DNA from: Hornefia porci
GTDB taxonomy: Bacteria > Bacillota > Clostridia > Peptostreptococcales > Anaerovoracaceae
Direction of reading: 5' to 3'
Assembly (NCBI RefSeq): GCF_001940235.1
Contig: NZ_MJIE01000001.1
Location: 2,108,001-2,172,000, forward strand
Length of the DNA stretch: 64,000 nt
Shown here: piece after piece, positions 1 to 64,000 of the stretch
Numbering within the stretch: position 1 is the first letter of the stretch
Layout: the number at the start of each line of letters is the position of its first letter
Notes under the pieces: model-generated
Databases searched by the model: none
Told to the model about the DNA's origin: nothing
The model's input: only the letters and a program-made list of their open reading frames with translations
Position numbers and translations under genes: made by a program

Positions 1-558
1 AAGGGTGACAAGACCTATGATACAGACGAGTACCCCAGACGGGACGCGTCCTATGAAGCACTGGCGAAGCTGAAGCCCACTTTCAAGGAGGGCGGAACTG
101 TGACAGCCGGTAACGCGTCGGGCATGAACGACGCCGCGTCAGGAGTGATTCTGATGTCTGAGGATCAGGCCCGGGCTCTGGGAGTTCCGATTATGGCGAG
201 GATCGTTTCTGTCGCTACGACCGGAGTCGCACCGGAGATGATGGGAATCGGCCCGATCAGCGCAAGCCACAGCGCCCTGGCGAAGGCCGGAATGACCATG
301 GATCAGATGGATCTGGTAGAGATTAATGAAGCGTTTGCGGCGCAGTGTCTGGCGTGCCAGAAGACTCTGGGAATCCCGGACGAAAAACTGAATGTCAACG
401 GCAGCGGTATTTCACTGGGACATCCTGTGGGAGCAACCGGTTCCCGGCTTGTGATCACCCTGATGTACGAGCTGAAGAGAAGAAAGCAGAAATACGGACT
501 TGCCACACTGTGCGCCGGAGGCGGCATGGGAACGGCAGTTATCATTGAAATGGCGTAA
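1..558 (+). CDS. Acetyl-CoA acetyltransferase (thiolase), C-terminal part
   Basis: This is the last 185 residues of a thiolase; the N-terminal part with the nucleophilic cysteine lies before the window. The frame is open from base 1. Visible family motifs are NEAFAAQ, GHPVGATG (catalytic His) and the C-terminal CAGGGMGTA loop with the second catalytic Cys. Thiolases condense two acetyl-CoA to acetoacetyl-CoA or cleave it, in the cytoplasm. Here it heads, or sits within, a fermentation operon with CoA-transferase, 3-hydroxyacyl-CoA dehydrogenase and crotonase genes, so cleavage or formation of acetoacetyl-CoA is the likely job. A second complete thiolase lies at 56541-57728. The family is certain; chain-length preference cannot be read from this fragment. 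Confidence 0.95.
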   Translation, partial: KGDKTYDTDEYPRRDASYEALAKLKPTFKEGGTVTAGNASGMNDAASGVILMSEDQARALGVPIMARIVSVATTGVAPEMMGIGPISASHSALAKAGMTMDQMDLVEINEAFAAQCLACQKTLGIPDEKLNVNGSGISLGHPVGATGSRLVITLMYELKRRKQKYGLATLCAGGGMGTAVIIEMA

Positions 559-616
559 AGCCGGAAAAAAACAGCAGAGCAGAACGAGAACAGCAACAGC
601 AGAAAGGAAAAAGAAA

Positions 617-1999
617 ATGAGTAAGGATTTTGGATTGTTCGCACCGGTAAACGGTATCTATGATGAATACAAAAGCAAGCTGATTACGGCGAAGGAAGCC
701 GCGTCAATGGTCAAATCGGGCATGTATCTCCATTTCGGCCTGATGAACGGAATTGTCGTGGACATTCAGGAAGCCCTGGCCGAAAGAACCGAGGAACTGG
801 AAGACGTTACGATTATACAGACTATGTGGTCCTACGGGGAAAAACCTCCTGTATTGAAAAATGACCCCCATGCGGAGCACTTCCACTGCGCCAGCACTCA
901 CCTGACCAAGCAGGAGCGCGCAGCGAACAAAGACGGAAACTTCTGGTTCCTGCCGGTTCAGTTCAGAGAGAACCCGAAACTGCACAGAGAGTGCAGACCT
1001 ACTTATGACATTGCATTCCTGCAGGTCGCGCCGATGGATGCTTCAGGAAACTTCAATATCGGACCGCAGGTTGCAGAATACTGGGGTGTTTTCCAGAACT
1101 GCGACAAGATCATCGTCGAAGTGAATGAGAATCTGATTGTGACGCACGGCGTAGGGAACTATCTGAATATCAATCAGGTGGATTACATCGTGGAAGGCAG
1201 CAATACTCCAATGCCGACTATCGGCTCCAAAGTGCCGACTGATATCGACAGGAGAATGGCGGAAAACATCGTGGAGCATCTGGAGGACGGAGCGACTCTG
1301 CAGCTGGGGAACGGAGCGTTCCCGAACTGTGTGGGAAGCCTGATTGTGGACTCGAACCTGAAGGATCTGGGATGTCATACGGAAATGTTCGTAGATGCGT
1401 ATCTCAAACTCTATGAGGCGGGTAAACTCACCAATATGAAGAAGGGAATCAACCAGGGGAAGATGACATTCACCTTCGCGCAGGGAACTGAGGATCTTTA
1501 CAAATGGATGGACAACAATCCGATGATGATGTCCGCTCCTGTGGATTATGTCAATAATGTAGATGTCATTGCGTCAAACCACAAAATGACTTCAATCAAC
1601 AGCTGTCTGCAGATTGATCTGTTCGGGCAGGTGAATTCCGAGTCCTCCGGACTGCAGCACATCGGCGGAACCGGCGGCCAGCTTGACTTTGTGATGGGAG
1701 CCTTCCAGTCGGAAGGCGGCAAGAGCTTCCTTTGTACTCCCTCAACACGCACGCTGAAGGACGGGACAGTGGAATCTCTGATCATGCCGACGCTGCCGCA
1801 GGGATCCATCGTATCGACACCGAGAAGCGGCGTGCACTATATCGTGACAGAATACGGCGCGGTCAACCTGAAGGGTAAGACTACCTATGAAAGAGCGAAG
1901 CTGCTGATTTCCGTCGCTCACCCGGATTTCAGAGCCGAACTGGAGGAAGAGGCGCAGAAGATGGGTATCTGGCCGACGAGCAGCAAGGTGATGAAATAA
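617..1999 (+). CDS. Acyl-CoA:carboxylate CoA-transferase (acetyl-CoA hydrolase/transferase family)
   Basis: The 460-residue protein moves CoA between acyl groups through a glutamyl-CoA thioester. Visible marks are the HTEMF segment, where Glu256 aligns with the catalytic glutamate of 4-hydroxybutyrate and butyryl-CoA CoA-transferases, and the glycine-rich GGTGGQLDF segment that binds the acyl-CoA. The ATG at 617 is chosen because it follows an AGGAAA-type site and gives the usual family length; an in-frame extension to 500 lies over the thiolase end and is not needed. Next to 4-hydroxybutyryl-CoA dehydratase (6919-8400) a 4-hydroxybutyrate:acetyl-CoA transferase role (AbfT-like) is attractive. 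Butyrate or a 2-hydroxyacid as substrate is equally possible, so substrate is inference. Confidence 0.88.
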   Translation: MSKDFGLFAPVNGIYDEYKSKLITAKEAASMVKSGMYLHFGLMNGIVVDIQEALAERTEELEDVTIIQTMWSYGEKPPVLKNDPHAEHFHCASTHLTKQERAANKDGNFWFLPVQFRENPKLHRECRPTYDIAFLQVAPMDASGNFNIGPQVAEYWGVFQNCDKIIVEVNENLIVTHGVGNYLNINQVDYIVEGSNTPMPTIGSKVPTDIDRRMAENIVEHLEDGATLQLGNGAFPNCVGSLIVDSNLKDLGCHTEMFVDAYLKLYEAGKLTNMKKGINQGKMTFTFAQGTEDLYKWMDNNPMMMSAPVDYVNNVDVIASNHKMTSINSCLQIDLFGQVNSESSGLQHIGGTGGQLDFVMGAFQSEGGKSFLCTPSTRTLKDGTVESLIMPTLPQGSIVSTPRSGVHYIVTEYGAVNLKGKTTYERAKLLISVAHPDFRAELEEEAQKMGIWPTSSKVMK

Positions 2000-2092
2000 C
2001 CCGAATCCCTGAGCGCAGGCATCAGAGAATGAATGCAACAGAACCTGAACAGAGCGGATTCGCAATGAATACAGAAAGCGTTGGTGACAATT

Positions 2093-2950
2093 ATGATTAA
2101 AAAAATAGGTGTAGTCGGAGCCGGTATGATGGGCGCGGAAATCGCACTTTGCTTCGCGAGGAGCGGGTACGAGACCATGCTGAACGACATCAGCCTGGAA
2201 TTCGCGGAACGCGGAAAACAGAAAATTGCGGGCGTGATGGACAAAAACATCAGAAAAGGCAGAGCGACGGAGGAAGATAAACAGGCAGCTCTGGACAGAG
2301 TGCATCCTACCGGAGCGCTGGAGGACCTTGCAGACTGCGATCTGATCATTGAAGCGGTACTGGAGGTCTGGGATGTGAAAAAGGACGTCCATCAGACGCT
2401 GGATAAGCTGTGCAAGGGCAGCACGATTATCGCGAGCAACACATCGTCCATGTCGATCAGCAAGCTGGCATCCTGCGTCGGACCGGACAGAAAAGGGCAG
2501 TTTATCGGAACTCACTTCAATTCGCCGGCGAGTGTGATGAAACTGGTGGAAGTGATCCCCGGACTTCTGACAGAGGATGAAACGGCAGAGGAGGTTACAG
2601 AACTGCTGGAAGAGATCGGCAAGGTGCCGGTCCGGGTGAAGGATGTGGTCGGCTTCGGGCTGAACAGGATTTTTCACTGCATGTACGGCGAGGCATGCCG
2701 CCTCGTTGAGGAGGGCGTCTGCTCGGTAGAGGACGTGGACAAAATATGCAGGTATGGTCTGGGACATCCTATGGGAATTTTCGCGCTGCTGGATATCACC
2801 GGACATGATCTGAACCTTGAGGTGGATGAAATTCTGTTCGAGGCGTACGGCGACCGCTTCCGCCCGAGTCCGCAGCTCCACCGTCTGGTGGATTCCGGAA
2901 GGCTCGGACGGAAGACCGGCGCCGGGTTCTATGACTATGAGGAGAAATAA
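2093..2950 (+). CDS. hbd: 3-hydroxyacyl-CoA dehydrogenase (3-hydroxybutyryl-CoA dehydrogenase)
   Basis: This 285-residue NAD(P)-dependent enzyme interconverts 3-hydroxybutyryl-CoA and acetoacetyl-CoA. The Rossmann motif GAGMMGAEIA is at residues 9-18 and the C-terminal helical domain is present, ending in GRKTGAGFYDY, a family hallmark. The usual HFFNPAPVMKLVE segment reads HFNSPASVMKLVE: the catalytic His and the following Glu are kept but the neighbours differ. The ATG at 2093 with GGTGA upstream is preferred over a TTG at 2081. The gene lies 93 bp after the CoA-transferase and 2 bp before the crotonase, in one operon with them. Length matches clostridial Hbd. Confidence 0.92.
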   Translation: MIKKIGVVGAGMMGAEIALCFARSGYETMLNDISLEFAERGKQKIAGVMDKNIRKGRATEEDKQAALDRVHPTGALEDLADCDLIIEAVLEVWDVKKDVHQTLDKLCKGSTIIASNTSSMSISKLASCVGPDRKGQFIGTHFNSPASVMKLVEVIPGLLTEDETAEEVTELLEEIGKVPVRVKDVVGFGLNRIFHCMYGEACRLVEEGVCSVEDVDKICRYGLGHPMGIFALLDITGHDLNLEVDEILFEAYGDRFRPSPQLHRLVDSGRLGRKTGAGFYDYEEK

Positions 2951-2952
2951 CC

Positions 2953-3720
2953 ATGGCAGGAGTCAGACTGACGAAAAAAGACGACGGTATCCTGGTTCTC
3001 AGCATAGACAGGCCGGAGGCACTTAATGCGTTGAATCGCGGCATCGTAGATGAGATTGACGAGAAAATCGATGAAATAGAAAAGGATTCGGGCGCGCGCT
3101 GCCTGATCCTGCACAGCGATAAAAATTTTGCCGCCGGCGCGGACATTAAAGCGATGGCCGAATGTGACGAGGAAGGCGCAAAAGCGTTCGCATTTTCTCC
3201 CACATATAACAGGCTGGCAGCCTTGAGGATACCCACTGTTTCCGCAATCGAGGGCTATGCCCTCGGCGGCGGAATGGAACTCGCCCTTGCGACGGATATA
3301 CGAATCGCCGGCGAAGGTGCGAAAATGGGTTTTCCGGAAGTGTCTCTGGGAATCTTCCCCGGAGCCGGAGGAACCATTCGCGCCCCGAGGCTGATCGGAG
3401 CCGCATTCGCTAAGGAACTTATCTTTTCCGGAGAGGCGGTCACAGCCGAAAGGGCGCTGCAGATGGGACTGGTGAACCGCGTAGTGCCGGATGATCGGGT
3501 CTTCGCGGAGGCATACCGCCTTGCGGGTAAAATCGCGAGACGGGGGCCTGTTGCGGTCCGGAGGGCTAAGGAGGTAATCGACCGGGGAACCGCTATGAAC
3601 GTGGAATCCGGAATCGAGCTTGAGGCGGCGGAATGGGCGAAGCTGTTCAATACCCGTGACCAGAAGGAAGGAATGCAGGCGTTTATCGCAAAAAGAAAAC
3701 CGGAATTTGAGAACCGTTGA
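2953..3720 (+). CDS. crt: Enoyl-CoA hydratase / crotonase
   Basis: The 255-residue crotonase-fold protein hydrates crotonyl-CoA to 3-hydroxybutyryl-CoA. Both catalytic glutamates of enoyl-CoA hydratases are present: one in the GGGMELALATDIRIAG segment and one in PEVSLGIFPGAGGT. The oxyanion-hole segment AAGADIKAM is near residue 60. The start codon lies 2 bp after the hbd stop, so the two genes are translationally linked. In this operon it is the step between crotonyl-CoA, which the dehydratases can supply, and 3-hydroxybutyryl-CoA. It could run in either direction. Confidence 0.93.
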   Translation: MAGVRLTKKDDGILVLSIDRPEALNALNRGIVDEIDEKIDEIEKDSGARCLILHSDKNFAAGADIKAMAECDEEGAKAFAFSPTYNRLAALRIPTVSAIEGYALGGGMELALATDIRIAGEGAKMGFPEVSLGIFPGAGGTIRAPRLIGAAFAKELIFSGEAVTAERALQMGLVNRVVPDDRVFAEAYRLAGKIARRGPVAVRRAKEVIDRGTAMNVESGIELEAAEWAKLFNTRDQKEGMQAFIAKRKPEFENR

Positions 3721-3743
3721 GTATATTGACAGGGAGGAAAAAT

Positions 3744-4979
3744 ATGTCTGAGGAAGGTAAGAAAACATCATCCCGGCTGTTGAAGGAAATACAGGATAAT
3801 ACCTATGCCAGAGCCTGGGAAGCAAAAGAAAAAGGCGAACCGGTGGTGTGGGCGACCTCCATCTGTCCTGACGAGCTGCTGAATGCAATGGATCTGGCGA
3901 CGGTGTATCCGGAGAATCAGGCCGGAGTCATCGGCGCCCGGAAGGAGGCAATGAAATTCATCGATCAGGCGGAGGGCGTCGGATACGGTCCGGACACCTG
4001 CTCCTACGCGAGAGTGAACATGGGCTATGTGGATCTGCAGCAGTCGGATTCTCAGGATATTCCGCTTCCCGACCTGATTTTTTCCAGCACAAATATTTGT
4101 TACACCGTACAGAAATGGTATGAAAATCTGTCGAAAAAGCTGAATATCCCGATGATTCTCTTCGACATGCCGTTCAACCATGAGTACGAGGTGACCGATG
4201 AAGCGACCGCGTACATCCGTGCGCAGCTTGAACATGCGATCACCCAGCTGGAGGAGTTCACCGGACGGAAGATGGATTACGATAAGCTTGCCCACGCGAT
4301 GGAGATCAACAATGAGACCTGCGAGTGGTGGAAAAAGGCAACGGATATGGGACGTTTCCGCCCGTCGCCGCTGGACGGCTTCAAGATGTTCAACTATATG
4401 GCTCTGATGGTGGCGAACCGCAGTTTCGAGGACAGCCGCGACTGCTTCCGTCTCTGGTACGAGGAGCTGGAGCAGAGGAAGGCCGAAGGGAAAGGCCCGT
4501 GGAGCAGCGCCGAGGAGCAGTACCGGATCATCTGGGACGGAATCGCCTGCTGGCCGCATCTTTCCACAACCTACAAGCTGCTGAAGAAATACGGCATCAA
4601 CATGGTGACCTCCACTTATCCCCAGAGCTGGTATAAGGTTTATGAAACTAACGATCTGGACGGCATGGCCAGAAGCTATACCGGAAATTACGCCAACCGC
4701 AATCTGGATTTCGGGGAAACGAGTATGGAAGAGCGGATAAAGAATTTCGATATCGACGGCGTTCTGTTCCACACGAATCGCAGCTGTAAGCTGATGGACT
4801 TCCGGACCTATGAGGTGCAGCGGCGCATTCTCGCCAAGACAGGATGCCCATCGGTGGTGTTCGACGGCGACCAGACGGATCCCCGGGTCTTTTCCGAGGG
4901 CCAGTATGAGACGAGAGTCCAGGCGCTGATGGAGATGATGGACAAGTACAAAGAGCAGAAGAGAAAGGGGGAACTGTAA
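3744..4979 (+). CDS. 2-hydroxyacyl-CoA dehydratase, alpha subunit
   Basis: The 411-residue protein belongs to the HgdA/FldB/HadB/LcdA family. It forms a heterodimer with the next gene product and removes water from an (R)-2-hydroxyacyl-CoA by a ketyl-radical mechanism after ATP-driven one-electron activation. Cysteines that could bind the [4Fe-4S] cluster sit in the segments DTCSYARV, TNICYTV and NRSCKLMD. Length matches the HadB/FldB type (about 406-408) better than HgdA (477). ATG 3744 follows a GGGAGG site; an upstream TTG in frame is not needed. The stop overlaps the beta-subunit start by one base. The substrate (2-hydroxybutyryl-, 2-hydroxyglutaryl-, lactyl- or 2-hydroxyisocaproyl-CoA) cannot be told from sequence. 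Confidence 0.88.
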   Translation: MSEEGKKTSSRLLKEIQDNTYARAWEAKEKGEPVVWATSICPDELLNAMDLATVYPENQAGVIGARKEAMKFIDQAEGVGYGPDTCSYARVNMGYVDLQQSDSQDIPLPDLIFSSTNICYTVQKWYENLSKKLNIPMILFDMPFNHEYEVTDEATAYIRAQLEHAITQLEEFTGRKMDYDKLAHAMEINNETCEWWKKATDMGRFRPSPLDGFKMFNYMALMVANRSFEDSRDCFRLWYEELEQRKAEGKGPWSSAEEQYRIIWDGIACWPHLSTTYKLLKKYGINMVTSTYPQSWYKVYETNDLDGMARSYTGNYANRNLDFGETSMEERIKNFDIDGVLFHTNRSCKLMDFRTYEVQRRILAKTGCPSVVFDGDQTDPRVFSEGQYETRVQALMEMMDKYKEQKRKGEL

Positions 4980-6112
4980 TGAGTTACCGGGATATCATAG
5001 CGGAGCTGACCGAGGCGGGGCTCCATCCGGCGCGTACGATTGCTGCGACGCAGAAGGAAACAGGAAAAGAACTCGTCGGATGTGTTCCGTATCACACTCC
5101 GGATGAAGTGATTTATGCCGCGGGAGCGGTTCCCGTCGGACTCTGGGGCGGAGCTCCCGAATTCAAGCTGGCGGACCGCTACCTTCAGAGCTTCTGCTGC
5201 GGTCTGCTGCGGGCGGTTGTGGAATATTCCCTGAACGGGACGTACGACTGCCTGAAAGCGGTTGTGGTTCCGACCTTCTGCGACTCCATGAAATGTACGC
5301 TTGAGAACCTGAAGCTTTCAATGCCGGAAGGTATTCCCGTGTTTGGAATGTCCTACGGACAGCAGCGGAAAATCAAGGCGGGGAGAGATTTCACGATCAG
5401 CGAGTACAAAAGAATCCGCCGGGAGATGGAAAAACTTCTGGGCGTTGTCATCACCGATGAGAAGGTGGAAGCGGCGTTCGGGATATATGAGGATTATCGT
5501 GCGGCGATGAGGCGGTTTGAGCGGGAGGCGGCACGGCATCCGGAAATCGTGTCTTCCCGTGAGAGAATGATGATCATCAAGGCGGGTCTGTTCATGGACA
5601 AGGCTTTGTACACAAAGAAAATCGAGCAGATCTGTCAGGGACTGGAGGAAGAGCCGGAGGGAACCTTCGACGGCAAGAGAGTAGTCATTACCGGGATCAT
5701 GGCAGAGCCGCCGGAAATCTTGGAAATTTTCGATGAAAGCGGACTGGCTGTTGTTGCGGACGAAATGTCGCTGGGCTCCCGACTCTGGAGAGCACCTGCG
5801 AGAAACGATGTGGACGACATTTACGAGCGTATGGCGTACCGCTATGCCGATACGGAGGCAGACACGTTCATGTACGAGCCTGAGAAAAAGCGGGGACAGT
5901 ATATGCTGAAACTGGCCGAGCAGTACAATGCGGACGCGATCGTGGTGATGATGATGAAGTTCTGTGATCCGGAGCAGTATGATTATCCGATCTACAAGGC
6001 AGAGCTGGAGGCCGCCGGGATCCCGTTCCTGTATATGGAGGTGGATCAGCAGACGACGGGATTCGAGCAGCTGCGGACACGGATTCAGAGCTTCTGTGAG
6101 ATGCTGATGTAG
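4979..6112 (+). CDS. 2-hydroxyacyl-CoA dehydratase, beta subunit
   Basis: The 377-residue partner of the preceding subunit has the length usual for HgdB/HadC/FldC (374-379). Candidate cluster-binding cysteines lie in VGCVPYHTP near the N-terminus, SFCCGLL, PTFCDSMKC and MKFCDPEQYD near the C-terminus. The segment HTPDEVIYAAGAVPVGLWGG is typical of the family. The start codon overlaps the alpha-subunit stop by one base, which favours equal expression. The activator gene follows after 22 bp. Together the three genes form a complete, self-contained 2-hydroxyacyl-CoA dehydratase system. Confidence 0.9.
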   Translation: MSYRDIIAELTEAGLHPARTIAATQKETGKELVGCVPYHTPDEVIYAAGAVPVGLWGGAPEFKLADRYLQSFCCGLLRAVVEYSLNGTYDCLKAVVVPTFCDSMKCTLENLKLSMPEGIPVFGMSYGQQRKIKAGRDFTISEYKRIRREMEKLLGVVITDEKVEAAFGIYEDYRAAMRRFEREAARHPEIVSSRERMMIIKAGLFMDKALYTKKIEQICQGLEEEPEGTFDGKRVVITGIMAEPPEILEIFDESGLAVVADEMSLGSRLWRAPARNDVDDIYERMAYRYADTEADTFMYEPEKKRGQYMLKLAEQYNADAIVVMMMKFCDPEQYDYPIYKAELEAAGIPFLYMEVDQQTTGFEQLRTRIQSFCEMLM

Positions 6113-6134
6113 TGGCAGGGCGAGGAGATAACAA

Positions 6135-6908
6135 ATGTTTTTAGGCGTTGATATAGGGTCCTCATCGTCCAAGGTCGCGATTCTGGATGGTGATAAGAAT
6201 TTGAGGGCGGTTCAGATTATCAATCTCGGAACCGGAACTGACGCGCCGGTGGAAGCCCGGCGCCGCGCTCTGGAGGAGGCCGGGATCACAGAGGCAGAAA
6301 TCGAAGCCGCGGTTGTTACGGGCTACGGCCGGATCAACTACAAAAAAGCGGACAGGCAGATTACGGAGATCAGCTGCCATGCGAAGGGCGTCACTTATCT
6401 TGCACCGAACGCCAGAACGATTGTGGACATCGGAGGACAGGACGCCAAGGTCATCAAGCTGGGTGAAGACGGCAAGGTCCGGAACTTTGTGATGAATGAA
6501 AAATGCGCGGCCGGAACCGGACGTTTCCTGGAGGTGATGGCCCGCGTGCTGGGATGCGAGCTTGGGGAGTTATCCGATCTTGCGGAAAAGTCCACCAGAG
6601 AGGTTGCGATCAGCAGCGTCTGCACAGTGTTTGCAGAGAGTGAAGTGATTTCCAGACTGGCGTCGGGAGAGACGACCGCAGATGTGGCGAGAGGCGCGCA
6701 TGTGGCGATTTCAAAGCGCGTGGCCGGATTGTGCAACCGGATCCAGTATGAGCTGGAAATTGTAATGACCGGAGGGGTCGCGCTGAACGGCAATGTTGTA
6801 GACGCTCTTTCTATAGAGCTTGGCTATCCTGTGCATGTGGTGCCTCACTGCCAGGCGGCCGGTGCGATCGGCGCGGCGTTGTTTGCTTATGAATCGAAGA
6901 GAAAGTAG
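6135..6908 (+). CDS. 2-hydroxyacyl-CoA dehydratase activator (archerase, BadF/BadG/HgdC family)
   Basis: The 257-residue ASKHA-fold ATPase injects one electron into the dehydratase at the cost of ATP. The nucleotide-binding segment GVDIGSSSSKVAIL lies at the N-terminus. The two cysteines that hold the [4Fe-4S] cluster between homodimer subunits are in NEKCAAGTGRF and SSVCTVFAESEV. Phosphate-binding segments DIGGQDAK and TGGVALNGNVV are present. Length matches HgdC/HadI (260-266). The gene lies immediately downstream of the two dehydratase subunits, as in known clusters, and 10 bp before the 4-hydroxybutyryl-CoA dehydratase gene. Confidence 0.94.
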   Translation: MFLGVDIGSSSSKVAILDGDKNLRAVQIINLGTGTDAPVEARRRALEEAGITEAEIEAAVVTGYGRINYKKADRQITEISCHAKGVTYLAPNARTIVDIGGQDAKVIKLGEDGKVRNFVMNEKCAAGTGRFLEVMARVLGCELGELSDLAEKSTREVAISSVCTVFAESEVISRLASGETTADVARGAHVAISKRVAGLCNRIQYELEIVMTGGVALNGNVVDALSIELGYPVHVVPHCQAAGAIGAALFAYESKRK

Positions 6909-6918
6909 AGGTGTGAGA

Positions 6919-8400
6919 ATGCCGTTAATGACAGGAGAACAATATATAGAAAGTCTGCGCAGACTGAAGACCAGAGTCTACATGTTCGGCGAGCAGGTGG
7001 GGAACTGGGTGGATCATCCGATCATCCGCCCGTCCATCAACAGCGTTGCGATGACCTACGATCTGGCGCAGGATCCGGAGTACGCGGACCTGATGACCGC
7101 GAAATCCTCCCTGACCGGCAAGACGATCAACCGGTTCACCCATCTGCACCAGAGCACGGACGATCTTGTTCGCAAGGTGAAGATGCAGAGGCTTCTGGGA
7201 CAAAAGACGGGCGCGTGCTTTCAGCGCTGTGTGGGGATGGACGCGTTCAACGCGGTGTTCTCCACGACCTATGAGCTGGACGAGGCGAGGGGCACAAAGT
7301 ATCACGAGAACTTTGTGAAGTTCCTGGAGATGATCCAGGACGAGGATCTGGTGGTGGACGGCGCGATGACGGACCCCAAGGGAGACCGGGGTAAAGCGCC
7401 CCACGCGCAGCCGGACAAAGATCTGTTTCTGCGGATCGTGGAGCGCCGGCCGGACGGGATTGTGGTGCGCGGAGCCAAAGCGCATCAGACCGGAGCGGTC
7501 AATTCCCACTGGCACCTGATCATGCCCACCATCGCCATGCGGGAGGCGGACGCGGATTACGCGGTATCCTTCGCCTGCCCCAGTGATGCGGAGGGGCTGT
7601 TCATGGTATACGGCCGCCAGTCCTGCGACACCCGGAAGCTGGAGGATCCCTGCTCCGTCGATGTGGGGAACAGCCGGTTCGGCGGACAGGAGGCGCTGGT
7701 GGTCTTCGACGATGTGTTCATTCCCAATGAGTATGTGTTCATGGCCGGGGAATATGAGTTCGCGGGCATGATGGTGGAACGGTTCGCCGGATACCACCGG
7801 CAGAGCTACGGCGGCTGCAAGGTGGGCGTCGGAGACGTTGTCATCGGCGCGGCGGCGCTGGCGGCGGAATACAACGGAGCGGAAAAGGCTTCTCACATCA
7901 AGGACAAGCTTATCGAGATGACTCATCTGAATGAGACGCTGTTCTGCTGCGGCATCGCCTGCTCGGCTGAAGGGCATCCCACCAAGGCGGGAAACTACCA
8001 GATCGATCTGCTGCTGGCGAATGTCTGCAAACAGAATGTGACGCGCTTTCCGTACGAAATCGTCCGTCTGGCGGAGGACATTGCCGGAGGGTTGATGGTA
8101 ACGATGCCGTCCCAGAAGGATTTTGAATCGGAGCTGCCGGCGGGAAGAGGAGGAGAATCCGTTGGTGAGATCTGCCGGAAGTACTTTGCGACCCGGGAAG
8201 ATGTGGATGTTGAGGACCGTCAGAAGGTGCTCCGGCTGCTGGAGAACCTGTGTCTGGGAACCGCCGCGGTGGGGTACCGCACAGAATCCATGCACGGTGC
8301 GGGATCGCCTCAGGCGCAGCGCATCATGATTTCCCGGCAGGGGAATATTCAGGGAAAGAAAGACCTTGCCAGAGCGATCGCCGGAATAGAAAAAAGATAG
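6919..8400 (+). CDS. abfD: 4-hydroxybutyryl-CoA dehydratase / vinylacetyl-CoA delta-isomerase
   Basis: The 493-residue FAD and [4Fe-4S] enzyme converts 4-hydroxybutyryl-CoA to crotonyl-CoA. Cys100, Cys104, His293 and Cys300 correspond, with an offset of one, to the cluster ligands Cys99, Cys103, His292 and Cys299 of the Clostridium aminobutyricum enzyme, so the unusual His-ligated cluster is conserved. ATG 6919 with GAGGTG upstream is chosen; an in-frame GTG lies 6 bp earlier. In GABA or 4-hydroxybutyrate fermenters AbfD acts with 4-hydroxybutyrate dehydrogenase, CoA-transferase, crotonase, Hbd and thiolase; all these activities have candidates here. It is the last gene of the operon. Confidence in the family is very high. 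Confidence 0.95.
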   Translation: MPLMTGEQYIESLRRLKTRVYMFGEQVGNWVDHPIIRPSINSVAMTYDLAQDPEYADLMTAKSSLTGKTINRFTHLHQSTDDLVRKVKMQRLLGQKTGACFQRCVGMDAFNAVFSTTYELDEARGTKYHENFVKFLEMIQDEDLVVDGAMTDPKGDRGKAPHAQPDKDLFLRIVERRPDGIVVRGAKAHQTGAVNSHWHLIMPTIAMREADADYAVSFACPSDAEGLFMVYGRQSCDTRKLEDPCSVDVGNSRFGGQEALVVFDDVFIPNEYVFMAGEYEFAGMMVERFAGYHRQSYGGCKVGVGDVVIGAAALAAEYNGAEKASHIKDKLIEMTHLNETLFCCGIACSAEGHPTKAGNYQIDLLLANVCKQNVTRFPYEIVRLAEDIAGGLMVTMPSQKDFESELPAGRGGESVGEICRKYFATREDVDVEDRQKVLRLLENLCLGTAAVGYRTESMHGAGSPQAQRIMISRQGNIQGKKDLARAIAGIEKR

Positions 8401-8432
8401 AAATGCGGTGCGGAAGCGTCGGAATGCATGAA

Positions 8433-8510
8433 GAGGGGCTGTCTCACAGTTGATTTAAATATCAGCTGGAGCGACGGCTCCTTCTTTTTGATAGTTGTGC
8501 GACAGCCCTC
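8433..8510 (+). repeat. MITE-like inverted repeat enclosing a terminator hairpin
   Basis: GAGGGGCTGTCTCACA at the left end is matched by TGTGCGACAGCCCTC at the right end, allowing one gap and one mismatch. GGCTGTC-type ends are common at termini of clostridial insertion sequences. Inside, GGAGC-GAC-GGCTCC is followed by TTCTTTTTG, which could act as the terminator of the operon ending at 8400. No clear target duplication is seen. Confidence 0.5.
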
Positions 8511-8763
8511 CCTTTGTTTTGCCGGGACAGCCGGAACAGTCAGGGCAGTGCCATCGCTTTCTCCTCGTCACTAACGTCCTCTGTGCGGTTAAAAATATAA
8601 CAAAATGAATAACAATTCATAACAAGCAATACTTCGCCAATGAATTGTCAAGCTGTTTGATGCAGATTTAACAAGCGAACGAAGGATAGACGATTGTTTG
8701 TCATTTGACTATCGAAAATGCATAAAAATTCACAAAAACATGACTTTTTTTGAGATAAAGTAC

Positions 8764-8791
8764 TTGCATTCTTCCTTTCGAGTGGTATAAT
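8764..8791 (+). promoter_or_regulatory. Sigma-A-type promoter of the alcohol dehydrogenase gene
   Basis: TTGCAT (8764-8769), a 16-base spacer and TATAAT (8786-8791) lie 68 bases before the start codon. They indicate that the dehydrogenase is transcribed separately from the operon upstream. Confidence 0.65.
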
Positions 8792-8859
8792 GCAGAAAAT
8801 TCAGGTACGGATATGAATAAATATAAAATCGTATCACAGAAACGAAGGGAGAATCAGTT

Positions 8860-10023
8860 ATGTCGATGTATTATTATTTACCCGCGCGAAATGTTTTTGG
8901 CGAAGGAGCTGTAAAGGAGTGCGGCCGTCTGCTGGCCACCATGCATGCGAAAAAAGCGATGATTGTCACTGACGCATTTCTCGCCACGCAGCCGATGGCC
9001 GCAGATATTCAGGGCTATCTGAAGGATGCGGGAATCGATTCGGTGATTTTCGGCGGAGCAGAGCCGAATCCGAAGGATACGAATGTTGAAGCGGGACTGA
9101 AGGTTTTCAACAAAGAGCAGTGCGATGCTATCGTCACTCTCGGCGGCGGATCTTCTCATGACTGCGGAAAGGGAATCGGCCTTGTGGCCGCCAACGGCGG
9201 AACAATTCATGATTATGAAGGAGTTGATAAAGCGGCCATCAGTCCGGTGCCGATCCTTGCGATTAATACGACGGCGGGAACCGCATCGGAAATTACCCGG
9301 TTCTGCATCATTACCGATACCAGGAGAAAGGTGAAGATGGCCATTCTGGACTGGAGAGTCACTCCGGATATCTCCATCAACGACCCGGAGCTTATGATTG
9401 GCATGCCGCCGTCGCTGACCGCTTCAACCGGAATGGACGCGCTTACTCATGCGATTGAGGCCTATGTTTCCACGATGGCGACTCCGATGACGGACGCCAC
9501 TGCGCTTCTGGCGATTACGATGATCACGCAGTACCTTCCGAAAGCGGTGGCGAACGGCGAATACATGAAGGCGAGAGACCGAATGGCCTACGCGCAGTAT
9601 CTGGCCGGCGCTGCGTTTAATAACGCTTCTCTCGGATATGTCCATGCGATGGCTCATCAGCTGGGAGGCTTTTACAATCTGCCCCATGGCGTCTGCAATG
9701 CGATTCTGCTGCCGTATGTGGAGGAGTTCAATATTATCGGAAACCTGAACCGCTTCAGAGATATCGCGAGAGCGATGGGTGAAAAAGTGGACGGGTTGTC
9801 CACGGATGATGCGGCAGTGAAGGCGATTCGGGCAATCAGGCGGCTGAGCTGTCAGGTCGGTATTCCGGCGAACCTGAAGGAGCTGGGCGTCCGGCGGGAG
9901 GATTTCGATATCCTGGCTGAGAACGCCATGAAGGATGCCTGCGCGGCGACGAACCCGCGGAAGGCGACAAAGGAACAGATTATCGATATCTTCGAGAAGG
10001 CGTATGAGGGCGCGGCGCGGTAG
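8860..10023 (+). CDS. Iron-containing (group III) alcohol dehydrogenase, possible 4-hydroxybutyrate dehydrogenase
   Basis: The 387-residue NAD(P)-dependent dehydrogenase has the family NAD motif GGGSSHDCGKG (residues 95-105) and all four iron ligands: Asp193, His197, His262 and His276. These match the positions of 1,3-propanediol dehydrogenase. GAAGGGAG lies 12 bases before ATG 8860. The group includes 4-hydroxybutyrate dehydrogenase (succinate semialdehyde reduction), butanol/ethanol dehydrogenases and 1,3-propanediol dehydrogenase, and sequence alone does not separate them. The position right after abfD makes 4-hydroxybutyrate dehydrogenase a reasonable guess. A strong terminator follows. 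Confidence 0.9.
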   Translation: MSMYYYLPARNVFGEGAVKECGRLLATMHAKKAMIVTDAFLATQPMAADIQGYLKDAGIDSVIFGGAEPNPKDTNVEAGLKVFNKEQCDAIVTLGGGSSHDCGKGIGLVAANGGTIHDYEGVDKAAISPVPILAINTTAGTASEITRFCIITDTRRKVKMAILDWRVTPDISINDPELMIGMPPSLTASTGMDALTHAIEAYVSTMATPMTDATALLAITMITQYLPKAVANGEYMKARDRMAYAQYLAGAAFNNASLGYVHAMAHQLGGFYNLPHGVCNAILLPYVEEFNIIGNLNRFRDIARAMGEKVDGLSTDDAAVKAIRAIRRLSCQVGIPANLKELGVRREDFDILAENAMKDACAATNPRKATKEQIIDIFEKAYEGAAR

Positions 10024-10046
10024 CGCCCTCTCGCCCTCTGCTTCAT

Positions 10047-10090
10047 CCATCGGGCTGCCTTCACCGGCAGCTCCGATGGTTTATTTCTTG
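10047..10090 (+). terminator. Intrinsic terminator after the alcohol dehydrogenase
   Basis: CCATCGG+GCTGCC pairs with GGCAGC+CCGATGG around a six-base loop with one bulged T. A T-rich tail (TTTATTTCTTG, starting at 10080) follows. It lies 23 bases after the stop codon. Confidence 0.85.
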
Positions 10091-10413
10091 TTTTTATTTA
10101 CTTCTTTTTCAAGTGTTTTTACCGTGTCCAAATATGCTTCCTCAACCGGCGAAAGGGTCTGTACCTGCTCCCCTGTACTGCTAAGTACTTTATCTAATTG
10201 CTGTACATAGTCGCTCATGTGCATCAGATTATGACGCATCGCCTGAATTTCTGCGAAATCAAAATATCCGGAAACCAGATTGTTTAGTATCTTCAGCTCA
10301 TCTTCATCCAGATAATTTTTTGCAATGCTAATATCGGCCCTCGCAGGGAAATCCCCTTTCCGGGTTATAATAGGTCATTTCTCTTGAAACTGTCCTATAA
10401 TATTGGTCTGCTC
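10081..10413 (-). pseudogene. Remnant of a RhuM-family (virulence RhuM/Fic-associated) gene
   Basis: Read on the minus strand, the last roughly 85 codons ending at 10081 encode a segment with IAKNYLDEDELKILNN and YFDFAEIQAM, close to the conserved C-terminal part of RhuM-family proteins. Upstream pieces in shifted frames (EQTNII; VSREMTYYN) resemble family N-terminal and middle segments, but the central YNLDVIISVGYRV region is deleted and stop codons interrupt the frame. The stretch is more AT-rich than its neighbours, as expected for a decayed mobile-element cargo gene. RhuM genes are often found beside restriction systems and on genomic islands. The family call is from memory of its motifs and moderate in confidence. 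Confidence 0.55.
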
Positions 10414-10424
10414 ATTAAACCTCG

Positions 10425-10943
10425 TCAGCGCTCGATTCCGTCCCGGGCTTCTACGCCCGCTTCATAATAGTGGCGGATCTCCTTCATTTCGGTGACCAGG
10501 TCTGCCTTCTCCAGCAGCCATTCCGGTGCGTAGCGTCCGGTCATGACCAGCTCGGTGCCGGAGGGCTTTGCCTCCAGAATGTCTTCCAGGTCTTCTCGCG
10601 TGATCAGATTGAAATACAGCGCGATGAATATCTCATCCAGAATCACCAGATCACAGCTTTCGGAGCGCAGTATCTCCAGCGCACGCTTTACGCCGTCACG
10701 GGCGGCCCGGATATCGGGAATTCCCGCGTCACGGTCCACGATGCAGCCCATGCCGAACAACTCGACCTGAATTTCCGGAATACGCTCCTTCAGAATGCCG
10801 ATTTCGTGGTATTCCATGCTTTTCATAAACTGCCCGAGATAAACCTGAAGACCTGCGCCGGCCGCCCGAAGGGCCAGGCCTAGGGCAGCTGTGGTTTTCC
10901 CCTTGCCGTTGCCGGTATAAATCTGAAAATATCCTTTGTTCAT
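10425..10943 (-). CDS. cobO: Cob(I)yrinic acid a,c-diamide / cobalamin adenosyltransferase (CobO/BtuR type)
   Basis: The 172-residue cytoplasmic enzyme transfers the adenosyl group of ATP to cob(I)alamin or its precursors. The atypical P-loop GNGKGKTTAALGLALRAAG is at residues 10-28 and the conserved LVILDEIFIAL segment around residue 105. The start at 10943 has a perfect AGGAGG site. No cobalamin riboswitch or other cobalamin gene is visible nearby, so it may serve salvage. Its 5' side is filled by imperfect GC-rich tandem repeats (10961-11080). Confidence 0.92.
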   Translation of the reverse strand: MNKGYFQIYTGNGKGKTTAALGLALRAAGAGLQVYLGQFMKSMEYHEIGILKERIPEIQVELFGMGCIVDRDAGIPDIRAARDGVKRALEILRSESCDLVILDEIFIALYFNLITREDLEDILEAKPSGTELVMTGRYAPEWLLEKADLVTEMKEIRHYYEAGVEARDGIER

Positions 10944-10960
10944 GCTGCGTCCTCCTCGTG

Positions 10961-11080
10961 TTGTGTGTCGTGTCTGCGATGTGGTGCGCGCATCTCGGCG
11001 CCATGTGTCGCGTCTGCGATGCTCTGCGTGCATCCCGGCGTTGTGCGCTGTGCGCCGCGGTGCTGGCGATGCGGTGTGTG
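10961..11080. repeat. Imperfect GC-rich tandem repeat, about 40-bp period
   Basis: The TGTCTGCGAT-type core recurs at 10971 and 11011 (period 40), with a more diverged third copy near 11062. The tract lies in the 5' region of the cobO gene. No protein-coding use is evident in either strand. Together with 11081-11235 it fills the 292-base gap between the two divergent genes. Confidence 0.6.
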
Positions 11081-11235
11081 CCCGTACGTGAGGCTGTTTT
11101 TTTGTACATCACAAAGTATACCACAAAAAAATTATTTTGACTGATGTATACACTTATCGGGGAGGGTTTTGTGCTATAATGGAAATGTTATTTTGAAATC
11201 GCGGGCGGAATGGAACGCTGTGAAAGGGTATAAGG

Positions 11236-12042
11236 ATGCATTTAAATATCGATGGCTATGAAATTAATTATACAATGACCGGAGCGGGGGAGCAGACTCT
11301 GGTGATCCTGCAGGGCTGGGGCACGGAGCTGACGGTGTATGATTCCGTCGCGGCCTGTGTATCAGACCGGTACCGCGTGGTGCAGTTTGATTTCCCCGGA
11401 TTCGGAAAGAGTACGGAGCCGGCGGAGCCCTGGTCGGTGGAGGATTACGCTCAGTTTTTCATTAAATTCATGGATGCGCTGCAGATTCGCAGGGCGTCGC
11501 TTCTGGGGCATTCCTACGGCGGACGGGTCATCATCCGGCTGGCGGCGAAGGAGAGTCTGCCCTTTGAGATTGACAGAATCGTTCTGGTAGACAGCGCCGG
11601 CGTGCTTCCGGAGAAAACGGCGAAGCAGAAATGGAGCGTTCGCCGGTATAAATTCCTGAAGAAAATAGTCAGCATGAAGCTGGCGCAGGCGATCTGTCCG
11701 GAGCTCATCGAGGAGTGGCGGAACAGTCAGGGGTCTGCGGATTACCGGAACGCCACGCCGATCATGCGGCAGTGCCTTGTGAAGGCTGTCAACGAGGATC
11801 TGACGCCTCTGATGCCGAAAATCCGGCAGGATACGCTGCTGATCTGGGGGGATCAGGACGATGCGACGCCGCTTTCGGACGCGAAAATCATGGAAGAAAG
11901 GATTCCGGAATCGGGGCTGGCGGTGATCCACGGAGCGGGCCATTACTGCTTTCTGGAGCAGCCGCAGGTATTCCGGCGGATTATGCAGTCATATTTTCAG
12001 ACAGAGGATACAGACAGAAAACAGATAGAAGAGAATCAATAG
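11236..12042 (+). CDS. Alpha/beta hydrolase
   Basis: The 268-residue alpha/beta-hydrolase-fold protein carries the nucleophile elbow GHSYGG (Ser near residue 94), a catalytic-acid region at GDQDDATPL and a late His in HGAGHYCFLEQP. No signal peptide is present. TATAAT at 11175-11180 with a TG extension is a likely -10 element. It is followed within 16 bp by a membrane MurF-like gene and then by a D-Ala-D-Ala ligase gene, a grouping that suggests a cell-wall-linked esterase or peptidase-like role. The substrate is unknown. Confidence 0.85.
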   Translation: MHLNIDGYEINYTMTGAGEQTLVILQGWGTELTVYDSVAACVSDRYRVVQFDFPGFGKSTEPAEPWSVEDYAQFFIKFMDALQIRRASLLGHSYGGRVIIRLAAKESLPFEIDRIVLVDSAGVLPEKTAKQKWSVRRYKFLKKIVSMKLAQAICPELIEEWRNSQGSADYRNATPIMRQCLVKAVNEDLTPLMPKIRQDTLLIWGDQDDATPLSDAKIMEERIPESGLAVIHGAGHYCFLEQPQVFRRIMQSYFQTEDTDRKQIEENQ

Positions 12043-12058
12043 AAGAGGAGTAGGGAGC

Positions 12059-13621
12059 ATGGAGTTTTTTCAGATCGTTGTTTCCATCGTGATGCTGCCG
12101 GCGTTTCTGCTGGTCATGCGATATAATATGCATATGTTCCAGCTGAACGGATATTTCAACGGTGAGCATCGGAGCTGGCTGAAGCAGAAGCACGGCAAGC
12201 AGCGCAGCCTGCTGTTTCTCTGTGTGTTCGGCGTGCTTTCCGCGGTTTTTCCGACCGCGCTGCCGCTGACCGCGCTGCTGGTGACAGCGCTGGTGGTTTT
12301 GCGGTATTATCAGTTTCTGAAGAAGATTAATACAAAGAAGAACATCGTCTACACCCATCGGGTGCAGCGGATGATCGGTGCGGATATCGTGCTGGCGGCT
12401 GTCATTGCCGCGGCGGCGGTCCGGGGATTGGGAATTTCTGTGCTTCCCGGGACGCTGGCGGTGCTCACGGCGCTGCAGATGGTCGTTTTCCTGTTCATCA
12501 ACGTCCTGATGAAGCCTTTTGAGAAGATGATCAAGGGCCGTTATATCCGGGACGCGGAGCGGATCCTTGCGGCGAATCCGGATCTGAAGATCATCGGCGT
12601 CACGGGAAGCTACGGCAAGACCAGCGTCAAATTCTATCTGCAGACCCTGCTGTCCAGCCGCTTCAGCGTGCTGGTCACTCCGGAAAGCTACAATACGCCG
12701 ATGGGCGTCGTGAAGACCATCCGTGAATCGCTGCGGTCCACCCACGAGATCTTCGTCTGTGAGATGGGAGCACGAAAGACCGGAGAAATCAGGGAAATCT
12801 GTGATTTCGTTCATCCGGATCACGGTCTGATTACATCCATCGGCCCCGCACATCTGGAAACATTTCATTCCATCGACAACATCGTGAAAACCAAGTTCGA
12901 GCTGGCAGATGCGCTGCCGGAGGGCGGAACGCTGTTTCTCAACGGAGACAATGAGTATCTGAGTGAAAACAGCGAAAAATATCCGAACGTCGTATTTTAC
13001 CGGAACCATTCCGCAGGCGCAGGCTACTGCGCGGGGAATATACATTTGTCCCAGAAGGGAACGGAGTTCACGGTCACAGCGCCCTCGGGGGAGACGGAGA
13101 AATTTCAGACCCGGCTTCTGGGGGAGCATAATATCATCAACATCGCCGGGGCCATCGCGGTGGCGAATACCTTCGGAATTCCGCTGAAGGAGCTGCGGGT
13201 TCCGGTGCGCCGCATCCGGCCGGTTCCTCATCGTATGGAGATGATTGAGCGCGGCGCGGTTACGATTATCGACGATGCATATAATTCCAATCCGGTAGGC
13301 TCCAGGGCAGCGGTGGAGACGCTGAAAAGCTTCGACGGCATCCGGATCCTGATCACGCCGGGCATGGTGGAGCTGGGAGACCGGGAAGATGAATATAACT
13401 ATAAGTTCGGAGGCTATGCGGCGGACTGCTGCGATTACGTCCTGCTCATCGGACGGCGGCATACGGCGCCGATTGAGAAGGGGCTGCTGGAGAAGGGCTT
13501 CCCCGGAGAACGCTGTCACGTTTATGAGCACCTCCGGGACGCTCTGGACTTCGCATACGGGATCAGGGCAGAGGGACACAAGTTCATCCTTCTGGAAAAC
13601 GACCTGCCCGACAACTATTAG
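12059..13621 (+). CDS. Membrane-anchored Mur ligase (MurF-like)
   Basis: The 520-residue protein has an N-terminal region with about four hydrophobic segments (residues 1-160) followed by a Mur ligase ATPase domain with P-loop GVTGSYGKTS (about residue 180) and a C-terminal ligase domain containing DDAYNSNPVG. MurF adds D-Ala-D-Ala to UDP-MurNAc-tripeptide in the cytoplasm; soluble MurF is about 450 residues and has no membrane segments. The gene is placed 9 bp before a D-Ala-D-Ala ligase gene, so the two may supply and attach the dipeptide at the membrane. It could instead be a paralogue with another acceptor. Confidence 0.85.
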   Translation: MEFFQIVVSIVMLPAFLLVMRYNMHMFQLNGYFNGEHRSWLKQKHGKQRSLLFLCVFGVLSAVFPTALPLTALLVTALVVLRYYQFLKKINTKKNIVYTHRVQRMIGADIVLAAVIAAAAVRGLGISVLPGTLAVLTALQMVVFLFINVLMKPFEKMIKGRYIRDAERILAANPDLKIIGVTGSYGKTSVKFYLQTLLSSRFSVLVTPESYNTPMGVVKTIRESLRSTHEIFVCEMGARKTGEIREICDFVHPDHGLITSIGPAHLETFHSIDNIVKTKFELADALPEGGTLFLNGDNEYLSENSEKYPNVVFYRNHSAGAGYCAGNIHLSQKGTEFTVTAPSGETEKFQTRLLGEHNIINIAGAIAVANTFGIPLKELRVPVRRIRPVPHRMEMIERGAVTIIDDAYNSNPVGSRAAVETLKSFDGIRILITPGMVELGDREDEYNYKFGGYAADCCDYVLLIGRRHTAPIEKGLLEKGFPGERCHVYEHLRDALDFAYGIRAEGHKFILLENDLPDNY

Positions 13622-13630
13622 GGGGCTTTC

Positions 13631-14815
13631 ATGAAGACGAGAATTGCGGTTCTGTTTGGCGGAAACAGCGTGGAGCACGAGGTCTCGGTGATTTCGGGCA
13701 TCCAGGCGATCATGAGCATGAACAAAGAAAAATACGATGTGACGGCGGTGTATATCACAAAGGATTCTGTGATGTATACCGGGCCGGACATCAGTGAGAT
13801 TGACGCATACAAAGACATTCCGGGGCTTCTGTCCCGGTCGCAGCGGGTGATCTTTGTCAATGAAGGAGGAAGGGTCAGGCTGGAGCCGTACCCGAAAAAG
13901 CGCTTCGGCGGCGGCAGCGTGGAAATCGATCTGGCCTTCCCCGTCGTTCACGGAAAAAATGTGGAGGACGGAACGCTGGCGGGATATTTCAGGACTCTGG
14001 GGCTTCCCTTTGTGGGCTGCGACGTGGGAGCCTCCGCTCTCGGTATGGATAAATACGCCTCCAAGGTTGTCCTGAAGGAGAACGGCGTGCCTGTGCTGGA
14101 CGGGATCATCTATACGACGGCGGACTATGGCGACATCGACGGGATCATCGACGGCGTGGAGGAAAAGCTGGGATATCCTGTCATCGTCAAGCCTGTCGAT
14201 CTGGGCTCCAGCGTGGGCATCAGCGTGGCAAAGAACCGGATGGAGCTGGTGGATTCCATTGACGACGCGTTTACCTACGCCCATCGGATTATTGTGGAGC
14301 ACGCGATCACGCAGCTTCGGGAAATCAACTGCTCGGTGCTGGGCGATGAGAATCACGCCGTCGCTTCGGAAATTGAGGAGCCTCTTCATACAAAGGATAT
14401 CCTGAGCTATGAGGACAAATATCTGAGTGGCGGAAATTCCAAGGGCGGCGGCTCCAAAGGAATGGCCGGAGTCTCCAGGAAGATTCCGGCAGAGCTTGCG
14501 CCTGAGCGGCGGGAGGAGGTCAGACAGCTGGCGGTCCGCTCGTTTCAGACACTGGGATGCAGCGGCGTGGCCAGAATTGATTTCATGATCGACGAGGCCG
14601 ACGGGAAGCTGTACTTTAATGAAATCAACACGATTCCGGGCTCGCTGGCGTTCTATCTCTGGGAGCCGCTGGGAATCCCATATGAAGAGCTGCTGGACCG
14701 GCTGATCCGGCTGGCGCTGAAACGTGTGCGCGAGGAGGAGGCGCTGACATTCAGCTTCGATACCAATCTGCTGGATCAGACATCCCTGTCCGGCTCCAAG
14801 AGCAAGCTGGGGTAG
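13631..14815 (+). CDS. ddl: D-alanine--D-alanine ligase
   Basis: The 394-residue ATP-grasp enzyme joins two D-alanines. Visible are the N-terminal GGNSVEHEVSVISG motif, the ATP-grasp loop DLGSSVGISVAKN, the SYEDKYLSGG segment whose Tyr position agrees with dipeptide (Ala-Ala) rather than depsipeptide ligases, and the metal-binding end FNEINTIPG. A Gly/Ser/Lys-rich insertion of about 15 residues follows the EDKY motif. The gene sits between the MurF-like gene and a MATE exporter gene in the same direction. Specificity for Ala-Ala is inferred from motif only. Confidence 0.92.
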   Translation: MKTRIAVLFGGNSVEHEVSVISGIQAIMSMNKEKYDVTAVYITKDSVMYTGPDISEIDAYKDIPGLLSRSQRVIFVNEGGRVRLEPYPKKRFGGGSVEIDLAFPVVHGKNVEDGTLAGYFRTLGLPFVGCDVGASALGMDKYASKVVLKENGVPVLDGIIYTTADYGDIDGIIDGVEEKLGYPVIVKPVDLGSSVGISVAKNRMELVDSIDDAFTYAHRIIVEHAITQLREINCSVLGDENHAVASEIEEPLHTKDILSYEDKYLSGGNSKGGGSKGMAGVSRKIPAELAPERREEVRQLAVRSFQTLGCSGVARIDFMIDEADGKLYFNEINTIPGSLAFYLWEPLGIPYEELLDRLIRLALKRVREEEALTFSFDTNLLDQTSLSGSKSKLG

Positions 14816-14843
14816 GGAGCACGCATGAAAACAGGAGGAATGT

Positions 14844-16223
14844 GTGTACAGTATGAGCAGAAGACGGAAGCCTGCAATGAATATGATTGAGGGATCGCTG
14901 GGGGACAAGGTTCTCCAGTTTGCTGTGCCGCTGGCGATTACCGGCGTCCTTCAGCAGATCTTCAACGCCACGGATGTGGCGGTCGTCGGACAGTTCGCCG
15001 GCAAGAACGCCATGGCCGCAGTGGGCAGCAACAGCCCGGTCGTCGGTCTGATGGTCAATCTTTTCGTGGGCGTATCGCTGGGCGCGAATGTGGTGATTTC
15101 CAGGTTTACGGGACAAAGAAATCCGGACGGGATCCGGCGGGGCGTTCATACGGCGGTTCTGGTCGCGTTGGTCACCGGAGTGATTGTCGCAGTCCTGGGG
15201 ATACTGATTTCACGGCCTATGCTTGAGCTTCTGGGAGTACCGTCGTCCATCATGCCGATGGCCCTGGCCTACCTGCGCATCTATCTGCTGGGAATGCCGG
15301 TGATCCTTCTGTATAATTTTGAATCGTCCATCTTCCGCAGCCAGGGTGATACCAGGACGCCGTTGTTCTGCCTGATTACGGCGGGGCTGCTGAACGTGGT
15401 TCTGAACCTTTTCTTTGTACTCGTCCTGCACATGGACGCCGACGGCGTCGCCGCCGCCACAGTGATTTCCAATACTGTGAGCTCAGGTCTGATGTTCCTC
15501 GTGCTGCGCCGGACCGGGGCGCCGATCCGGATTCGGTTCCGGGACTTCCGTATTGACCGGGGAATCCTGAAGGTCATGCTGCAGATCGGACTGCCCGCCG
15601 GGCTGCAGGGAATGGTGTTTTCGATTTCCAACCTGTGCATCCAGTCGGCGCTGAACAGTCTGGGGCCGGACATCATCGCGGCGTCCTCCGCGGCGTTCAA
15701 TATCGAAATCGTGGCGTATTATATTATTAACGCCTTCGGGCAGGCGGAGACCACCTTCATCGGACAGAACAGCGGAGCGAGGAAGCCGGACCGCTGCAGG
15801 AGGGTGATTCGGATCGGGCTGGCGCAGGATCTGATTTTCACGGCGATTCTCTGCACCGCTATTATTTATTTTGCTGTTCCGCTGCTGAAGCTGTTCAACA
15901 CGGATCCGGAGGTTGTCCGGTACGGCCAGATCCGCATCGTGTATATTTTGTCGTTCGAGGTGATAAACGCGCTGATCGAAGGATTCTCCGGCGTGCTCCG
16001 GGGATTTGGAAAGTCGCTGGCGCCTGCATTGGTGGCGCTGGTCGGGATCTGCGGCACCCGGATCGTCTGGGTGTTTTTCGTGTTCCCAAACCATCCCGAC
16101 TTCCGGCTCCTGATTCTGTGCTTTCCCATAAGCTGGGCAATTACGGCGGGGATTCTGATCCTTTATTATCTGCTGATTCGCAGACGGCTTTTTGCCGGAA
16201 TCGCGCCGGCAGGCGTTCACTGA
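14844..16223 (+). CDS. MATE-family multidrug/metabolite exporter
   Basis: The 459-residue polytopic protein has about 12 hydrophobic helices in two homologous halves typical of the MATE superfamily (cation-coupled export). The N-terminal half shows FNATDVAVVGQFAG and the start of helix 7 the GLPAGLQGMVFSISN segment. An AGGAGGA site ends five bases before GTG 14844; ATG 14853 in the same frame is an alternative. It is the last gene of the hydrolase-MurF-Ddl run and faces corA tail to tail across 21 bp. The substrate is not predictable. Confidence 0.9.
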   Translation: MYSMSRRRKPAMNMIEGSLGDKVLQFAVPLAITGVLQQIFNATDVAVVGQFAGKNAMAAVGSNSPVVGLMVNLFVGVSLGANVVISRFTGQRNPDGIRRGVHTAVLVALVTGVIVAVLGILISRPMLELLGVPSSIMPMALAYLRIYLLGMPVILLYNFESSIFRSQGDTRTPLFCLITAGLLNVVLNLFFVLVLHMDADGVAAATVISNTVSSGLMFLVLRRTGAPIRIRFRDFRIDRGILKVMLQIGLPAGLQGMVFSISNLCIQSALNSLGPDIIAASSAAFNIEIVAYYIINAFGQAETTFIGQNSGARKPDRCRRVIRIGLAQDLIFTAILCTAIIYFAVPLLKLFNTDPEVVRYGQIRIVYILSFEVINALIEGFSGVLRGFGKSLAPALVALVGICGTRIVWVFFVFPNHPDFRLLILCFPISWAITAGILILYYLLIRRRLFAGIAPAGVH

Positions 16224-16244
16224 GCCGAGGCCTGCATGTTTGCG

Positions 16245-17186
16245 TCACAGCATTCGCAGGCGGCGGAGAAGGAAGAACAGAACGGCGCAGATGGCCAGGA
16301 TGATCAGACAGATGATGCCGAACCCGTTGACCATGGCGGCGAAGGGCATGCCACGGCCGTTGACGTTCATGCCGTAGAGCCCGGAAATGACTGTGGGGAT
16401 GGCGAGAATCAGAGTGATGGAGGTCAGGATCTTCATCACATTATTCAGTCGCTTGTCCAGAATCGTGGACATCAGATCACGCGTACTGTCGATGATGCCC
16501 TGATAGATCTGGGTCATCTCCATCGCCTGCTGATTTTCCACGATAACATCGCCCAGCAGGTCTTTGTCCTCCGGGTACTGCTCAATCCTCTCGTATCGGG
16601 TGAGACGGTTGAGCACGTTTGAATTTCCGCTGAGTCCGGTGGCGAAGTATACCAGAGTGGATTCCAGCTCGTGAAGTCCGATCAGGTCATCCTCTCCGGT
16701 GCGGCTGCCGATATCCTCTTCGATCAGGCGGCGCTTGCGGTCGATATCACGCAGCCCGTCCTGGAAACGCAGCGTGTTCTCCAGCATGATCTGATAGATA
16801 AAGCGCATTCTTTTCTTTGTGGAAAAACCGCGGTAACGCCCGTCGGCGAAGGCCTGAAGCACCGGCGTCTGTTGAATGGTGACGGTAACGATATGATCTC
16901 CGGTCAGCATGATTCCCATAGGAATCGTGTTGTATACCTCCTTTTCGTGTCGGATTTCCTCAGCCGGGATATCGATGATAATCAGCGTATAGCCGTCGGC
17001 AAGCTCTACACGGTTGTTTTCGTCCAGATCTGTGGCGGCCAGAATGTCGTCAAGATCGATTCCCAGTGTACCGGCGACCTGCTGCGCCTCTGCCTCGGTG
17101 GGATCGGTCAGGCGGATCCAGGAACCCGGAAGCGGTTCTGAAATCTGCAGAATCCGGCTTTTTTCTGTAATATAATATCTCAGCAT
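16245..17186 (-). CDS. corA: CorA-family divalent metal transporter
   Basis: The 313-residue protein has a long cytoplasmic N-terminal domain and two C-terminal membrane helices separated by YGMNVNG, the GMN signature of the CorA magnesium/cobalt channel. Length is normal for the family, which forms pentamers in the membrane. The start at 17186 lies 62 bp downstream of the EamA transporter gene on the same strand. It most likely takes up magnesium; other divalent metals are possible. Confidence 0.93.
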   Translation of the reverse strand: MLRYYITEKSRILQISEPLPGSWIRLTDPTEAEAQQVAGTLGIDLDDILAATDLDENNRVELADGYTLIIIDIPAEEIRHEKEVYNTIPMGIMLTGDHIVTVTIQQTPVLQAFADGRYRGFSTKKRMRFIYQIMLENTLRFQDGLRDIDRKRRLIEEDIGSRTGEDDLIGLHELESTLVYFATGLSGNSNVLNRLTRYERIEQYPEDKDLLGDVIVENQQAMEMTQIYQGIIDSTRDLMSTILDKRLNNVMKILTSITLILAIPTVISGLYGMNVNGRGMPFAAMVNGFGIICLIILAICAVLFFLLRRLRML

Positions 17187-17248
17187 GACCTTGCTGCCTC
17201 CAAATACAAAAATAATCTCTGAGAATAATTTAACACATTTGCGAAAAA

Positions 17249-18121
17249 TTACAATGCCATATCGTCAGGCTTTACAAGAATATAACCCTTTCCGGAGGGA
17301 TGCAGGGCGTTCAGACAGATCCCTCCCAGAATCAGCAGGAAACCTGCGATTATCATTCCGGAGGAGTATTCATGCAGGAAAAGGGCGACCCAGACCGGCC
17401 CCAGAATCATCTCCCAGAGCGCGAGAATAGACGCCCGCTGCGGGGAAACGTATTGAAGTCCGAGATTGTAGAGACCGTAGCCCATAGCCACCTGCACGAC
17501 GCCGAGCACCAGAAGAAGTCCCCACTGGGACGGCGCCATCGACAGGGCTTCGCCCGCCGTCTGCGGATGAATCAGCAGAACCAGAGCGCCGGTGAACAGA
17601 TTTGCGATACAGGTCAGACCCAGAGGGTTCTCCTGCCCCGCCCGTTTCCCGCTGGCGGTCATGACGGCGAACAGGATTCCTTCAGAGGCGGCGGTCAGGT
17701 TGCCGGTGAGGGAACCGGCGCTGCCGGAGCTCATGAACAAAAGAAGGCCTGCCAGGATCAGGAACACCGGACCCCAGGGCTGTCCTCTGAAGCGGCGGGT
17801 CCGGAGAACCGCGGTCAGTGTCAGCCAGATCAGCGCGGTGTACTGCATTCCGACCGCGATGGCCGCGTCAGTCATGGAGAGCGATGCGATGACGGTGATA
17901 CATACGCCGGCAAAGGAAAGAAGATAGACCGCCGTCCAGCGGTCCGGCTTCAGCCGGGAGGGCCGGAGAAACGGAAGCAGCACAACGCCGGCGATCAGCG
18001 CTCTGAGACAGCAGATGGTCATCGCCGAAGCCGTCATGTATTTTACCAGCGGGGAGTTCAGACTCCAGCATACCGCCCCGAGGAAGACGAGAATCCAGCC
18101 GTGCTTTTCGATGATTTTCAT
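17249..18121 (-). CDS. EamA/DMT-family transporter
   Basis: The 290-residue protein has about ten membrane helices in two EamA repeats, with typical segments WSLNSPLVKY near the N-terminus and ALWEMILGPVWVALFL in the second half. These drug/metabolite transporters usually export amino acids or small metabolites. The gene is divergent from a LysR-type regulator (18661-19545), with a duplicated structured element between them. That arrangement is common for LysR-controlled exporters, so regulation by that protein is plausible. Confidence 0.88.
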   Translation of the reverse strand: MKIIEKHGWILVFLGAVCWSLNSPLVKYMTASAMTICCLRALIAGVVLLPFLRPSRLKPDRWTAVYLLSFAGVCITVIASLSMTDAAIAVGMQYTALIWLTLTAVLRTRRFRGQPWGPVFLILAGLLLFMSSGSAGSLTGNLTAASEGILFAVMTASGKRAGQENPLGLTCIANLFTGALVLLIHPQTAGEALSMAPSQWGLLLVLGVVQVAMGYGLYNLGLQYVSPQRASILALWEMILGPVWVALFLHEYSSGMIIAGFLLILGGICLNALHPSGKGYILVKPDDMAL

Positions 18122-18232
18122 GGTTTTGCTCCGTTTCTTGAAATATTCCGTCAGTTATTATATAATCGGAGCGATAAGAAGTAAAACTAAAATTATTTAT
18201 GCCCATATTAAGTTGTACTTAATGCGTGCGCC

Positions 18233-18383
18233 GCTGCTGACAATCTGCTGTCAGCGCCCATTAAGTCCGACGGGGACTTAATGGGCAGACACTGCTTAAA
18301 GCGTGCTCAGTCACCGGATATGCTTAAAACATCAATAACACAGAGAGCATATCCGGCGGCCTGCCGCAGGGAGTTTCAGTCGG
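18233..18383. repeat. Structured direct repeat, copy 1 (151 bp)
   Basis: This copy matches 18493-18643 with five differences (about 97% identity). It holds three perfect inverted repeats: GCTGACA/TGTCAGC (6-base loop), a 13-bp stem GCCCATTAAGTCC/GGACTTAATGGGC at 18256-18286 (5-base loop), and an 11-bp stem CCGGATATGCT/AGCATATCCGG at 18314-18356 (21-base loop). All five differences between the copies fall outside these stems. Confidence 0.85.
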
Positions 18384-18492
18384 ATTATCCGAAAACCCTG
18401 CGGCAGCGGGATTCGGAAACGGCCGAATTCCTGAGCACAAGCATCAAGCAGTATCTGCCGGCGCACCCTTCCATTGGACTGTGCGCCGCGGC

Positions 18493-18643
18493 GCTGCTGA
18501 CAATCTGCTGTCAGCGCCCATTAAGTCCGACGGGGACTTAATGGGCAGACACTGCTTAAAGCGTGCTCAGCCACCGGATATGCTCAAAATATCAATAACA
18601 CGGAGAGCATATCCGGCGGTCTGCCGCAGGGAGTTTCAGTCGG
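18493..18643. repeat. Structured direct repeat, copy 2 (151 bp)
   Basis: Second copy of the 18233-18383 element, offset by exactly 260 bases. It ends 17 bases before the LysR start codon, so it forms most of the 5' region of that gene. The same three stems are conserved. Confidence 0.85.
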
Positions 18644-18660
18644 CTCGAAAAGGAGGAGTT

Positions 18661-19545
18661 ATGGAAAGTGCGAGATGCAGAGCATTTGTGGCGTCGGCGG
18701 AATGCGGGAGCTTCACTGCGGCTGCCGGAAAACTGGGATATACGCCGTCGGGCGTCAGTCAGCTGGTTACGGCTCTGGAAAAAGAGCTGGGGTTTCCGCT
18801 GCTGGATCGGAGCCGGCGGGGAGTGACGCTCACCGGAGAGGGCGAGAGGTTCCTGCCCGAGATCCGCGGATTTCTGGGGAAGGAGGACCGCATTTACGAG
18901 CTGGCGGCGGAGGTCCGCGGGCTGACGGTGGGAAGCGTCGCGATCGCCTCTTATCCCAGTGTCGCGACCTACTGGCTCCCCGCGGTGATCCGTGAATTTC
19001 AGACGGATTACCCGGAGATAGAACTCCGGCTGATGGAGGGGATCCGGCAGGAAATGCTGGAATGGATTGACCAGGGAATCGCGGACATGGGATTTTTAAC
19101 GTATACGGAGCCCATGGATTATGAGTGGATTCCGCTGGCGGAGGATCGGATGGTAGCGGTGCTCCCTGCGGAGCATCCCCTTGCGGAGTGTGAAGCCTAT
19201 CCTTTGTCCCGGTGCGAAGAGGAGGATTTTATTATGCCTGCGCTGGGGCATGACGTGGACGTGGAGGCGCTGCTGACGGAAAACCGCATCCGTCCGCATA
19301 TTAAATTCACCACCCTGGAAAATCCGGCGACGCTGGCGATGATTCAGAACGGGCTGGGAATGAGCATCATGAACGAGCTTTGCACCACCGGCTGGAACAG
19401 AAACCTGGTCAAACTCCCGCTGGAGCCGGAGAAGAATCTGACCTTCGGTATCGCTGTTCCGTCGGTCCGGCATGCATCGCCGGCGTCCAGACGGTTCCTG
19501 GAATACGCGGTTCGTATGCTGACACGGCCGGAGCGCGGGGAATAG
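18661..19545 (+). CDS. LysR-family transcriptional regulator
   Basis: The 294-residue protein has an N-terminal winged helix-turn-helix (residues 1-60, with SFTAAAGKLGYTPSGVSQLV) and a C-terminal effector-binding domain of the LysR substrate type. ATG 18661 lies just after AGGAGG. It is divergent from the EamA transporter and co-directional with nothing immediately downstream; the next gene is on the other strand. It probably controls the transporter and itself; the ligand is unknown. Its 5' leader contains a copy of the structured repeat. Confidence 0.93.
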   Translation: MESARCRAFVASAECGSFTAAAGKLGYTPSGVSQLVTALEKELGFPLLDRSRRGVTLTGEGERFLPEIRGFLGKEDRIYELAAEVRGLTVGSVAIASYPSVATYWLPAVIREFQTDYPEIELRLMEGIRQEMLEWIDQGIADMGFLTYTEPMDYEWIPLAEDRMVAVLPAEHPLAECEAYPLSRCEEEDFIMPALGHDVDVEALLTENRIRPHIKFTTLENPATLAMIQNGLGMSIMNELCTTGWNRNLVKLPLEPEKNLTFGIAVPSVRHASPASRRFLEYAVRMLTRPERGE

Positions 19546-19603
19546 GGGTCTGCTTTCGCTGGGGTACAAAAGACGGTTCGGGGGCTTCGCCGGAGCACAA
19601 AGG

Positions 19604-20953
19604 CTAATCCATTCGTCTCAGCCAGAGTACTCCGTACCCGGGAATTTCAACGGAGCCGTCCAGTGCAAGATCCTGTCCGCTGATGAGCTCACGGAAGTTA
19701 CCGCGCAGTTCATCGGAACCGGCGGTGAAGGGGCTGTCCGCCGCGTTGATGCAGACATAGATCTGTCCCTGTCCGTCGGTTCTGGCGAAGACCAGCTGCA
19801 GACCGGTGATGACAACATTGCGGTAGTCGCCGAAGCAGAGCGGATGAGCCTCCTGACTGTGGCGCAGTGTCAGCAGACGGGTCACGAACCGGACAGTTTC
19901 GTCATCGGAACGGGGCGCACTGAAACAGGGGCGCAGATCAGCATCAGAGTCGTCATGGCGGACGCCGGCAGCGCCCCACTCGGAACTGTAGTAGATGCAC
20001 GGGATTCCCGGCATTCCGGTCATCAGACCGTAAGCCGGCTTCAGATGAGACGGATTGATCAGAGTGGAGGCGATACGGTTCACATCGTGGTTGTCCAGAA
20101 AAGAAACCATATGCATTCCCCGGTACAGGCACCAGTCCTCAGGCCCGAACTGGCGGTTCAGAGAATGGGCGATTTCGAACATGTTTCCGGAATTAAAGGA
20201 AGAATACAGCCCCTTATAGCATTCGTAGTTGGTGCAGGAATCCAGCATATCGCCGTTGACGATGCGCCGGTAGTCGCCGAACAGGATTTCGCCGATCAGC
20301 GGAAAATCCGGATCTGTTTTGTTCGCGAGCACTTCCCGGAGAGGCTCCCGGACGAACCAGTGCAGGTGCCGCAGAAAATTCTCGTCCAGGCAGTACGCCA
20401 CGTCCAGCCGCAGACCGTCTATATCGAAGGCCTCGACCCAGAACCGGATGGAATCAGTCAGATAATCCCGCACCTCCGGATTCTGCAGATTCAGTCTGAC
20501 CAGTTCGAAGTGCCCTTCCCAGCCCTCGTACCAGAATCCGTCGCCGTAATTCGAGTCTCCGCCGAAATCAATATAGAACCAGTCCTTGTACGGGGAATCC
20601 TGTCTGTGTTCGCGCACATCCCGGAACGCCCAGAAGCCCCGCCCCACATGATTGAACACGCCGTCCAGAAGGACGCGGATGCCGTGAGCGTGCAGGTCGT
20701 CTGTGACCGCCCGGAAATCCTCATTGGTCCCCAGGCGGCAGTCCAGCCTGCGGAAGTCCCGGGTATCGTAGCCGTGGCTGTCAGATTCAAAGACGGGATT
20801 GAACAGAACCGTGTCAATTCCCAGAGCCTGCAGATATCCGCTCCACTCCGTAACCTTCCGGATCCGCGGAACGGTGTTCCCGTCGTTTTCCTGCGGCGCG
20901 CCGCAGAAGCCGAGGGGATAGATCTGATAAAGGCTGCTTTCGTTAATCCACAT
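19604..20953 (-). CDS. Alpha-amylase-family glycoside hydrolase (GH13)
   Basis: The 449-residue protein has the GH13 catalytic barrel with the conserved regions DGVFNHVG, DGLRLDVAYC (nucleophile Asp), LIGEILFG (acid/base Glu) and FLDNHDVNR (third acid Asp), and a short C-terminal beta domain. No signal peptide is seen, so it is likely cytoplasmic and acts on maltodextrins or cyclic/short alpha-glucans, like cyclomaltodextrinase or neopullulanase types. It lies 20 bp after the MerR fusion regulator on the same strand and may be co-transcribed with it. The exact substrate cannot be read from the sequence. Confidence 0.9.
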   Translation of the reverse strand: MWINESSLYQIYPLGFCGAPQENDGNTVPRIRKVTEWSGYLQALGIDTVLFNPVFESDSHGYDTRDFRRLDCRLGTNEDFRAVTDDLHAHGIRVLLDGVFNHVGRGFWAFRDVREHRQDSPYKDWFYIDFGGDSNYGDGFWYEGWEGHFELVRLNLQNPEVRDYLTDSIRFWVEAFDIDGLRLDVAYCLDENFLRHLHWFVREPLREVLANKTDPDFPLIGEILFGDYRRIVNGDMLDSCTNYECYKGLYSSFNSGNMFEIAHSLNRQFGPEDWCLYRGMHMVSFLDNHDVNRIASTLINPSHLKPAYGLMTGMPGIPCIYYSSEWGAAGVRHDDSDADLRPCFSAPRSDDETVRFVTRLLTLRHSQEAHPLCFGDYRNVVITGLQLVFARTDGQGQIYVCINAADSPFTAGSDELRGNFRELISGQDLALDGSVEIPGYGVLWLRRMD

Positions 20954-20973
20954 GAGAAACCTCCGTTTTGGAT

Positions 20974-22260
20974 TTATTCGTTATCCTGCCGCAGTGCTGA
21001 TCTGGACGCGGCGCGCCGCGGGTGCTGTTCCCGGTGCCCGAGATACGTCATCAGATACATTTCATCTCCGGTGACATGGAAGCCGAACCCGAGATTATTG
21101 CCGGAATCTGTGGTGTGGCCGCAGACCTGGGAGCGGTCGAGGGCGAACCCGGAGCGGGCGAGCTGCTGCCGGAACCAGGGAAGGGAGAAATTGTCCGGGG
21201 AGCTTTCCGGATAGTCCTGCTTCAGGAGCTTCATGGAGCGCTGCCCGTTTTTAAAATAGAACCAGGTGCCGAGGATCTGTCCGTCCGCCTTAAGATAGGG
21301 GGAAAGGCGGTCCAGCAGGAAATCGTCATGATAGAACAGGTGCTCGTTGACAGCAAAGAAATCGAGGTTCAGATCCACGATCTCTTTCTTCAGCGGGTAA
21401 TCTGTCGAGGAGTCTGCCAGGTACAGAATCGGCAGATTGTAATTCTCCTGTTCGATCAGCGTCTTGTACATCTGCAGCATCTCGGGGAATTTATCCACGA
21501 CGATGTAGAAGCCCTGCGGGCTGAAATACTGCTGATGATTATGCAGAAAAAACCACGCGTTGATATAGGTCTCCATGACCACCCTGCCGGTCAGATCCAT
21601 TTCAGACAAATCCTTTTTCATGTTGTTATAGGAGCGCTGGAACAGGCTGATCAGCGACGGGGGCAGGTCCTTGTACAGATCCCGGTCGAGATCGGGGGTG
21701 TCAGCCTCTCCCGCATATCCGTTCGGCGTGATCAGGATTCCGTCGTCGATGCGCGCCTCGTAGCCGCAGTCGCAGTGCAGGCTTCCGTCGTAGATGTATT
21801 TCATGTCCATCGTCACGTCGCCGATGGTCAGTTCTCTGCCGCAGCGGGGGCAGCAAAGGAGATCCAGCATCCTCAGAGGAACGCCGGTATGTGCGGGCGT
21901 TTCTGAACCGGCGCTGGAAAGCTCAACGATTCGGGAATCCAGATCGCGTATCACAGCTTCATAGTGTCGGATTTTTCGGGCGCATTCATCCCTCTTGGCA
22001 CTGTAAATCTCTCGGAGATCTGCCCGGTCCCGGGGATTCTCCAGTCCGGAGATGCGTCGGAGGGAAAGGATTCTGTGGATTTCCGCGAGAGAATAGTCCA
22101 TGTTTTTCAGCTCCAGAATCCACTCCAGATCCCGCAGGGTATCGTCGTCAAAGACGTATTGATTGTTGCGCCGCGGAGGAACCAGCAGACCGTAGTTGAT
22201 ATAGTAGTACAGATTGTCTCTGGAAATTCCGTACCGGCGGGAAACCTGTCCGATTTTCAT
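20974..22260 (-). CDS. MerR-type regulator fused to a zinc ribbon and a degenerate methyltransferase-like domain
   Basis: The 428-residue protein starts with a MerR winged helix (residues 1-75, KIGQVSRRYGISRDNLYYYINYGLL), then a coiled-coil linker (about 80-125), a four-cysteine zinc ribbon (CCPRCGREL and CDCGYEARI, about 135-175) and about 230 residues resembling a class I methyltransferase. The glycine-rich SAM motif is not recognisable (VVMETYINAWFFL), so catalysis is doubtful; later strands such as FYIVVDKFPEML are present. ATG 22260 follows GAGGTGG; an in-frame GTG lies 9 bp upstream. Its own promoter is at 22279-22307, and the divergent operon promoter has a MerR-type 19-bp spacer. The effector is unknown. 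Confidence 0.8.
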   Translation of the reverse strand: MKIGQVSRRYGISRDNLYYYINYGLLVPPRRNNQYVFDDDTLRDLEWILELKNMDYSLAEIHRILSLRRISGLENPRDRADLREIYSAKRDECARKIRHYEAVIRDLDSRIVELSSAGSETPAHTGVPLRMLDLLCCPRCGRELTIGDVTMDMKYIYDGSLHCDCGYEARIDDGILITPNGYAGEADTPDLDRDLYKDLPPSLISLFQRSYNNMKKDLSEMDLTGRVVMETYINAWFFLHNHQQYFSPQGFYIVVDKFPEMLQMYKTLIEQENYNLPILYLADSSTDYPLKKEIVDLNLDFFAVNEHLFYHDDFLLDRLSPYLKADGQILGTWFYFKNGQRSMKLLKQDYPESSPDNFSLPWFRQQLARSGFALDRSQVCGHTTDSGNNLGFGFHVTGDEMYLMTYLGHREQHPRRAASRSALRQDNE

Positions 22261-22278
22261 TTGTGCCACCTCAAGAAC

Positions 22279-22307
22279 ATTATAACAAAAACATGGAGTA
22301 TACTCAA
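22279..22307 (-). promoter_or_regulatory. Promoter of the MerR-fusion gene
   Basis: On the minus strand TTGAGT (complement of 22302-22307), a 17-base spacer and TATAAT (complement of 22279-22284) lie just upstream of the start codon at 22260. Confidence 0.65.
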
Positions 22308-22338
22308 CGTTTTTGATAAAAACCCTCGGAATTGCCTC

Positions 22339-22369
22339 TTGACATCGATTTAACTCAATAAAGTAGTAT
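22339..22369 (+). promoter_or_regulatory. Promoter with 19-bp spacer upstream of the hisD-like operon
   Basis: A perfect TTGACA (22339-22344) is followed after 19 bases by TAGTAT (22364-22369). The long spacer is the classic geometry of promoters that MerR-family proteins activate by twisting the DNA. The divergent gene encodes a MerR-type protein, so regulation by it is likely. Confidence 0.65.
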
Positions 22370-22382
22370 AGCGGTAAAGGAG

Positions 22383-23654
22383 ATGAATATCGTGAAAATC
22401 ATAAAAAAAGCAAAGGAACGGACCGCGGAGGACAATCGCAGACTCCGGGGAACGGTAGCGGAAATTATCGATAACGTGTGTGAAAACGGCGATGCGGCTC
22501 TGAAGGAATACAGCGCCCGCTTTGACGGATATGTGCGGGAGGAGCTGCGGGTCAGCCGCCGGGAAATTGAAGAGGCGTACAGCAGAATCAGCGAGCAGGA
22601 GCTGCAGGATCTGAAGGAGGCACGTAAGAACATCGAGGCCTTTGCCAGAGCGCAGAGGGAATCGATGAGCGAGGTGAAGGACTTCAGCCCCGCACCGGGA
22701 ATTTTTCTGGGGCACAGAATTATTCCGGTTTCCTCCTGCTGCTGCTATGTGCCGGGCGGAAGCTATCCGCTGTATTCGACGGCGCTGATGCTGATCACAC
22801 CGGCGAGAGTTGCCGGCGTCAGACGGATTGTGGCGTGCTCCCCGGCGGTACACGGAACAGGAAGCATTCACTACAAAACCCTGGTCGCCATGGATCTTGC
22901 CGGCGCGGATGAAATCTACGCGGTCGGAGGCGCGCAGGCGATCGCCGCGTTTGCCTACGGAACAGAACAGATCCGTCCTGTGGATATGATCGTAGGACCC
23001 GGAAACAAATTTGTCGCAGAGGCCAAGCGGCAGTGCTACGGACAGATCGGCATCGATTTCATCGCCGGACCCAGCGAGGTGCTCGTGATTGCCGACGGAC
23101 AGGCGGATCCGGAGGTTCTGGCGGCGGATCTGCTGGCGCAGTGTGAGCACGATCCAAACGCGAAGGGATTCCTGCTGGCGACGGAGGAGTCGCTGGCGAA
23201 CCGGGTCATAGAAGCGGTCGGACGGGAGCTTGAGAGCCTGAAGACGGCGGGAATCGCCCGGCAGTCCTGGGAGGACTACGGTGAGGTGGTCGTCGTGGAC
23301 AGCCTGAAGGAGGCGGTGGATGTAGCCAATGAATATGCGCCGGAGCACCTGGAGGTCAATCTGGAGAATCCGGATCAGATTATCGGGAAACTGGAGAATT
23401 ACGGATCGCTCTTTGTCGGAGGGAATACGGCGGAGGTGTTCGGGGACTACGCCTCCGGCACCAACCACACGCTGCCGACTGTCAGAGCTTCCCGTTACAC
23501 CGGCGGCGTCTGGGTCGGCACCTTCCTGAAGGTATGCACCGATCAGCGGATGACGGCGGAGGCGTCGGGGAAGATCGCGCCTCTGGTCAGCCGGATGGCC
23601 CGCGGCGAAGGTCTGGAGGGACACGCAGTTGCGGCGGAGAAGAGACTTCGCTGA
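22383..23654 (+). CDS. Histidinol dehydrogenase-like protein
   Basis: The 423-residue protein has the full HisD fold: CYVPGGSYPLYS near residue 120, the segment QCEHDPNAKG with catalytic Gln and His, the YAPEHLEV pair of Glu and His, and GTNHTLPT. HisD oxidises L-histidinol to histidine with two NAD. Here no other histidine gene is near; the gene is followed by an amino-acid permease and a MATE exporter and is divergent from a MerR fusion. It may therefore be a paralogue acting on another amino alcohol or polyol sulfonate, as known for some HisD relatives, or an isolated hisD. ATG 22383 has AAAGGAG upstream. Confidence 0.85.
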   Translation: MNIVKIIKKAKERTAEDNRRLRGTVAEIIDNVCENGDAALKEYSARFDGYVREELRVSRREIEEAYSRISEQELQDLKEARKNIEAFARAQRESMSEVKDFSPAPGIFLGHRIIPVSSCCCYVPGGSYPLYSTALMLITPARVAGVRRIVACSPAVHGTGSIHYKTLVAMDLAGADEIYAVGGAQAIAAFAYGTEQIRPVDMIVGPGNKFVAEAKRQCYGQIGIDFIAGPSEVLVIADGQADPEVLAADLLAQCEHDPNAKGFLLATEESLANRVIEAVGRELESLKTAGIARQSWEDYGEVVVVDSLKEAVDVANEYAPEHLEVNLENPDQIIGKLENYGSLFVGGNTAEVFGDYASGTNHTLPTVRASRYTGGVWVGTFLKVCTDQRMTAEASGKIAPLVSRMARGEGLEGHAVAAEKRLR

Positions 23655-23768
23655 GCAGGCTGAACCGGCGGAACGCCGGTGAACACGGAAAATCCTGTCT
23701 GAAGGCGCGGCAGCGCCGAAATCAGGAAAGCAGTAGAAAAGCAGTAGATGAGAAAGAAAGGGAACATT

Positions 23769-25259
23769 ATGTCTAAGAATGCAGAACCTCAGAGCGGAAT
23801 GACTCTGAAGAGAGCCTTCGGAATGCGGGAGGCGGTGACGATCACCGTGGGCACGGTCATCGGCGTCGGCCTGTTCACTACCGGAGCCCAGATTGTTGGA
23901 ACCATGGGTTCCATGGTGGTTGTGGCGACGTTTATCGCGATGGTGATCAGCGTGTATCCGGCCATGCTGTACGGCGAGATGGGCGCGGCGCTGCCCTACG
24001 CCGGAGGAACTTATAAATACGCTCAGCTGGGGCTGGGAAAGGCGGCCGGGACTATGGCGGGATGGAATTTCATCGCGTCGCTTATCGCGGTGACGTCGGG
24101 AGAGGCGCTGGCGTTCGCCTTCTATTTCAAAACGATTTTCAGGGCGTTTGAGGTCGAGCTGCCGGTCAGTGACGCAGTGCTGGCGATGATTCCCATCGTG
24201 ATCTTCATCGTCACCAATATCCTGGGAACCGAGATGACCGGAAAGCTGCAGAACGGATTCATGTTCTTCTTCTGGGGCGTCGCGATAATCTGGTTCCTGG
24301 CGATGATTCCCAACATTCAGATGCCGTCCTATGTGGTGCTCCCGGACGCGATGAAGACCATGACGCCGTGGGGATTCATCGGATGTGTGGCGATGATATG
24401 GTGGTGCTTTGCGGGCTTCGAGACCTGCTGCGCAATGGGTGAGGAGATCCGTTATCCGCAGATCAACCTGCCCCGCGCGCTGATTCTGTCGCCCTTCATC
24501 GTATTCGCAGTAAACGCGCTGTTCCAGTGGTTCCTTGTGGGAATTACGCCGGTGAACAAAGTCGCAGCCCTGGCCTCCGCCAACGCACCCTTCGCGGAGG
24601 CGATGTCCGCGGCGGGGATTCTGGGACTTCCGATGGCGCTTCTGGCAGTGGGAATCGCCTTCGGCGGGGATTTCTCGACACTGAACGCCAGCATCGCCGT
24701 GCCGCCCCGCTATTTGTACGCCATGGCAAGAGAGGGCTCCATGCCGAAATTCTTCGCGAAGCTGCATCCCAGGTATCAGACGCCCTATATCTCGATTCTG
24801 TTTCTGGGGATCCTGTCGCTGATTCTGACGGTGTATCCCATTAACTTTGTGGCGTCCGTCAGCCTCTTTGCGGATCTCTTCTATTACATTATCGGAATCG
24901 CCGCGGCGCTGGGACTCCGCATCCGTCACCCTGAACTGAAAAGGCCCTTTACGGCGCCGGGCATCCGGGTCGGCGTTCCGGTCAGCATTGTCATTTATTT
25001 CATCATGATGACTCAGCTGGACCGTTACGCGATTGTGACAGGAATTATTTGGTGTATCGTCGGTCTTGTGGTATATTATATCTGTCGGAGGATATACGGA
25101 GAGGCGGAGAATGAGAAGCTCGACGCCTATGTACTGCAGGAGGAGCTGCCCGGCGACGCTGAACGCGCGTCGATGGATCGGGAATACCGGATCTGGAAGA
25201 CGGTGGTAATCGCGGCCTGCGTCGTGGCGGGAGTGCTCTATCTGATACCATTACTATGA
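23769..25259 (+). CDS. APC-family amino acid permease
   Basis: The 496-residue protein has about 12 membrane helices and the APC signature near the N-terminus (TVGTVIGVGLFTTGAQ), where unwound helix 1 binds the substrate amino group. ATG 23769 with GGGA upstream is preferred to ATG 23748. The family imports amino acids or exchanges them for decarboxylated products. It lies 114 bp after the HisD-like gene and overlaps the MATE gene start by 4 bp (ATGA), so all three are probably one operon. The substrate is unknown. Confidence 0.9.
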   Translation: MSKNAEPQSGMTLKRAFGMREAVTITVGTVIGVGLFTTGAQIVGTMGSMVVVATFIAMVISVYPAMLYGEMGAALPYAGGTYKYAQLGLGKAAGTMAGWNFIASLIAVTSGEALAFAFYFKTIFRAFEVELPVSDAVLAMIPIVIFIVTNILGTEMTGKLQNGFMFFFWGVAIIWFLAMIPNIQMPSYVVLPDAMKTMTPWGFIGCVAMIWWCFAGFETCCAMGEEIRYPQINLPRALILSPFIVFAVNALFQWFLVGITPVNKVAALASANAPFAEAMSAAGILGLPMALLAVGIAFGGDFSTLNASIAVPPRYLYAMAREGSMPKFFAKLHPRYQTPYISILFLGILSLILTVYPINFVASVSLFADLFYYIIGIAAALGLRIRHPELKRPFTAPGIRVGVPVSIVIYFIMMTQLDRYAIVTGIIWCIVGLVVYYICRRIYGEAENEKLDAYVLQEELPGDAERASMDREYRIWKTVVIAACVVAGVLYLIPLL

Positions 25260-26587
25260 GAATACAGCTTTCAGATCATTTTACATACAAAAGACTTTTA
25301 CGATTCGTATACCCGTCGATACTCATGATGATTTTCACATCGATTTATGGGGTTGTCGATGGGTTATTTGTGTCCAACTTCGCAGGTAAGATCCCGTTTG
25401 CCGCGGTGAATCTGGTGATGCCGGTGCTGACCATCATGTCGACGCTGGGATTCATGATCGGAACCGGCGGCAGCGCGGTCGTGGGAATCACACTGGGCGA
25501 GCGGGACCGTGACCGGGCGAACCGGTATTTTTCCATGTTCATTTATACGCTGATCGGCGTCGGGATTATCGTGACTGTAATCTGCGAGCTTCTGCTGACG
25601 CGGCTGGTGAGCCTGCTGGGCGCTGATACGGCGATGGCGCCCTACTGTGTCCTGTACTGCCGGATTACGATGATTTCCATTCCCATGTTCATGCTGCAGG
25701 TGGCGTTTCAGACCTTTTTCAATACTGCGGAAAAGCCCAAGCTGGGATTGTTTATAACGGTGGCCGCCGGTCTGACCAACATGGTGCTGGACGGCATTCT
25801 TGTGGGCATCTTTCACTGGGGCGTGGCGGGCGCGGCTGTCGCCACGGTGTGCAGTGAGTTCATCGGGGGAGGCATTCCGCTGATTTATTTCTCACGAAAA
25901 AACGACAGTCTTCTGCGGCTCGTTCCCGCCCGCATTGAATGGAAAATCCTGGGTCGCGCCTGCTTCAACGGCTCATCTGAGATGATGAGCAGCATTTCCG
26001 GTTCGCTGGTCACCGTACTGTATAATTATCAGCTGATGCGCTTCGCCGGCTCGGACGGCGTTGCGGCCTATGGAGCGATTATGTACGTCATGTTCATTTT
26101 CCTGGCGATTTTCCTGGGCTTCACCTTCGGATCCGCACCGATCATGAGCTACCACTACGGAGCCGGCAACAAAGACGAAATGAAAAACCTTCTGCGCATT
26201 GCCGTCCGGATTCTTTCCGTCTTCGCGGTGGCGATGCTGAGTCTCGGAGAAATCAGCAGCGGACTGGTGACGCGGTTCTTCGTGGGCTACGACGCGGAGC
26301 TGTACCGGATGACGCTCCACGCTTTTCGTATTTATTCGCTGGTCTTTCTTGTCAGCGGTTTTAATATTTACGCATCTTCCCTGTTCACATCGCTGGGAGA
26401 CGGTCTGGTGTCGGCGATTCTGTCCTTTATCAGAACGCTGGTTTTCCAGGTGATCTGTATCCTCCTGCTTCCGGTGCTGTTCGGTCTCGAAGGCATCTGG
26501 TGGGCTTCGGTGGCCGCGGAGCTTATGGCGTTCGCGGTGTCGGCGTATTTTGTGATCGGAAAGAGAAAAAAATATCAGTATATGTAG
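25256..26587 (+). CDS. MATE-family exporter
   Basis: The 443-residue protein has about 12 membrane helices with MATE features such as YGVVDGLFVSNFAG at the N-terminus and GTGGSAVVGITLGE after helix 2. Its start overlaps the permease stop by four bases, so expression is coupled. It differs clearly from the MATE protein at 14844-16223. Import by the permease and export by this protein in the same operon suggests handling of one compound or protection against its product; that is inference. Confidence 0.88.
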   Translation: MRIQLSDHFTYKRLLRFVYPSILMMIFTSIYGVVDGLFVSNFAGKIPFAAVNLVMPVLTIMSTLGFMIGTGGSAVVGITLGERDRDRANRYFSMFIYTLIGVGIIVTVICELLLTRLVSLLGADTAMAPYCVLYCRITMISIPMFMLQVAFQTFFNTAEKPKLGLFITVAAGLTNMVLDGILVGIFHWGVAGAAVATVCSEFIGGGIPLIYFSRKNDSLLRLVPARIEWKILGRACFNGSSEMMSSISGSLVTVLYNYQLMRFAGSDGVAAYGAIMYVMFIFLAIFLGFTFGSAPIMSYHYGAGNKDEMKNLLRIAVRILSVFAVAMLSLGEISSGLVTRFFVGYDAELYRMTLHAFRIYSLVFLVSGFNIYASSLFTSLGDGLVSAILSFIRTLVFQVICILLLPVLFGLEGIWWASVAAELMAFAVSAYFVIGKRKKYQYM

Positions 26588-26662
26588 GCGTGCAGGTGCC
26601 GGTGGACTCCGGTTTCCGGGGCGTCGGCGGACCCTGCGGCAGATGAGTCGAGGTGAGGACGG

Positions 26663-28255
26663 ATGAAGTATTTACTGGCTTATGACATTGGGACGACAGG
26701 AGTCAAGACCTGCCTTTTCGGGGTGGAAGAGACCTTTGAGCTTCTGGCGTCAGCCGGCCGGAGTTATCCTTTGTATGTGCTGCCAGACGGCGGAGCGGAG
26801 CAGAGCGGCGAGGACTGGTGGCTGGGGATGTGCGAGTCCACCCGGGAGCTTTTCTCCGGAACAAAGGTCAGTCCGGCGGAGATCGCGGGGATCTCCTTCT
26901 GTTCTCAGATGCAGGGTCTGGTGCTGACCGACGCCTCCGGCGTTCCGGTCCGGCGTCCCATGAGCTATATGGATCAGCGCGCTGTGGAGGAGATTCGGAA
27001 GGGTATCGCCTACGGGATACGGATCGCCGGCGCGAATATTTTCAAGCTGCTGCCCAGTCTGGTGATTACCGGCGCGGTCAGCAGCAGCGTCAAGGATCCG
27101 CTGTGGAAATATAAATGGGTCGAGGCGCACGAGCCGGAAAACTTCGCCCGGGCCGCCTGGTGGCTGGATGTAAAGGACTATCTGGTTTCTCGCTGCACCG
27201 GGCGGTTCACCATGACGGAGGACAGCGCTTTCGCCACACTGCTCTATGACAACCGTCCGGGGCATGAGGGATGGAGCGGAAAAATGTGTTCCATGTTCGG
27301 GGTCAGACGCGAGCTCCTTCCGCCGATTATACGGTCTGAGGACCAGGCGGGCGAGCTGTGCCCCGGGGCGGCCGGAGAACTGGGGCTTGCCGCGGGGACT
27401 CCGGTGTTCGGCGGCGGAGGCGACAGCAGTCTGATCGGAATCGGCGCCGGCGCAGTCGGCATAGGAGACACGCATATCTATTCCGGCACCTCCGGCTGGG
27501 TATCCACCGTGACTGACCGCCGTATGGCGGACACTTCCTGTATGATCGCTGCGATAACCGGCGCCCGGAGCGGACGGTTCAACTACTTCGCAGAGATGGA
27601 GACCGCCGGAAAAACGCTGGAATGGGTGAAGGATCATCTGGCTCTGGACGAAATCAATATCTATCTGGAAAAGAAGGATATTTCGCAGGGTTATGAGAGC
27701 ACATACAGGAGCCTTTATGATTATATGACGGAGACGGTGAAAGACGTTCCGCCCGGCTCCGGAGGCGTAATCTTTACGCCCTGGCTGCACGGGAACCGAT
27801 GTCCCTTTGAGGATCCGGACGCTACCGGGATGTTTTTCGGCATCCGTCTGGAAACCGGCAAAACGGAAATGATCCATGCGGTGCTGGAAGGCGTATTTTA
27901 CCATCTCCGCTGGATGCTGGAATGTCAGGACCGGAAACTGAAGACCTCCGACCCCATCCGCTTCGTGGGAGGCGGTGCGCTGTCTCCCGTTTCCTGTCAG
28001 ATGCTGGCGGATATCACCGGGCGGACGATTGAGACGGTACGCTCCCCGCAGAACGCGGGAGCGGTGGGGGCCGCCGCCGTGGCGGCGGCCGGCCTCGGGA
28101 TTCTTCCGGATCTGGACTGCGTGCGGAGCTTTATCCCTGCCGCGGCCAGATATTCCCCCTCCGCAGAAAAGCATCGCCTTTATGAGCCCTATTATCAGAC
28201 CTTCCGGAAGATCCACAGCGCGAACCGGAAGCTGTATAAGGGTTTGCGGAAATAA
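26663..28255 (+). CDS. FGGY-family carbohydrate kinase
   Basis: The 530-residue ATP-dependent kinase of the xylulokinase/glycerol kinase superfamily has the phosphate-1 loop AYDIGTTGVKTCLF at the N-terminus, the second phosphate segment IYSGTSGWVST and the adenosine loop FVGGGALSPVSCQML. The order and spacing fit xylulokinase-like proteins. No sugar isomerase or transporter is adjacent, so the substrate is uncertain. GAGGTGAGG precedes the ATG. A terminator-bounded candidate RNA follows downstream. Confidence 0.85.
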   Translation: MKYLLAYDIGTTGVKTCLFGVEETFELLASAGRSYPLYVLPDGGAEQSGEDWWLGMCESTRELFSGTKVSPAEIAGISFCSQMQGLVLTDASGVPVRRPMSYMDQRAVEEIRKGIAYGIRIAGANIFKLLPSLVITGAVSSSVKDPLWKYKWVEAHEPENFARAAWWLDVKDYLVSRCTGRFTMTEDSAFATLLYDNRPGHEGWSGKMCSMFGVRRELLPPIIRSEDQAGELCPGAAGELGLAAGTPVFGGGGDSSLIGIGAGAVGIGDTHIYSGTSGWVSTVTDRRMADTSCMIAAITGARSGRFNYFAEMETAGKTLEWVKDHLALDEINIYLEKKDISQGYESTYRSLYDYMTETVKDVPPGSGGVIFTPWLHGNRCPFEDPDATGMFFGIRLETGKTEMIHAVLEGVFYHLRWMLECQDRKLKTSDPIRFVGGGALSPVSCQMLADITGRTIETVRSPQNAGAVGAAAVAAAGLGILPDLDCVRSFIPAAARYSPSAEKHRLYEPYYQTFRKIHSANRKLYKGLRK

Positions 28256-28286
28256 TCTGTATACGGGCCTGCGAAAATAATCGCTC

Positions 28287-28315
28287 TTTACTTTCCGGGC
28301 CGGGTCGTGTAGAAT
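28287..28315 (+). promoter_or_regulatory. Promoter of the candidate RNA/leader before the hydrogenase maturation genes
   Basis: TTTACT (28287-28292), a 17-base spacer and TAGAAT (28310-28315) predict transcription starting near 28322, in the gap after the FGGY kinase. Confidence 0.55.
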
Positions 28316-28321
28316 ATTGAA

Positions 28322-28499
28322 AAGGGATGAACGGAAAGAGCAGAGGCTCTGCCCGGGAATCCGCAGTGCGGGCAGCCTGAGGGCGCTTGCGGACAAAAGA
28401 ATACCGCTCTGTACTGACCGCGAGGGCACGCCCCGAACGGAAAGGCGGAAGAGCCGCTGAATCTGACAGCTCCTGCGCCTTTCGGCGCAGGAGCTTTTT
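28322..28499 (+). ncRNA. Candidate small structured RNA or attenuating leader
   Basis: About 175 bases lie between a plausible promoter and a strong intrinsic terminator, with no coding potential. The tract has several short hairpins (GCAGAG/CTCTGC; GGCGG/CCGC) and the motif GAACGGAAAG occurs twice (near 28327 and 28434), each time followed by a hairpin. It does not match a riboswitch consensus that I can recognise. It could be a stand-alone small RNA or a leader controlling readthrough into the TM1266-HydEGF genes that start 80 bases further on. Confidence 0.4.
28469..28499 (+). terminator. Strong intrinsic terminator
   Basis: An 11-bp perfect stem GCTCCTGCGCC/GGCGCAGGAGC with loop TTTC is followed by TTTTT. 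It would stop transcription from the kinase side or from the candidate leader. Confidence 0.9.
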
Positions 28500-28535
28500 C
28501 AGACGCGTCTGAAATGCGAACGCGTCTGAAAAAGC
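28493..28535. promoter_or_regulatory. Palindromic operator-like site before the hydrogenase maturation genes
   Basis: GCTTTTTCAGACGCGT (28493-28508) and ACGCGTCTGAAAAAGC (28520-28535) are a 16-bp perfect inverted repeat with an 11-base loop. The left half also contains an 18-bp palindrome, TTTCAGACGCGTCTGAAA (28497-28514). The site lies 45 bases before the TM1266-like gene. Confidence 0.55.
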
Positions 28536-28579
28536 GCGAATGTGGACGGATGCGGAGCGGCGGTGAACAGGAGGAGAAA

Positions 28580-28837
28580 ATGGAAAAGAGAGTCGCTATG
28601 CTTGCGATCGTTGTAGAGGATAACGAACGGACGGAGGAGCTGAATCATGTGCTTCATGAGTACAGCGAGTACATTATCGGAAGAATGGGTCTGCCCTATC
28701 GGGACCGCAGTATTTCCCTGATCAGCATCGCAATTGACGGACCGGCCGACGCGATCAGCGCCCTTTCCGGAAAACTCGGACAGATCCCGGGGGTTTCGGC
28801 AAAGGCTGTATACGCAAAGCTGCCGGAGGACGCGTGA
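28580..28837 (+). CDS. TM1266-family putative iron-only hydrogenase system regulator
   Basis: The 85-residue protein has the ferredoxin-like fold of the NikR C-terminal/TM1266 family: a VAMLAIVVED first strand, HVLHEYSEYIIGRMGLPYRDR, and ISLISIAIDGPADAISALSGKLGQIPGVSAKAVY split across the last two strands. Family members are regularly found with HydE/HydG/HydF and are annotated as hydrogenase-system regulators, although they lack an obvious DNA-binding domain. GGAGG precedes ATG 28580. The stop overlaps the HydE GTG start (GTGA), so expression is coupled. Confidence 0.88.
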   Translation: MEKRVAMLAIVVEDNERTEELNHVLHEYSEYIIGRMGLPYRDRSISLISIAIDGPADAISALSGKLGQIPGVSAKAVYAKLPEDA

Positions 28838-29943
28838 ATCGCTTCTCTGTCGCAGCAGAGCCGGATGCGGCCGGCATACGGATTCGAGCCCTGCTGGACA
28901 GGCTGGAGCGGGAGCACAGCCTCAGCCGGGATGAATGGGTCTTTCTGTTTGAACATCGGAATGCGGAAAGTCTGGAATATCTGAAGCAGAAGGCCCGGGC
29001 CGTCGCTGACCGGTGTTTCGGGAAGGATATCTACACCCGCGGACTCATCGAATTTACCAACTACTGCAGAAATGACTGCCTCTACTGCGGAATCAGGCGA
29101 AGCAACCGGAATGCGGAACGCTACCGTCTGACCCGGGAGGAGATCCTGCAGTGCTGTGAGGACGGATATGCGCTGGGCTTCCGGACCTTTGTGCTCCAGG
29201 GCGGCGAAGACGCGTCGTATTCGGATGAGGATATGGTCAGAATCGTCCGGAGTATCAAAGCCGGATTCCCCGACTGTGCGGTGACGCTGTCTGTCGGGGA
29301 AAAAAGCCGTGATTCATACCTGCGTTTCTTTGAAGCCGGAGCGGACCGGTATTTGCTTCGGCACGAGACTGCGGATTTCGAGCATTACCGGCGGCTGCAC
29401 CCCCCGGAGCTTTCCCCGGAGCACCGAAGGGAATGCCTGTGGAATCTGAAGGAAATCGGCTATCAGGTCGGAACCGGATTCATGGTCGGAGCACCGGGAC
29501 AGACGGCGGAATGTCTGGCGGAGGACATGCTGTTTATCCGCGAGCTGGAGCCTCATATGGTCGGAATAGGACCCTTTGTGCCCCATCATGAAACGCCCCT
29601 GGCGAAGGAGCCGGGAGGCTCGGTGGAGTTGACTTTGTGGTGCATAGGCGTGCTCCGCCTCATGCTCCCGCAGGCGCTGATCCCCGCAACGACAGCCCTT
29701 GGAACGATTGCGCCGGACGGACGGGAGCAGGGGATTCTCGCCGGGGCCAATGTGGTGATGCCGAATCTGTCGCCGGTGGCGGTACGGAAGAAATATGAGC
29801 TTTATGACAACAAAATCTGTACAGGCGAGGAGGCTGCGGAGTGCCGCTTCTGCCTGGCAGGGAGAATGGAACGGATCGGGTACCGCATCGCGGTATCCAG
29901 AGGAGATCATCCGTCGATAAGAAAGGAAGATACAAATGTATGA
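28834..29943 (+). CDS. hydE: [FeFe]-hydrogenase maturase HydE (radical SAM)
   Basis: The 369-residue radical SAM enzyme helps build the 2Fe subcluster of the H-cluster. The [4Fe-4S] motif CX3CX2C is CRNDCLYC (Cys78, Cys82, Cys85), followed by GIRRSNRNAERYRL and the glycine segment LQGGEDASY typical of HydE. The GTG start at 28834 overlaps the preceding stop. The next gene, HydG, overlaps by 8 bp. It acts with HydG and HydF; no hydrogenase structural gene lies in the window. Confidence 0.96.
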   Translation: MNRFSVAAEPDAAGIRIRALLDRLEREHSLSRDEWVFLFEHRNAESLEYLKQKARAVADRCFGKDIYTRGLIEFTNYCRNDCLYCGIRRSNRNAERYRLTREEILQCCEDGYALGFRTFVLQGGEDASYSDEDMVRIVRSIKAGFPDCAVTLSVGEKSRDSYLRFFEAGADRYLLRHETADFEHYRRLHPPELSPEHRRECLWNLKEIGYQVGTGFMVGAPGQTAECLAEDMLFIRELEPHMVGIGPFVPHHETPLAKEPGGSVELTLWCIGVLRLMLPQALIPATTALGTIAPDGREQGILAGANVVMPNLSPVAVRKKYELYDNKICTGEEAAECRFCLAGRMERIGYRIAVSRGDHPSIRKEDTNV

Positions 29944-31351
29944 TATGATGTCGCCGCGCGCAGAGGAATTCATTGACCACGAGGAAATTCTGAAGTGTCT
30001 TGAGTACGGCGAGAGGAACAAAGACAACCGGGAGCTGATTGACGAAATCCTCGAGAAGGCGCGGCTCCGCAGGGGACTTTCCCATAAAGAGGCGATCGTG
30101 CTCCTGAACTGTGAACTGGAGGACAAAAATCAGGAAATTTACGCTCTGGCGGAGCAGATAAAAAAGGACTTTTACGGAAACCGCATCGTGATGTTCGCGC
30201 CGCTGTATCTTTCCAACTACTGTGTGAACGGCTGTGAATACTGTCCCTACCACCAGCGGAACAAAGATATCCCGCGGAAAAAACTGACGCAGCAGGAAAT
30301 CCGGGACGAGGTGATCGCTCTGCAGGATATGGGACACAAAAGGCTGGCCATCGAAGCCGGAGAGGATCCGGTGAACAATCCCATCGAGTACATCCTGGAG
30401 TCCATCAAAACGATCTACAGCATAAAACACAAGAACGGCGCAATCCGCCGTGTGAATGTGAACATCGCCGCTACGACGCCTGAGAATTACAGGAAACTGA
30501 AGGACGCAGGAATCGGAACGTATATTTTGTTCCAGGAAACCTATCACAAGGAAAACTACGAACGGCTGCACCCCACGGGACCCAAGCACGACTATGCCTG
30601 GCACACGGAGGCGATGGACCGGGCCATGGACGCCGGCATTGACGATGTGGGGCTGGGCGTGCTGTTCGGCCTGAACAATTACAAATATGATTTTGTCGGG
30701 ATTCTGATGCATGCGGAGCATCTGGAGGGGGCGAAGGGATGCGGCCCGCACACCATCAGTGTTCCGAGGGTGCGCCCGGCGGATGATATCGATCCGGAGG
30801 TGTTCGACAACAGCATTTCTGACGAGACCTTTGCGAAAATCGTCGCCTGCATCCGCATCGCGGTGCCGTACACCGGGATGATCGTCTCCACCCGGGAAAG
30901 CCAGAAAACCCGGGAGCGCGTGCTGCATCTGGGGATTTCGCAGATCAGCGGAGGCTCCAGAACCAGTGTCGGCGGATATGTGAACGAGGAGCGTCACGAT
31001 GAAACCGCGCAGTTCGATGTCAACGATCTGCGGACGCTGGACGAGGTGGTGAACTGGCTGATGAGGATGGGCTACGTCCCCAGCTTCTGCACGGCGTGTT
31101 ACCGCGAGGGGCGCACCGGCGACCGGTTCATGTCCCTTCTGAAGAGCGGTCAGATTGTCAACTGCTGTCATCCCAACGCACTCATGACCCTGAAGGAGTA
31201 TCTGGAGGATTATGCCTCTCCGGGAACAAAGGAAATCGGGGACGCGCTGATCGCGCGCGAGCTCGACGTAATCACAAACCCCGCAGTGAGGGAAAAGTGC
31301 GAAGATTACCTGAACAACATTCACACAGGCAAAAGAGATTTCAGATTCTAA
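29936..31351 (+). CDS. hydG: [FeFe]-hydrogenase maturase HydG (tyrosine lyase)
   Basis: The 471-residue radical SAM enzyme cleaves tyrosine to p-cresol and dehydroglycine and makes the CO and CN ligands of the H-cluster. The N-terminal CX3CX2C is CVNGCEYC (Cys96, Cys100, Cys103). The HydG-specific C-terminal cluster motif CX2CX22C is present in FCTACYREGRTGDRF and the following QIVNCC. That motif separates HydG from the thiamine enzyme ThiH. It overlaps hydE by 8 bp and is followed by a 273-bp repeat-filled gap before hydF. Confidence 0.97.
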   Translation: MYDMMSPRAEEFIDHEEILKCLEYGERNKDNRELIDEILEKARLRRGLSHKEAIVLLNCELEDKNQEIYALAEQIKKDFYGNRIVMFAPLYLSNYCVNGCEYCPYHQRNKDIPRKKLTQQEIRDEVIALQDMGHKRLAIEAGEDPVNNPIEYILESIKTIYSIKHKNGAIRRVNVNIAATTPENYRKLKDAGIGTYILFQETYHKENYERLHPTGPKHDYAWHTEAMDRAMDAGIDDVGLGVLFGLNNYKYDFVGILMHAEHLEGAKGCGPHTISVPRVRPADDIDPEVFDNSISDETFAKIVACIRIAVPYTGMIVSTRESQKTRERVLHLGISQISGGSRTSVGGYVNEERHDETAQFDVNDLRTLDEVVNWLMRMGYVPSFCTACYREGRTGDRFMSLLKSGQIVNCCHPNALMTLKEYLEDYASPGTKEIGDALIARELDVITNPAVREKCEDYLNNIHTGKRDFRF

Positions 31352-31624
31352 AACTGGGGCGCCGGCCGGGACGGCCGGGACATAATGACGCCGCGACGAC
31401 CTGCGACATGGGCGCGACGACGCGCCGACCTGCGCGACAGTACGCCGCGCTGACCTGCGACATGGGCGCGACGACGCGCCGACTTGCGCGGCAGTACACC
31501 GCGCGCCGCGTCGACCTGCGACAGGGCGTGACACCGCGCCGACTTGCACGGCAGTACGCCGCGCCGACGAAGGCTCGCGAAATCGGGATATACAAAAAGC
31601 CCCGGTGCACGACGGGAGGAATAT
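31352..31624. repeat. GC-rich imperfect tandem repeats between hydG and hydF
   Basis: A unit containing GACCTGCGACATGGGCGCGA begins at 31398 and recurs at 31452 (period 54) and, more diverged, near 31512. The core array spans about 31388-31568. Open frames through it are low-complexity and show no family resemblance. The hydF ribosome binding site (GGGAGGA) follows directly. Confidence 0.75.
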
Positions 31625-32902
31625 ATGAGCTTGAATGACACACCATCCGGTGAACGGATCCATATCGGCTTCTTCGGCCGCCGAAACGCCGGGAAATCCA
31701 GCATTGTCAACGGTATCACAGATCAGAAGATGTCCATCGTTTCCGACCGGGAAGGAACGACGACAGACCCTGTGTACAAGGCCATGGAGCTGCTGCCTCT
31801 GGGACCGGTTGTAATTATTGACACGCCGGGGTTTGACGATGAAGGGACTCTCGGCGAGCTTCGGGTCGCAAAAACCCGAGAAGCATTACGCAAAACAGAC
31901 ATCGCGGTTCTTGTTATTGACGGCGTCCGTGGGGAAACGCCGGAGGACAGGGAACTTCAGCAGCTCTTTATCAAGGAGGGGATCCCATTCATCGTCGTGT
32001 ATAACAAGGCAGACCTGATGGATCCGGCTGCGGTCGCTGAAATCGAGGACTGTCGCGAAACCGGAACGGCCGACGGCCCCGCAGACGGTGAAATGACAAT
32101 TGACGAGGAGCAGCCGGTGATTCTTTGTGCCAGCGCAGAGACGGGCCGGGGAATCCTCAAGCTGAAAGAGACACTGGCCGCTCTGTCGCCGAAAAAGTCA
32201 GATGCGCCTCCGCTGGTCAGTGATTTGCTTGCTCCAAATGATCTTGTGGTGCTGGTAATACCTATTGACGAGTCGGCGCCGAAGGGCCGCCTGATCCTGC
32301 CCCAGCAGCAGGCGGTGCGTGACATTTTGGATGCGGGCGCCATTGCCCTTGCCTGCCGGGAGATGGAGCTTACGGAAACGCTGAAGCGTCTGGGCCGTCC
32401 GCCGGAGCTGGTGATCACAGACAGCCAGGCATTTAAGGCTGTTGCGGAAATCGTTCCGGAATCCGTGCCGCTGACATCTTTCTCGATTCTGATGGCGAGG
32501 CACAAAGGCTTTCTGGATGCGGCTCTTGCCGCGGTGCCGGCTGTCGGCAGACTTTCTGACGGCGATCGGGTTCTGATTGCGGAAGGATGTACGCATCACA
32601 GACAGTGCAACGATATCGGCACGGTAAAAATTCCCCGCTGGCTCCGCGCATACTCTGGCGCAAATATTGAGGTGGAGACCTGCTCCGGGCGCGAATTTCC
32701 GGAAAACCCTGACGGATACCGCCTGGTGGTCCACTGCGGCGGCTGTATGCTGAACGAGCGGGAGGTTCAAAGCCGTATGCGGCAGACCGTATCACAGGGT
32801 GTGCCGTTCATCAATTACGGCGTACTTATCGCACTTGCGACAGGAATTCTTCCGCGCAGCATCCGCGCGCTGAATAAAAGCGTACCCGCTGAAACGCACT
32901 GA
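31625..32902 (+). CDS. hydF: [FeFe]-hydrogenase maturase HydF (GTPase scaffold)
   Basis: The 425-residue protein carries an N-terminal GTPase domain with P-loop GRRNAGKSS, switch DTPGFDDEG and NKAD, a central dimerisation domain and a C-terminal [4Fe-4S] domain. The cluster ligands follow the HydF pattern CxH...CxxC: CTHHRQC and, about 50 residues later, HCGGCML. HydF holds the 2Fe precursor and delivers it to the hydrogenase. ATG 31625 follows GGGAGGA; an earlier in-frame start at 31544 would add residues encoded by the repeat tract and is rejected. Confidence 0.96.
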   Translation: MSLNDTPSGERIHIGFFGRRNAGKSSIVNGITDQKMSIVSDREGTTTDPVYKAMELLPLGPVVIIDTPGFDDEGTLGELRVAKTREALRKTDIAVLVIDGVRGETPEDRELQQLFIKEGIPFIVVYNKADLMDPAAVAEIEDCRETGTADGPADGEMTIDEEQPVILCASAETGRGILKLKETLAALSPKKSDAPPLVSDLLAPNDLVVLVIPIDESAPKGRLILPQQQAVRDILDAGAIALACREMELTETLKRLGRPPELVITDSQAFKAVAEIVPESVPLTSFSILMARHKGFLDAALAAVPAVGRLSDGDRVLIAEGCTHHRQCNDIGTVKIPRWLRAYSGANIEVETCSGREFPENPDGYRLVVHCGGCMLNEREVQSRMRQTVSQGVPFINYGVLIALATGILPRSIRALNKSVPAETH

Positions 32903-32932
32903 AACCCGCTGAAGAGCATGCCGACAGCCCGG

Positions 32933-33093
32933 AAAACCCTTTCGACGAGGTGAACCCATAACCCGGAATTCGTGCCGCCGGCTGGGTCGCGAGCGGAGAA
33001 ATCCGAAAACCCTTTCGACGAGGTGAACCCATAACCCGGCGCCGCACCACCGACCGAACCGTGGGTGCAGAATCCAAAAACCCTTTCGACGAG
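32933..33093. repeat. Spaced 34-bp direct repeats (CRISPR-like spacing, no cas genes)
   Basis: Two identical 34-bp copies lie at 32933-32966 and 33006-33039; the first 17 bases recur at 33077-33093. The two intervals are 39 and 37 bases. The repeat starts AAAACCCTTTCGACGAGGTG. The intervals resemble each other next to each following repeat (AGAAATCCG and AGAATCCAA), which is unlike independent CRISPR spacers. No cas gene is in the window. Confidence 0.75.
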
Positions 33094-33162
33094 ACTGAAT
33101 GTCAAATATCAAATCGCAAATTAACGATTACAAACCCGCTTAAAAGACCCTTGTTCGGAAAA

Positions 33163-33398
33163 TCTGCCACAAAATCGAAAAAAATCCAAAAATGTGGCAG
33201 AGTTTGCGTTGCACATTTACATTTTTTACCATCTAAGCCTGTGAAATACACATATAGGATAAATTTTGTGTTATATTTTTGTTAAAACGCAGTACGAATG
33301 ACTTATTTTCGATACTCCAATTTTGCAATATATGTTATACATAGTAAAAACGCCATGAAATCTGCCACATTTCTCGAAAAAAACCAAAAATGTTGCAG
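33163..33398. repeat. Two related dyad elements with A-rich loops
   Basis: At 33163-33201 TCTGCCACA faces TGTGGCAGA across a 21-base A-rich loop. A similar element at 33361-33398 has TCTGCCACA facing TGTTGCAG. The loops share GAAAAAAA and CCAAAAA blocks. The pair may be regulatory sites or members of a small interspersed repeat family. Confidence 0.6.
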
Positions 33399-33731
33399 GG
33401 CTGACCGCCCTCTAACTCGTCCGGGATCGTTCAAGGTTGTCCGGCTCTGTTCTGAATCTTAAACCGGAAACTGCCTGGCGCTGTGCACCGCCGACTCTTT
33501 TTATCTTGTACCTGCATGCAACTATATTTCTATTCGTGTATACGACCATATACCCGTACATACACTCATGCATTCATATACCTATCTGGAACTGCATGAG
33601 TGCATAGCCGTGGTTTTTAATACTTTTGGGCCATCAGCATTTCGCGTATATTCGGATGCGAAACCATGCGGTAAACCTATACGGCAATGGAAAGAAGTGT
33701 CGGGATAACTCCGACACACTGAAAAAGGGGG

Positions 33732-33760
33732 TTGACAGTTCAACCGCCGTCTGTTATGAT
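33732..33760 (+). promoter_or_regulatory. Consensus promoter of the fatty acid synthesis operon
   Basis: TTGACA (33732-33737), 17 bases, TATGAT (33755-33760) form a near-ideal sigma-A promoter. The predicted transcription start falls inside the palindrome at 33763-33804, about 175 bases before acpP. Confidence 0.85.
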
Positions 33761-33762
33761 AC

Positions 33763-33804
33763 TTAAAAATATTTAGTTAAAATATTTTAATTAAATATTT
33801 TTAA
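33763..33804. promoter_or_regulatory. 42-bp near-perfect AT palindrome, likely operator of the fatty acid operon
   Basis: The 21-base left arm begins TTAAAAATATTTAG and the right arm ends TAAATATTTTTAA; the two arms are reverse complements except at one position. The centre is the perfect 14-bp palindrome TTAAAATATTTTAA. It begins two bases after the -10 element, so a bound repressor would block initiation. The MarR/FabT-like protein encoded at the end of the operon is the best candidate ligand. Confidence 0.75.
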
Positions 33805-33942
33805 ATTATCTCGTGCGATCTCGCGCGCAACGCGAATTGCCGTATGCGACCGGCGTGGATTATCTCGCGCGACAATGCACAAAAACTGCTTACGAAACAG
33901 CATGTCCGGACAGGAAGACCGGCAGACGAGGAGGTACCCGTT

Positions 33943-34173
33943 ATGAATTTTGAAAAAATCAAGGAAATTATGGTAGACACATTGAGCTGTGATGGGGAGA
34001 AGATCCGGCCTGAGGCGAGAATCGCAGAGGATCTTTCCATTGATTCGCTGGATGCCGTGGAACTGGTCATGGCGTTGGAGGAAGAGTTTGATATCAAGAT
34101 TCCGGATGAGGAACTTAGCAACATGAAAACTGTACAGGACATCGCGGATTGTGTCGCCAGATATCAGGCGTAA
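33943..34173 (+). CDS. acpP: Acyl carrier protein
   Basis: The 76-residue acidic protein carries the growing acyl chain on a phosphopantetheine attached to the serine of DSLDAVELVM. Length and charge are typical of AcpP. ATG 33943 follows GAGGAGG with nine bases between; the frame is open further upstream but lacks family similarity there. It is the first gene of the fatty acid operon behind a strong promoter and palindrome. Confidence 0.96.
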   Translation: MNFEKIKEIMVDTLSCDGEKIRPEARIAEDLSIDSLDAVELVMALEEEFDIKIPDEELSNMKTVQDIADCVARYQA

Positions 34174-34224
34174 CGCGGTGCACCGGTTTTGCAGGAAACA
34201 GTCGGGCAGGAAGCAGGCGGGAAA

Positions 34225-34845
34225 ATGGAAAAGAAAGAGATATTCGATCTTATAAAAAAATTCGAGAGGTCGGAGCTGACTGCACTGGAATATGAGACAG
34301 ACGGCGAGAGGCTTCGTCTGGAAAAAACAGAGAAAAAAGATGAGAACATTGAGAAACTGCTGAGCCAGCTTCTTCCTCTTGTGACGGCAGGCGCAAGAGC
34401 CGGTTCGGGAGCAGGTGTCAGCATGTTTTGTGCGGACGCCGCGGAAAACGATTCGGGTTTTGGTGTTTCGCCGTCCGTCGGCGGCTTGCAGACCGCTGCG
34501 GCTGCACCGTCCCCGGGCGCTTCTCTGAAATCGTCGCCGATGTTGAATCCCGACGCTTCCCCGGTTTCTGATTTGCCGAGGGAAGCCGGTTCGCCGGGAA
34601 TCTCGCCGGAAACCGTCAAAGCGCCCCTGGTTGGGATTTTCTATCGCGCCGCAGCGCCGGGGGCGAAGCCTTTTGTGGAAATCGGCGATACGGTCAGAAA
34701 GGGTGAAGTCATGTGCATTATTGAGGCCATGAAGGTCATGAATGAGATTAAGGCTCCCTGTGATCTGACAGTAACGAAGGTTCTGGGGGTTGACGGTGAA
34801 CTGGTGGATTGCGGAAGGACACTGTTCGAGGTGGAGAAATGCTGA
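34225..34845 (+). CDS. accB: Acetyl-CoA carboxylase biotin carboxyl carrier protein
   Basis: The 206-residue protein has an N-terminal helical segment, a long Ala/Pro/Ser-rich linker (about residues 60-130) and a C-terminal biotinyl domain with the biotin-attachment motif EAMKVMN. It carries CO2 on biotin from AccC to the AccA/AccD transferase. The linker is longer than in E. coli (156 residues in total). ATG 34225 is chosen over an upstream TTG. The stop overlaps the accC start. Confidence 0.94.
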   Translation: MEKKEIFDLIKKFERSELTALEYETDGERLRLEKTEKKDENIEKLLSQLLPLVTAGARAGSGAGVSMFCADAAENDSGFGVSPSVGGLQTAAAAPSPGASLKSSPMLNPDASPVSDLPREAGSPGISPETVKAPLVGIFYRAAAPGAKPFVEIGDTVRKGEVMCIIEAMKVMNEIKAPCDLTVTKVLGVDGELVDCGRTLFEVEKC

Positions 34846-36227
34846 GAAGAGTTCTGATTGCCAATCGCGGGGAGATTGCGGTCCGGATTGTCCGGGAGTG
34901 CAGAGACGCTTCAATCGGTACGGTGGCGGTTTACTCAGAAGCGGATCTCAACGCGCTTCATGTGATGCTGGCCGACAAGGCCGTCTGCATCGGGAAGGCT
35001 CCTTCCGCTCTGAGTTATCTGAACATGGAAAACATTATCGAAGCAGCCAGAGGAACCGGATGTGAGGCGATTCATCCGGGCTTCGGGTTTCTCTCGGAAA
35101 ATCCGGAGTTTGCAGCTTTGTGCAGGGAAAACGGACTGATATTCATCGGGCCTCCGGCGCAGGTGATAGAGAAGCTCGGGAACAAAGCTGAGGCCAGGAA
35201 GACCATGAAGGCGGCCGGAGTGCCTGTGGTGCCGGGCTCTGACGGGCCGGTGGATACTGTGGAGAATGCGGAAACGATCGCGGAACAGATCGGATATCCT
35301 GTGCTGATCAAGGCCTCTGCAGGTGGGGGAGGCCGCGGAATGCGTGTGGCGGAGAATTCCGGTGAAGTGCGCCGGGCCTTTGAGGACGCGCGGCTGGAGG
35401 CGGAGAAGTGCTTCGGCGACGGAACCGTTTATCTGGAAAAGCTGATTCGGAATCCACGGCACGTGGAGTTTCAGATTCTCGCGGATCAGTATGGCAACGT
35501 GATTCATCTGGGCGAAAGGAACTGCTCGATCCAGCGCAGAAATCAGAAAATGATTGAAGAGGCTCCGGACTGGTGTCTGGGGGAAGAGCTTCGTGCGCAG
35601 ATGGGAGCGGATGCGGTGAAGGTCGCCCGGGCCGCGGGATACCGGAACGCAGGAACTGTGGAATTCATTGTGGACGGAGAACGGTACTACTTCATCGAGA
35701 TGAACACGAGACTTCAGGTGGAGCATCCGGTTACGGAGATGATCACCGGGGTCAATCTTGTCAGAGAGCAGCTGAGAATCGCGTCGGGACTTCCGCTGGA
35801 AATCAGTCAGAGAGACGTCCGGACCCGCGGACATGCCATCGAGTGCAGAATCAACGCAGAGGATATTTTTCAGAGCTTTGCGCCCAGCCCGGGACATGTG
35901 GGGTTTCTGCATTTTCCCGCCGGCAATCATGTGCGTGTGGAAAGTGCTTTGTACAGCGGATGTGATATCAGCCCGTTCTATGATTCCATGGCGGCGAAGA
36001 TCATCGTCTACGGCGACACCCGGCTGGAGGCCATCCGCAGGATGCGCCGTGCGCTGGGCGAGACCATCATCAAGGGCGTCCGGACGACGCTTCCGATTCA
36101 GCATCTGATCATGTATCATCAGGAATTTCTCCGGGGACACTACAACACAGGGTTCATTGAGAACAATCTGGAGGAGCTGATCAGCATCTATGAGGCAGCA
36201 GGAGGCCGAAATGAATCCATTCAGTGA
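34839..36227 (+). CDS. accC: Acetyl-CoA carboxylase biotin carboxylase subunit
   Basis: The 462-residue ATP-grasp enzyme carboxylates biotin on AccB. It shows the N-terminal LIANRGEIAVRIVRECRD, the glycine-rich ATP loop KASAGGGGRGMRV, and the catalytic stretch FIEMNTRLQVEHPVTEM. Length is normal. ATG 34839 lies inside the last codons of accB, giving a 7-bp overlap; it overlaps accD by 17 bp at the other end. It works in the cytoplasm as part of the first committed step of fatty acid synthesis. Confidence 0.97.
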   Translation: MLRRVLIANRGEIAVRIVRECRDASIGTVAVYSEADLNALHVMLADKAVCIGKAPSALSYLNMENIIEAARGTGCEAIHPGFGFLSENPEFAALCRENGLIFIGPPAQVIEKLGNKAEARKTMKAAGVPVVPGSDGPVDTVENAETIAEQIGYPVLIKASAGGGGRGMRVAENSGEVRRAFEDARLEAEKCFGDGTVYLEKLIRNPRHVEFQILADQYGNVIHLGERNCSIQRRNQKMIEEAPDWCLGEELRAQMGADAVKVARAAGYRNAGTVEFIVDGERYYFIEMNTRLQVEHPVTEMITGVNLVREQLRIASGLPLEISQRDVRTRGHAIECRINAEDIFQSFAPSPGHVGFLHFPAGNHVRVESALYSGCDISPFYDSMAAKIIVYGDTRLEAIRRMRRALGETIIKGVRTTLPIQHLIMYHQEFLRGHYNTGFIENNLEELISIYEAAGGRNESIQ

Positions 36228-37065
36228 ACGGAAAGACATTCTGAACGCAATCAATCGGGTGATCCGGCCGGAGACAGAAACCGGCGGGCGCGGCGATGAC
36301 GGGGAGGTTCTGGAGTGCAGGGCATGCGGGAGCCGTTCTACAAAGGGAGAGCTGCGCGAGAATCTGTATGTCTGTCCTCACTGCGGATTCCACAGCAGGG
36401 TTTCTGCCCGGAGCAGGATACGCATGATTGCCGACAAAGGAAGCTTCCGGGAACTTTCCAGAACGCTGGAGGGCTCGGATCCGCTGGATTTTCCGGGATA
36501 CCGCGAAAAGACGGCGCAGGCCCGTGAGACAACCGGACTGCGGGAGGCCGTGATCACGGGCACCTGCCGTGTCGACGGATGTAAGGTGGTGCTTGCCGTG
36601 ATGGACAGCCGGTTTCTGATGGCCAGCATGGGAATGGCAGTGGGAGAAAAAATCACCCGCGCCTGCGAGTACGCAGTCAGGAAGAAACTTCCGCTGATCG
36701 TCTTTGCCGCATCCGGCGGAGCCCGGATGCAGGAGGGGATTTTGTCCCTGATGCAGATGGCGAAGACCTCTGCGGCGATCGCAAGGCATGACGAGGCCGG
36801 GCTTTTGTATATCAGCGTCCTGACGAATCCGACGACCGGAGGCGTCACAGCGAGCTTTGCGAGTCTGGGGGACGTGATTCTGGCAGAGCCGGGAGCACTC
36901 ATCGGGTTCGCGGGTCCCAGAGTCATCGAGCAGACCATAGGAGAGAAGCTGCCGGAGGGGTTTCAGCATGCGGAGTTTCAGCGGGAGCACGGATTCGTGG
37001 ATGCGGTGGTTTCCCGGGCGGAAATGAAGGAAACGCTGGCGCGCCTCCTTCGCCTGCATCAGTGA
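36211..37065 (+). CDS. accD: Acetyl-CoA carboxylase carboxyltransferase subunit beta
   Basis: The 284-residue subunit has the N-terminal zinc ribbon (CRACGSRS and, 16 residues later, CPHCG) and the crotonase-like carboxyltransferase domain with SGGARMQEGI and GGVTASFASLGD. With AccA it transfers CO2 from biotin to acetyl-CoA, making malonyl-CoA. ATG 36211 with AGGAGG upstream is preferred over ATG 36190; either start overlaps the end of accC. Confidence 0.96.
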   Translation: MNPFSERKDILNAINRVIRPETETGGRGDDGEVLECRACGSRSTKGELRENLYVCPHCGFHSRVSARSRIRMIADKGSFRELSRTLEGSDPLDFPGYREKTAQARETTGLREAVITGTCRVDGCKVVLAVMDSRFLMASMGMAVGEKITRACEYAVRKKLPLIVFAASGGARMQEGILSLMQMAKTSAAIARHDEAGLLYISVLTNPTTGGVTASFASLGDVILAEPGALIGFAGPRVIEQTIGEKLPEGFQHAEFQREHGFVDAVVSRAEMKETLARLLRLHQ

Positions 37066-37150
37066 TGAAAGGCACGGGCGCGCAGGGCTCCGCGGCCGCA
37101 TCAGGAGACGAGGCACGGGCGCGTGGCCGCATCAGAGGAGAAAAATACAG

Positions 37151-37963
37151 ATGGACAGAGAATTCACGGCTGCGGATAGGGTTCTGGCAGCCAGAGATCA
37201 GAAGAGGCCGACATGCAGGGAATATATCGACCGGATTTTCCATGACTTCACGGAACTTGCGGGAGACCGGGCTTTCGGGGAGGATCCCGGCATTCTCGGC
37301 GGAATCGGAAGTTTTCACGGGATTCCGGTGACGGTGATCGGACAGCAGAAGGGAAGAAGTCTGGAGGAGAATCTGAAGTACCGTTTCGGGATGCCGAATC
37401 CGGAGGGCTATCGGAAGGCTGTACGGCTGATGAAGCAGGCAGAGAAATTCGGCCGCCCTCTGATCACCTTTGTCGACACCCCGGGAGCATATCCGGGGAA
37501 GGAGGCGGAGGAAAGAGGTCAGGGAGAAGCCATCGCACGGAGCATCGAGGTGATGAGCCGGCTCGAGATTCCCTGCATCGCCGTTTTCATCGGAGAAGGA
37601 GGAAGCGGCGGTGCGCTGGCGCTGGCTGTGGCGGATCGGATCATCATGCTGGAGAACAGCATCTTTTCAATTTTGTCGCCGGAAGGCTTCGCCAGTATTC
37701 TGTGGAAGGATGCCGGACTCTGGAAAGAGGCGGCGGAGGCCATGAAGCTGACAGCGGAGGATCTCAGCCGGCTCGGAATCTGTGATGTTATCGTGCCGGA
37801 GCGGAATATCGCGGGGGAAGCCGGGCGCGACCGGCTCTTTGTGGAGACAGATCGGGTGATCTGGGAGCAGCTTGAACGGCTCCTGAAGCTCAGCGGCCGG
37901 GAACTTCAACGGGGAAGATACAGAAAACTCAGGAACGTAGGGAATTTCAATGGCAGGAATTAA
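37151..37963 (+). CDS. accA: Acetyl-CoA carboxylase carboxyltransferase subunit alpha
   Basis: The 270-residue subunit is the partner of AccD. It has TPGAYPGKEAEERGQGEAIARS and GEGGSGGALALAVADR, split by about 35 residues, which form the CoA and biotin sites. The 85-bp gap to accD contains an imperfect repeat (GGCACGGGCGCG occurring twice). The stop overlaps fabH by 14 bp. The N-terminal part is slightly shorter than E. coli AccA (319), as usual in clostridia. Confidence 0.96.
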   Translation: MDREFTAADRVLAARDQKRPTCREYIDRIFHDFTELAGDRAFGEDPGILGGIGSFHGIPVTVIGQQKGRSLEENLKYRFGMPNPEGYRKAVRLMKQAEKFGRPLITFVDTPGAYPGKEAEERGQGEAIARSIEVMSRLEIPCIAVFIGEGGSGGALALAVADRIIMLENSIFSILSPEGFASILWKDAGLWKEAAEAMKLTAEDLSRLGICDVIVPERNIAGEAGRDRLFVETDRVIWEQLERLLKLSGRELQRGRYRKLRNVGNFNGRN

Positions 37964-38879
37964 GATAACCGGGTACGGCTGTGCCCACGGAGACAGAACG
38001 GTAACAAATGAGGACCTGGCGCGCGTTGTGGATACCAGCGACGCGTGGATCCGCAGCAGGACCGGAATAGAAAGCAGATATTTCGCGGACAGCCGGTCGA
38101 ACCTTGATATGGCCTGTGAAGCCGCGGAGACGGCGCTTCAGCGCTGGGGAGGCGACCGTAGAGACGTGGACCTTCTGCTGGTCTGCACCTTTACGCCGGA
38201 TCTGGCGACGCCTTCGGTGTCGTGCGGAGCGGCGGGGAGACTGGGGCTTTCACAGAAAGTCATGTGTCTGGATATCAACGGTGCCTGCTCTGGATTCGTG
38301 TACGGCTGCACTCTGGCGCACGCCATGCTTACCGCCGGAGAAGCGCGCCGCGCGCTGGTCATCGGAAGTGAGAAGATCTCTCCGCTGATGGATCTGACGG
38401 AGCGGGGAAGCGCGATTCTTTTCGGGGACGGAGCGGGAGCCGTGGTGCTGGAGGCGGATGGCACAAAGGAATTCGCTTCGTGCTCCGACTGTGTCCCGGA
38501 GTCGGAGACACTGTTCTGCGAGCGCTTCGATCCGGCGATTATGATGAAGGGACAGGAGGTCTACCGGTTTGCGGTCAACGCAGTTCCGGAAAGCATTTAC
38601 GGCGTCCTCCGAAAAGCCGGAAGAAGGGCGGAGGACGTGGACTGGTTTATTTGTCATCAGGCAAATCTCAGAATTCTGCGCAGCGTCGCGGGGAAACTGG
38701 ATGTGGGAATGGAACGGTTTTATGTGAATATTCAGCGATACGGGAACACATCGGCGGCCAGCGTCGCCATCTGTCTCAGCGAGATGCTGGAAAATGGATT
38801 GCTGAAACCGGGACAGCGAGTCGTCATCACCGGCTTCGGAGCAGGGCTGACGTGCGGCTCGGTTCTGCTCACCGTATAG
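37950..38879 (+). CDS. fabH: Beta-ketoacyl-ACP synthase III
   Basis: The 309-residue condensing enzyme starts chain growth by joining acetyl-CoA (or a branched primer) to malonyl-ACP. The catalytic triad is visible: Cys113 in NGACSGFVYG, His in ICHQANLRI and Asn in RYGNTSAAS. ATG 37950 lies within the accA end. A 157-bp repeat-filled gap follows before fabK. Confidence 0.96.
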   Translation: MAGIKITGYGCAHGDRTVTNEDLARVVDTSDAWIRSRTGIESRYFADSRSNLDMACEAAETALQRWGGDRRDVDLLLVCTFTPDLATPSVSCGAAGRLGLSQKVMCLDINGACSGFVYGCTLAHAMLTAGEARRALVIGSEKISPLMDLTERGSAILFGDGAGAVVLEADGTKEFASCSDCVPESETLFCERFDPAIMMKGQEVYRFAVNAVPESIYGVLRKAGRRAEDVDWFICHQANLRILRSVAGKLDVGMERFYVNIQRYGNTSAASVAICLSEMLENGLLKPGQRVVITGFGAGLTCGSVLLTV

Positions 38880-39036
38880 CACTTGCGGCGGAGCGCAGAG
38901 GCTGCGACGCAGCAGGGAGTTCGGGGCGGAACGCAGTACTTGCGATGCAGCAGGGAGTCCGCGGTGGAGCACAAGGTGCGCGGCGGAGTATAGCGTCCGC
39001 GACGGAATATAGAGGGCAAAGCAGAGTAGGAGGAAT
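38880..39036. repeat. GC-rich imperfect repeat tract between fabH and fabK
   Basis: AGCAGGGAGT recurs with a 38-bp period (38911 and 38949), inside a low-complexity run of GCGG and GGAG words that decays toward the ribosome binding site (TAGGAGGAAT) of fabK. No coding capacity is seen. Confidence 0.6.
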
Positions 39037-39951
39037 ATGGATATCAACAAAATGTTCGGGATAGAATTTCCGATTTTTCAGGGCGGTATGGCGAACATCG
39101 CGACCGGGGAATTCGCCGCGGCTGTTTCCAACGCCGGCGCCATGGGAATTATCGGAGCCGGAGGTATGGACGGTGCGGATTTGCGGGAGAATATCCGGCG
39201 CTGCAAAGACAGAACGGATCGCCCCTTCGGCGTCAATATCATGCTGATGAATCCCTGCGCAGACGAGATGGCGGAAATCGTCTGTCAGGAAGGGGTTTCC
39301 CTTGTGACCACCGGAGCCGGGAACCCGGGAAAGTATGTAGAACGATGGAAAAAGGCGGAAATCCGCGTTTTTCCGGTAGTATCGTCCGTGGCGCTGGCAA
39401 GACGTCTCGCCGCTTCGGGCGCGGACGGACTGATTGCGGAGGGTTGTGAAAGCGGAGGCCATATCGGAGAGCTGACTACGATGACGCTGGTTCCGCAGGT
39501 CGCGGATGCGGTGGATCTTCCGGTAATCGCGGCCGGAGGCATCGCCGGAGGCCGTCAGATGGCGGCCGCGGAGCTTCTGGGAGCTTCCGGCGTGCAGATC
39601 GGCACGATCCTGCTTGCCAGTGAGGAATGTCCGATTCATCAGAACTATAAAGACGCGCTGATACGAGCGAAGGATAACGACACTGTAGTTACCGGAAGAA
39701 CCGTGGGAGCGCCGGTGCGGATACTGAAAAACCCCATGGCCCGGGAATATCTGAGAAAGGAACGGGCAGGCGCGGAGAAGATGGAGCTGGAAGCCTTTAC
39801 ACTGGGATCGCTGCGCAAGGCGGTGCTGGAGGGCGACGTCAGAAACGGTTCGCTTATGGCGGGGCAGGTGGCAGCACAGATTAAGGAAATCCGTCCGGTT
39901 CGGGATATCCTTGAACAATTGGAGAAGGAATATGAAGAAATTGCTGGATAA
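39037..39951 (+). CDS. fabK: Enoyl-ACP reductase II (FabK, FMN-dependent)
   Basis: The 304-residue TIM-barrel flavoprotein reduces enoyl-ACP in the last step of each elongation cycle. Family segments are FPIFQGGMANIATGEFAAAVSNAG at the start (in two halves), EGCESGGHIGE, and PVIAAGGIAGG for the FMN phosphate. The length fits FabK (about 310). No FabI gene is present in the operon, so FabK is likely the main reductase. It overlaps the next, related flavoprotein gene by 20 bp. Confidence 0.93.
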   Translation: MDINKMFGIEFPIFQGGMANIATGEFAAAVSNAGAMGIIGAGGMDGADLRENIRRCKDRTDRPFGVNIMLMNPCADEMAEIVCQEGVSLVTTGAGNPGKYVERWKKAEIRVFPVVSSVALARRLAASGADGLIAEGCESGGHIGELTTMTLVPQVADAVDLPVIAAGGIAGGRQMAAAELLGASGVQIGTILLASEECPIHQNYKDALIRAKDNDTVVTGRTVGAPVRILKNPMAREYLRKERAGAEKMELEAFTLGSLRKAVLEGDVRNGSLMAGQVAAQIKEIRPVRDILEQLEKEYEEIAG

Positions 39952-40951
39952 GCTGTCGGTCCCTGTCATCCAGGGCGGCATGGGAATCGGGATCTCCATG
40001 GGAGGCCTCGCCGGAGCTGTGGCCGCGGAGGGCGGCATGGGAGTCATCTCCACCGCGAATATCGGGTTCCGCGAGCCGGATTTCCGGGAAAATCCGCTTG
40101 CCGCCAATATCCGGGCGCTGCGGCAGGAGATCCGCAAGGCGCGGGAAATCGCAGGAGGACGCGGACTGCTCGCGGTAAACGCAATGGTTGCGACAACGGA
40201 GTTCGCAGTCATGGTCCGGGAAGCGGTTCGTGCCGGAATCGATGCGGTAATCAGCGGCGCCGGGCTGCCCCTGACCCTGCCGGAGGCGGCCGGAGAGGGT
40301 GCTCTTCTCGCGCCTGTCGTGTCGGGAGACAGGGCTGCTGCGCTTCTGCTGAAGCACTGGGAACGCAGGTTCCAATGCCGGCCGGATTTTGTCGTCGTAG
40401 AGGGCAGCGAGGCCGGAGGGCATCTCGGGTTCCGGAAGGAGGAGCTGCTCGACGGTACGGCCCGGAGCCTGCGGGATACGGTGAAGGCAGTGAAACAGAA
40501 GGTGGGAGAGATCCCTGTATTCGCGGCGGGTGGCGTTTTCAGCAGAGAGGATATCGATGAAATCCGCCGGGCCGGCGCGGCAGGAGCTCAGATTGCAACA
40601 CGTTTCATTGCGACGGATGAGTGCGACGCCAGTCAGGCGTATAAGGATGTGATTCTCGCGGCCGGAGAGGAGGACGCGGTGATTATCGACAGCCCGGTGG
40701 GAATGCCGGGGAGAGCGCTGCGCACGCCGCTGATCGACAGAATCCGGACACAGGGCCGCATCCCGCCCCGGAGCTGCATGAACTGCATCGTGACCTGCGA
40801 CCCCGGAACTACCAAATACTGTATCAGCCGGGCGCTGATCGCAGCGTATCACGGTGACCTGGAGAACGGACTGTTTTTCTGCGGGAGCAATGTGGGACGC
40901 GTGAACCGGCAGGTGACCGTGCATGAACTGATAAAGGAGTTGACGAAATGA
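39932..40951 (+). CDS. Nitronate-monooxygenase-like FMN protein, candidate UfaA
   Basis: The 339-residue FMN TIM-barrel protein is related to FabK and nitronate monooxygenase: VPVIQGGMGIGISMGGLAG at the start, EGSEAGGHLGF and PVFAAGGVFSRED. Unlike FabK it has a cysteine-rich C-terminal segment (SCMNCIVTCDPGTTKYC) that could bind a metal or cluster. Its place inside the fab operon argues against nitronate detoxification. From memory, a member of this family (UfaA of Neisseria) is needed for anaerobic unsaturated fatty acid synthesis in organisms without FabA. No FabA or FabM is seen here, so the same role is plausible. ATG 39932 follows GGAGAAGGA. Confidence 0.75.
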   Translation: MKKLLDKLSVPVIQGGMGIGISMGGLAGAVAAEGGMGVISTANIGFREPDFRENPLAANIRALRQEIRKAREIAGGRGLLAVNAMVATTEFAVMVREAVRAGIDAVISGAGLPLTLPEAAGEGALLAPVVSGDRAAALLLKHWERRFQCRPDFVVVEGSEAGGHLGFRKEELLDGTARSLRDTVKAVKQKVGEIPVFAAGGVFSREDIDEIRRAGAAGAQIATRFIATDECDASQAYKDVILAAGEEDAVIIDSPVGMPGRALRTPLIDRIRTQGRIPPRSCMNCIVTCDPGTTKYCISRALIAAYHGDLENGLFFCGSNVGRVNRQVTVHELIKELTK

Positions 40952-41874
40952 AAACTGCAATTTTGTTCGCCGGACAGGGTGCGCAGCACGTCGGTATGGG
41001 AAAGGATTTTTATGCGGAATATCCGAGGTTCCGTCAGGTGTTTAACCTGCTTCCGGAGGAGCAGCGGCGGATCGCCTTCGAGGGGCCGGCGGAGGAACTG
41101 AGGAAGACGGAGAACACTCAGCCGATTATGCTGGCATTCGCCCTCGGCGTGTACCGGGTGCTGCAGGAATATGGCTTTGTCCCCGACATGGCCGCAGGCC
41201 TCAGCCTCGGTGAATATTCCGCGCTCGCTGCCGCGGGAGTCTTCGATGACAAAACAGCGATCGAACTGATTACGTTCCGCGGAAAGCAGATGGCGAAGGC
41301 CTCAGAGGGGACGGATACTGTGATGAGCGCGGTAATCGGACTGGACCGGGAGGCGGCGGAGAACGCGTGCCGCGAAGCGCAGGCGGAAGGAACTGTCGAA
41401 ATCGCCAATTATAACTGTCCCGGCCAGATCGTGGTGTCCGGAACGGAAGCGGGCGTTGCTGCCTGCGAGAGGAAAGCGAAGGAGCTGGGAGCACGGCGGT
41501 GTATACGCCTCGAGGTCAGCGGGCCCTTTCATACATCATATATGAAACCGGCGGGGGAAGCACTGGCGGAATATTTCCGGGGCAGGACCTTCGGGAGCAT
41601 GAAGCTTCCGGTGGTGTTCAACTGTCTCGGCAGAGAGAAAACCGGGGCAGAAACCGTCAGGGAACTGCTGGTCAGGCAGGTTTCAGGCAGTGTGTATTTC
41701 GAGGACACCATACGGTACATGGCGGAGCACGGGATAACCGGGGCTCTGGAGATCGGGCCCGGGAGAGCGCTTTCCGGCTTTGTGCGCAAGACAGAGCGGA
41801 GCATCGAAACGATGAGCATTGAGACGACAGAGGATCTCGGAAAGGTGAAAGCATGGACAGAGAAACAGCAGTAA
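40948..41874 (+). CDS. fabD: Malonyl-CoA:ACP transacylase
   Basis: The 308-residue enzyme loads malonate onto ACP. The nucleophile is Ser86 in GLSLGEYSA; the residue before it is Leu where E. coli has His (GHSLGE), a variant I recall in other clostridial FabD proteins. The catalytic His is in SGPFHTSYM. Starts with ATGA overlapping the upstream stop and overlaps fabG by 22 bp. Length is normal for FabD. Confidence 0.95.
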   Translation: MKTAILFAGQGAQHVGMGKDFYAEYPRFRQVFNLLPEEQRRIAFEGPAEELRKTENTQPIMLAFALGVYRVLQEYGFVPDMAAGLSLGEYSALAAAGVFDDKTAIELITFRGKQMAKASEGTDTVMSAVIGLDREAAENACREAQAEGTVEIANYNCPGQIVVSGTEAGVAACERKAKELGARRCIRLEVSGPFHTSYMKPAGEALAEYFRGRTFGSMKLPVVFNCLGREKTGAETVRELLVRQVSGSVYFEDTIRYMAEHGITGALEIGPGRALSGFVRKTERSIETMSIETTEDLGKVKAWTEKQQ

Positions 41875-42590
41875 TTACCGGCGGAAGCCGGGGCATAGGC
41901 AGAGCCGTTGCACTGAAGCTGGCGGAGCGGGGCTGCGACACGGTGATAAATTACGCCGGGAACAGAGAAAAAGCAGAGGAAACCGCCGCTCTATGCCGGA
42001 AGCACGGTGTGTCGGCTGTGACTGTGCAGGGAGATATCGCGAGGAAGGAGGACTGCGAAAAGATTATTCAGACTGCGCTGGATAATTTCGGACACATCGA
42101 TATCCTGGTCAACAATGCGGGAATCACGAGGGACAACATCATCATGCGGATGAGTGATGAGGAGTTCAACGCCGTCATCGACACCAATCTGCGGGGAACC
42201 TATCATATGATGAAGCTGGTCTCCCGGCCGATGATGAAGCAGCGTTACGGACGTATCGTCAGCCTGGCGTCGGCGGTGGGCCTGATGGGGAACACCGGGC
42301 AGATCAATTACGCGGCCAGCAAGGCCGGCGTCATCGGGATGACAAAGTCTCTGGCCCGGGAGCTCGCGTCCCGGAATGTGACGGTAAATGCGGTGGCGCC
42401 GGGATTTATCGAGACGGATATGACGGACGCACTGCCGAAGGCCGCGGCAGAGACCATGAGCAGAATGATTCCTCAGGGTCGTCCGGGAACTCCGGAGGAG
42501 GTGGCCGCGGCGGTGTGCTTCCTGGCCGGAAGAGAAGCCGGATACATCACAGGGCAGGTGCTGTGTGTGGACGGCGGAATGCGCATGTAG
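41853..42590 (+). CDS. fabG: 3-oxoacyl-ACP reductase
   Basis: The 245-residue short-chain dehydrogenase reduces 3-oxoacyl-ACP with NADPH. Motifs are TGGSRGIGRAVA (cofactor), NNAGITRDN, the catalytic Ser in VSLASAVGLMGN and YAASKAG (Tyr and Lys). The C-terminus ends in QVLCVDGGMRM as typical. Overlap with fabD and a 10-bp gap to fabF show tight operon packing. Confidence 0.95.
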   Translation: MDRETAVITGGSRGIGRAVALKLAERGCDTVINYAGNREKAEETAALCRKHGVSAVTVQGDIARKEDCEKIIQTALDNFGHIDILVNNAGITRDNIIMRMSDEEFNAVIDTNLRGTYHMMKLVSRPMMKQRYGRIVSLASAVGLMGNTGQINYAASKAGVIGMTKSLARELASRNVTVNAVAPGFIETDMTDALPKAAAETMSRMIPQGRPGTPEEVAAAVCFLAGREAGYITGQVLCVDGGMRM

Positions 42591-42600
42591 GGGGAACAAA

Positions 42601-43833
42601 ATGAAGAGAAGAGTAGTCATCACAGGTATGGGAGCGATCTCTCCCATCGGTAATTCAGCAGAGGAGCTGTGGAGAAGTGCAGAAGCCGGAGTCTGCGGAA
42701 TCGGACCGGTTACGGAATACGACAGCACCGGTATGAAGGTGCAGGTCGCAGCGGAGGTGAAGGACTTCGACCCCACGCGGTATATGGACAAAATGGAGGC
42801 CCGGCGGACCGCACGCTTTACGCAGCTCGCCATCGGCGCGGCGGACGAGGCCTTTCTGCAGAGCGGACTCGCGCCGGATGACGGGGAATCGTATCGCTGC
42901 GGCGTGAACATCTCCAGCGGCATCGGCGGACTGGATGTCATCGAGAAGGAACATCTGCGGGGGCTTAAGCGTGGCTTTGACCGCGTGTCGCCGCTGTTTG
43001 TGCCGTCGGCGATCTGCAATATGGCGGCGGGAGTCGTCGCTATACGCTTGGGTTTTCGGGGAAGCTGCACCTGTGTGCTTACGGCCTGCGCGTCCTCCGC
43101 GAACGCGATCGGGGAGGCGTTCCGCAGCATTCGCGACGGATATGCGGACGTGATGGCGACCGGCGGCTCGGAGAGCTGCATCACCGATCTGGGCATGGGA
43201 GGATTCACGGCCATGAAGGCTTTGTCAGAGGAAACAGATCCGCGGCGCGCGTCCATTCCCTTTGACGCAGAGCGGGAAGGCTTTGTCATGGGAGAAGGCG
43301 CCGGAATCGTGATCCTGGAGGAGTTTGAACACGCGAGGGACAGAGGCGCATCGATTCTGGGAGAAATCGTCGGATACGGGGTCAGCTGCGACGCACATCA
43401 TATGACTGCGCCGCTGGAGGATGGCAGCGGTGCGGCCCGGAGCATAACGGAGGCGATCCGTGACGCCGGGATCCGGCCTGAAGAGGTGGGATACATCAAC
43501 GCCCACGGAACGGGAACTCCGATGAACGACCGGTGCGAGACCGCGGCAGTGAAGCTTGCCTTCAGGGAACACGCCCGGAGACTGGCGATGTCTTCCACAA
43601 AGTCTATGACGGGACATACGCTGGGAGCCTCCGGCGCGCTGGAGACAATTCTGACCGCGAAAACGCTGGCTTGCCAGATTGCCCCGCCTACGATAAACTA
43701 TCAGGTTGCGGATCCGGACTGTGATCTGGATATCGTTCCGAACAAGAGCAGGAAGATCGACACGGAGTATGCCATGACGAACTCCTTCGGGTTCGGCGGA
43801 CATAACGCGTCGCTGATTTTAAGGAGGGTTTAG
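42601..43833 (+). CDS. fabF: Beta-ketoacyl-ACP synthase II
   Basis: The 410-residue condensing enzyme elongates acyl-ACP with malonyl-ACP. The nucleophile Cys is in [13 protein letters not shown], and the two catalytic His are in INAHGTGTP and [15 protein letters not shown] 42601 is preceded by AGGGGGA. It is the only FabF/FabB-type gene in the operon, so it must serve both saturated and any unsaturated chains. Confidence 0.97.
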
Positions 43834-43834
43834 T

Positions 43835-44275
43835 ATGCAGCTGAATATCAGTCAGATCCAGAAGATTCTGCCTCACCGGTACCCGTTTCTGCTGATCGAC
43901 AGGATCACAGACATGGAGGAGGGAAAGTGGGCCAGCGGGATCAAGTGTGTTTCTGCCGGTGAAATGCAGTTCCTGGGACATTTTCCGGACTATCCGGTGA
44001 TGCCGGGAGTGCTGATCATAGAAGCACTGGCGCAGACAGGCGCGGTGGCGCTTCTCAGCGAACCGGAGAACAGAGGAAAGCTGGCCATGTTCGGCGGCGT
44101 CCGCAGCTGCCGTTTCAAGAGAGAGGTGCTGCCGGGAGATGTGCTGGAGCTGTACTGTGAAATCGAGTCCCGGCGCGGTCCCATGGGATTCGGAAAGGCC
44201 ATCGCCAGCGTGGGGAACGAGATCGTCGCCCAGGCCAGACTGTCCTTTGTCATCAAGGATTCAATTGAAAAATGA
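43835..44275 (+). CDS. fabZ: 3-hydroxyacyl-ACP dehydratase
   Basis: The 146-residue hot-dog-fold protein dehydrates 3-hydroxyacyl-ACP. The catalytic His is in [12 protein letters not shown] and the acid in IIEALAQTG. It begins just after the fabF stop, with AAGGAGG lying within the end of fabF. FabZ does not make cis-3 double bonds in most organisms, so another enzyme is needed for unsaturated chains. Confidence 0.96.
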
Positions 44276-44316
44276 TAAAGAGTCTGGTAGAATCGACACA
44301 TAAGGAGAGTGCCGAG

Positions 44317-44772
44317 ATGTTAGAGCAGAATTTTTCCCGTGTGTATAATAAATTCAAGCTTCTTTTGTACACCCGTGTGCTGAAGGACTTCAATGATAAA
44401 AAGGAAGAAGCGTTGTCCACTCTGGAGGTGATCTGCATGGAAATCATCGTGGCGCTGGGTGAACCGACGGTCAACGAGTTCGCCAGATTCGCCAGGATGT
44501 CGGCGCCCAACGCGGCGTACCGGGTCAGCAAACTCTGTAATAAGGGATATATTGAGAAAATCCAGAGCCAGGAGGACAAGCGGGAATATCACCTCCGCCC
44601 CACCGGAAAGTATCAGGAAAACTACGGGGACGCCTTCAACTATATCGATGTCGTTTCCGGACGGATAAAGAAGCGTTTCGACGCGGCAGACAGCGAGAAG
44701 CTCGACCGCATGCTGGAGATCATTGCCGACGAGCTCATGCCTGAGGTGGATACCATCCGGAACTGCGAATAG
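44317..44772 (+). CDS. MarR-family regulator, FabT-like
   Basis: The 151-residue winged-helix protein has the MarR DNA-reading part FARFARMSAPNAAYRVSKLCNKGYI followed by the wing EKIQSQEDKREYHLRPT. FabT in streptococci and clostridia is a MarR protein encoded with the fab genes that represses them when bound to long-chain acyl-ACP. ATG 44317 with AAGGAG nine bases upstream is chosen; ATG 44272, overlapping the fabZ stop, would add 15 residues. The 42-bp palindrome at the operon promoter is a likely target. Confidence 0.82.
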   Translation: MLEQNFSRVYNKFKLLLYTRVLKDFNDKKEEALSTLEVICMEIIVALGEPTVNEFARFARMSAPNAAYRVSKLCNKGYIEKIQSQEDKREYHLRPTGKYQENYGDAFNYIDVVSGRIKKRFDAADSEKLDRMLEIIADELMPEVDTIRNCE

Positions 44773-44815
44773 CGGTCCGCTCTCTGGAGGAGAACAGAAA
44801 GGGAAAAGAAAGCTT

Positions 44816-47800
44816 ATGCCTGAATTCAGTGTCAGACGTCCATACGTGGTTCTTGTGGCGGTGCTTGCGCTCTGTGTCCTCGGAATCACCGGGTTTACCC
44901 GCATGACGACGGATTTTCTTCCGGAGATGAATCTGCCTTACATGGTGATCGTTACCAGTGATCCCGGTGCATCGCCCCAGAAGGTGGAGAGCGAAATCAC
45001 CAATCCTGTGGAAGACGGAGTTTCAACGCTTCCGGGGATTAAAAATGTCACCAGCACCTCGGCGGGCAACGTCAGCCAGGTTATGCTGGAATTTGAGACG
45101 GACACCAATATGGACAGCGCCATGGTCAAGGTGACGTCGGCGGTGAATCAGCTGGAGCTGCCGGACGGAGCGGGAAAACCGTCTGTGATGGAGGTCTCCA
45201 TGGACATGATGCCGGTTCTCTACGTCAGCGTTGACAAAGAAGGACTGGAGGGCGGCGAGCTGTCCCGCTATATCGAGGACAATGTCGTGCCGGACATCAA
45301 GCGTCAGGACGGCGTCGCCAGTGTTCAGACCCAGGGCATGGTACAGGACTCGGTTCAGGTGAAGCTGAATCAGAAAAAAATCGATGCGGTCAACAGAAGG
45401 ATCCGTGCTGCGGCGCTGTCGAAGCTGCAGGAGGCAAAGGATAAGCTTGACCGGGGACAGACGCAGCTGAATGAGGCGAAGGCTGCCCTGCAGAAGCAGA
45501 AGGACAGTCTGAACCGGCAGCAGAAGAAGTCCGCCGGTGAAATGGCGAAATTCACCCGGACGATGAACACCCTGCTGGCCGCGAAGGCGGCTCAGCAGTC
45601 TCAGGTCACGTCGCTGGCCGCATATACGGCTGCGCTGAACGCTGAAAAGGCGCTGTACGCGCAAAACGATCCCTCCGGCTCGAGAATCGGCGAGATTGAG
45701 ACGGAGCTTCGGAATCTGAAGACGAAGTCGGCCGCGGCGCAGGCGGCAGCCGACAAGAGCAGTAAACAGATTGACAAAGCACTGAAAAACTATGATAAAG
45801 TGGAGGCCGGGAAGATTACCGCGGCGGCCGCTTTCGGCGGCGCCAGCGCACAGATCGCTGTAGCGGAGGCCAGCCTGAACGACAGTCAGAAGGAACTGGA
45901 GCAGGGCTACGCAAACTATCGGAGCGGAAGGAAGAAGGCTCTGGCGAACGCCAGCGCGAATCAGCTTTTGTCCCTGGATACCCTCTCTAAATTAATCACA
46001 GCGGAGAATTTCTCCATGCCTGCCGGTTACATCACCGGAGGGAATCGTCAGTACCTGGTGCGCATCGATGAGGAAGCGAAGAGCGCCGGCGCTGTCGGAG
46101 ACATGGTGCTGACCAGCATAGACGGAGTCGGCGACATCACGGTGGACAGTGTGGCCGATGTGAAGATTGAGGATAACGGCAGTGAAACCTACGCAAGAGT
46201 AAACGGAAGGGACGCTGCTGTTCTTGCGGTGTACAAAGCCAGTGCTGCCGGGACCTCTGCGGTATCGGATAATGTGAACGCCGCCTTCGACCGGATGCAG
46301 AAGGAGCAGAAGGGTCTCGAGGTGACGACGCTGATGGATCAGGGGGAATATATCAACGTCATTATCAACTCGGTCTTTTCCAATCTGATCTGGGGCGCGA
46401 TTCTGGCGTTTCTGGTGCTGCTGCTGTTCCTGAGAGATTTGCGGCCGACGCTCGTGGTGGCGGTATCTATTCCGCTGAGCGTGCTGTTCACGATTCTTCT
46501 GATGTATTTTTCGGATATTTCCATGAACATCATCTCCATGTCCGGACTGGCGCTGGGTATCGGCATGCTGGTGGATAATTCTATCGTTGTGATGGAGAAT
46601 ATTTACCGGCTGCGGAATCAGGGAGTCAGCGCGGCGCAGGCGGCGGTTCAGGGAGCGGGACAGGTCGCGGGAGCTATTGCCGCTTCTACACTGACGACCA
46701 TCTGTGTGTTCCTGCCGGTTCTGTTCACAAACGGACTGACGAGGGAGCTTGTGCAGGATATGTGCCTGACCATCACCTTCAGTCTGCTGGCCTCACTTGC
46801 CGTCGCACTGACGGTTGTTCCATCGGTTTCGGCGACGCTGATGCGGAATGTGCAGCCGAAGGAGCACCGGCTTCTGGAAAGACTCATGGTACGTTATGAA
46901 AGAGCACTGAGGTTCTGTCTCCGGAAGAAATGGGTTCCGGTTCTGCTGGCGGTCGTGCTGCTTGGGGTCTGCGCCGCCAGAGTCGCGAGCACCGGCGTGG
47001 TGATAATTCCGGAAATGTCCGGAACGCAGATCAGCGTTGCGTTAGAAGGGGATCCGGAGGATGACCTGGAGGACAATTTCAAGGTGATGGATCAGGCCTC
47101 CCGGCAGATCCGGAAAATCGACGGGGTGAAGACCGTGGGCGCTATGCAGTCCGCGACACTGTCCATGGGAATGATGGACAGCAGCTCGAGAAATTTTACG
47201 ACGCTGGTACTGCTGCGGGATGACGCCGCGGATCAGAACCGGAAAATCGGCAGAAGGATCGAGAATATTCTCGACGGCCTGAACGTGAAGAGTTATACTG
47301 TCAGCACTGAGGCCATGAGCTCCTCCTCCCTGACGGGGAGCGGTCTGCAGGTGGACATTTACGGCGATGACAATGAAAAGATCCTGGACATCAGCGACGA
47401 TATCATGAGCATGGTGAAGAAGGAGAAGGGGTTTGAAAACGTGGTCAACGGTCAGGAGGCCGCGGATCCGGAAATCGTTCTGAACATCGACAAAGCAAAG
47501 GCCATGCGGCGCGGGCTGACTGTCGCGCAGATATATCAGGCGCTGGCGGAGAAACTGAAGGATTCCCAGACGGCCACGCAGATCCAGATAAACGGGGATC
47601 AGATCGATGTGAACCTGAAGGACAGCCGCCGTCAGCTCACAAAGAAAAATCTGCTCGACTTCAGAATTTCCGGCACCACCACCGGTGCGGACGGCACTCA
47701 GACCACAAAAAAATACAGACTCGGCGATTTCGCCACCTTCAGGGTTCAGGACGGAATCGCATCTATCGGTCATGATAACGGTTCCAGAATGATTTCCGTC

Positions 47801-48484
47801 AAGGCTGACACGAAGGACGGCTACAACACGACGCTGCTGTCCCGGAAGCTGGAAAAGAAACTGAGCGCCTATCATGTCCCCGCAGGGTATGAGGTGAAGC
47901 TTGCCGGTGAAACAGAATCCGTCAACAAAATGCTGCGCGACATGGGTCTGATGATGCTTGTGGCGCTGATTCTGATTTATCTGATCATGGTGGCACAGTT
48001 CGCCAACTTCCTGTCGCCCTTCATCGTCATGTTCACGATTCCCCTGGCCTTTACAGGAGGATTTCTCGCACTGATGATCACGGGTGAGGAACTGTCCATG
48101 ATTTCTCTGATGGGTTTTCTGATTCTGTCCGGAGTTGTGGTGAATAACGGCATCGTGTTCATCGACTACGCGAATCAGATGCGAAAAGCGGGAATGGACC
48201 GGGTGGAGGCGCTGGTGAAGACCGGCAGAGACCGCATGAGGCCGATCATGATGACCGCGCTGACGACGATCCTCGCAATGTCAGTGATGGCGCTGAGTCA
48301 CGATGAAGGAGCAGAGATGGGCCGGGGCATGGCGATCGTCACCATCGGCGGACTGCTGTACGCCACTCTGATGACACTGTTCATCGTGCCGGTCCTCTAC
48401 GACGCCTTCTATCGAAAAAGAAATCGCCGTCGCCCCGGATCCCTCCGGAGGAAATTCTTCCGCCGGAAGACATCACAGGTCTGA
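44816..48484 (+). CDS. RND-family efflux transporter with coiled-coil insertion
   Basis: The 1222-residue inner-membrane exporter has the RND/AcrB plan: helix 1 at residues 8-26, a large extracytoplasmic loop, a cluster of helices (about 520-700), a second loop and a final helix group. Typical segments include DNSIVVMENIYRLR and LMGFLILSGVVVNNGIVFIDYA. The first loop carries an inserted Ala/Gln/Lys-rich coiled coil (about residues 190-400), seen in RND proteins of Gram-positive bacteria that work without an outer-membrane partner. No adaptor or outer-membrane gene is nearby. It follows the FabT-like gene by 43 bp and may be co-transcribed; a lipid or hydrophobic substrate is possible. Confidence 0.92.
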   Translation: MPEFSVRRPYVVLVAVLALCVLGITGFTRMTTDFLPEMNLPYMVIVTSDPGASPQKVESEITNPVEDGVSTLPGIKNVTSTSAGNVSQVMLEFETDTNMDSAMVKVTSAVNQLELPDGAGKPSVMEVSMDMMPVLYVSVDKEGLEGGELSRYIEDNVVPDIKRQDGVASVQTQGMVQDSVQVKLNQKKIDAVNRRIRAAALSKLQEAKDKLDRGQTQLNEAKAALQKQKDSLNRQQKKSAGEMAKFTRTMNTLLAAKAAQQSQVTSLAAYTAALNAEKALYAQNDPSGSRIGEIETELRNLKTKSAAAQAAADKSSKQIDKALKNYDKVEAGKITAAAAFGGASAQIAVAEASLNDSQKELEQGYANYRSGRKKALANASANQLLSLDTLSKLITAENFSMPAGYITGGNRQYLVRIDEEAKSAGAVGDMVLTSIDGVGDITVDSVADVKIEDNGSETYARVNGRDAAVLAVYKASAAGTSAVSDNVNAAFDRMQKEQKGLEVTTLMDQGEYINVIINSVFSNLIWGAILAFLVLLLFLRDLRPTLVVAVSIPLSVLFTILLMYFSDISMNIISMSGLALGIGMLVDNSIVVMENIYRLRNQGVSAAQAAVQGAGQVAGAIAASTLTTICVFLPVLFTNGLTRELVQDMCLTITFSLLASLAVALTVVPSVSATLMRNVQPKEHRLLERLMVRYERALRFCLRKKWVPVLLAVVLLGVCAARVASTGVVIIPEMSGTQISVALEGDPEDDLEDNFKVMDQASRQIRKIDGVKTVGAMQSATLSMGMMDSSSRNFTTLVLLRDDAADQNRKIGRRIENILDGLNVKSYTVSTEAMSSSSLTGSGLQVDIYGDDNEKILDISDDIMSMVKKEKGFENVVNGQEAADPEIVLNIDKAKAMRRGLTVAQIYQALAEKLKDSQTATQIQINGDQIDVNLKDSRRQLTKKNLLDFRISGTTTGADGTQTTKKYRLGDFATFRVQDGIASIGHDNGSRMISVKADTKDGYNTTLLSRKLEKKLSAYHVPAGYEVKLAGETESVNKMLRDMGLMMLVALILIYLIMVAQFANFLSPFIVMFTIPLAFTGGFLALMITGEELSMISLMGFLILSGVVVNNGIVFIDYANQMRKAGMDRVEALVKTGRDRMRPIMMTALTTILAMSVMALSHDEGAEMGRGMAIVTIGGLLYATLMTLFIVPVLYDAFYRKRNRRRPGSLRRKFFRRKTSQV

Positions 48485-48546
48485 GACACCGGCGGGCGCA
48501 GGCGAGGGCGTCGAACACACTCCGCGGCGCCGGCGAAGCTCCGGAT

Positions 48547-49509
48547 TCATAGCAGTCCGAGGGTTTTCAACACGAAAAGCCAGCCTGTCAGTGTGAACGC
48601 GGAAAAAAATGTTGTCAGCATCACTGTGCTGGAGGTCAGTGTACCCTCGTGCCCCATTTCGCGCGCCATGACGTAGCAGCTGACGGTACTGCAGGAACAG
48701 CACATAATCAGAATCGCGACGAGCCTGTCCTGCCGGAATCCCAGTGTGACGGCGAGGGGAACAAAAATCAGGCCCAGTCCGATGAGCTTGATGAACGCAC
48801 CGAGTCCGGCGGTTCGGATGCCGGAGAGTGCTTTCTTCAGATTAAAGGACGCGCCCATGGCCATGATGCCGAGAGGCGTAGCCAGCCGGGCCAGATTTTG
48901 TACGGTATGATCCAGGATGCTCCCCATGGGCAGACGCAGCACGGACCAGAAAAGACCGGCGAATATTCCGATCAGAATAGGATTGGTGATGATTCCGAAC
49001 GCCGTCTTTCTCACCTGCGCCCGATTCATCCCCGTCCGTTTCATTTTGTCCCTCTCCGGCGTGAAAATCGTGAGAACGACCACTGCCGCCGCATTATAAA
49101 GCGGAACCGCGCCCAGCATCATCAGCGGGGTCATGCCGGAAGTGCCGTAAAGGTTGGTGACAAGGGAAACCCCCAGGATGGCGGCGCTGCTGCGGTAGCT
49201 GACCTGAATGAATTCGCCCTGAACGCGCCGGTCCTTCAGCAGACAGGAGATGGCGACGCACAGCAGGATGGAGACAAGAGTCGCCAGAAAGCAGAAAAGC
49301 ACGAACCGCAGATCCCAGACGCGCCCGAAGTCTTCGCTGCACAGATCGTAGAACACCAGCGCCGGCAGAGCCACCCGGAACACAAAAGAATTCATTTTCG
49401 CCACAAAAGCGTCATCAAAGATTCCGACACGCATAAAAAACATCCCCAGGAGCATGAGCAGAAATATAGGGACGACAGCATTCAGACAAAAGATAAGGTT
49501 GTTCAGCAT
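48547..49509 (-). CDS. AEC (auxin efflux carrier) family transporter
   Basis: The 320-residue protein has about ten membrane helices in two halves and family features such as FVFRVALPALVFYDL near the N-terminus and ATPLGIMAMGASFNL in the second half. Bacterial AEC proteins move organic acids such as malate or malonate. The gene faces the RND gene tail to tail and has no co-oriented neighbour upstream. The substrate is not predictable. Confidence 0.9.
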   Translation of the reverse strand: MLNNLIFCLNAVVPIFLLMLLGMFFMRVGIFDDAFVAKMNSFVFRVALPALVFYDLCSEDFGRVWDLRFVLFCFLATLVSILLCVAISCLLKDRRVQGEFIQVSYRSSAAILGVSLVTNLYGTSGMTPLMMLGAVPLYNAAAVVVLTIFTPERDKMKRTGMNRAQVRKTAFGIITNPILIGIFAGLFWSVLRLPMGSILDHTVQNLARLATPLGIMAMGASFNLKKALSGIRTAGLGAFIKLIGLGLIFVPLAVTLGFRQDRLVAILIMCCSCSTVSCYVMAREMGHEGTLTSSTVMLTTFFSAFTLTGWLFVLKTLGLL

Positions 49510-49728
49510 TTCATGCTCCTTTCGGGTCCGCCGGAATTCTCAGACCCTGAGACTTCAAGGCGCGCCGGTTTCATCGAACTATGAATCGACGGGAAGTAAG
49601 GGGATAATACGGCGGGCGGCAGCTCCGCACGGATGGCGGTAAATACGGTGTTTTCCATAGTCCTATTATAGCGGCAAAGCGCATAATGTCAACGAACCGG
49701 CAGGGAACCGGAGGCTGAGGACCGAGAG

Positions 49729-49776
49729 CTCGCGTAATTCCGTCATTTCAACCTCGCGTAATTCCGTCATTTCAAC
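49729..49776. repeat. Perfect 24-bp tandem duplication just upstream of the thrH promoter
   Basis: Two identical, directly adjacent 24-bp units (CTCGCGTAATTCCGTCATTT and four more bases) end three bases before the -35 element at 49779. They could be paired activator sites or a recent slippage event. Confidence 0.9.
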
Positions 49777-49778
49777 AG

Positions 49779-49807
49779 TTGCCATTGTGCTCCGGCAGGA
49801 GTATAAT
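49779..49807 (+). promoter_or_regulatory. Promoter of thrH
   Basis: TTGCCA (49779-49784), 17 bases, TATAAT (49802-49807), 54 bases before the start codon. Confidence 0.8.
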
Positions 49808-49861
49808 ATTGAATCTGAAAAGAAAATCCGTTGATGAATCATCAATAGAAAGGGGAGACTT

Positions 49862-50461
49862 ATGAATATTGTTTGCTTGGACATGGAGGGAGTGCTGGTT
49901 CCGGAAATCTGGATTGCGTTTGCGGAGGAGACCGGAATTCCGGAGCTGAAAAGAACCACGCGGGACGAACCGGATTATAACAAACTGATGCGTTTTCGCC
50001 TGGACATCCTGAAGGAGCACGGGCTGGGGCTGAAAGAAATTCAGGAAACCATCGGGAAAATCGATCCACTGCCCGGGGCGCGGGAATTTCTGGATGAGCT
50101 GCGCCGGACCACGCAGGTGATTATTCTCAGCGATACCTTCGAGCAGTTCGCCAAACCGCTGATGGAAAAGCTGAACTGGCCGACCATCATGTGCAATACG
50201 CTGGAGGTTGCGCCGGACGGTGAAATTACAGATTTCCATATGAGAGTGGAGAACTCCAAGCTCAGTACCGTGAAGGCGCTGCAGTCTATCGGTTACGAAA
50301 CCATTGCGAGCGGAGACAGCCATAACGATCTGGCGATGATTCAGGCGAGCAAGGCCGGATTCCTGTTCCGCAGTACAGACGCTATCAAGGCGGAGTATCC
50401 GGAGATCCCGGCATATGAAGAGTTCGACGATCTTCTGGCGGCCATCAAGGCGGCGCTCTAG
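49862..50461 (+). CDS. thrH: ThrH-type phosphoserine phosphatase / homoserine phosphotransferase
   Basis: The 199-residue HAD-superfamily protein matches Pseudomonas ThrH along its length: CLDMEGVLVPEIWIAFAE at the start (nucleophile Asp7), SDTFEQFAKPLM and GDSHNDLAMI. ThrH dephosphorylates phosphoserine and can move the phosphate to homoserine, linking serine and threonine synthesis. AAAGGGGAG precedes the ATG. It has its own promoter. The flavin reductase downstream is probably co-transcribed but not obviously related in function. Confidence 0.93.
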   Translation: MNIVCLDMEGVLVPEIWIAFAEETGIPELKRTTRDEPDYNKLMRFRLDILKEHGLGLKEIQETIGKIDPLPGAREFLDELRRTTQVIILSDTFEQFAKPLMEKLNWPTIMCNTLEVAPDGEITDFHMRVENSKLSTVKALQSIGYETIASGDSHNDLAMIQASKAGFLFRSTDAIKAEYPEIPAYEEFDDLLAAIKAAL

Positions 50462-50469
50462 TGATTGCG

Positions 50470-50640
50470 GAGGTTACAGGTGATGCAGAAATCGCAGTCC
50501 TCGCGGAACTCACGGAACTCACGGAACTCGCGGGTGTCGGGGAATTCACGAAACTCACGGAACCCGCGGAATTCGCAGTCCTCGAAGAAGTCTCCGGCTC
50601 GCCGGAGCTCACGAGATACGCAGACAGATAAGACGGTCGA
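50470..50640. repeat. Low-complexity CGGAACTCA-type repeat tract
   Basis: The 9-base word CGGAACTCA and close variants recur many times between about 50500 and 50575. In the flavin reductase frame it reads as Ser-Arg-Asn repeats, which misleadingly extends the open frame. It is interpreted as a non-coding inter-gene tract. Confidence 0.65.
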
Positions 50641-50650
50641 GAAGGTGACA

Positions 50651-51250
50651 ATGAAGCCCGGGACCATGCTGAGTCCCGTGCCGGCGGTACTGGTTTCCTG
50701 CGCGTCAGACGGAAAACAGAATCTGATTACAATTGCCTGGACCGGCATCGTCAATTCCGAGCCGCCGATGACCTATATTTCGGTGCGGAAATCCCGTTAT
50801 TCTCATGAGCTGATCCGCAGAAGCGGCGAGTTCGTCATTAATCTGGCGACGGAGTCGATTGCGGAAAAGGTGGATTTCTGCGGCGTTCGCTCCGGGAGAG
50901 ATGTGGACAAATTTGCAGAGTGCGGTTTTACGCCGGTTCCGTCGGATCGGATCTCTGCGCCGCTTGTGACGGAATCGCCGGTGAATCTGGAGTGCGTGGT
51001 GCGCGATGTAATTGAGTATCCCAGCCATGATATGTTTGTCGCAGAGATTGTCTGCGTTCACGGGGACAAAACCTTATTCGACGAGACCGGACGGTTTTGT
51101 CTGGATGAGGCCGGTCTCATTGCGTACAGCCACGGCGAATACTTCGGGCTGAAGCATCGGCCGCTTGGAAGGTTCGGATACTCGGTAATGAAACCGAAAA
51201 CCCGGCGCCGCATCCGGAGGGAACAGAGAGCTTCACGAAAACGCAGATAG
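50651..51250 (+). CDS. Flavin reductase family protein (FMN-binding split barrel)
   Basis: The 199-residue protein has the flavin-reductase-like domain: KPGTMLSPVPAVLVSCAS at the start, TYISVRKSRYSHELI, and FVINLATESIAEKVDFCG, which line the FMN site. Members reduce flavins or act as flavoredoxins in anaerobes. The frame is open back to 50465, but the extra 62 residues are Ser/Arg/Asn repeats; ATG 50651 with AAGGTGA upstream gives the normal family start. The basic C-terminus (RRRIRREQRASRKRR) is unusual. Confidence 0.87.
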   Translation: MKPGTMLSPVPAVLVSCASDGKQNLITIAWTGIVNSEPPMTYISVRKSRYSHELIRRSGEFVINLATESIAEKVDFCGVRSGRDVDKFAECGFTPVPSDRISAPLVTESPVNLECVVRDVIEYPSHDMFVAEIVCVHGDKTLFDETGRFCLDEAGLIAYSHGEYFGLKHRPLGRFGYSVMKPKTRRRIRREQRASRKRR

Positions 51251-51401
51251 CTCCCGGACAGGCCGGATTCGAATATCAGCAGGCTCTCAGCCGCAGCGGG
51301 AGCCCGAACTGACAGCAGGCGGATGCCGGGGAGTCGAGACAGAATGAAACAGAATCGGCATGATGCGGACAAAGCGCTCCGCATCTTTTTTTGTACCGGA
51401 A

Positions 51402-51710
51402 TTAAATCACAATCAGCTCCAGAATGAATACGGTCAGGCAGCTCATCCCGGCGACCATAAACAGGCTTGCGCCGAACCAGGCGGCGAGAACGCCGACAGC
51501 CATGGCTGCCGCACCGGAAAGGGGCGACTGGGTTGTGGTGAGGATGGCCGGAAATGTCATGACTGCCAGAGTCACATAAGGCACATAGTATAAGAAGGAC
51601 TGGAAAAACTGATTTTCTATGGGGCGGCGGATCAGCGTGACCGGAAGAACCCGGCAGGCTGCCGTTGCCAGAGCCATGACGGCGATGTAAATGTAAATGT
51701 TATGCGGCAT
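51402..51710 (-). CDS. azlD: AzlD-family branched-chain amino acid exporter subunit
   Basis: The 102-residue protein has about three to four membrane helices and the AzlD segment CRVLPVTLIRRPIENQFFQSFLYYVPY (in part). It pairs with AzlC to export branched-chain amino acids and their analogues. The start overlaps the azlC stop by 11 bp, typical for this pair. Confidence 0.88.
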   Translation of the reverse strand: MPHNIYIYIAVMALATAACRVLPVTLIRRPIENQFFQSFLYYVPYVTLAVMTFPAILTTTQSPLSGAAAMAVGVLAAWFGASLFMVAGMSCLTVFILELIVI

Positions 51711-52446
51711 TTCCGGTTTCCTCCTTATTTACAGGCGCACTCTGTTTTTTTTTCAGTGGGAAAGCGATGGCCGCGGCGGCAGAGATTACCACGGTCAGAA
51801 TGATTGTCCTGTTTCCGGCGGACAGATCCTTCACCACCGGAAGCTGCGATGCGGCGTAACTGCTCGCAAAGCTGACGGCAACAAAGGCGCAGACGATTTT
51901 GTCCCTGCGCGCGGGCGGGATGATGACGGACAGGAACATTCCGTAGAGCGCAACGCTCAGAGCGCTGACGAGCCGCATAGGGAGAAGGTTCCCCATGACG
52001 ATTCCGAGCGCGGTTCCCGCCGACCACATAGGTGCCGCGACGGTCCACGCTCCCAGCATATAGAAGGGATTGACGCTGCCCGGACGGGCGATGGTGATGC
52101 CGAAGATCTCATCGGTGATGCAAAGCCCGGTAATCAGCCGCTTCATCGGCGGGGTGCTTTCCGGGAGCCGCTGGTTCAGTGCGAATCCCATCAGAAGATA
52201 GCGCAGATTGGTAATCAGAGTCATGACCACCAGCTGAAACAGCGTGGCGTTTGCCGCGTACAAAGTAAACCCGATGTATTGTCCTGCGGAGGCGTAGGTC
52301 GTGTAGCTCGCCAGAAAACCCTGGAATGCGTTGAAACCGCAGTCTCTGGCAGTGATGCCGAGAGAAAAGGAAACGGCGAAGTATCCCAGTGCGATGGGAA
52401 TTCCGTGACGCATGCCCTGCAGGAAAACAGCCCGGTTGGATTCCAT
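51700..52446 (-). CDS. azlC: AzlC-family branched-chain amino acid exporter
   Basis: The 248-residue membrane protein has about seven helices and the family pattern GIPIALGYFAVSFSLGITA at the N-terminus. With AzlD it forms an exporter for branched-chain amino acids. A LysR gene is divergent, with ATAAGT/ACTTAT palindromes in the gap, a common arrangement for regulated azlCD. Confidence 0.92.
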   Translation of the reverse strand: MESNRAVFLQGMRHGIPIALGYFAVSFSLGITARDCGFNAFQGFLASYTTYASAGQYIGFTLYAANATLFQLVVMTLITNLRYLLMGFALNQRLPESTPPMKRLITGLCITDEIFGITIARPGSVNPFYMLGAWTVAAPMWSAGTALGIVMGNLLPMRLVSALSVALYGMFLSVIIPPARRDKIVCAFVAVSFASSYAASQLPVVKDLSAGNRTIILTVVISAAAAIAFPLKKKQSAPVNKEETGNAA

Positions 52447-52495
52447 TCAGATCAGCTCCTTAACAGTAATTCTGACTACAACTATAACACCGGCA

Positions 52496-52524
52496 TTGAC
52501 ATAAGTAAAATTCATTTATATTAT
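52496..52524 (+). promoter_or_regulatory. Promoter of the LysR gene next to azlC
   Basis: TTGACA (52496-52501), 17 bases, TATTAT (52519-52524). It lies between the arms of the inverted repeat at 52499-52547. Confidence 0.65.
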
Positions 52525-52547
52525 ATTTAAATAAGTATAACTTATGT
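52499..52547. promoter_or_regulatory. Operator-like dyads in the azlC/LysR gap
   Basis: ACATAAGT (52499-52506) faces ACTTATGT (52540-52547), and the right arm is part of a compact palindrome ATAAGTATAACTTAT (52531-52545). This has the T-N11-A-like form of LysR binding sites. Confidence 0.55.
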
Positions 52548-52639
52548 GAACGCGCCGCTGCGCGGGACGCCGGGTATGGTATCAGACGCTGCGGGTGCGA
52601 TGTCTGGGCAGAGACGCCCGTGAGCAAGGAGGAAAGACG

Positions 52640-53530
52640 ATGAATGCACTGTCGAAAAGCCGTATTTTCTGCCGCGTGATGGAGAAGGGCAGTTTTACCG
52701 GAGTTGCGGAGGAAATCGGATATTCTCAGAGTGCGGTCAGTCAGATAATAAGGAGCCTTGAGAAGGAACTGGGGACACAGCTGATTGAGCGGCGCAGAGA
52801 GGGGATTCGTCTGACGCCGGACGGCGTTCAGTATTTCCCGTATCTGCAGGCGATTTGCGGAGCCGAGGACGCGCTGGAGCGGAAGCGGAGAGAAATGCAG
52901 GGTCTGGAAAACAGCATGATCCGTATTCTGACATTTACAAGCGTCAGCCGAAACATTCTGCCGCCGATGATGAAGAAATTCAGACAGAAATATCCCGGAG
53001 TGGATTTTCAGCTGAAGCAGGGGGACTATACATCCATCCGCAGAGATATTGTGAACGGCGAGGCGGATTTCGGATTTATGAGTACCGGCGACGCCAGCTA
53101 TACAGATGTCAGAACTCATGTGCTCTATGAAGACGGAATGGTGGCGGTGCTGCCCGCGGGGCATCCTCTGGCCGCCCGGAAGAGTGTCTCTTTGACGGAG
53201 CTGGCAGAGGAGCCCTTTATACTGCTGAATGAGGGCGAGGATTATAATACGGTGGAGACAGGATTTGCCCGGTACGGACTTAAACCCCGCATCGAGTACG
53301 ATGTATATGATGATTATACGATTCTGGCGATGATCCGGCAGGGCTTCGGAGTGTCCATCCTGTTTCGGAAGGTCATCCAGGGCTTCGAGAAAAATGTGGA
53401 AATCCGGGAGATCGACGAGCCGCTGAGCCGCACGGTTGCGCTGGTCTGGCGGGACTGGAATACCATGCCGCTGGCGTCGCGTCGCTTTGCGGATTACATT
53501 ATCCGTCACATCGAAGAATATAACGGTTAA
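52640..53530 (+). CDS. LysR-family transcriptional regulator
   Basis: The 296-residue protein has the N-terminal winged helix (SFTGVAEEIGYSQSAVSQII at about 17-36) and the periplasmic-binding-like effector domain. ATG 52640 follows AAGGAGG. Divergent orientation from azlCD and palindromes in the gap suggest that it controls the exporter; a branched-chain amino acid or analogue could be the effector. This is inference from position. Confidence 0.93.
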   Translation: MNALSKSRIFCRVMEKGSFTGVAEEIGYSQSAVSQIIRSLEKELGTQLIERRREGIRLTPDGVQYFPYLQAICGAEDALERKRREMQGLENSMIRILTFTSVSRNILPPMMKKFRQKYPGVDFQLKQGDYTSIRRDIVNGEADFGFMSTGDASYTDVRTHVLYEDGMVAVLPAGHPLAARKSVSLTELAEEPFILLNEGEDYNTVETGFARYGLKPRIEYDVYDDYTILAMIRQGFGVSILFRKVIQGFEKNVEIREIDEPLSRTVALVWRDWNTMPLASRRFADYIIRHIEEYNG

Positions 53531-53576
53531 CCGGCGGCCGTAGTTCGGGCGCCGCGGCTGGTCCGTGTGCCGCAGA

Positions 53577-54731
53577 TCACGCAAGCCCCGCCTGAATCAG
53601 GAACTTCGCGCCGGCCAGTTCCCTGTGCAGGAGCCGGGCGATATGACGGTGCCGGAGCAGACTGTCGCCCGGATGGGACTTCAGGTAATCGGCGATGGTC
53701 AGCGTCAATGTCCTGCGGTTTGCGGCGTCCGCCACATCCCGGAGAATGTCTCTGGCACCGGCGGGATCGAGGTTTCGCAGGGTATTCAGGGACAAAATAT
53801 GATCCGTCCGCACTGCGATATCCACATCTGCCCGCGCTGCAGCGACAGCGTCCGCCAGGCGGTCCAGAAAATGCTCCCGGCCGTACAGCACCAGAGGGTC
53901 CAGGGCGAAAATCTGGGCGCAGGCGTCTGCGTTGCGAAGCGTTTTTTTGTCGAAGGAGCCTTTGATAAATGTGAAGAACTCTCCGTCGTACACGCCGAAT
54001 TCCTTCATGGCGTGCTGATACCCCAGCCGTACCGTGCGCCGGGAGTTTTTGGGGTCGAAGACCAGGAAATCTCCCAGATCCCATTTGCTCCGGATCAGAC
54101 GGACGCCCGGTACTCCTTCCGCCTGTTTCGGAAAATACCGTCCGGGCGCGTTCATGTAGACGGCGACGCAGGAGGCGGCGCCGTGTTCCTGTGCCATGGG
54201 AACCGGCAGATTGTTGGTGTATCCGCCGTCGATATATTTGCGCCCGTCGATTTCATGATACTGAACGGCAGGAAAGGCGGAAGCGGATGCGATGATGTAG
54301 TCTGCCAGACGGCCCTTCGGAATATCACCGATCCAGAAGGGACAGCCCTTCATGGACGGAATTTCAGTCGTCAGAAGTCCCATTTCGATGGGCGAACGAC
54401 GCACTGCCTCCTCGTCAAGAAATTCCCGGAGAAGCTTTTGCAGTCCGGAGATTCCCGCGCCGCCCTGCTTCACAAACTCCTTCGCGAAGTCTTTTGTTGT
54501 CGCATGCGGATCCACGTCGAAGATCATCTCCGTCCCCAGGCTTTTCCACAGCTCATACATGCTGTCCGCATCTCCCTGGGCGATCATCGCCGCGTTCAGC
54601 GCACCCACGGAAACGCCGACGACCATATCGAAATGCATATCCAGCTCCGTCAGAGCCTGCCATACCCCGGCTTCATAGGCGCCCCGGGAACCGCCTCCGC
54701 CGAGAACAAGCGCCGTTTTATCCTTTTTCAT
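53577..54731 (-). CDS. Patatin-like phospholipase family protein
   Basis: The 384-residue protein has the patatin oxyanion loop GGGGSRGAYEAG, the nucleophile Ser41 in GVSVGALNA and the catalytic Asp in YIDGGYTNNLP, so the Ser-Asp dyad is intact. Patatins hydrolyse acyl chains of lipids. No signal peptide is seen. The start at 54731 with GGAGGAG upstream is preferred over a longer frame from 54770. It is divergent from the sirtuin gene. The C-terminal part (about 290-384) has no recognised domain. Confidence 0.9.
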   Translation of the reverse strand: MKKDKTALVLGGGGSRGAYEAGVWQALTELDMHFDMVVGVSVGALNAAMIAQGDADSMYELWKSLGTEMIFDVDPHATTKDFAKEFVKQGGAGISGLQKLLREFLDEEAVRRSPIEMGLLTTEIPSMKGCPFWIGDIPKGRLADYIIASASAFPAVQYHEIDGRKYIDGGYTNNLPVPMAQEHGAASCVAVYMNAPGRYFPKQAEGVPGVRLIRSKWDLGDFLVFDPKNSRRTVRLGYQHAMKEFGVYDGEFFTFIKGSFDKKTLRNADACAQIFALDPLVLYGREHFLDRLADAVAAARADVDIAVRTDHILSLNTLRNLDPAGARDILRDVADAANRRTLTLTIADYLKSHPGDSLLRHRHIARLLHRELAGAKFLIQAGLA

Positions 54732-54797
54732 TGATGTTTCTCCTCCATCCGTGCTATACTGGTAATACAAGTATACCCGATGAAGGGAGGACAGACA

Positions 54798-55520
54798 ATG
54801 GATGAAAGACTAAAAAAGATTATTGACGCGAGCAGCAATATCGTGTTTTTCGGCGGCGCGGGAGTTTCCACGGAAAGCGGAATTCCGGATTTTCGTTCGG
54901 AAACCGGACTTTATCACGCCCGGGAGGTCTACGGACATTCACCGGAGACAATGCTGTCGCATACATTTTACCGGCAGAATCCGGAACTTTTTTTCAGGTA
55001 TTATAAGGAAAATCTGATCCACACATCGGCAGAGCCTAACGATGCACACAGGGCGCTGGCGAAGCTGGAGGCGGACGGCAAGGTGAAGGCTGTCGTGACG
55101 CAGAATATCGACGGGCTGCACCAGAAGGCGGGGAGCCGGAACGTCTACGAGCTTCATGGCAGTGTGCAGCGCAATTACTGCGAGAAATGCGGGAAACCCT
55201 ATCCTCTGGATTACGTTCTGGATGAGAGCAACTGCGACGGCGGCGTGCCGAAGTGCAGCTGCGGCGGCACGGTCAAACCGGATGTCGTGCTGTACGAGGA
55301 GGCGCTGAACGAGGACGTGATCAACGGCGCGGTGAACGCAATTGCAGCGGCGGATACGCTGATTATCGGCGGAACCTCTCTGGTGGTTTACCCGGCGGCC
55401 GGGCTGATTCACTATTTCCGCGGCAGTACTCTCGTCCTGATCAACAAAGACAGTACTCCGTACGATGATAAAGCGGATCTCGTCATTCATGACGCGATCG
55501 GAAAGGTGATGAAGCTGTGA
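54798..55520 (+). CDS. NAD-dependent protein deacylase (sirtuin, CobB/Sir2)
   Basis: The 240-residue enzyme removes acyl groups from lysines using NAD. Motifs are GAGVSTESGIPDFRS, QNIDGLHQKAG, the catalytic His in ELHGSV, and a zinc site formed by CEKC and KCSCGG. In a fermenter rich in acyl-CoA it may reverse protein acylation. ATG 54798 with GGGAGG upstream is chosen. Its stop overlaps the surE start (GTGA). Confidence 0.95.
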   Translation: MDERLKKIIDASSNIVFFGGAGVSTESGIPDFRSETGLYHAREVYGHSPETMLSHTFYRQNPELFFRYYKENLIHTSAEPNDAHRALAKLEADGKVKAVVTQNIDGLHQKAGSRNVYELHGSVQRNYCEKCGKPYPLDYVLDESNCDGGVPKCSCGGTVKPDVVLYEEALNEDVINGAVNAIAAADTLIIGGTSLVVYPAAGLIHYFRGSTLVLINKDSTPYDDKADLVIHDAIGKVMKL

Positions 55521-56344
55521 ATATCCTTGTGGTAAATGACGACGGAATCCGCTCTCCGGGAATCGCGCATCTGGTGAGGGCGCTGTCGGAGCGGGCGGAC
55601 GTATATGTCGCCGCGCCTGCGGGGCAGCGGAGCGGAGCCAGCCAGGCCATCACCATCAGTGAAGAGATATTTGTCCGGCCCGTGGAATTCCCCTGCGCGG
55701 AGGCCGCCTATGAGGTTGTCGGGACTCCGGCGGACTGCACCAAAATCGGCCTTCAGTTCTTCGGCGAACAGGGCGTGGCGATGGATATGGTCTACTCCGG
55801 AATCAACTTCGGCAGCAACCTCGGCATGGATACTCTTTACTCCGGTACTGTGGGGGCGGCGATGGAGGGCGCCCTGACAGGAGTTCATTCCGTGGCTGTG
55901 TCTGTGGACAGTCACGAGGCCAGCCATTTTGACGTAGCCTGCGAGCTGGCGCTGGATGTGATGTCCTTTGTGCGTACAAAGACAAGCCCGGCGACGGTTC
56001 TGAACATCAATGTTCCGGACCAGCCCAGGGAAAAGATAAGAGGAATCCGCTTCACCCGGCTGGGCGGAAGATATTACCGCGATATCTTTGTGCCCTCTGA
56101 AGGCGGAGGGTACAGAATGGAGGGTGCCCCGGACGCCGCGGCGGATGACAGAAAACTGCTGGATGTGACTGCACTGGCCGAGGGCTATGCCTCTATCACC
56201 CCTCTTGCGGTGGACAATACCCGGCTGGACCTGATGACGCCCCTCGCGGAGGCGGGCTTCGGAATCCGGCGCAGAGCGGAAGCGTCTTCCGGAAGAACCC
56301 CGGAAAGCCCTTCGGAAGCGTCAGCCGGAGCCGCTGCGGAATAA
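55517..56344 (+). CDS. surE: 5'/3'-nucleotidase SurE
   Basis: The 275-residue metal-dependent phosphatase acts on nucleoside monophosphates. Metal ligands are visible: Asp8 and Asp9 in VNDDGIRSPG, Ser in GQRSGAS and Asn in SGINFGSNLG. Starts with GTG overlapping the sirtuin stop. The last roughly 25 residues are a Ser/Glu/Ala-rich tail beyond the usual fold, and similar low-complexity DNA continues past the stop codon. Confidence 0.95.
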   Translation: MNILVVNDDGIRSPGIAHLVRALSERADVYVAAPAGQRSGASQAITISEEIFVRPVEFPCAEAAYEVVGTPADCTKIGLQFFGEQGVAMDMVYSGINFGSNLGMDTLYSGTVGAAMEGALTGVHSVAVSVDSHEASHFDVACELALDVMSFVRTKTSPATVLNINVPDQPREKIRGIRFTRLGGRYYRDIFVPSEGGGYRMEGAPDAAADDRKLLDVTALAEGYASITPLAVDNTRLDLMTPLAEAGFGIRRRAEASSGRTPESPSEASAGAAAE

Positions 56345-56435
56345 CGCGAAACCCGCGGAAAAGCCGGCGGAAGGAGCGGAAAAAACGCGGAGAGAACCGC
56401 TGCAGAAACGGGAGCGGACATCGAGGAGAATATGG

Positions 56436-56464
56436 TTGCTTTTTGTTCAGCACTGTTGTAGAAT
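56436..56464 (+). promoter_or_regulatory. Promoter of the complete thiolase gene
   Basis: TTGCTT (56436-56441), 17 bases, TAGAAT (56459-56464), giving a leader of about 70 bases with an AAGGAGG site. Confidence 0.65.
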
Positions 56465-56540
56465 GAAAGTGACAAAGATTTAACAAAATATCGGTTGAAT
56501 TGCCAAATGGCTTTTTAAATAACAAGGAGGTACACTTAAT

Positions 56541-57728
56541 ATGAAAGATGTAGTAATCGTAGGCGCTGCGAGAACAGCGATCGGAACCTTTGGCGGAACT
56601 CTGAAGGACGTTCCCGCAAGAACTCTTGGTGCCGTTGTAATTAAAGAAGCAATTAAGAGAGCAGGCATCAAGGCGGATCAGGTGGAGGAAGTCATCATGG
56701 GCGACGTGCTCCAGGGCGGCCTCGGTCAGAATGTAGCGAGACAGATGTCATTGGATGCGGGAGTTCCCAAGGAAGTACCTGCGATGACGATTAATAAGGT
56801 CTGCGGCTCCGGACTGAGAGCGGTTGAGCTGGCTGCGCAGATCATCAAGGCGGGCGACGCTGATATCATCGTTGCCGGCGGAGCCGAGAACATGTCCGCG
56901 ACTGCTTACGCGCTTCCGAAGGCAAGATGGGGAGCCAGAATGTTCGACGGAAAGATGGTCGACATGATGGTCAACGACGGTCTGTGGGACGCGTTCAACA
57001 ACTATCACATGGGAATGACCGCCGAGAACGTTGCGGAGCAGTGGGGTCTGACCAGAGAAGAGCTGGACGAGTTCGCTCTGAAATCTCAGCAGAAGGCTGA
57101 GGCCGCGATTAAGGGCGGCAAGTTCAAGGACGAGATCGTTCCGGTTGAAGTTCCCCAGAGAAAGGGCGATCCGATCGTCTTCGACACAGACGAGCATCCT
57201 AAGTTCGGTTCCACGATTGAGAAGATGGCCAAGCTGAAGCCGGCGTTCAAGAAGGACGGCGGAATCGTTACAGCGGCCAACGCTTCCGGAATCAACGATT
57301 CCGGCGCCGCAGTCGTCGTTATGTCTGCGGACAAGGCCAAGGAACTGGGACTGAAGCCGCTGGTCAAGATCGTAAGCTATGCTTCCGCAGGCGTCGACCC
57401 GAAGATCATGGGTGTCGGACCGGTTCCGGCTTCCAAGAAGGCTCTGGAGAAGGCCGGCCTGTCCATCGCAGATATGGATCTGTACGAGGCAAACGAGGCG
57501 TTTGCGGCGCAGTCCGTTGCGGTAGGCAAGGAGCTGGGCTTCGATCCTGAGAAGCTGAATGTAAACGGCGGCGCAATCGCGCTCGGCCACCCGATCGGAG
57601 CTTCCGGCTGCAGAATTCTGATCACTCTGATCTATGAGATGCTGAGAAGAGACGATGCGAACAAAGGACTGGCGACGCTCTGCATCGGCGGCGGTATGGG
57701 AACCGCAGTCGTTGTTGAGAAGTGCTGA
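56541..57728 (+). CDS. thlA: Acetyl-CoA acetyltransferase (thiolase)
   Basis: The 395-residue thiolase is complete: nucleophile Cys in [28 protein letters not shown] with the catalytic His, and CIGGGMGTA with the second Cys. It condenses or cleaves acetoacetyl-CoA. It stands alone between its own promoter and terminator and has an AAGGAGG ribosome binding site, consistent with high expression. It is clearly related to, but different from, the partial thiolase at the left edge of the window. Confidence 0.96.
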
Positions 57729-57806
57729 CCCGGATCATACTGATCGCGCGGCGGAGTCCGCGCAGTTGTATCCGTAAGCCTTTGTTGTCACAAAGAACTT
57801 AAAATC

Positions 57807-57857
57807 CCTGCCCGCGCTGCCGGGCAGGACACAGCCCTGCTGACGCGGGGCTTTTTT
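57807..57857 (+). terminator. Double hairpin terminator after the thiolase
   Basis: A first 8-bp stem CCTGCCCG/CGGGCAGG (57807-57828) is followed by an 8-bp stem AGCCCTGC/GCGGGGCT with loop TGAC and a run of T at 57852-57857. Confidence 0.85.
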
Positions 57858-57930
57858 ATGCGGCCGTTCATCGACATTCACCGGAAACTGTGGTAAAATG
57901 AGGCAGGGAGCAAAAGGTGAGGAGAAGAAT

Positions 57931-58956
57931 ATGACCGGAAAAAAGCTGACGTTGATTATTGTGTTGCTGTTTGCTCTGACGATTGCGGTCGGAACGCTGG
58001 GGGGATACAGGTTCTGGCAGGACAGTCAGAGAGAGCCTGTGATTACCCTCGCGCCGGGAAACGCGGATGCCGGCGCTGTCCGTCTGCGGTACGGCGACCG
58101 TTACAGGGAGCCGGGATATACCGCCAGAGCAGGTGACGGCAGGGATATCACCGACAGGGTGAAGACACAGATACCGGATATGACGCGTGTCGGGAACTAT
58201 ACCGTCCGTTACACTGTGACGGACAGCGCGGGACGCGAGGTTTCGGCTGTCCGGCAGGTCACAGTGACGTGGCCTGCTCAGACAAAGGCCGGACGGAAAC
58301 GGGGGCTTGCGGTGCTGATGTATCATGATGTATATGATCCGAAGCGTCCACCGGCAGACCTGAACGCGAATATGATTTCAACCGCAACATTGGAGGGCGA
58401 ACTGAAGTATCTCGTGGCGTCGGGGTACTACTTTCCTGCCTGGAGCGAGGTGCGGGAGTATCTTGACGGAAAAATCGACCTGCCGGCGAAGAGTGTGGTG
58501 CTGACCTTTGACGACGGGACGAAGGGCTTTATTCATCATGCGGCTCCTCTGCTGGAACGCTACAGCGTGCGGGCGACATCCTTTGTGATATGCTCCAAAA
58601 ACGGCGCGGCTATGGTGAAGAAAAACTACCGGCACATCGATCTGGAATCTCATTCCTACAACATGCACCGGCCGGGCGGGAAAATTGGTCACGGAGGCGT
58701 CATGACCGCGCTGAGCGATCAGGAGAGGGTGGCGGATCTGAAGAGGTCTCAGGAGATCCTGGGCAACCGGAACGCGTTCGCCTATCCCTTCGGAGATTAT
58801 AACGACGGGTGCAGAAAATCGGTGAAGGAGGCGGGCTTCAGAGTTGCGTTCACAACCGCTTACGGAAAAATCCATCCCGGCGACGATCCGTATCTGCTGA
58901 GCCGGGTCAGAGTGAACGGAAATATTTCCCTGGAGACATTCAAAAAAATGATATAA
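57931..58956 (+). CDS. Polysaccharide deacetylase with N-terminal anchor and Ig-like domain
   Basis: The 341-residue protein begins with a signal anchor (LTLIIVLLFALTIAVGTLGG), then an Ig-like domain of the DUF5011 kind (about residues 40-112, ending VSAVRQVTVTW), then a NodB deacetylase domain (about 125-341). Catalytic and metal-site motifs are LTFDDGTKGF and the HSYNMH segment; AYPFGDYN lies further on. Such enzymes remove acetyl groups from peptidoglycan or surface polysaccharide outside the cell. ATG 57931 is preceded by GGTGAGGAG. Confidence 0.9.
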   Translation: MTGKKLTLIIVLLFALTIAVGTLGGYRFWQDSQREPVITLAPGNADAGAVRLRYGDRYREPGYTARAGDGRDITDRVKTQIPDMTRVGNYTVRYTVTDSAGREVSAVRQVTVTWPAQTKAGRKRGLAVLMYHDVYDPKRPPADLNANMISTATLEGELKYLVASGYYFPAWSEVREYLDGKIDLPAKSVVLTFDDGTKGFIHHAAPLLERYSVRATSFVICSKNGAAMVKKNYRHIDLESHSYNMHRPGGKIGHGGVMTALSDQERVADLKRSQEILGNRNAFAYPFGDYNDGCRKSVKEAGFRVAFTTAYGKIHPGDDPYLLSRVRVNGNISLETFKKMI

Positions 58957-59055
58957 AAATGACTGTGATTTTAAACAATATGACAGTCAAAAGAATAAAA
59001 CTGTGATAAAATGACAGGAGAACAAAGTACGGTATTCGGTTAGGAGGCGAGAGTC

Positions 59056-59562
59056 ATGGAAGAAAACAACAGAACTGAAATCAGCGGCAGCGCGCTGCTT
59101 GCGGGCGCGATTGCGCTGGAGGCTGTAGCGGTTGCGGCGGCGTACCGGACACGCGCGCTGGACCGGGTCAAGTACCGGTTGAAGAGGACCGTCGAGGCGA
59201 CGAATCTGAACGCCTTTGAGAAGTCGGATCAGGGACGGATCCGCAAGCTGGTCCGCAAATACATCCGCAGAATTGATAAGGCGAGAACAAAAGAAGGTGC
59301 GATGGCGGCCAAGAAAGCGTTTGATGAAGCTGTCGCGGAGATCGGGACGTCGGCGAGGAAACTGGCGGACGAAAAACTGGAGGCTCTGGGCGACGTATAC
59401 GGATACGCGATGGACAAATATGCGTATCCCGGAGGCGAGAAGGTGAAAAACGCCGCAGGAAAATATGTGGACAAAATCAGGGACGCCGCGACCAGGGAAA
59501 ATGTCCGGGAGCTCAGAGACGAATTCCTGTCGCTGGCAGGCCGTGCGCTGAAAAAGAACTGA
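59056..59562 (+). CDS. Hypothetical protein with an N-terminal hydrophobic segment
   Basis: The 168-residue protein is not recognised. It has a hydrophobic, Ala/Val-rich stretch at residues 12-30 (LLAGAIALEAVAVAAAY) and then a highly charged, Lys/Arg/Glu/Ala-rich helical region with probable coiled coil to the end. That suggests a membrane-tethered cytoplasmic helix bundle. GGAGGCGAG lies eight bases before the ATG. It stands alone: the deacetylase ends 100 bp upstream and a terminator follows. No function is assigned. Confidence 0.75.
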   Translation: MEENNRTEISGSALLAGAIALEAVAVAAAYRTRALDRVKYRLKRTVEATNLNAFEKSDQGRIRKLVRKYIRRIDKARTKEGAMAAKKAFDEAVAEIGTSARKLADEKLEALGDVYGYAMDKYAYPGGEKVKNAAGKYVDKIRDAATRENVRELRDEFLSLAGRALKKN

Positions 59563-59571
59563 GAGAATGAA

Positions 59572-59610
59572 AAACGCCGCGGATTTTCGGATCCCCGGCG
59601 TTTATTTTCA
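59572..59610 (+). terminator. Intrinsic terminator between convergent genes
   Basis: AAACGCCG pairs with CGGCGTTT, with an inner GGAT/ATCC pairing and a T-rich tail. Located 10 bases after the stop at 59562; it may serve both strands. Confidence 0.8.
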
Positions 59611-59648
59611 GACGGCTTCGGACGGAAACGCACTCCGCAGGCCCGCGA

Positions 59649-60329
59649 CTATACTGCCGGTACGTCTTTTTCTGCCAGTATTTCGCCGTCAATGGAAATC
59701 GTGGTTACGCGGAGGGGGACGGATTTACCGCTGTCCTGAAGTGCCTTGTTCACCGCGACTTCCAGTCCGCCGCAGCACGGAACCTCCATGCGGAGGACCG
59801 TCACGCTCCGGATGTCATTAGAGCGCAGTATTTCGCCCAGTTTCCAGGAGTAGTCTGTGCCGTCCAGCTTCGGGCAGCCGATTAAGGTGACGCGGTTCCG
59901 AAGAAAACGCGTGTGGAACCCGGAATACGCATAGGCGGTGCAGTCTGCGGCGATGAGTAGATCTGCCCCGTCGAAGTACGGAGCCCGGGACGGAGCCAGA
60001 CGAATCTGCACCGGCCAGTTGGAGAGCCTGATCGGCGCGCCGGAACCGGAAGCCGGAGCAGCGCCGGTGCCCGGAGAACCTGCCTCTGAGGAGTTCTTTT
60101 TGTTTATTGCGACCGCTTCCGCGTCATAGGCAGCCGCCTCTCGTTTCACAAAGGTGATCGCGCCTTCAGGGCAGGCGGGAAGACAATCTCCCAGACCGTC
60201 GCAGTAATCGTCCCGAAGAAGCTTCGCCTTTCCGTCCACGATGCCGATGGCTCCTTCATGACACGCCGCGGCACAGATCCCGCACCCGTTACATTTGTTC
60301 TCATCAATATGGATAATCGTTCGTTTCAT
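59649..60329 (-). CDS. 4Fe-4S ferredoxin-domain protein
   Basis: The 226-residue protein starts with a two-cluster ferredoxin domain (CNGCGICAAACHEGAI and, further on, CDGLGDCLPACPEGAI), then an Ala/Pro/Gly-rich linker (about 75-105) and a C-terminal domain with cysteines in IAADCTAYAY, IGCPKLDG and PCCGG that may bind another metal. The second ferredoxin motif has spacing CX4CX3C rather than CX2CX2CX3C, so that cluster may be incomplete. The start at 60329 has AGCAGGAG upstream. It is probably an electron carrier or a cluster-based regulator; the partner is unknown. Confidence 0.8.
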   Translation of the reverse strand: MKRTIIHIDENKCNGCGICAAACHEGAIGIVDGKAKLLRDDYCDGLGDCLPACPEGAITFVKREAAAYDAEAVAINKKNSSEAGSPGTGAAPASGSGAPIRLSNWPVQIRLAPSRAPYFDGADLLIAADCTAYAYSGFHTRFLRNRVTLIGCPKLDGTDYSWKLGEILRSNDIRSVTVLRMEVPCCGGLEVAVNKALQDSGKSVPLRVTTISIDGEILAEKDVPAV

Positions 60330-60502
60330 GCTCCTGCTTCCTTTCACTTTGATAACTCTACTATAACAAAAGAAGAGGCGAAACAGTGTTGCAAATGTTA
60401 CAAAAAAAATTTTTTCAGCTTTTTTCGGTGAGAAGAGCCTGCGAAAAAATGCTCTGAAACGTCGGGGTCTCCCGATTTTTTGCATCTTTAGAGGGTTTGG
60501 AT

Positions 60503-60531
60503 TTGCCATATCATGAGATTTATTGTATAAT
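60503..60531 (+). promoter_or_regulatory. Promoter of the Gln-rich membrane protein gene
   Basis: TTGCCA (60503-60508), 17 bases, TATAAT (60526-60531), 35 bases before the start codon. The rest of the 60330-60565 gap is AT-rich with long A and T runs (about 60400-60425). Confidence 0.8.
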
Positions 60532-60565
60532 AATGTGAAATATAGTCAGAAGGAAGGGACAATAC

Positions 60566-62281
60566 ATGCTAGATTCAAGCACAGCATTGATGTTACTGAT
60601 ATTACTGGGTGTCGTGATTCTTGTGATTCTGGTGATTGCCTTCATGTTTAATATGAAGAAATCAGAGGCGCGGAATGATCAGATACTCGGAGATCTTAAT
60701 GACTCGATCTCGGAACTTCAGAATAGAATGAACACCGTGGAAGGCGACCGGTCCGCCGTGATTGAGGTTGTTTCTCCCCGGGACACCGTGGAAGAGACTT
60801 CTGACACGGGCGACTGGGTGAGCTATTCCCGGGCTCCTGCGGATGAACCGTCGAAGGGACGGGAACTGCAGCCGGAATACGCGGAACAGGCGAGGCGTCC
60901 GAAGCCGGAAAAACGCACGAAGCGGAAACCGGATACGGCGAGGGAACCGGAACAGCCCCGCAGGGAAGCGGATACAGATGATTTCTGGTCTCAGTTTGAA
61001 CGTTCTGATTCGGGGACGGAATCAGGGAATATGGAAAGGCAGACCATGGAAGGGTACACTCCGGCGGCGCCGGCAGGAAGAAACCCGGACGTGGATTTTG
61101 GTATGTCTGCAGGCAGACATGGCACAGAGGGACGCTCCGGCTCCGGTCAGAGCCCTCTGGACCGTCAGATGGAACCCCGCCGCGGCGCGCATGCCGCACA
61201 GAGCGGCGGACTGCTGAACTCCTTCGGATTTGGAAGCCGGAAGGATGATACGATCGTAATTGAACATCGTCCGGAGGAGCGGTGGACAGAGGAAACGGAA
61301 CCGCAGCAGAGTGCACAGCAATACGCTGATTCGCAGAGACAGCCGCAGCCGCAGACTCCGCAATATGACGGACAGACAATGCAGCAGGAACAGCAGTACG
61401 GACAGCAGCAGTACGGCGATTCACAGAGACGGCCGCAGCCGCAGGCTCCGCAGTACGGCGGACAGGCGGTGCAGCAGCAGTCGCCTCAGTACGGACAGCG
61501 GCAGTACAGCGGTTCACAGAGACAGCCGCAGCCGCAGGCTCCGCAGTACGACGGACAGACGATGCAGCAGCAGCCGGCTCAGTACGGACAGCAGCAGTAC
61601 AGCGATTCGCAGAGACAGCCGCAGCCGCAGACCCCGCAGTACGGCGGACAGACGATGCAGCAGAAGTCGCCTCAGTACGGACAGCAGCAGTACGGCGATT
61701 CGCAGAGACAGCCGCAGCCGCAGGCTCCGCAGTACGGTGGACAGGCGATGCAGCAGCAGTCGCCTCAGTACGGACAGCAGCAGTACAGCGGTTCACAGAG
61801 ACAGCCGCAGCCACAGACTTCGCAATACAGCGATCGGCAGCAGCCGCAGACGCCGCAATACGGCGAACAGCAGATGCAGTTCCGGGCGCCCCGGTACGAT
61901 GGGCAGCCGGTGCAGTCTCAGGCACCGCAGTACGGCGGGCAGCCGCAGTCACAGACGTCACAGTACGGCGGGCAGCAGGTACAGCCTCAGGACAGTCAGA
62001 GACCGTCTTCGCTGGCCGAGCAGCTGCAGCAGGCTACACAGCGTATGCAGGAAATGGCGCAGCAGGCGAGAGATGCGGTTCCGCAGATGGATAACGCACG
62101 GAAGGATCTGATGGGACAGCGGTCGCAGAATGCGGTTCGGACACCGTCGGCGGAAAGAGCGCCGGATATGACACATCGGACCGCCCGGGACACAGCAAAT
62201 CATTATGTGGACAGGGAAAGCGGAACTGACAGACAGGGAAGAGTTTATTCTGTTGAGCAATTAAACGAGCAGATTAAATAG
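60566..62281 (+). CDS. Membrane-anchored Gln/Pro/Tyr-rich repeat protein
   Basis: The 571-residue protein has one N-terminal membrane helix (residues 7-29), a short coiled coil (about 35-55), a charged disordered region (to about 250) and then about five tandem 31-residue repeats rich in Gln, Pro, Tyr, Gly and Ser, decaying into shorter Gln-Tyr units up to about residue 475. The C-terminal tail is again charged. No family is recognised. The repeats are encoded by 93-bp DNA repeats at about 61317-61830. The next gene starts 33 bp later and also has Gln-rich parts, so they may work together at the membrane. Function is unknown. Confidence 0.8.
   Translation: MLDSSTALMLLILLGVVILVILVIAFMFNMKKSEARNDQILGDLNDSISELQNRMNTVEGDRSAVIEVVSPRDTVEETSDTGDWVSYSRAPADEPSKGRELQPEYAEQARRPKPEKRTKRKPDTAREPEQPRREADTDDFWSQFERSDSGTESGNMERQTMEGYTPAAPAGRNPDVDFGMSAGRHGTEGRSGSGQSPLDRQMEPRRGAHAAQSGGLLNSFGFGSRKDDTIVIEHRPEERWTEETEPQQSAQQYADSQRQPQPQTPQYDGQTMQQEQQYGQQQYGDSQRRPQPQAPQYGGQAVQQQSPQYGQRQYSGSQRQPQPQAPQYDGQTMQQQPAQYGQQQYSDSQRQPQPQTPQYGGQTMQQKSPQYGQQQYGDSQRQPQPQAPQYGGQAMQQQSPQYGQQQYSGSQRQPQPQTSQYSDRQQPQTPQYGEQQMQFRAPRYDGQPVQSQAPQYGGQPQSQTSQYGGQQVQPQDSQRPSSLAEQLQQATQRMQEMAQQARDAVPQMDNARKDLMGQRSQNAVRTPSAERAPDMTHRTARDTANHYVDRESGTDRQGRVYSVEQLNEQIK
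61317..61830 (+). repeat. 93-bp in-frame tandem repeats
   Basis: About five copies of a 93-bp unit (31 codons; consensus start QYGDSQRQPQPQAPQYGGQ) with few differences. Variation between copies, such as GlyAsp/SerGly/SerAsp after the first QY, alternates in blocks, which suggests recent duplication of two-unit segments. Confidence 0.85.
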
Positions 62282-62314
62282 ATTTAGAGAATTATTGTTA
62301 TGCAGGAGGCAGAT

Positions 62315-64000
62315 ATGATTTGTAAGAATTGCGGACATCTGTTGAACGATGGAGACAGGTTCTGTCCAAATTGCGGCGCAAGGGTCGCGGTGGAAGTTCC
62401 AGATGCGAAGGAAAAGCCGAGTACTCTCGACACCCTCGTATCCGGTCTCAATCGGACAGCGGAAAAGCGAGAGGGCCCGGTAGAGAAACCGCAGCAGGTC
62501 GAAGAGGCTGCTTCGGAGGAAGACACAAAGCCCCGGCATCACTTTCAGTTCGAGGAATTCAACTGGAATCTTGACGGTTATCCCACCGAAGACACCAAAA
62601 GGACCGAGGACATCGATTTCAACTGGGAGTCTGTCGTAGATGAACGCGAAAAATCCCGGGCAGCAGAGACTGACAGCGATCAGGAATTACTGAAGGATAA
62701 AATCAAATCAGAGAATTCCGGAAAAGATGAGCGGGAGCAGTCCTCCGGCGGAGAGAAAACAGCAGAGGAAGCGCATGAGCAGGAGCTTGAGGAGATGATT
62801 TTCGGAACAAAGGACCGGGAAGGAAATATCTCCGATACAACGAGACTTGACGAGGTTGAGGATCTGGATGATCTGAGCAAGACGACCAGAATCGACAAAT
62901 TCTATACGTACAACAAGAAAAACGAGGAATTCCAGGAACTTCTGGACAAGGAATACAACCGTCTGAAAGCCCAGATCGAGGCAGACGCCGCCAGAGATCA
63001 CGAGGCAGAGAGGGAGAAGCCGGAAGCGGACGTGAAAGCCGCGGCGGTATCTGATGCGGAGGCGGCAAAGGCAGAGCCGGCAGGCTCTCCGGAGCCTTCG
63101 GAGACGGAGAGCACGGAAGAATCCTTCGGAGGTACCGGCGAGACGCCGGCGTGGTTCGGCGGAAGCGGACAGCCTGAGGAGTCTGAGGCGTCCACAGAGG
63201 AGGAGTCCTCCGAATTCCCGAAGGAAGAACCGGAAGCGGAGCCCATCACGCTGCGCGACGATGTTCCCTCCGGCGAGGGCTTTGAGAAGGAAATCGAATC
63301 GGATATTCCGGAATATATCAACAGTCTGGATGCGGGAAATCTGTCCCTGGCCGAGCTGCTGAAGGCACAGACCAGACAGGAGGAAGAACCCTGGACGGAG
63401 CCGGCAGACTCTGTGATGGATGACATCCCGTCTGACTCGCTGTTCTCGATACCGAATGAGGAGAAGGTGGACGAGTTCTTTGACAGGACTCCGGCAGAAA
63501 CGGCTGCTGCACCGGCCGCAGAGCCTGCGGCTGAACCTGAGGGAACCGCCTTCGGGATGCCTACGCCGGCGGAGCCGGCATATGAAGCGCCTGCTGACCC
63601 GCTTTTCGGGACACAGACGGAGCCCGTTCGGGAAAGCGCGGCAGAACCCGCATATGAAGCCGAAGCTCCGGCCACTTTCAACTATGACGCACCCGCGGGA
63701 AGCGGTGCGGCGACCGGGCAGGAACAGCAGAGCGAGGACGATGAATTCCAGATTCCCGCGTTCATGAGAAACTCGGGATCAGGAGAACCTCTTAATGTAA
63801 TCGAGGATTTACCGACCGAACCTGCCGCAGGGTATTATGAACCGCCGCGGCAGGAGACACTGCAGCAGTATCAGCAGCCGCTGGACATGGCGCAGCAGGA
63901 GGTATCGAGGCAGTATCAGCAGCCGTCGGATATGCCGCGGCAGGAGATGCCGCAGCCGACACAGCAGAAGGTTCAGTACCTGGGAGTCGCGCTGGCGCAT
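62315..64000 (+). CDS. Zinc-ribbon protein with long acidic disordered region (C-terminus beyond window)
   Basis: The frame is open from ATG 62315 (GGAGG five bases upstream, in CAGGAGGCAGAT) to the window end, 562 codons, so the gene is cut. The N-terminal 25 residues form a zinc ribbon (ICKNCGHLL and FCPNCGARV). Most of the rest is acidic and disordered (rich in Glu, Asp, Ala, Pro), and from about residue 510 it becomes Gln-rich (QQYQQP, RQEMPQPTQQ). Zinc-ribbon proteins of this plan in clostridia often end in a membrane or helical domain; that part is not visible. It probably forms an operon with the Gln-rich protein upstream. Function is unknown. Confidence 0.85.
   Translation, partial: MICKNCGHLLNDGDRFCPNCGARVAVEVPDAKEKPSTLDTLVSGLNRTAEKREGPVEKPQQVEEAASEEDTKPRHHFQFEEFNWNLDGYPTEDTKRTEDIDFNWESVVDEREKSRAAETDSDQELLKDKIKSENSGKDEREQSSGGEKTAEEAHEQELEEMIFGTKDREGNISDTTRLDEVEDLDDLSKTTRIDKFYTYNKKNEEFQELLDKEYNRLKAQIEADAARDHEAEREKPEADVKAAAVSDAEAAKAEPAGSPEPSETESTEESFGGTGETPAWFGGSGQPEESEASTEEESSEFPKEEPEAEPITLRDDVPSGEGFEKEIESDIPEYINSLDAGNLSLAELLKAQTRQEEEPWTEPADSVMDDIPSDSLFSIPNEEKVDEFFDRTPAETAAAPAAEPAAEPEGTAFGMPTPAEPAYEAPADPLFGTQTEPVRESAAEPAYEAEAPATFNYDAPAGSGAATGQEQQSEDDEFQIPAFMRNSGSGEPLNVIEDLPTEPAAGYYEPPRQETLQQYQQPLDMAQQEVSRQYQQPSDMPRQEMPQPTQQKVQYLGVALAH

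Follow-up and report, generated by a model that had tools for sequence, protein, structure and literature searches.

Two radical dehydratases in one putative sigma-54-controlled operon of Hornefia porci: a possible serial route to crotonyl-CoA

Operon layout and regulation

The window analyzed here, a 64,000-nucleotide stretch of the Hornefia porci genome, opens with a run of plus-strand genes for acyl-CoA metabolism. The host is a gut-type anaerobe, and two enzymes of the run are oxygen sensitive and very different from each other, each dehydrating a CoA-bound acid. The initial annotation placed both in a single operon, which is confirmed: all of the named genes are intact and on the plus strand, in the order thiolase, CoA-transferase, 3-hydroxybutyryl-CoA dehydrogenase (Hbd), crotonase, dehydratase subunits A and B, activator, and 4-hydroxybutyryl-CoA dehydratase (AbfD). 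The operon is wider than that annotation had it, however, with a thiolase at the 5' end that reaches beyond the window. The ATG of this acetyl-CoA C-acetyltransferase lies at L046 11381, which is 621 bp before the first base of the window, and only the C-terminal part falls inside it (1 to 558; NCBIfam TIGR01930, 467 bits against a cut-off of 241).

The CoA-transferase (617 to 1999) is assigned to the butyryl-CoA:acetate/4-hydroxybutyrate CoA-transferase family (TIGR03948, 489 bits, under the cut-off of 675; 3gk7, 260 bits), and its closest counterpart among the fetched relatives is from Emergencia timonensis (L229; 69.7%). It is followed by Hbd (2096 to 2950; PF02737 and PF00725), crotonase (2953 to 3720; PF00378; NF004475, 257 bits, under the cut-off of 394), the alpha-type subunit A (3747 to 4979) and beta-type subunit B (4979 to 6112; PF06050, 289 bits) of a 2-hydroxyacyl-CoA dehydratase, the ATP-dependent dehydratase activator (6135 to 6908; TIGR00241, 261 bits against a cut-off of 125), and AbfD (6922 to 8400). 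Spacings are 96 bp (CoA-transferase/Hbd), 2 bp (Hbd/crotonase), 26 bp (crotonase/A), 22 bp (B/activator), and 13 bp (activator/AbfD), with a 1-bp overlap of A and B. An alternative, longer TTG start for A at 3717 would replace the 26-bp gap with an overlap, and the gaps of 0 to 22 bp reported earlier from crotonase to AbfD hold within this choice of start.

A −24/−12-like site, TGGCACggataATGCT (L046 11295 to 11310), has its 3' end 70 bp upstream of the thiolase ATG and carries one mismatch; when the gap was resampled 200 times under a Markov model, 1% of the resamples had a site as good. Upstream of it lies a gene for a PAS/AAA+/HTH activator (L046 9768 to 11165). Sigma-54 control of the operon is predicted from the promoter-like site. 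Downstream of AbfD on the plus strand is a terminator-like hairpin with a T-run (8468 to 8490), of a kind as common in shuffled sequence (10 sites observed in that scan, against a mean of 9.4 in shuffles). Since this hairpin intervenes, the iron-containing alcohol dehydrogenase gene on the plus strand at 8860 to 10023 (PF00465; best NCBIfam model PRK09860, 524 of 581 bits; 4-hydroxybutyrate dehydrogenase model, 265 of 500) is probably a separate transcription unit. Elsewhere, the genome carries another A-B-activator cluster (L047), which has an AbfD of its own, and AbfD genes number three in all.

The two dehydratases

A/B belongs to the 2-hydroxyacyl-CoA dehydratase superfamily, having two HGD-D subunits along with an activator that carries the cluster cysteines. 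Cysteine motifs are retained in A, B, and the activator (EKC and SSVC in the last), and we take these cysteines to be cluster ligands. The initial annotation had proposed a tree of the alpha/beta subunits as a test of its model, in which two dehydratases converge on crotonyl-CoA. In a tree built without HgdAB, FldBC, or characterized LcdAB/LcdA sequences, A lies outside the clade of HadB and other CaiB-linked enzymes, and the model is not refuted on this point. A also stands apart from the Pct-linked (lactyl-type) sequences, although that fork is weak (92/49) and the tree lacks a characterized LcdA. Across the 47 genes examined, the A clade is associated with thiolase, found in 33 of 46 loci, and with AbfT-type CoA-transferases. 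Window and sister A share 92% protein identity, with a dN of 0.053 at a dS of 1.06 (B, 0.160; activator, 0.220), much as between L047 and L048.

Judged from its sequence, the window AbfD is a true member of its family. It is similar to 1U8V over its full length (910 bits, residues 2 to 489), and the cluster ligands noted initially are indeed conserved, with CFQRC at 99 and YHRQSYGGC at 291 giving C99, C103, H292, and C299, which presumably follow the ligand numbering of the Clostridium aminobutyricum enzyme. AbfD lies on a recently copied segment (6908 to 8438) with 97.3% DNA identity over 1,531 bp (blastn) to L202 9892 to 11421 (C1:1316392-1317921), another AbfD locus on the same chromosome. 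Identity begins at the activator stop codon, and the pair has a dS of 0.08 and a dN of 0.005. Six relatives have AbfD–CoA-transferase–alcohol dehydrogenase loci with no A/B in the stretch (L205, L206, L208, L213, L215, and L217), which we take to be GABA operons.

Recurrence and neighborhood of the gene pair

A search of other genomes for the same gene set, as suggested initially, recovered A-B-activator with AbfD in seven genomes under six genus codes, including E. timonensis; the set is therefore not unique. AbfD lies within the same-strand run of A-B-activator for 8 of 47 A genes (in L049, upstream of a regulator gene); 32 of 37 clade genomes have an AbfD, 7 of them inside the A run. A single clade was rejected for the seven paired AbfD sequences tested (AU P = 6.8e−7; L049 is outside the tree), as was one joining the window AbfD with four others (P = 1.3e−4). 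The paired copies tested thus derive from at least three AbfD lineages, and the pairing of the two dehydratases appears to have arisen independently in related bacteria. The gap between activator and AbfD measures 13 bp in the window, 15 bp in L047, L048, and L114, 36 bp in L132, and 290 bp in L117. Acyl-CoA dehydrogenase genes occur in five of the eight AbfD-containing runs (Fisher P = 0.018 for the association, ignoring the relatedness of loci) and also in L047, beyond an IS110; the one scanned, in L040, is AcrC-like. None of the 13 runs with a class III aminotransferase has AbfD or acyl-CoA dehydrogenase, and a FabA/FabZ-like gene is present in 11 of 47 runs.

Five of six layout-II regions traced outwards (G000, G007, G340, G066, and G341) contain TRAP genes, a GarD-family dehydratase, and a KduD-like SDR, and four of these five also have a 2-hydroxyacid dehydrogenase. 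None of these four types occurs in the sixth (G034, L236 and L049) or in the fetched stretches of L116, L125, and L050; of such genes, the fetched stretches of L114 and L113 have only the 2-hydroxyacid dehydrogenase and that of L118 only KduD- and GldA-like genes. In G000 and G007, an IlvD/EDD paralogue lies immediately 3' of AbfD (494 bits, against an IlvD cut-off of 618), while a separate IlvD elsewhere in the genome with the clustered paralogue scores 737 bits; this link comes from two genomes of one genus. Acyl-CoA dehydrogenase/Etf, 2-hydroxyacid dehydrogenase, IlvD, and GarD genes are absent from the window operon and likewise from the A-B-activator-AbfD run of L132. Some flanking genes would suit the catabolism of uronates or amino acids, namely a KDG-kinase-like gene, an amino-acid carrier, and an aminotransferase beside the 2-hydroxyacid dehydrogenase; the KduD-like and PRK10083-like ones hint at C6 acids.

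Candidate routes and relation to known systems

That both dehydratases serve one pathway, as first proposed, is very likely: AbfD was repeatedly put beside A-B-activator, by the crotonase/Hbd/thiolase module, and its assembly from several lineages, together with the recent window copy, supports a shared pathway. The pair probably converts a hydroxy acid or sugar acid to crotonyl-CoA. We tentatively favor a catabolic, sigma-54-controlled operon in which both enzymes lie on one route to crotonyl-CoA, most likely acting in series on one molecule; we infer the substrate, the step order, and a common substrate for the window copy and the sister cluster. A tetronate-type sugar acid or other source would yield 2-oxo-4-hydroxybutyrate and then 2,4-dihydroxybutyrate, which the CoA-transferase would convert to 2,4-dihydroxybutyryl-CoA. 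Once primed by the ATP-driven activator, A/B would take off the 2-hydroxyl to give 4-hydroxycrotonyl-CoA, an acyl-CoA dehydrogenase/Etf from elsewhere in the genome would form 4-hydroxybutyryl-CoA, AbfD would take off the 4-hydroxyl, and crotonase, Hbd, and thiolase would carry crotonyl-CoA to acetyl-CoA. More speculatively, this would be a new fermentation of Emergencia-related anaerobes, in which the ketyl-radical dehydratase and then AbfD strip both hydroxyls from sugar-acid-derived 2,4-dihydroxybutyryl-CoA, with the pairing assembled at least three times. Because the serial route needs an acyl-CoA dehydrogenase, the presence of that gene in AbfD-containing runs was counted in its favor. 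The sugar-acid-type genes in five of the six traced sister regions also favor it. A working conversion of threonate via 2-oxo-4-hydroxybutyrate into 2,4-dihydroxybutyrate has been described (PMC10079672). In that report, significant D-threonate activity belongs to two D-arabinonate dehydratases and not to the IlvD or UxaA enzymes tested, which slightly lowers the probability of serial action, and L-threonate activity is merely cited. Also counted against it were the genes missing from the window operon and the L132 run, the sister regions with few or none of the sugar-acid-type neighbors, the flanking genes suited to uronates, amino acids, or C6 acids, the 39 of 47 A genes with no AbfD in the run, and the lack of residue evidence fixing the substrate.

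It is possible, if doubtful, that the enzymes instead act in parallel, A/B on (R)-2-hydroxybutyryl-CoA and AbfD on 4-hydroxybutyryl-CoA, with a common crotonase, Hbd, and thiolase downstream of crotonyl-CoA. The products would suit the operon without an extra reductase, the CoA-transferase family includes 4-hydroxybutyrate CoA-transferases, A/B runs without AbfD mostly retain thiolase and Hbd, and lactyl-CoA dehydratase is described as dehydrating 2-hydroxybutyryl-CoA to crotonyl-CoA (PMC8473912). A described threonine route uses TdcB, lactate dehydrogenase, Pct, and lactoyl-CoA dehydratase (as outlined in PMC10053330), but the threonine/2-oxobutyrate feed suggested initially is weakly supported here, none of the six PALP-fold genes in the 98% complete genome being a threonine dehydratase (methionine gamma-lyase is among the other sources of 2-oxobutyrate). 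The position of A outside the Pct-linked clade, albeit at that weak fork, and the neighbors in five of six sister regions, which suggest uptake of hydroxy or sugar acids, also argue against parallel action. Rather unlikely is a route in which A/B takes a different and possibly longer hydroxyacyl-CoA (a CoA-bound 3-deoxy sugar acid, for instance), crotonase, Hbd, and thiolase cut this down to four carbons, and AbfD acts last on the remaining C4 unit. Thiolase is frequent in the clade loci, the FabA/FabZ-like gene could perform a second dehydration, and KduD-like, PRK10083-like, GldA-like, and KDG-kinase-like genes flank the clusters; however, these C6-type neighbors may belong to an adjoining uronate operon, and no clade enzyme has a known substrate.

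We consider it improbable that the two are mere neighbors, AbfD having arrived by recent duplication to serve a GABA/4-hydroxybutyrate route while A/B handles an unrelated acid. The 97.3% copy, the rarity of AbfD in A runs, and its frequency elsewhere in clade genomes agree with this, whereas AbfDs of at least three lineages beside the same module, the mostly short activator/AbfD spacing (L117 excepted), and a dN far under dS in the recent copy do not. A 2-hydroxyglutarate (glutarate) pathway, in which A/B forms glutaconyl-CoA for decarboxylation to crotonyl-CoA, matches the enzyme superfamily and the product but is very improbable: the genome has no recognizable glutaconyl-CoA decarboxylase, and its only two PF01039 matches are the carboxyltransferase pair of the window's fatty-acid operon (AccD/AccA, named by eye).

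Each of the two dehydratases is a textbook case of a difficult radical dehydration, and we know of no described pathway that has them together. Threonate- and erythronate-type acids are breakdown products of vitamin C. Serial action, if true, would give anaerobes a route from such acids to crotonyl-CoA and 2-hydroxyacyl-CoA dehydratases a new substrate class; even parallel action would make the repeated assembly of the pair a natural experiment in operon building. The question is directly testable in cultured E. timonensis SN18.

Among known systems, the (R)-2-hydroxyisocaproyl-CoA dehydratase HadBC/HadI of Clostridium difficile belongs to the same superfamily, has two subunits and an ATP-driven activator, and aligns over its full length; A keeps the residues aligned with HadB S37 and E55, to which we ascribe a catalytic role. 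A is nevertheless only 43% identical to HadB (3o3m, 402 columns) and in a separate clade, and A and B score below the NCBIfam equivalog cut-offs for HadB (469 of 750 bits) and HadC (379 of 700 bits), so that identification as HadBC was rejected. A CaiB-type transferase accompanies none of 46 A-clade loci, compared with 19 of 32 other fetched loci. As for the lactyl-CoA dehydratase of Anaerotignum (Clostridium) propionicum, whose characterized sequence is outside the tree, Pct-linked relatives form another clade beside the weak fork, and the window genome differs from that system in having no threonine dehydratase among its PALP-fold genes. The window AbfD resembles that of C. aminobutyricum (1U8V) in enzyme family and ligand residues, and its operon has a CoA-transferase of the same family, but here AbfD is joined to A-B-activator. 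In related bacteria, the gamma-butyrobetaine (bbu) pathway of E. timonensis also reaches crotonyl-CoA by a C4 elimination, through BbuA, described as acyl-CoA dehydrogenase-like and about 10% identical to 4-hydroxybutyryl-CoA dehydratase (PMC8364193).

Gene content and putative control of the operon

The initial annotation placed a 2-hydroxyacyl-CoA dehydratase, with an alpha-type subunit (A), a beta-type subunit (B) and an ATP-driven activator (Act; 3747-6908, forward strand), in one operon with 4-hydroxybutyryl-CoA dehydratase (AbfD), and gene calls and profile matches recovered all of its genes as claimed. The first gene is that of a thiolase (Thl), whose start lies 621 bp left of the window. 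Upstream of it is TGGCACggataATGCT, with one mismatch to the sigma-54 consensus, a match equalled in 1% of 200 Markov resamples of its 209-bp gap; a PAS/AAA+/HTH activator gene precedes both. Among the loci fetched, 23 gaps follow an activator gene of this kind, and 18 of them contain a site of this type (≤1 mismatch). The sample includes loci outside the A clade; Emergencia timonensis L040 is one of the five gaps without. A terminator-like site lies 3' of AbfD, and the same scan gives as many in shuffled sequence. Elsewhere in the window, three genes resemble, by eye, those for the hydrogenase maturation proteins HydE, HydG and HydF (28834-32902), and one protein has long glutamine/proline-rich tandem repeats, also judged by eye (60566-62281).

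AbfD matched 1U8V at 910 bits, and A and B matched HadBC (3o3m) at 371 and 316 bits, respectively (A identity, 43%). Equivalence of A/B to HadBC was rejected: NCBIfam cut-offs were missed, the tree position is apart and CaiB-type transferases are absent from the clade loci. The A clade and HadB differ in residues at the sequence level. Glutaconyl-CoA decarboxylase subunits were rejected as an identity for the neighbors of 581 and 145 amino acids, which proved to be an IlvD/EDD dehydratase and a FabA/FabZ-like protein.

Distribution and gene neighborhoods of the A clade

The protein search counted 683 proteins at an E value of ≤1e-100 (the best 120 of the 683 listed). A matches at ≤1e-85 were present in 81 of 349 genomes of the family, where full-length matches had either ≥53% or 37-47% identity; among 391 class-level genomes, extra matches beyond G000 and G047 were only of the 37-47% kind. 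The A-clade set comprises 47 full-length genes in 46 loci, including three genes in G047 and G044, with two partial matches outside it. A scan of genome contigs gave only seven loci.

The tree comparison of subunits proposed in the initial annotation was carried out for A, in a tree of HadB and 79 A proteins (80 rows; HgdAB, FldBC and characterized LcdAB not among them). The window A falls in a 47-row group with support of 86/96 (not starred), which becomes 99/98 once the long-branched L149 is included. It lies apart from HadB and other CaiB-linked enzymes; separation from the Pct-linked rows depends on a weak fork (92/49). Gene contexts also differ markedly between the 46 A-clade loci and 32 comparison loci outside the clade, the latter chosen for fetching by the analyst: CaiB-type transferase, 0/46 versus 19/32; AbfT-family CoA-transferase, 36/46 versus 3/32; thiolase, 33/46 versus 2/32; and TRAP genes, 15/46 versus 4/32.

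Two main layouts were found in A-clade runs of same-strand genes. The first is A-B-Act-Hbd-Crt-Thl-CoA-transferase (CoAT) and also carries a class III aminotransferase and Fe-ADH. That aminotransferase occurs in 13 of 47 runs, seven of which also have a 2-hydroxyacid dehydrogenase, and none of the 13 contains AbfD or the acyl-CoA dehydrogenase Acd. One of them (L053, 145-10407) combines A-B-Act with Thl, CoAT and a GABA-transaminase-like class III aminotransferase; runs of this type, usually with Hbd, Crt and Fe-ADH, would form a separate pathway. The second layout is Acd-EtfB-EtfA-Thl-Hbd-Crt-A-B-Act-FabZ-like-CoAT, with AbfD present or absent.

The same gene order was sought in other genomes, as the initial annotation suggested, and AbfD lay within the A run in 8 of 47 cases: the window, L047 (the second A-B-Act cluster of the same genome), L040, L048, L049, L114, L117 and L132. 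In L049, AbfD is upstream of a regulator gene. Acd is within the run in five of the eight; the window and L132 have none, and in L047 (C1:1650001-1670000) an IS110-family transposase gene (17505-18716), between Acd and EtfB, splits Acd off from the run. The L132 run (10077-14745), A-B-Act-AbfD behind a lipoprotein-like gene in another genome, also lacks a CoA-transferase; by eye, BKACE, TRAP and Glx4 genes lie upstream and HrcA/GrpE/DnaK-like genes downstream.

Repeated pairing and apparent assembly of the operon

In the 41-row AbfD tree, the copies of L040, L042/L048, L047 and L114 group with L209, L210 and L132, that of L117 belongs to another lineage (four rows; support, 100/99) and the window copy groups with L202 (same genome) and L203. 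AU tests, for which groups were set by gene order with the AbfD tree already known, rejected a single clade for the seven paired rows (P = 6.8e-7), for the window copy plus the first four copies (P = 1.3e-4) and for the five copies of the second layout (P = 2.3e-39). The copies tested derive from at least three AbfD lineages. A divergent AbfD homologue of E. timonensis (L211, row at 9237; 57% to the window AbfD) has CaiB-type transferase, Thl, Hbd, Crt, Acd and Etf neighbors and perhaps has another substrate or leaving group.

Window positions 6908-8438 and L202 positions 9892-11421 share 97.3% DNA identity, and window positions 2093-6886 and L047 share 75.9%. The L202 place of AbfD looks the older, because the gene adjoining it is related to genes that lie close to AbfD in G007 (92%) and E. 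timonensis (76%). Thl is nearest to L202 (86%; E. timonensis Thl, 80%), while the closest relatives of CoAT (69.7%) and of the activator gene (73%) are those in E. timonensis L229; an activator-Thl-CoAT block adjoins the E. timonensis A/B cluster. Since its parts have different nearest relatives and its AbfD segment is a 97.3% copy, the operon looks pieced together from an activator gene, CoAT, Thl, an Hbd-Crt-A-B-Act block and a pasted AbfD. Recent gene conversion of A from L047 was rejected, as dS is about 1; the 92% identity of the two A proteins reflects constraint, and L047-L048 is alike. The window A is under as much constraint as its orthologue (dN of 0.053 at a dS of 1.06), which is consistent with the same substrate, although the window operon lacks Acd.

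Candidate substrates and relation to known systems

The threonine/2-oxobutyrate feed of the initial annotation requires threonine dehydratase, and was rejected as the obvious feed: TIGR01127 had no match over cut-off in the genome, and the genome's six PALP-fold genes match cysteine synthase, OrtB, a TrpB-like protein, a D-cysteine desulfhydrase-like protein (below cut-offs), D-serine ammonia-lyase and threonine synthase. A 2-hydroxyglutarate route was likewise rejected, as glutaconyl-CoA decarboxylase was not found in the genome.

Judging from gene neighborhoods, we favor a hydroxy or sugar acid as the substrate, to which the sister regions would point. Of six second-layout regions followed outwards, five (G000, G007, E. 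timonensis, G066 and G341) have in common a GarD-family dehydratase, a KduD-like SDR and TRAP genes, and four of these five have a 2-hydroxyacid dehydrogenase; the G034 region has none of these genes. Within the fetched stretches, L116, L125 and L050 have none either, and L114 and L113 have the 2-hydroxyacid dehydrogenase only. In the window's genome, that dehydrogenase, at a distance of ∼8 kb from the cluster, has an aminotransferase and an amino-acid carrier as neighbors, so an amino-acid source is also allowed. An IlvD/EDD paralogue follows AbfD in two genomes of one genus, and a separate IlvD scores above the cut-off in the window's genome.

A molecule with 2- and 4-hydroxyl groups would use A/B, Acd and AbfD in turn. 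Successive action of the two dehydratases on one chain (2,4-dihydroxybutyryl-CoA, 4-hydroxycrotonyl-CoA, 4-hydroxybutyryl-CoA and crotonyl-CoA) is a tentative proposal, favored over its rivals but at low confidence. PMC10079672 presents a synthetic route from D-threonate through 2-oxo-4-hydroxybutyrate to 2,4-dihydroxybutyrate; the D-threonate-active dehydratases named there are D-arabinonate dehydratases, with IlvD and UxaA not singled out as active. Successive action was given slightly less weight because of this and because G034 lacks the sugar-acid genes. It is unlikely that a new fermentation exists in which A/B and then AbfD strip the 2- and 4-hydroxyl groups of sugar-acid-derived 2,4-dihydroxybutyryl-CoA.

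A literature search, with most subscription journals outside its scope, returned no paper with both dehydratases in one cluster; both names occur in PMC4919048 and in PMC9686372, in the latter apart from each other. AbfD and 2-hydroxyacyl-CoA dehydratases are each already known and the chemistry combines known kinds in a new way; a pathway joining A/B and AbfD, if confirmed, would be new.
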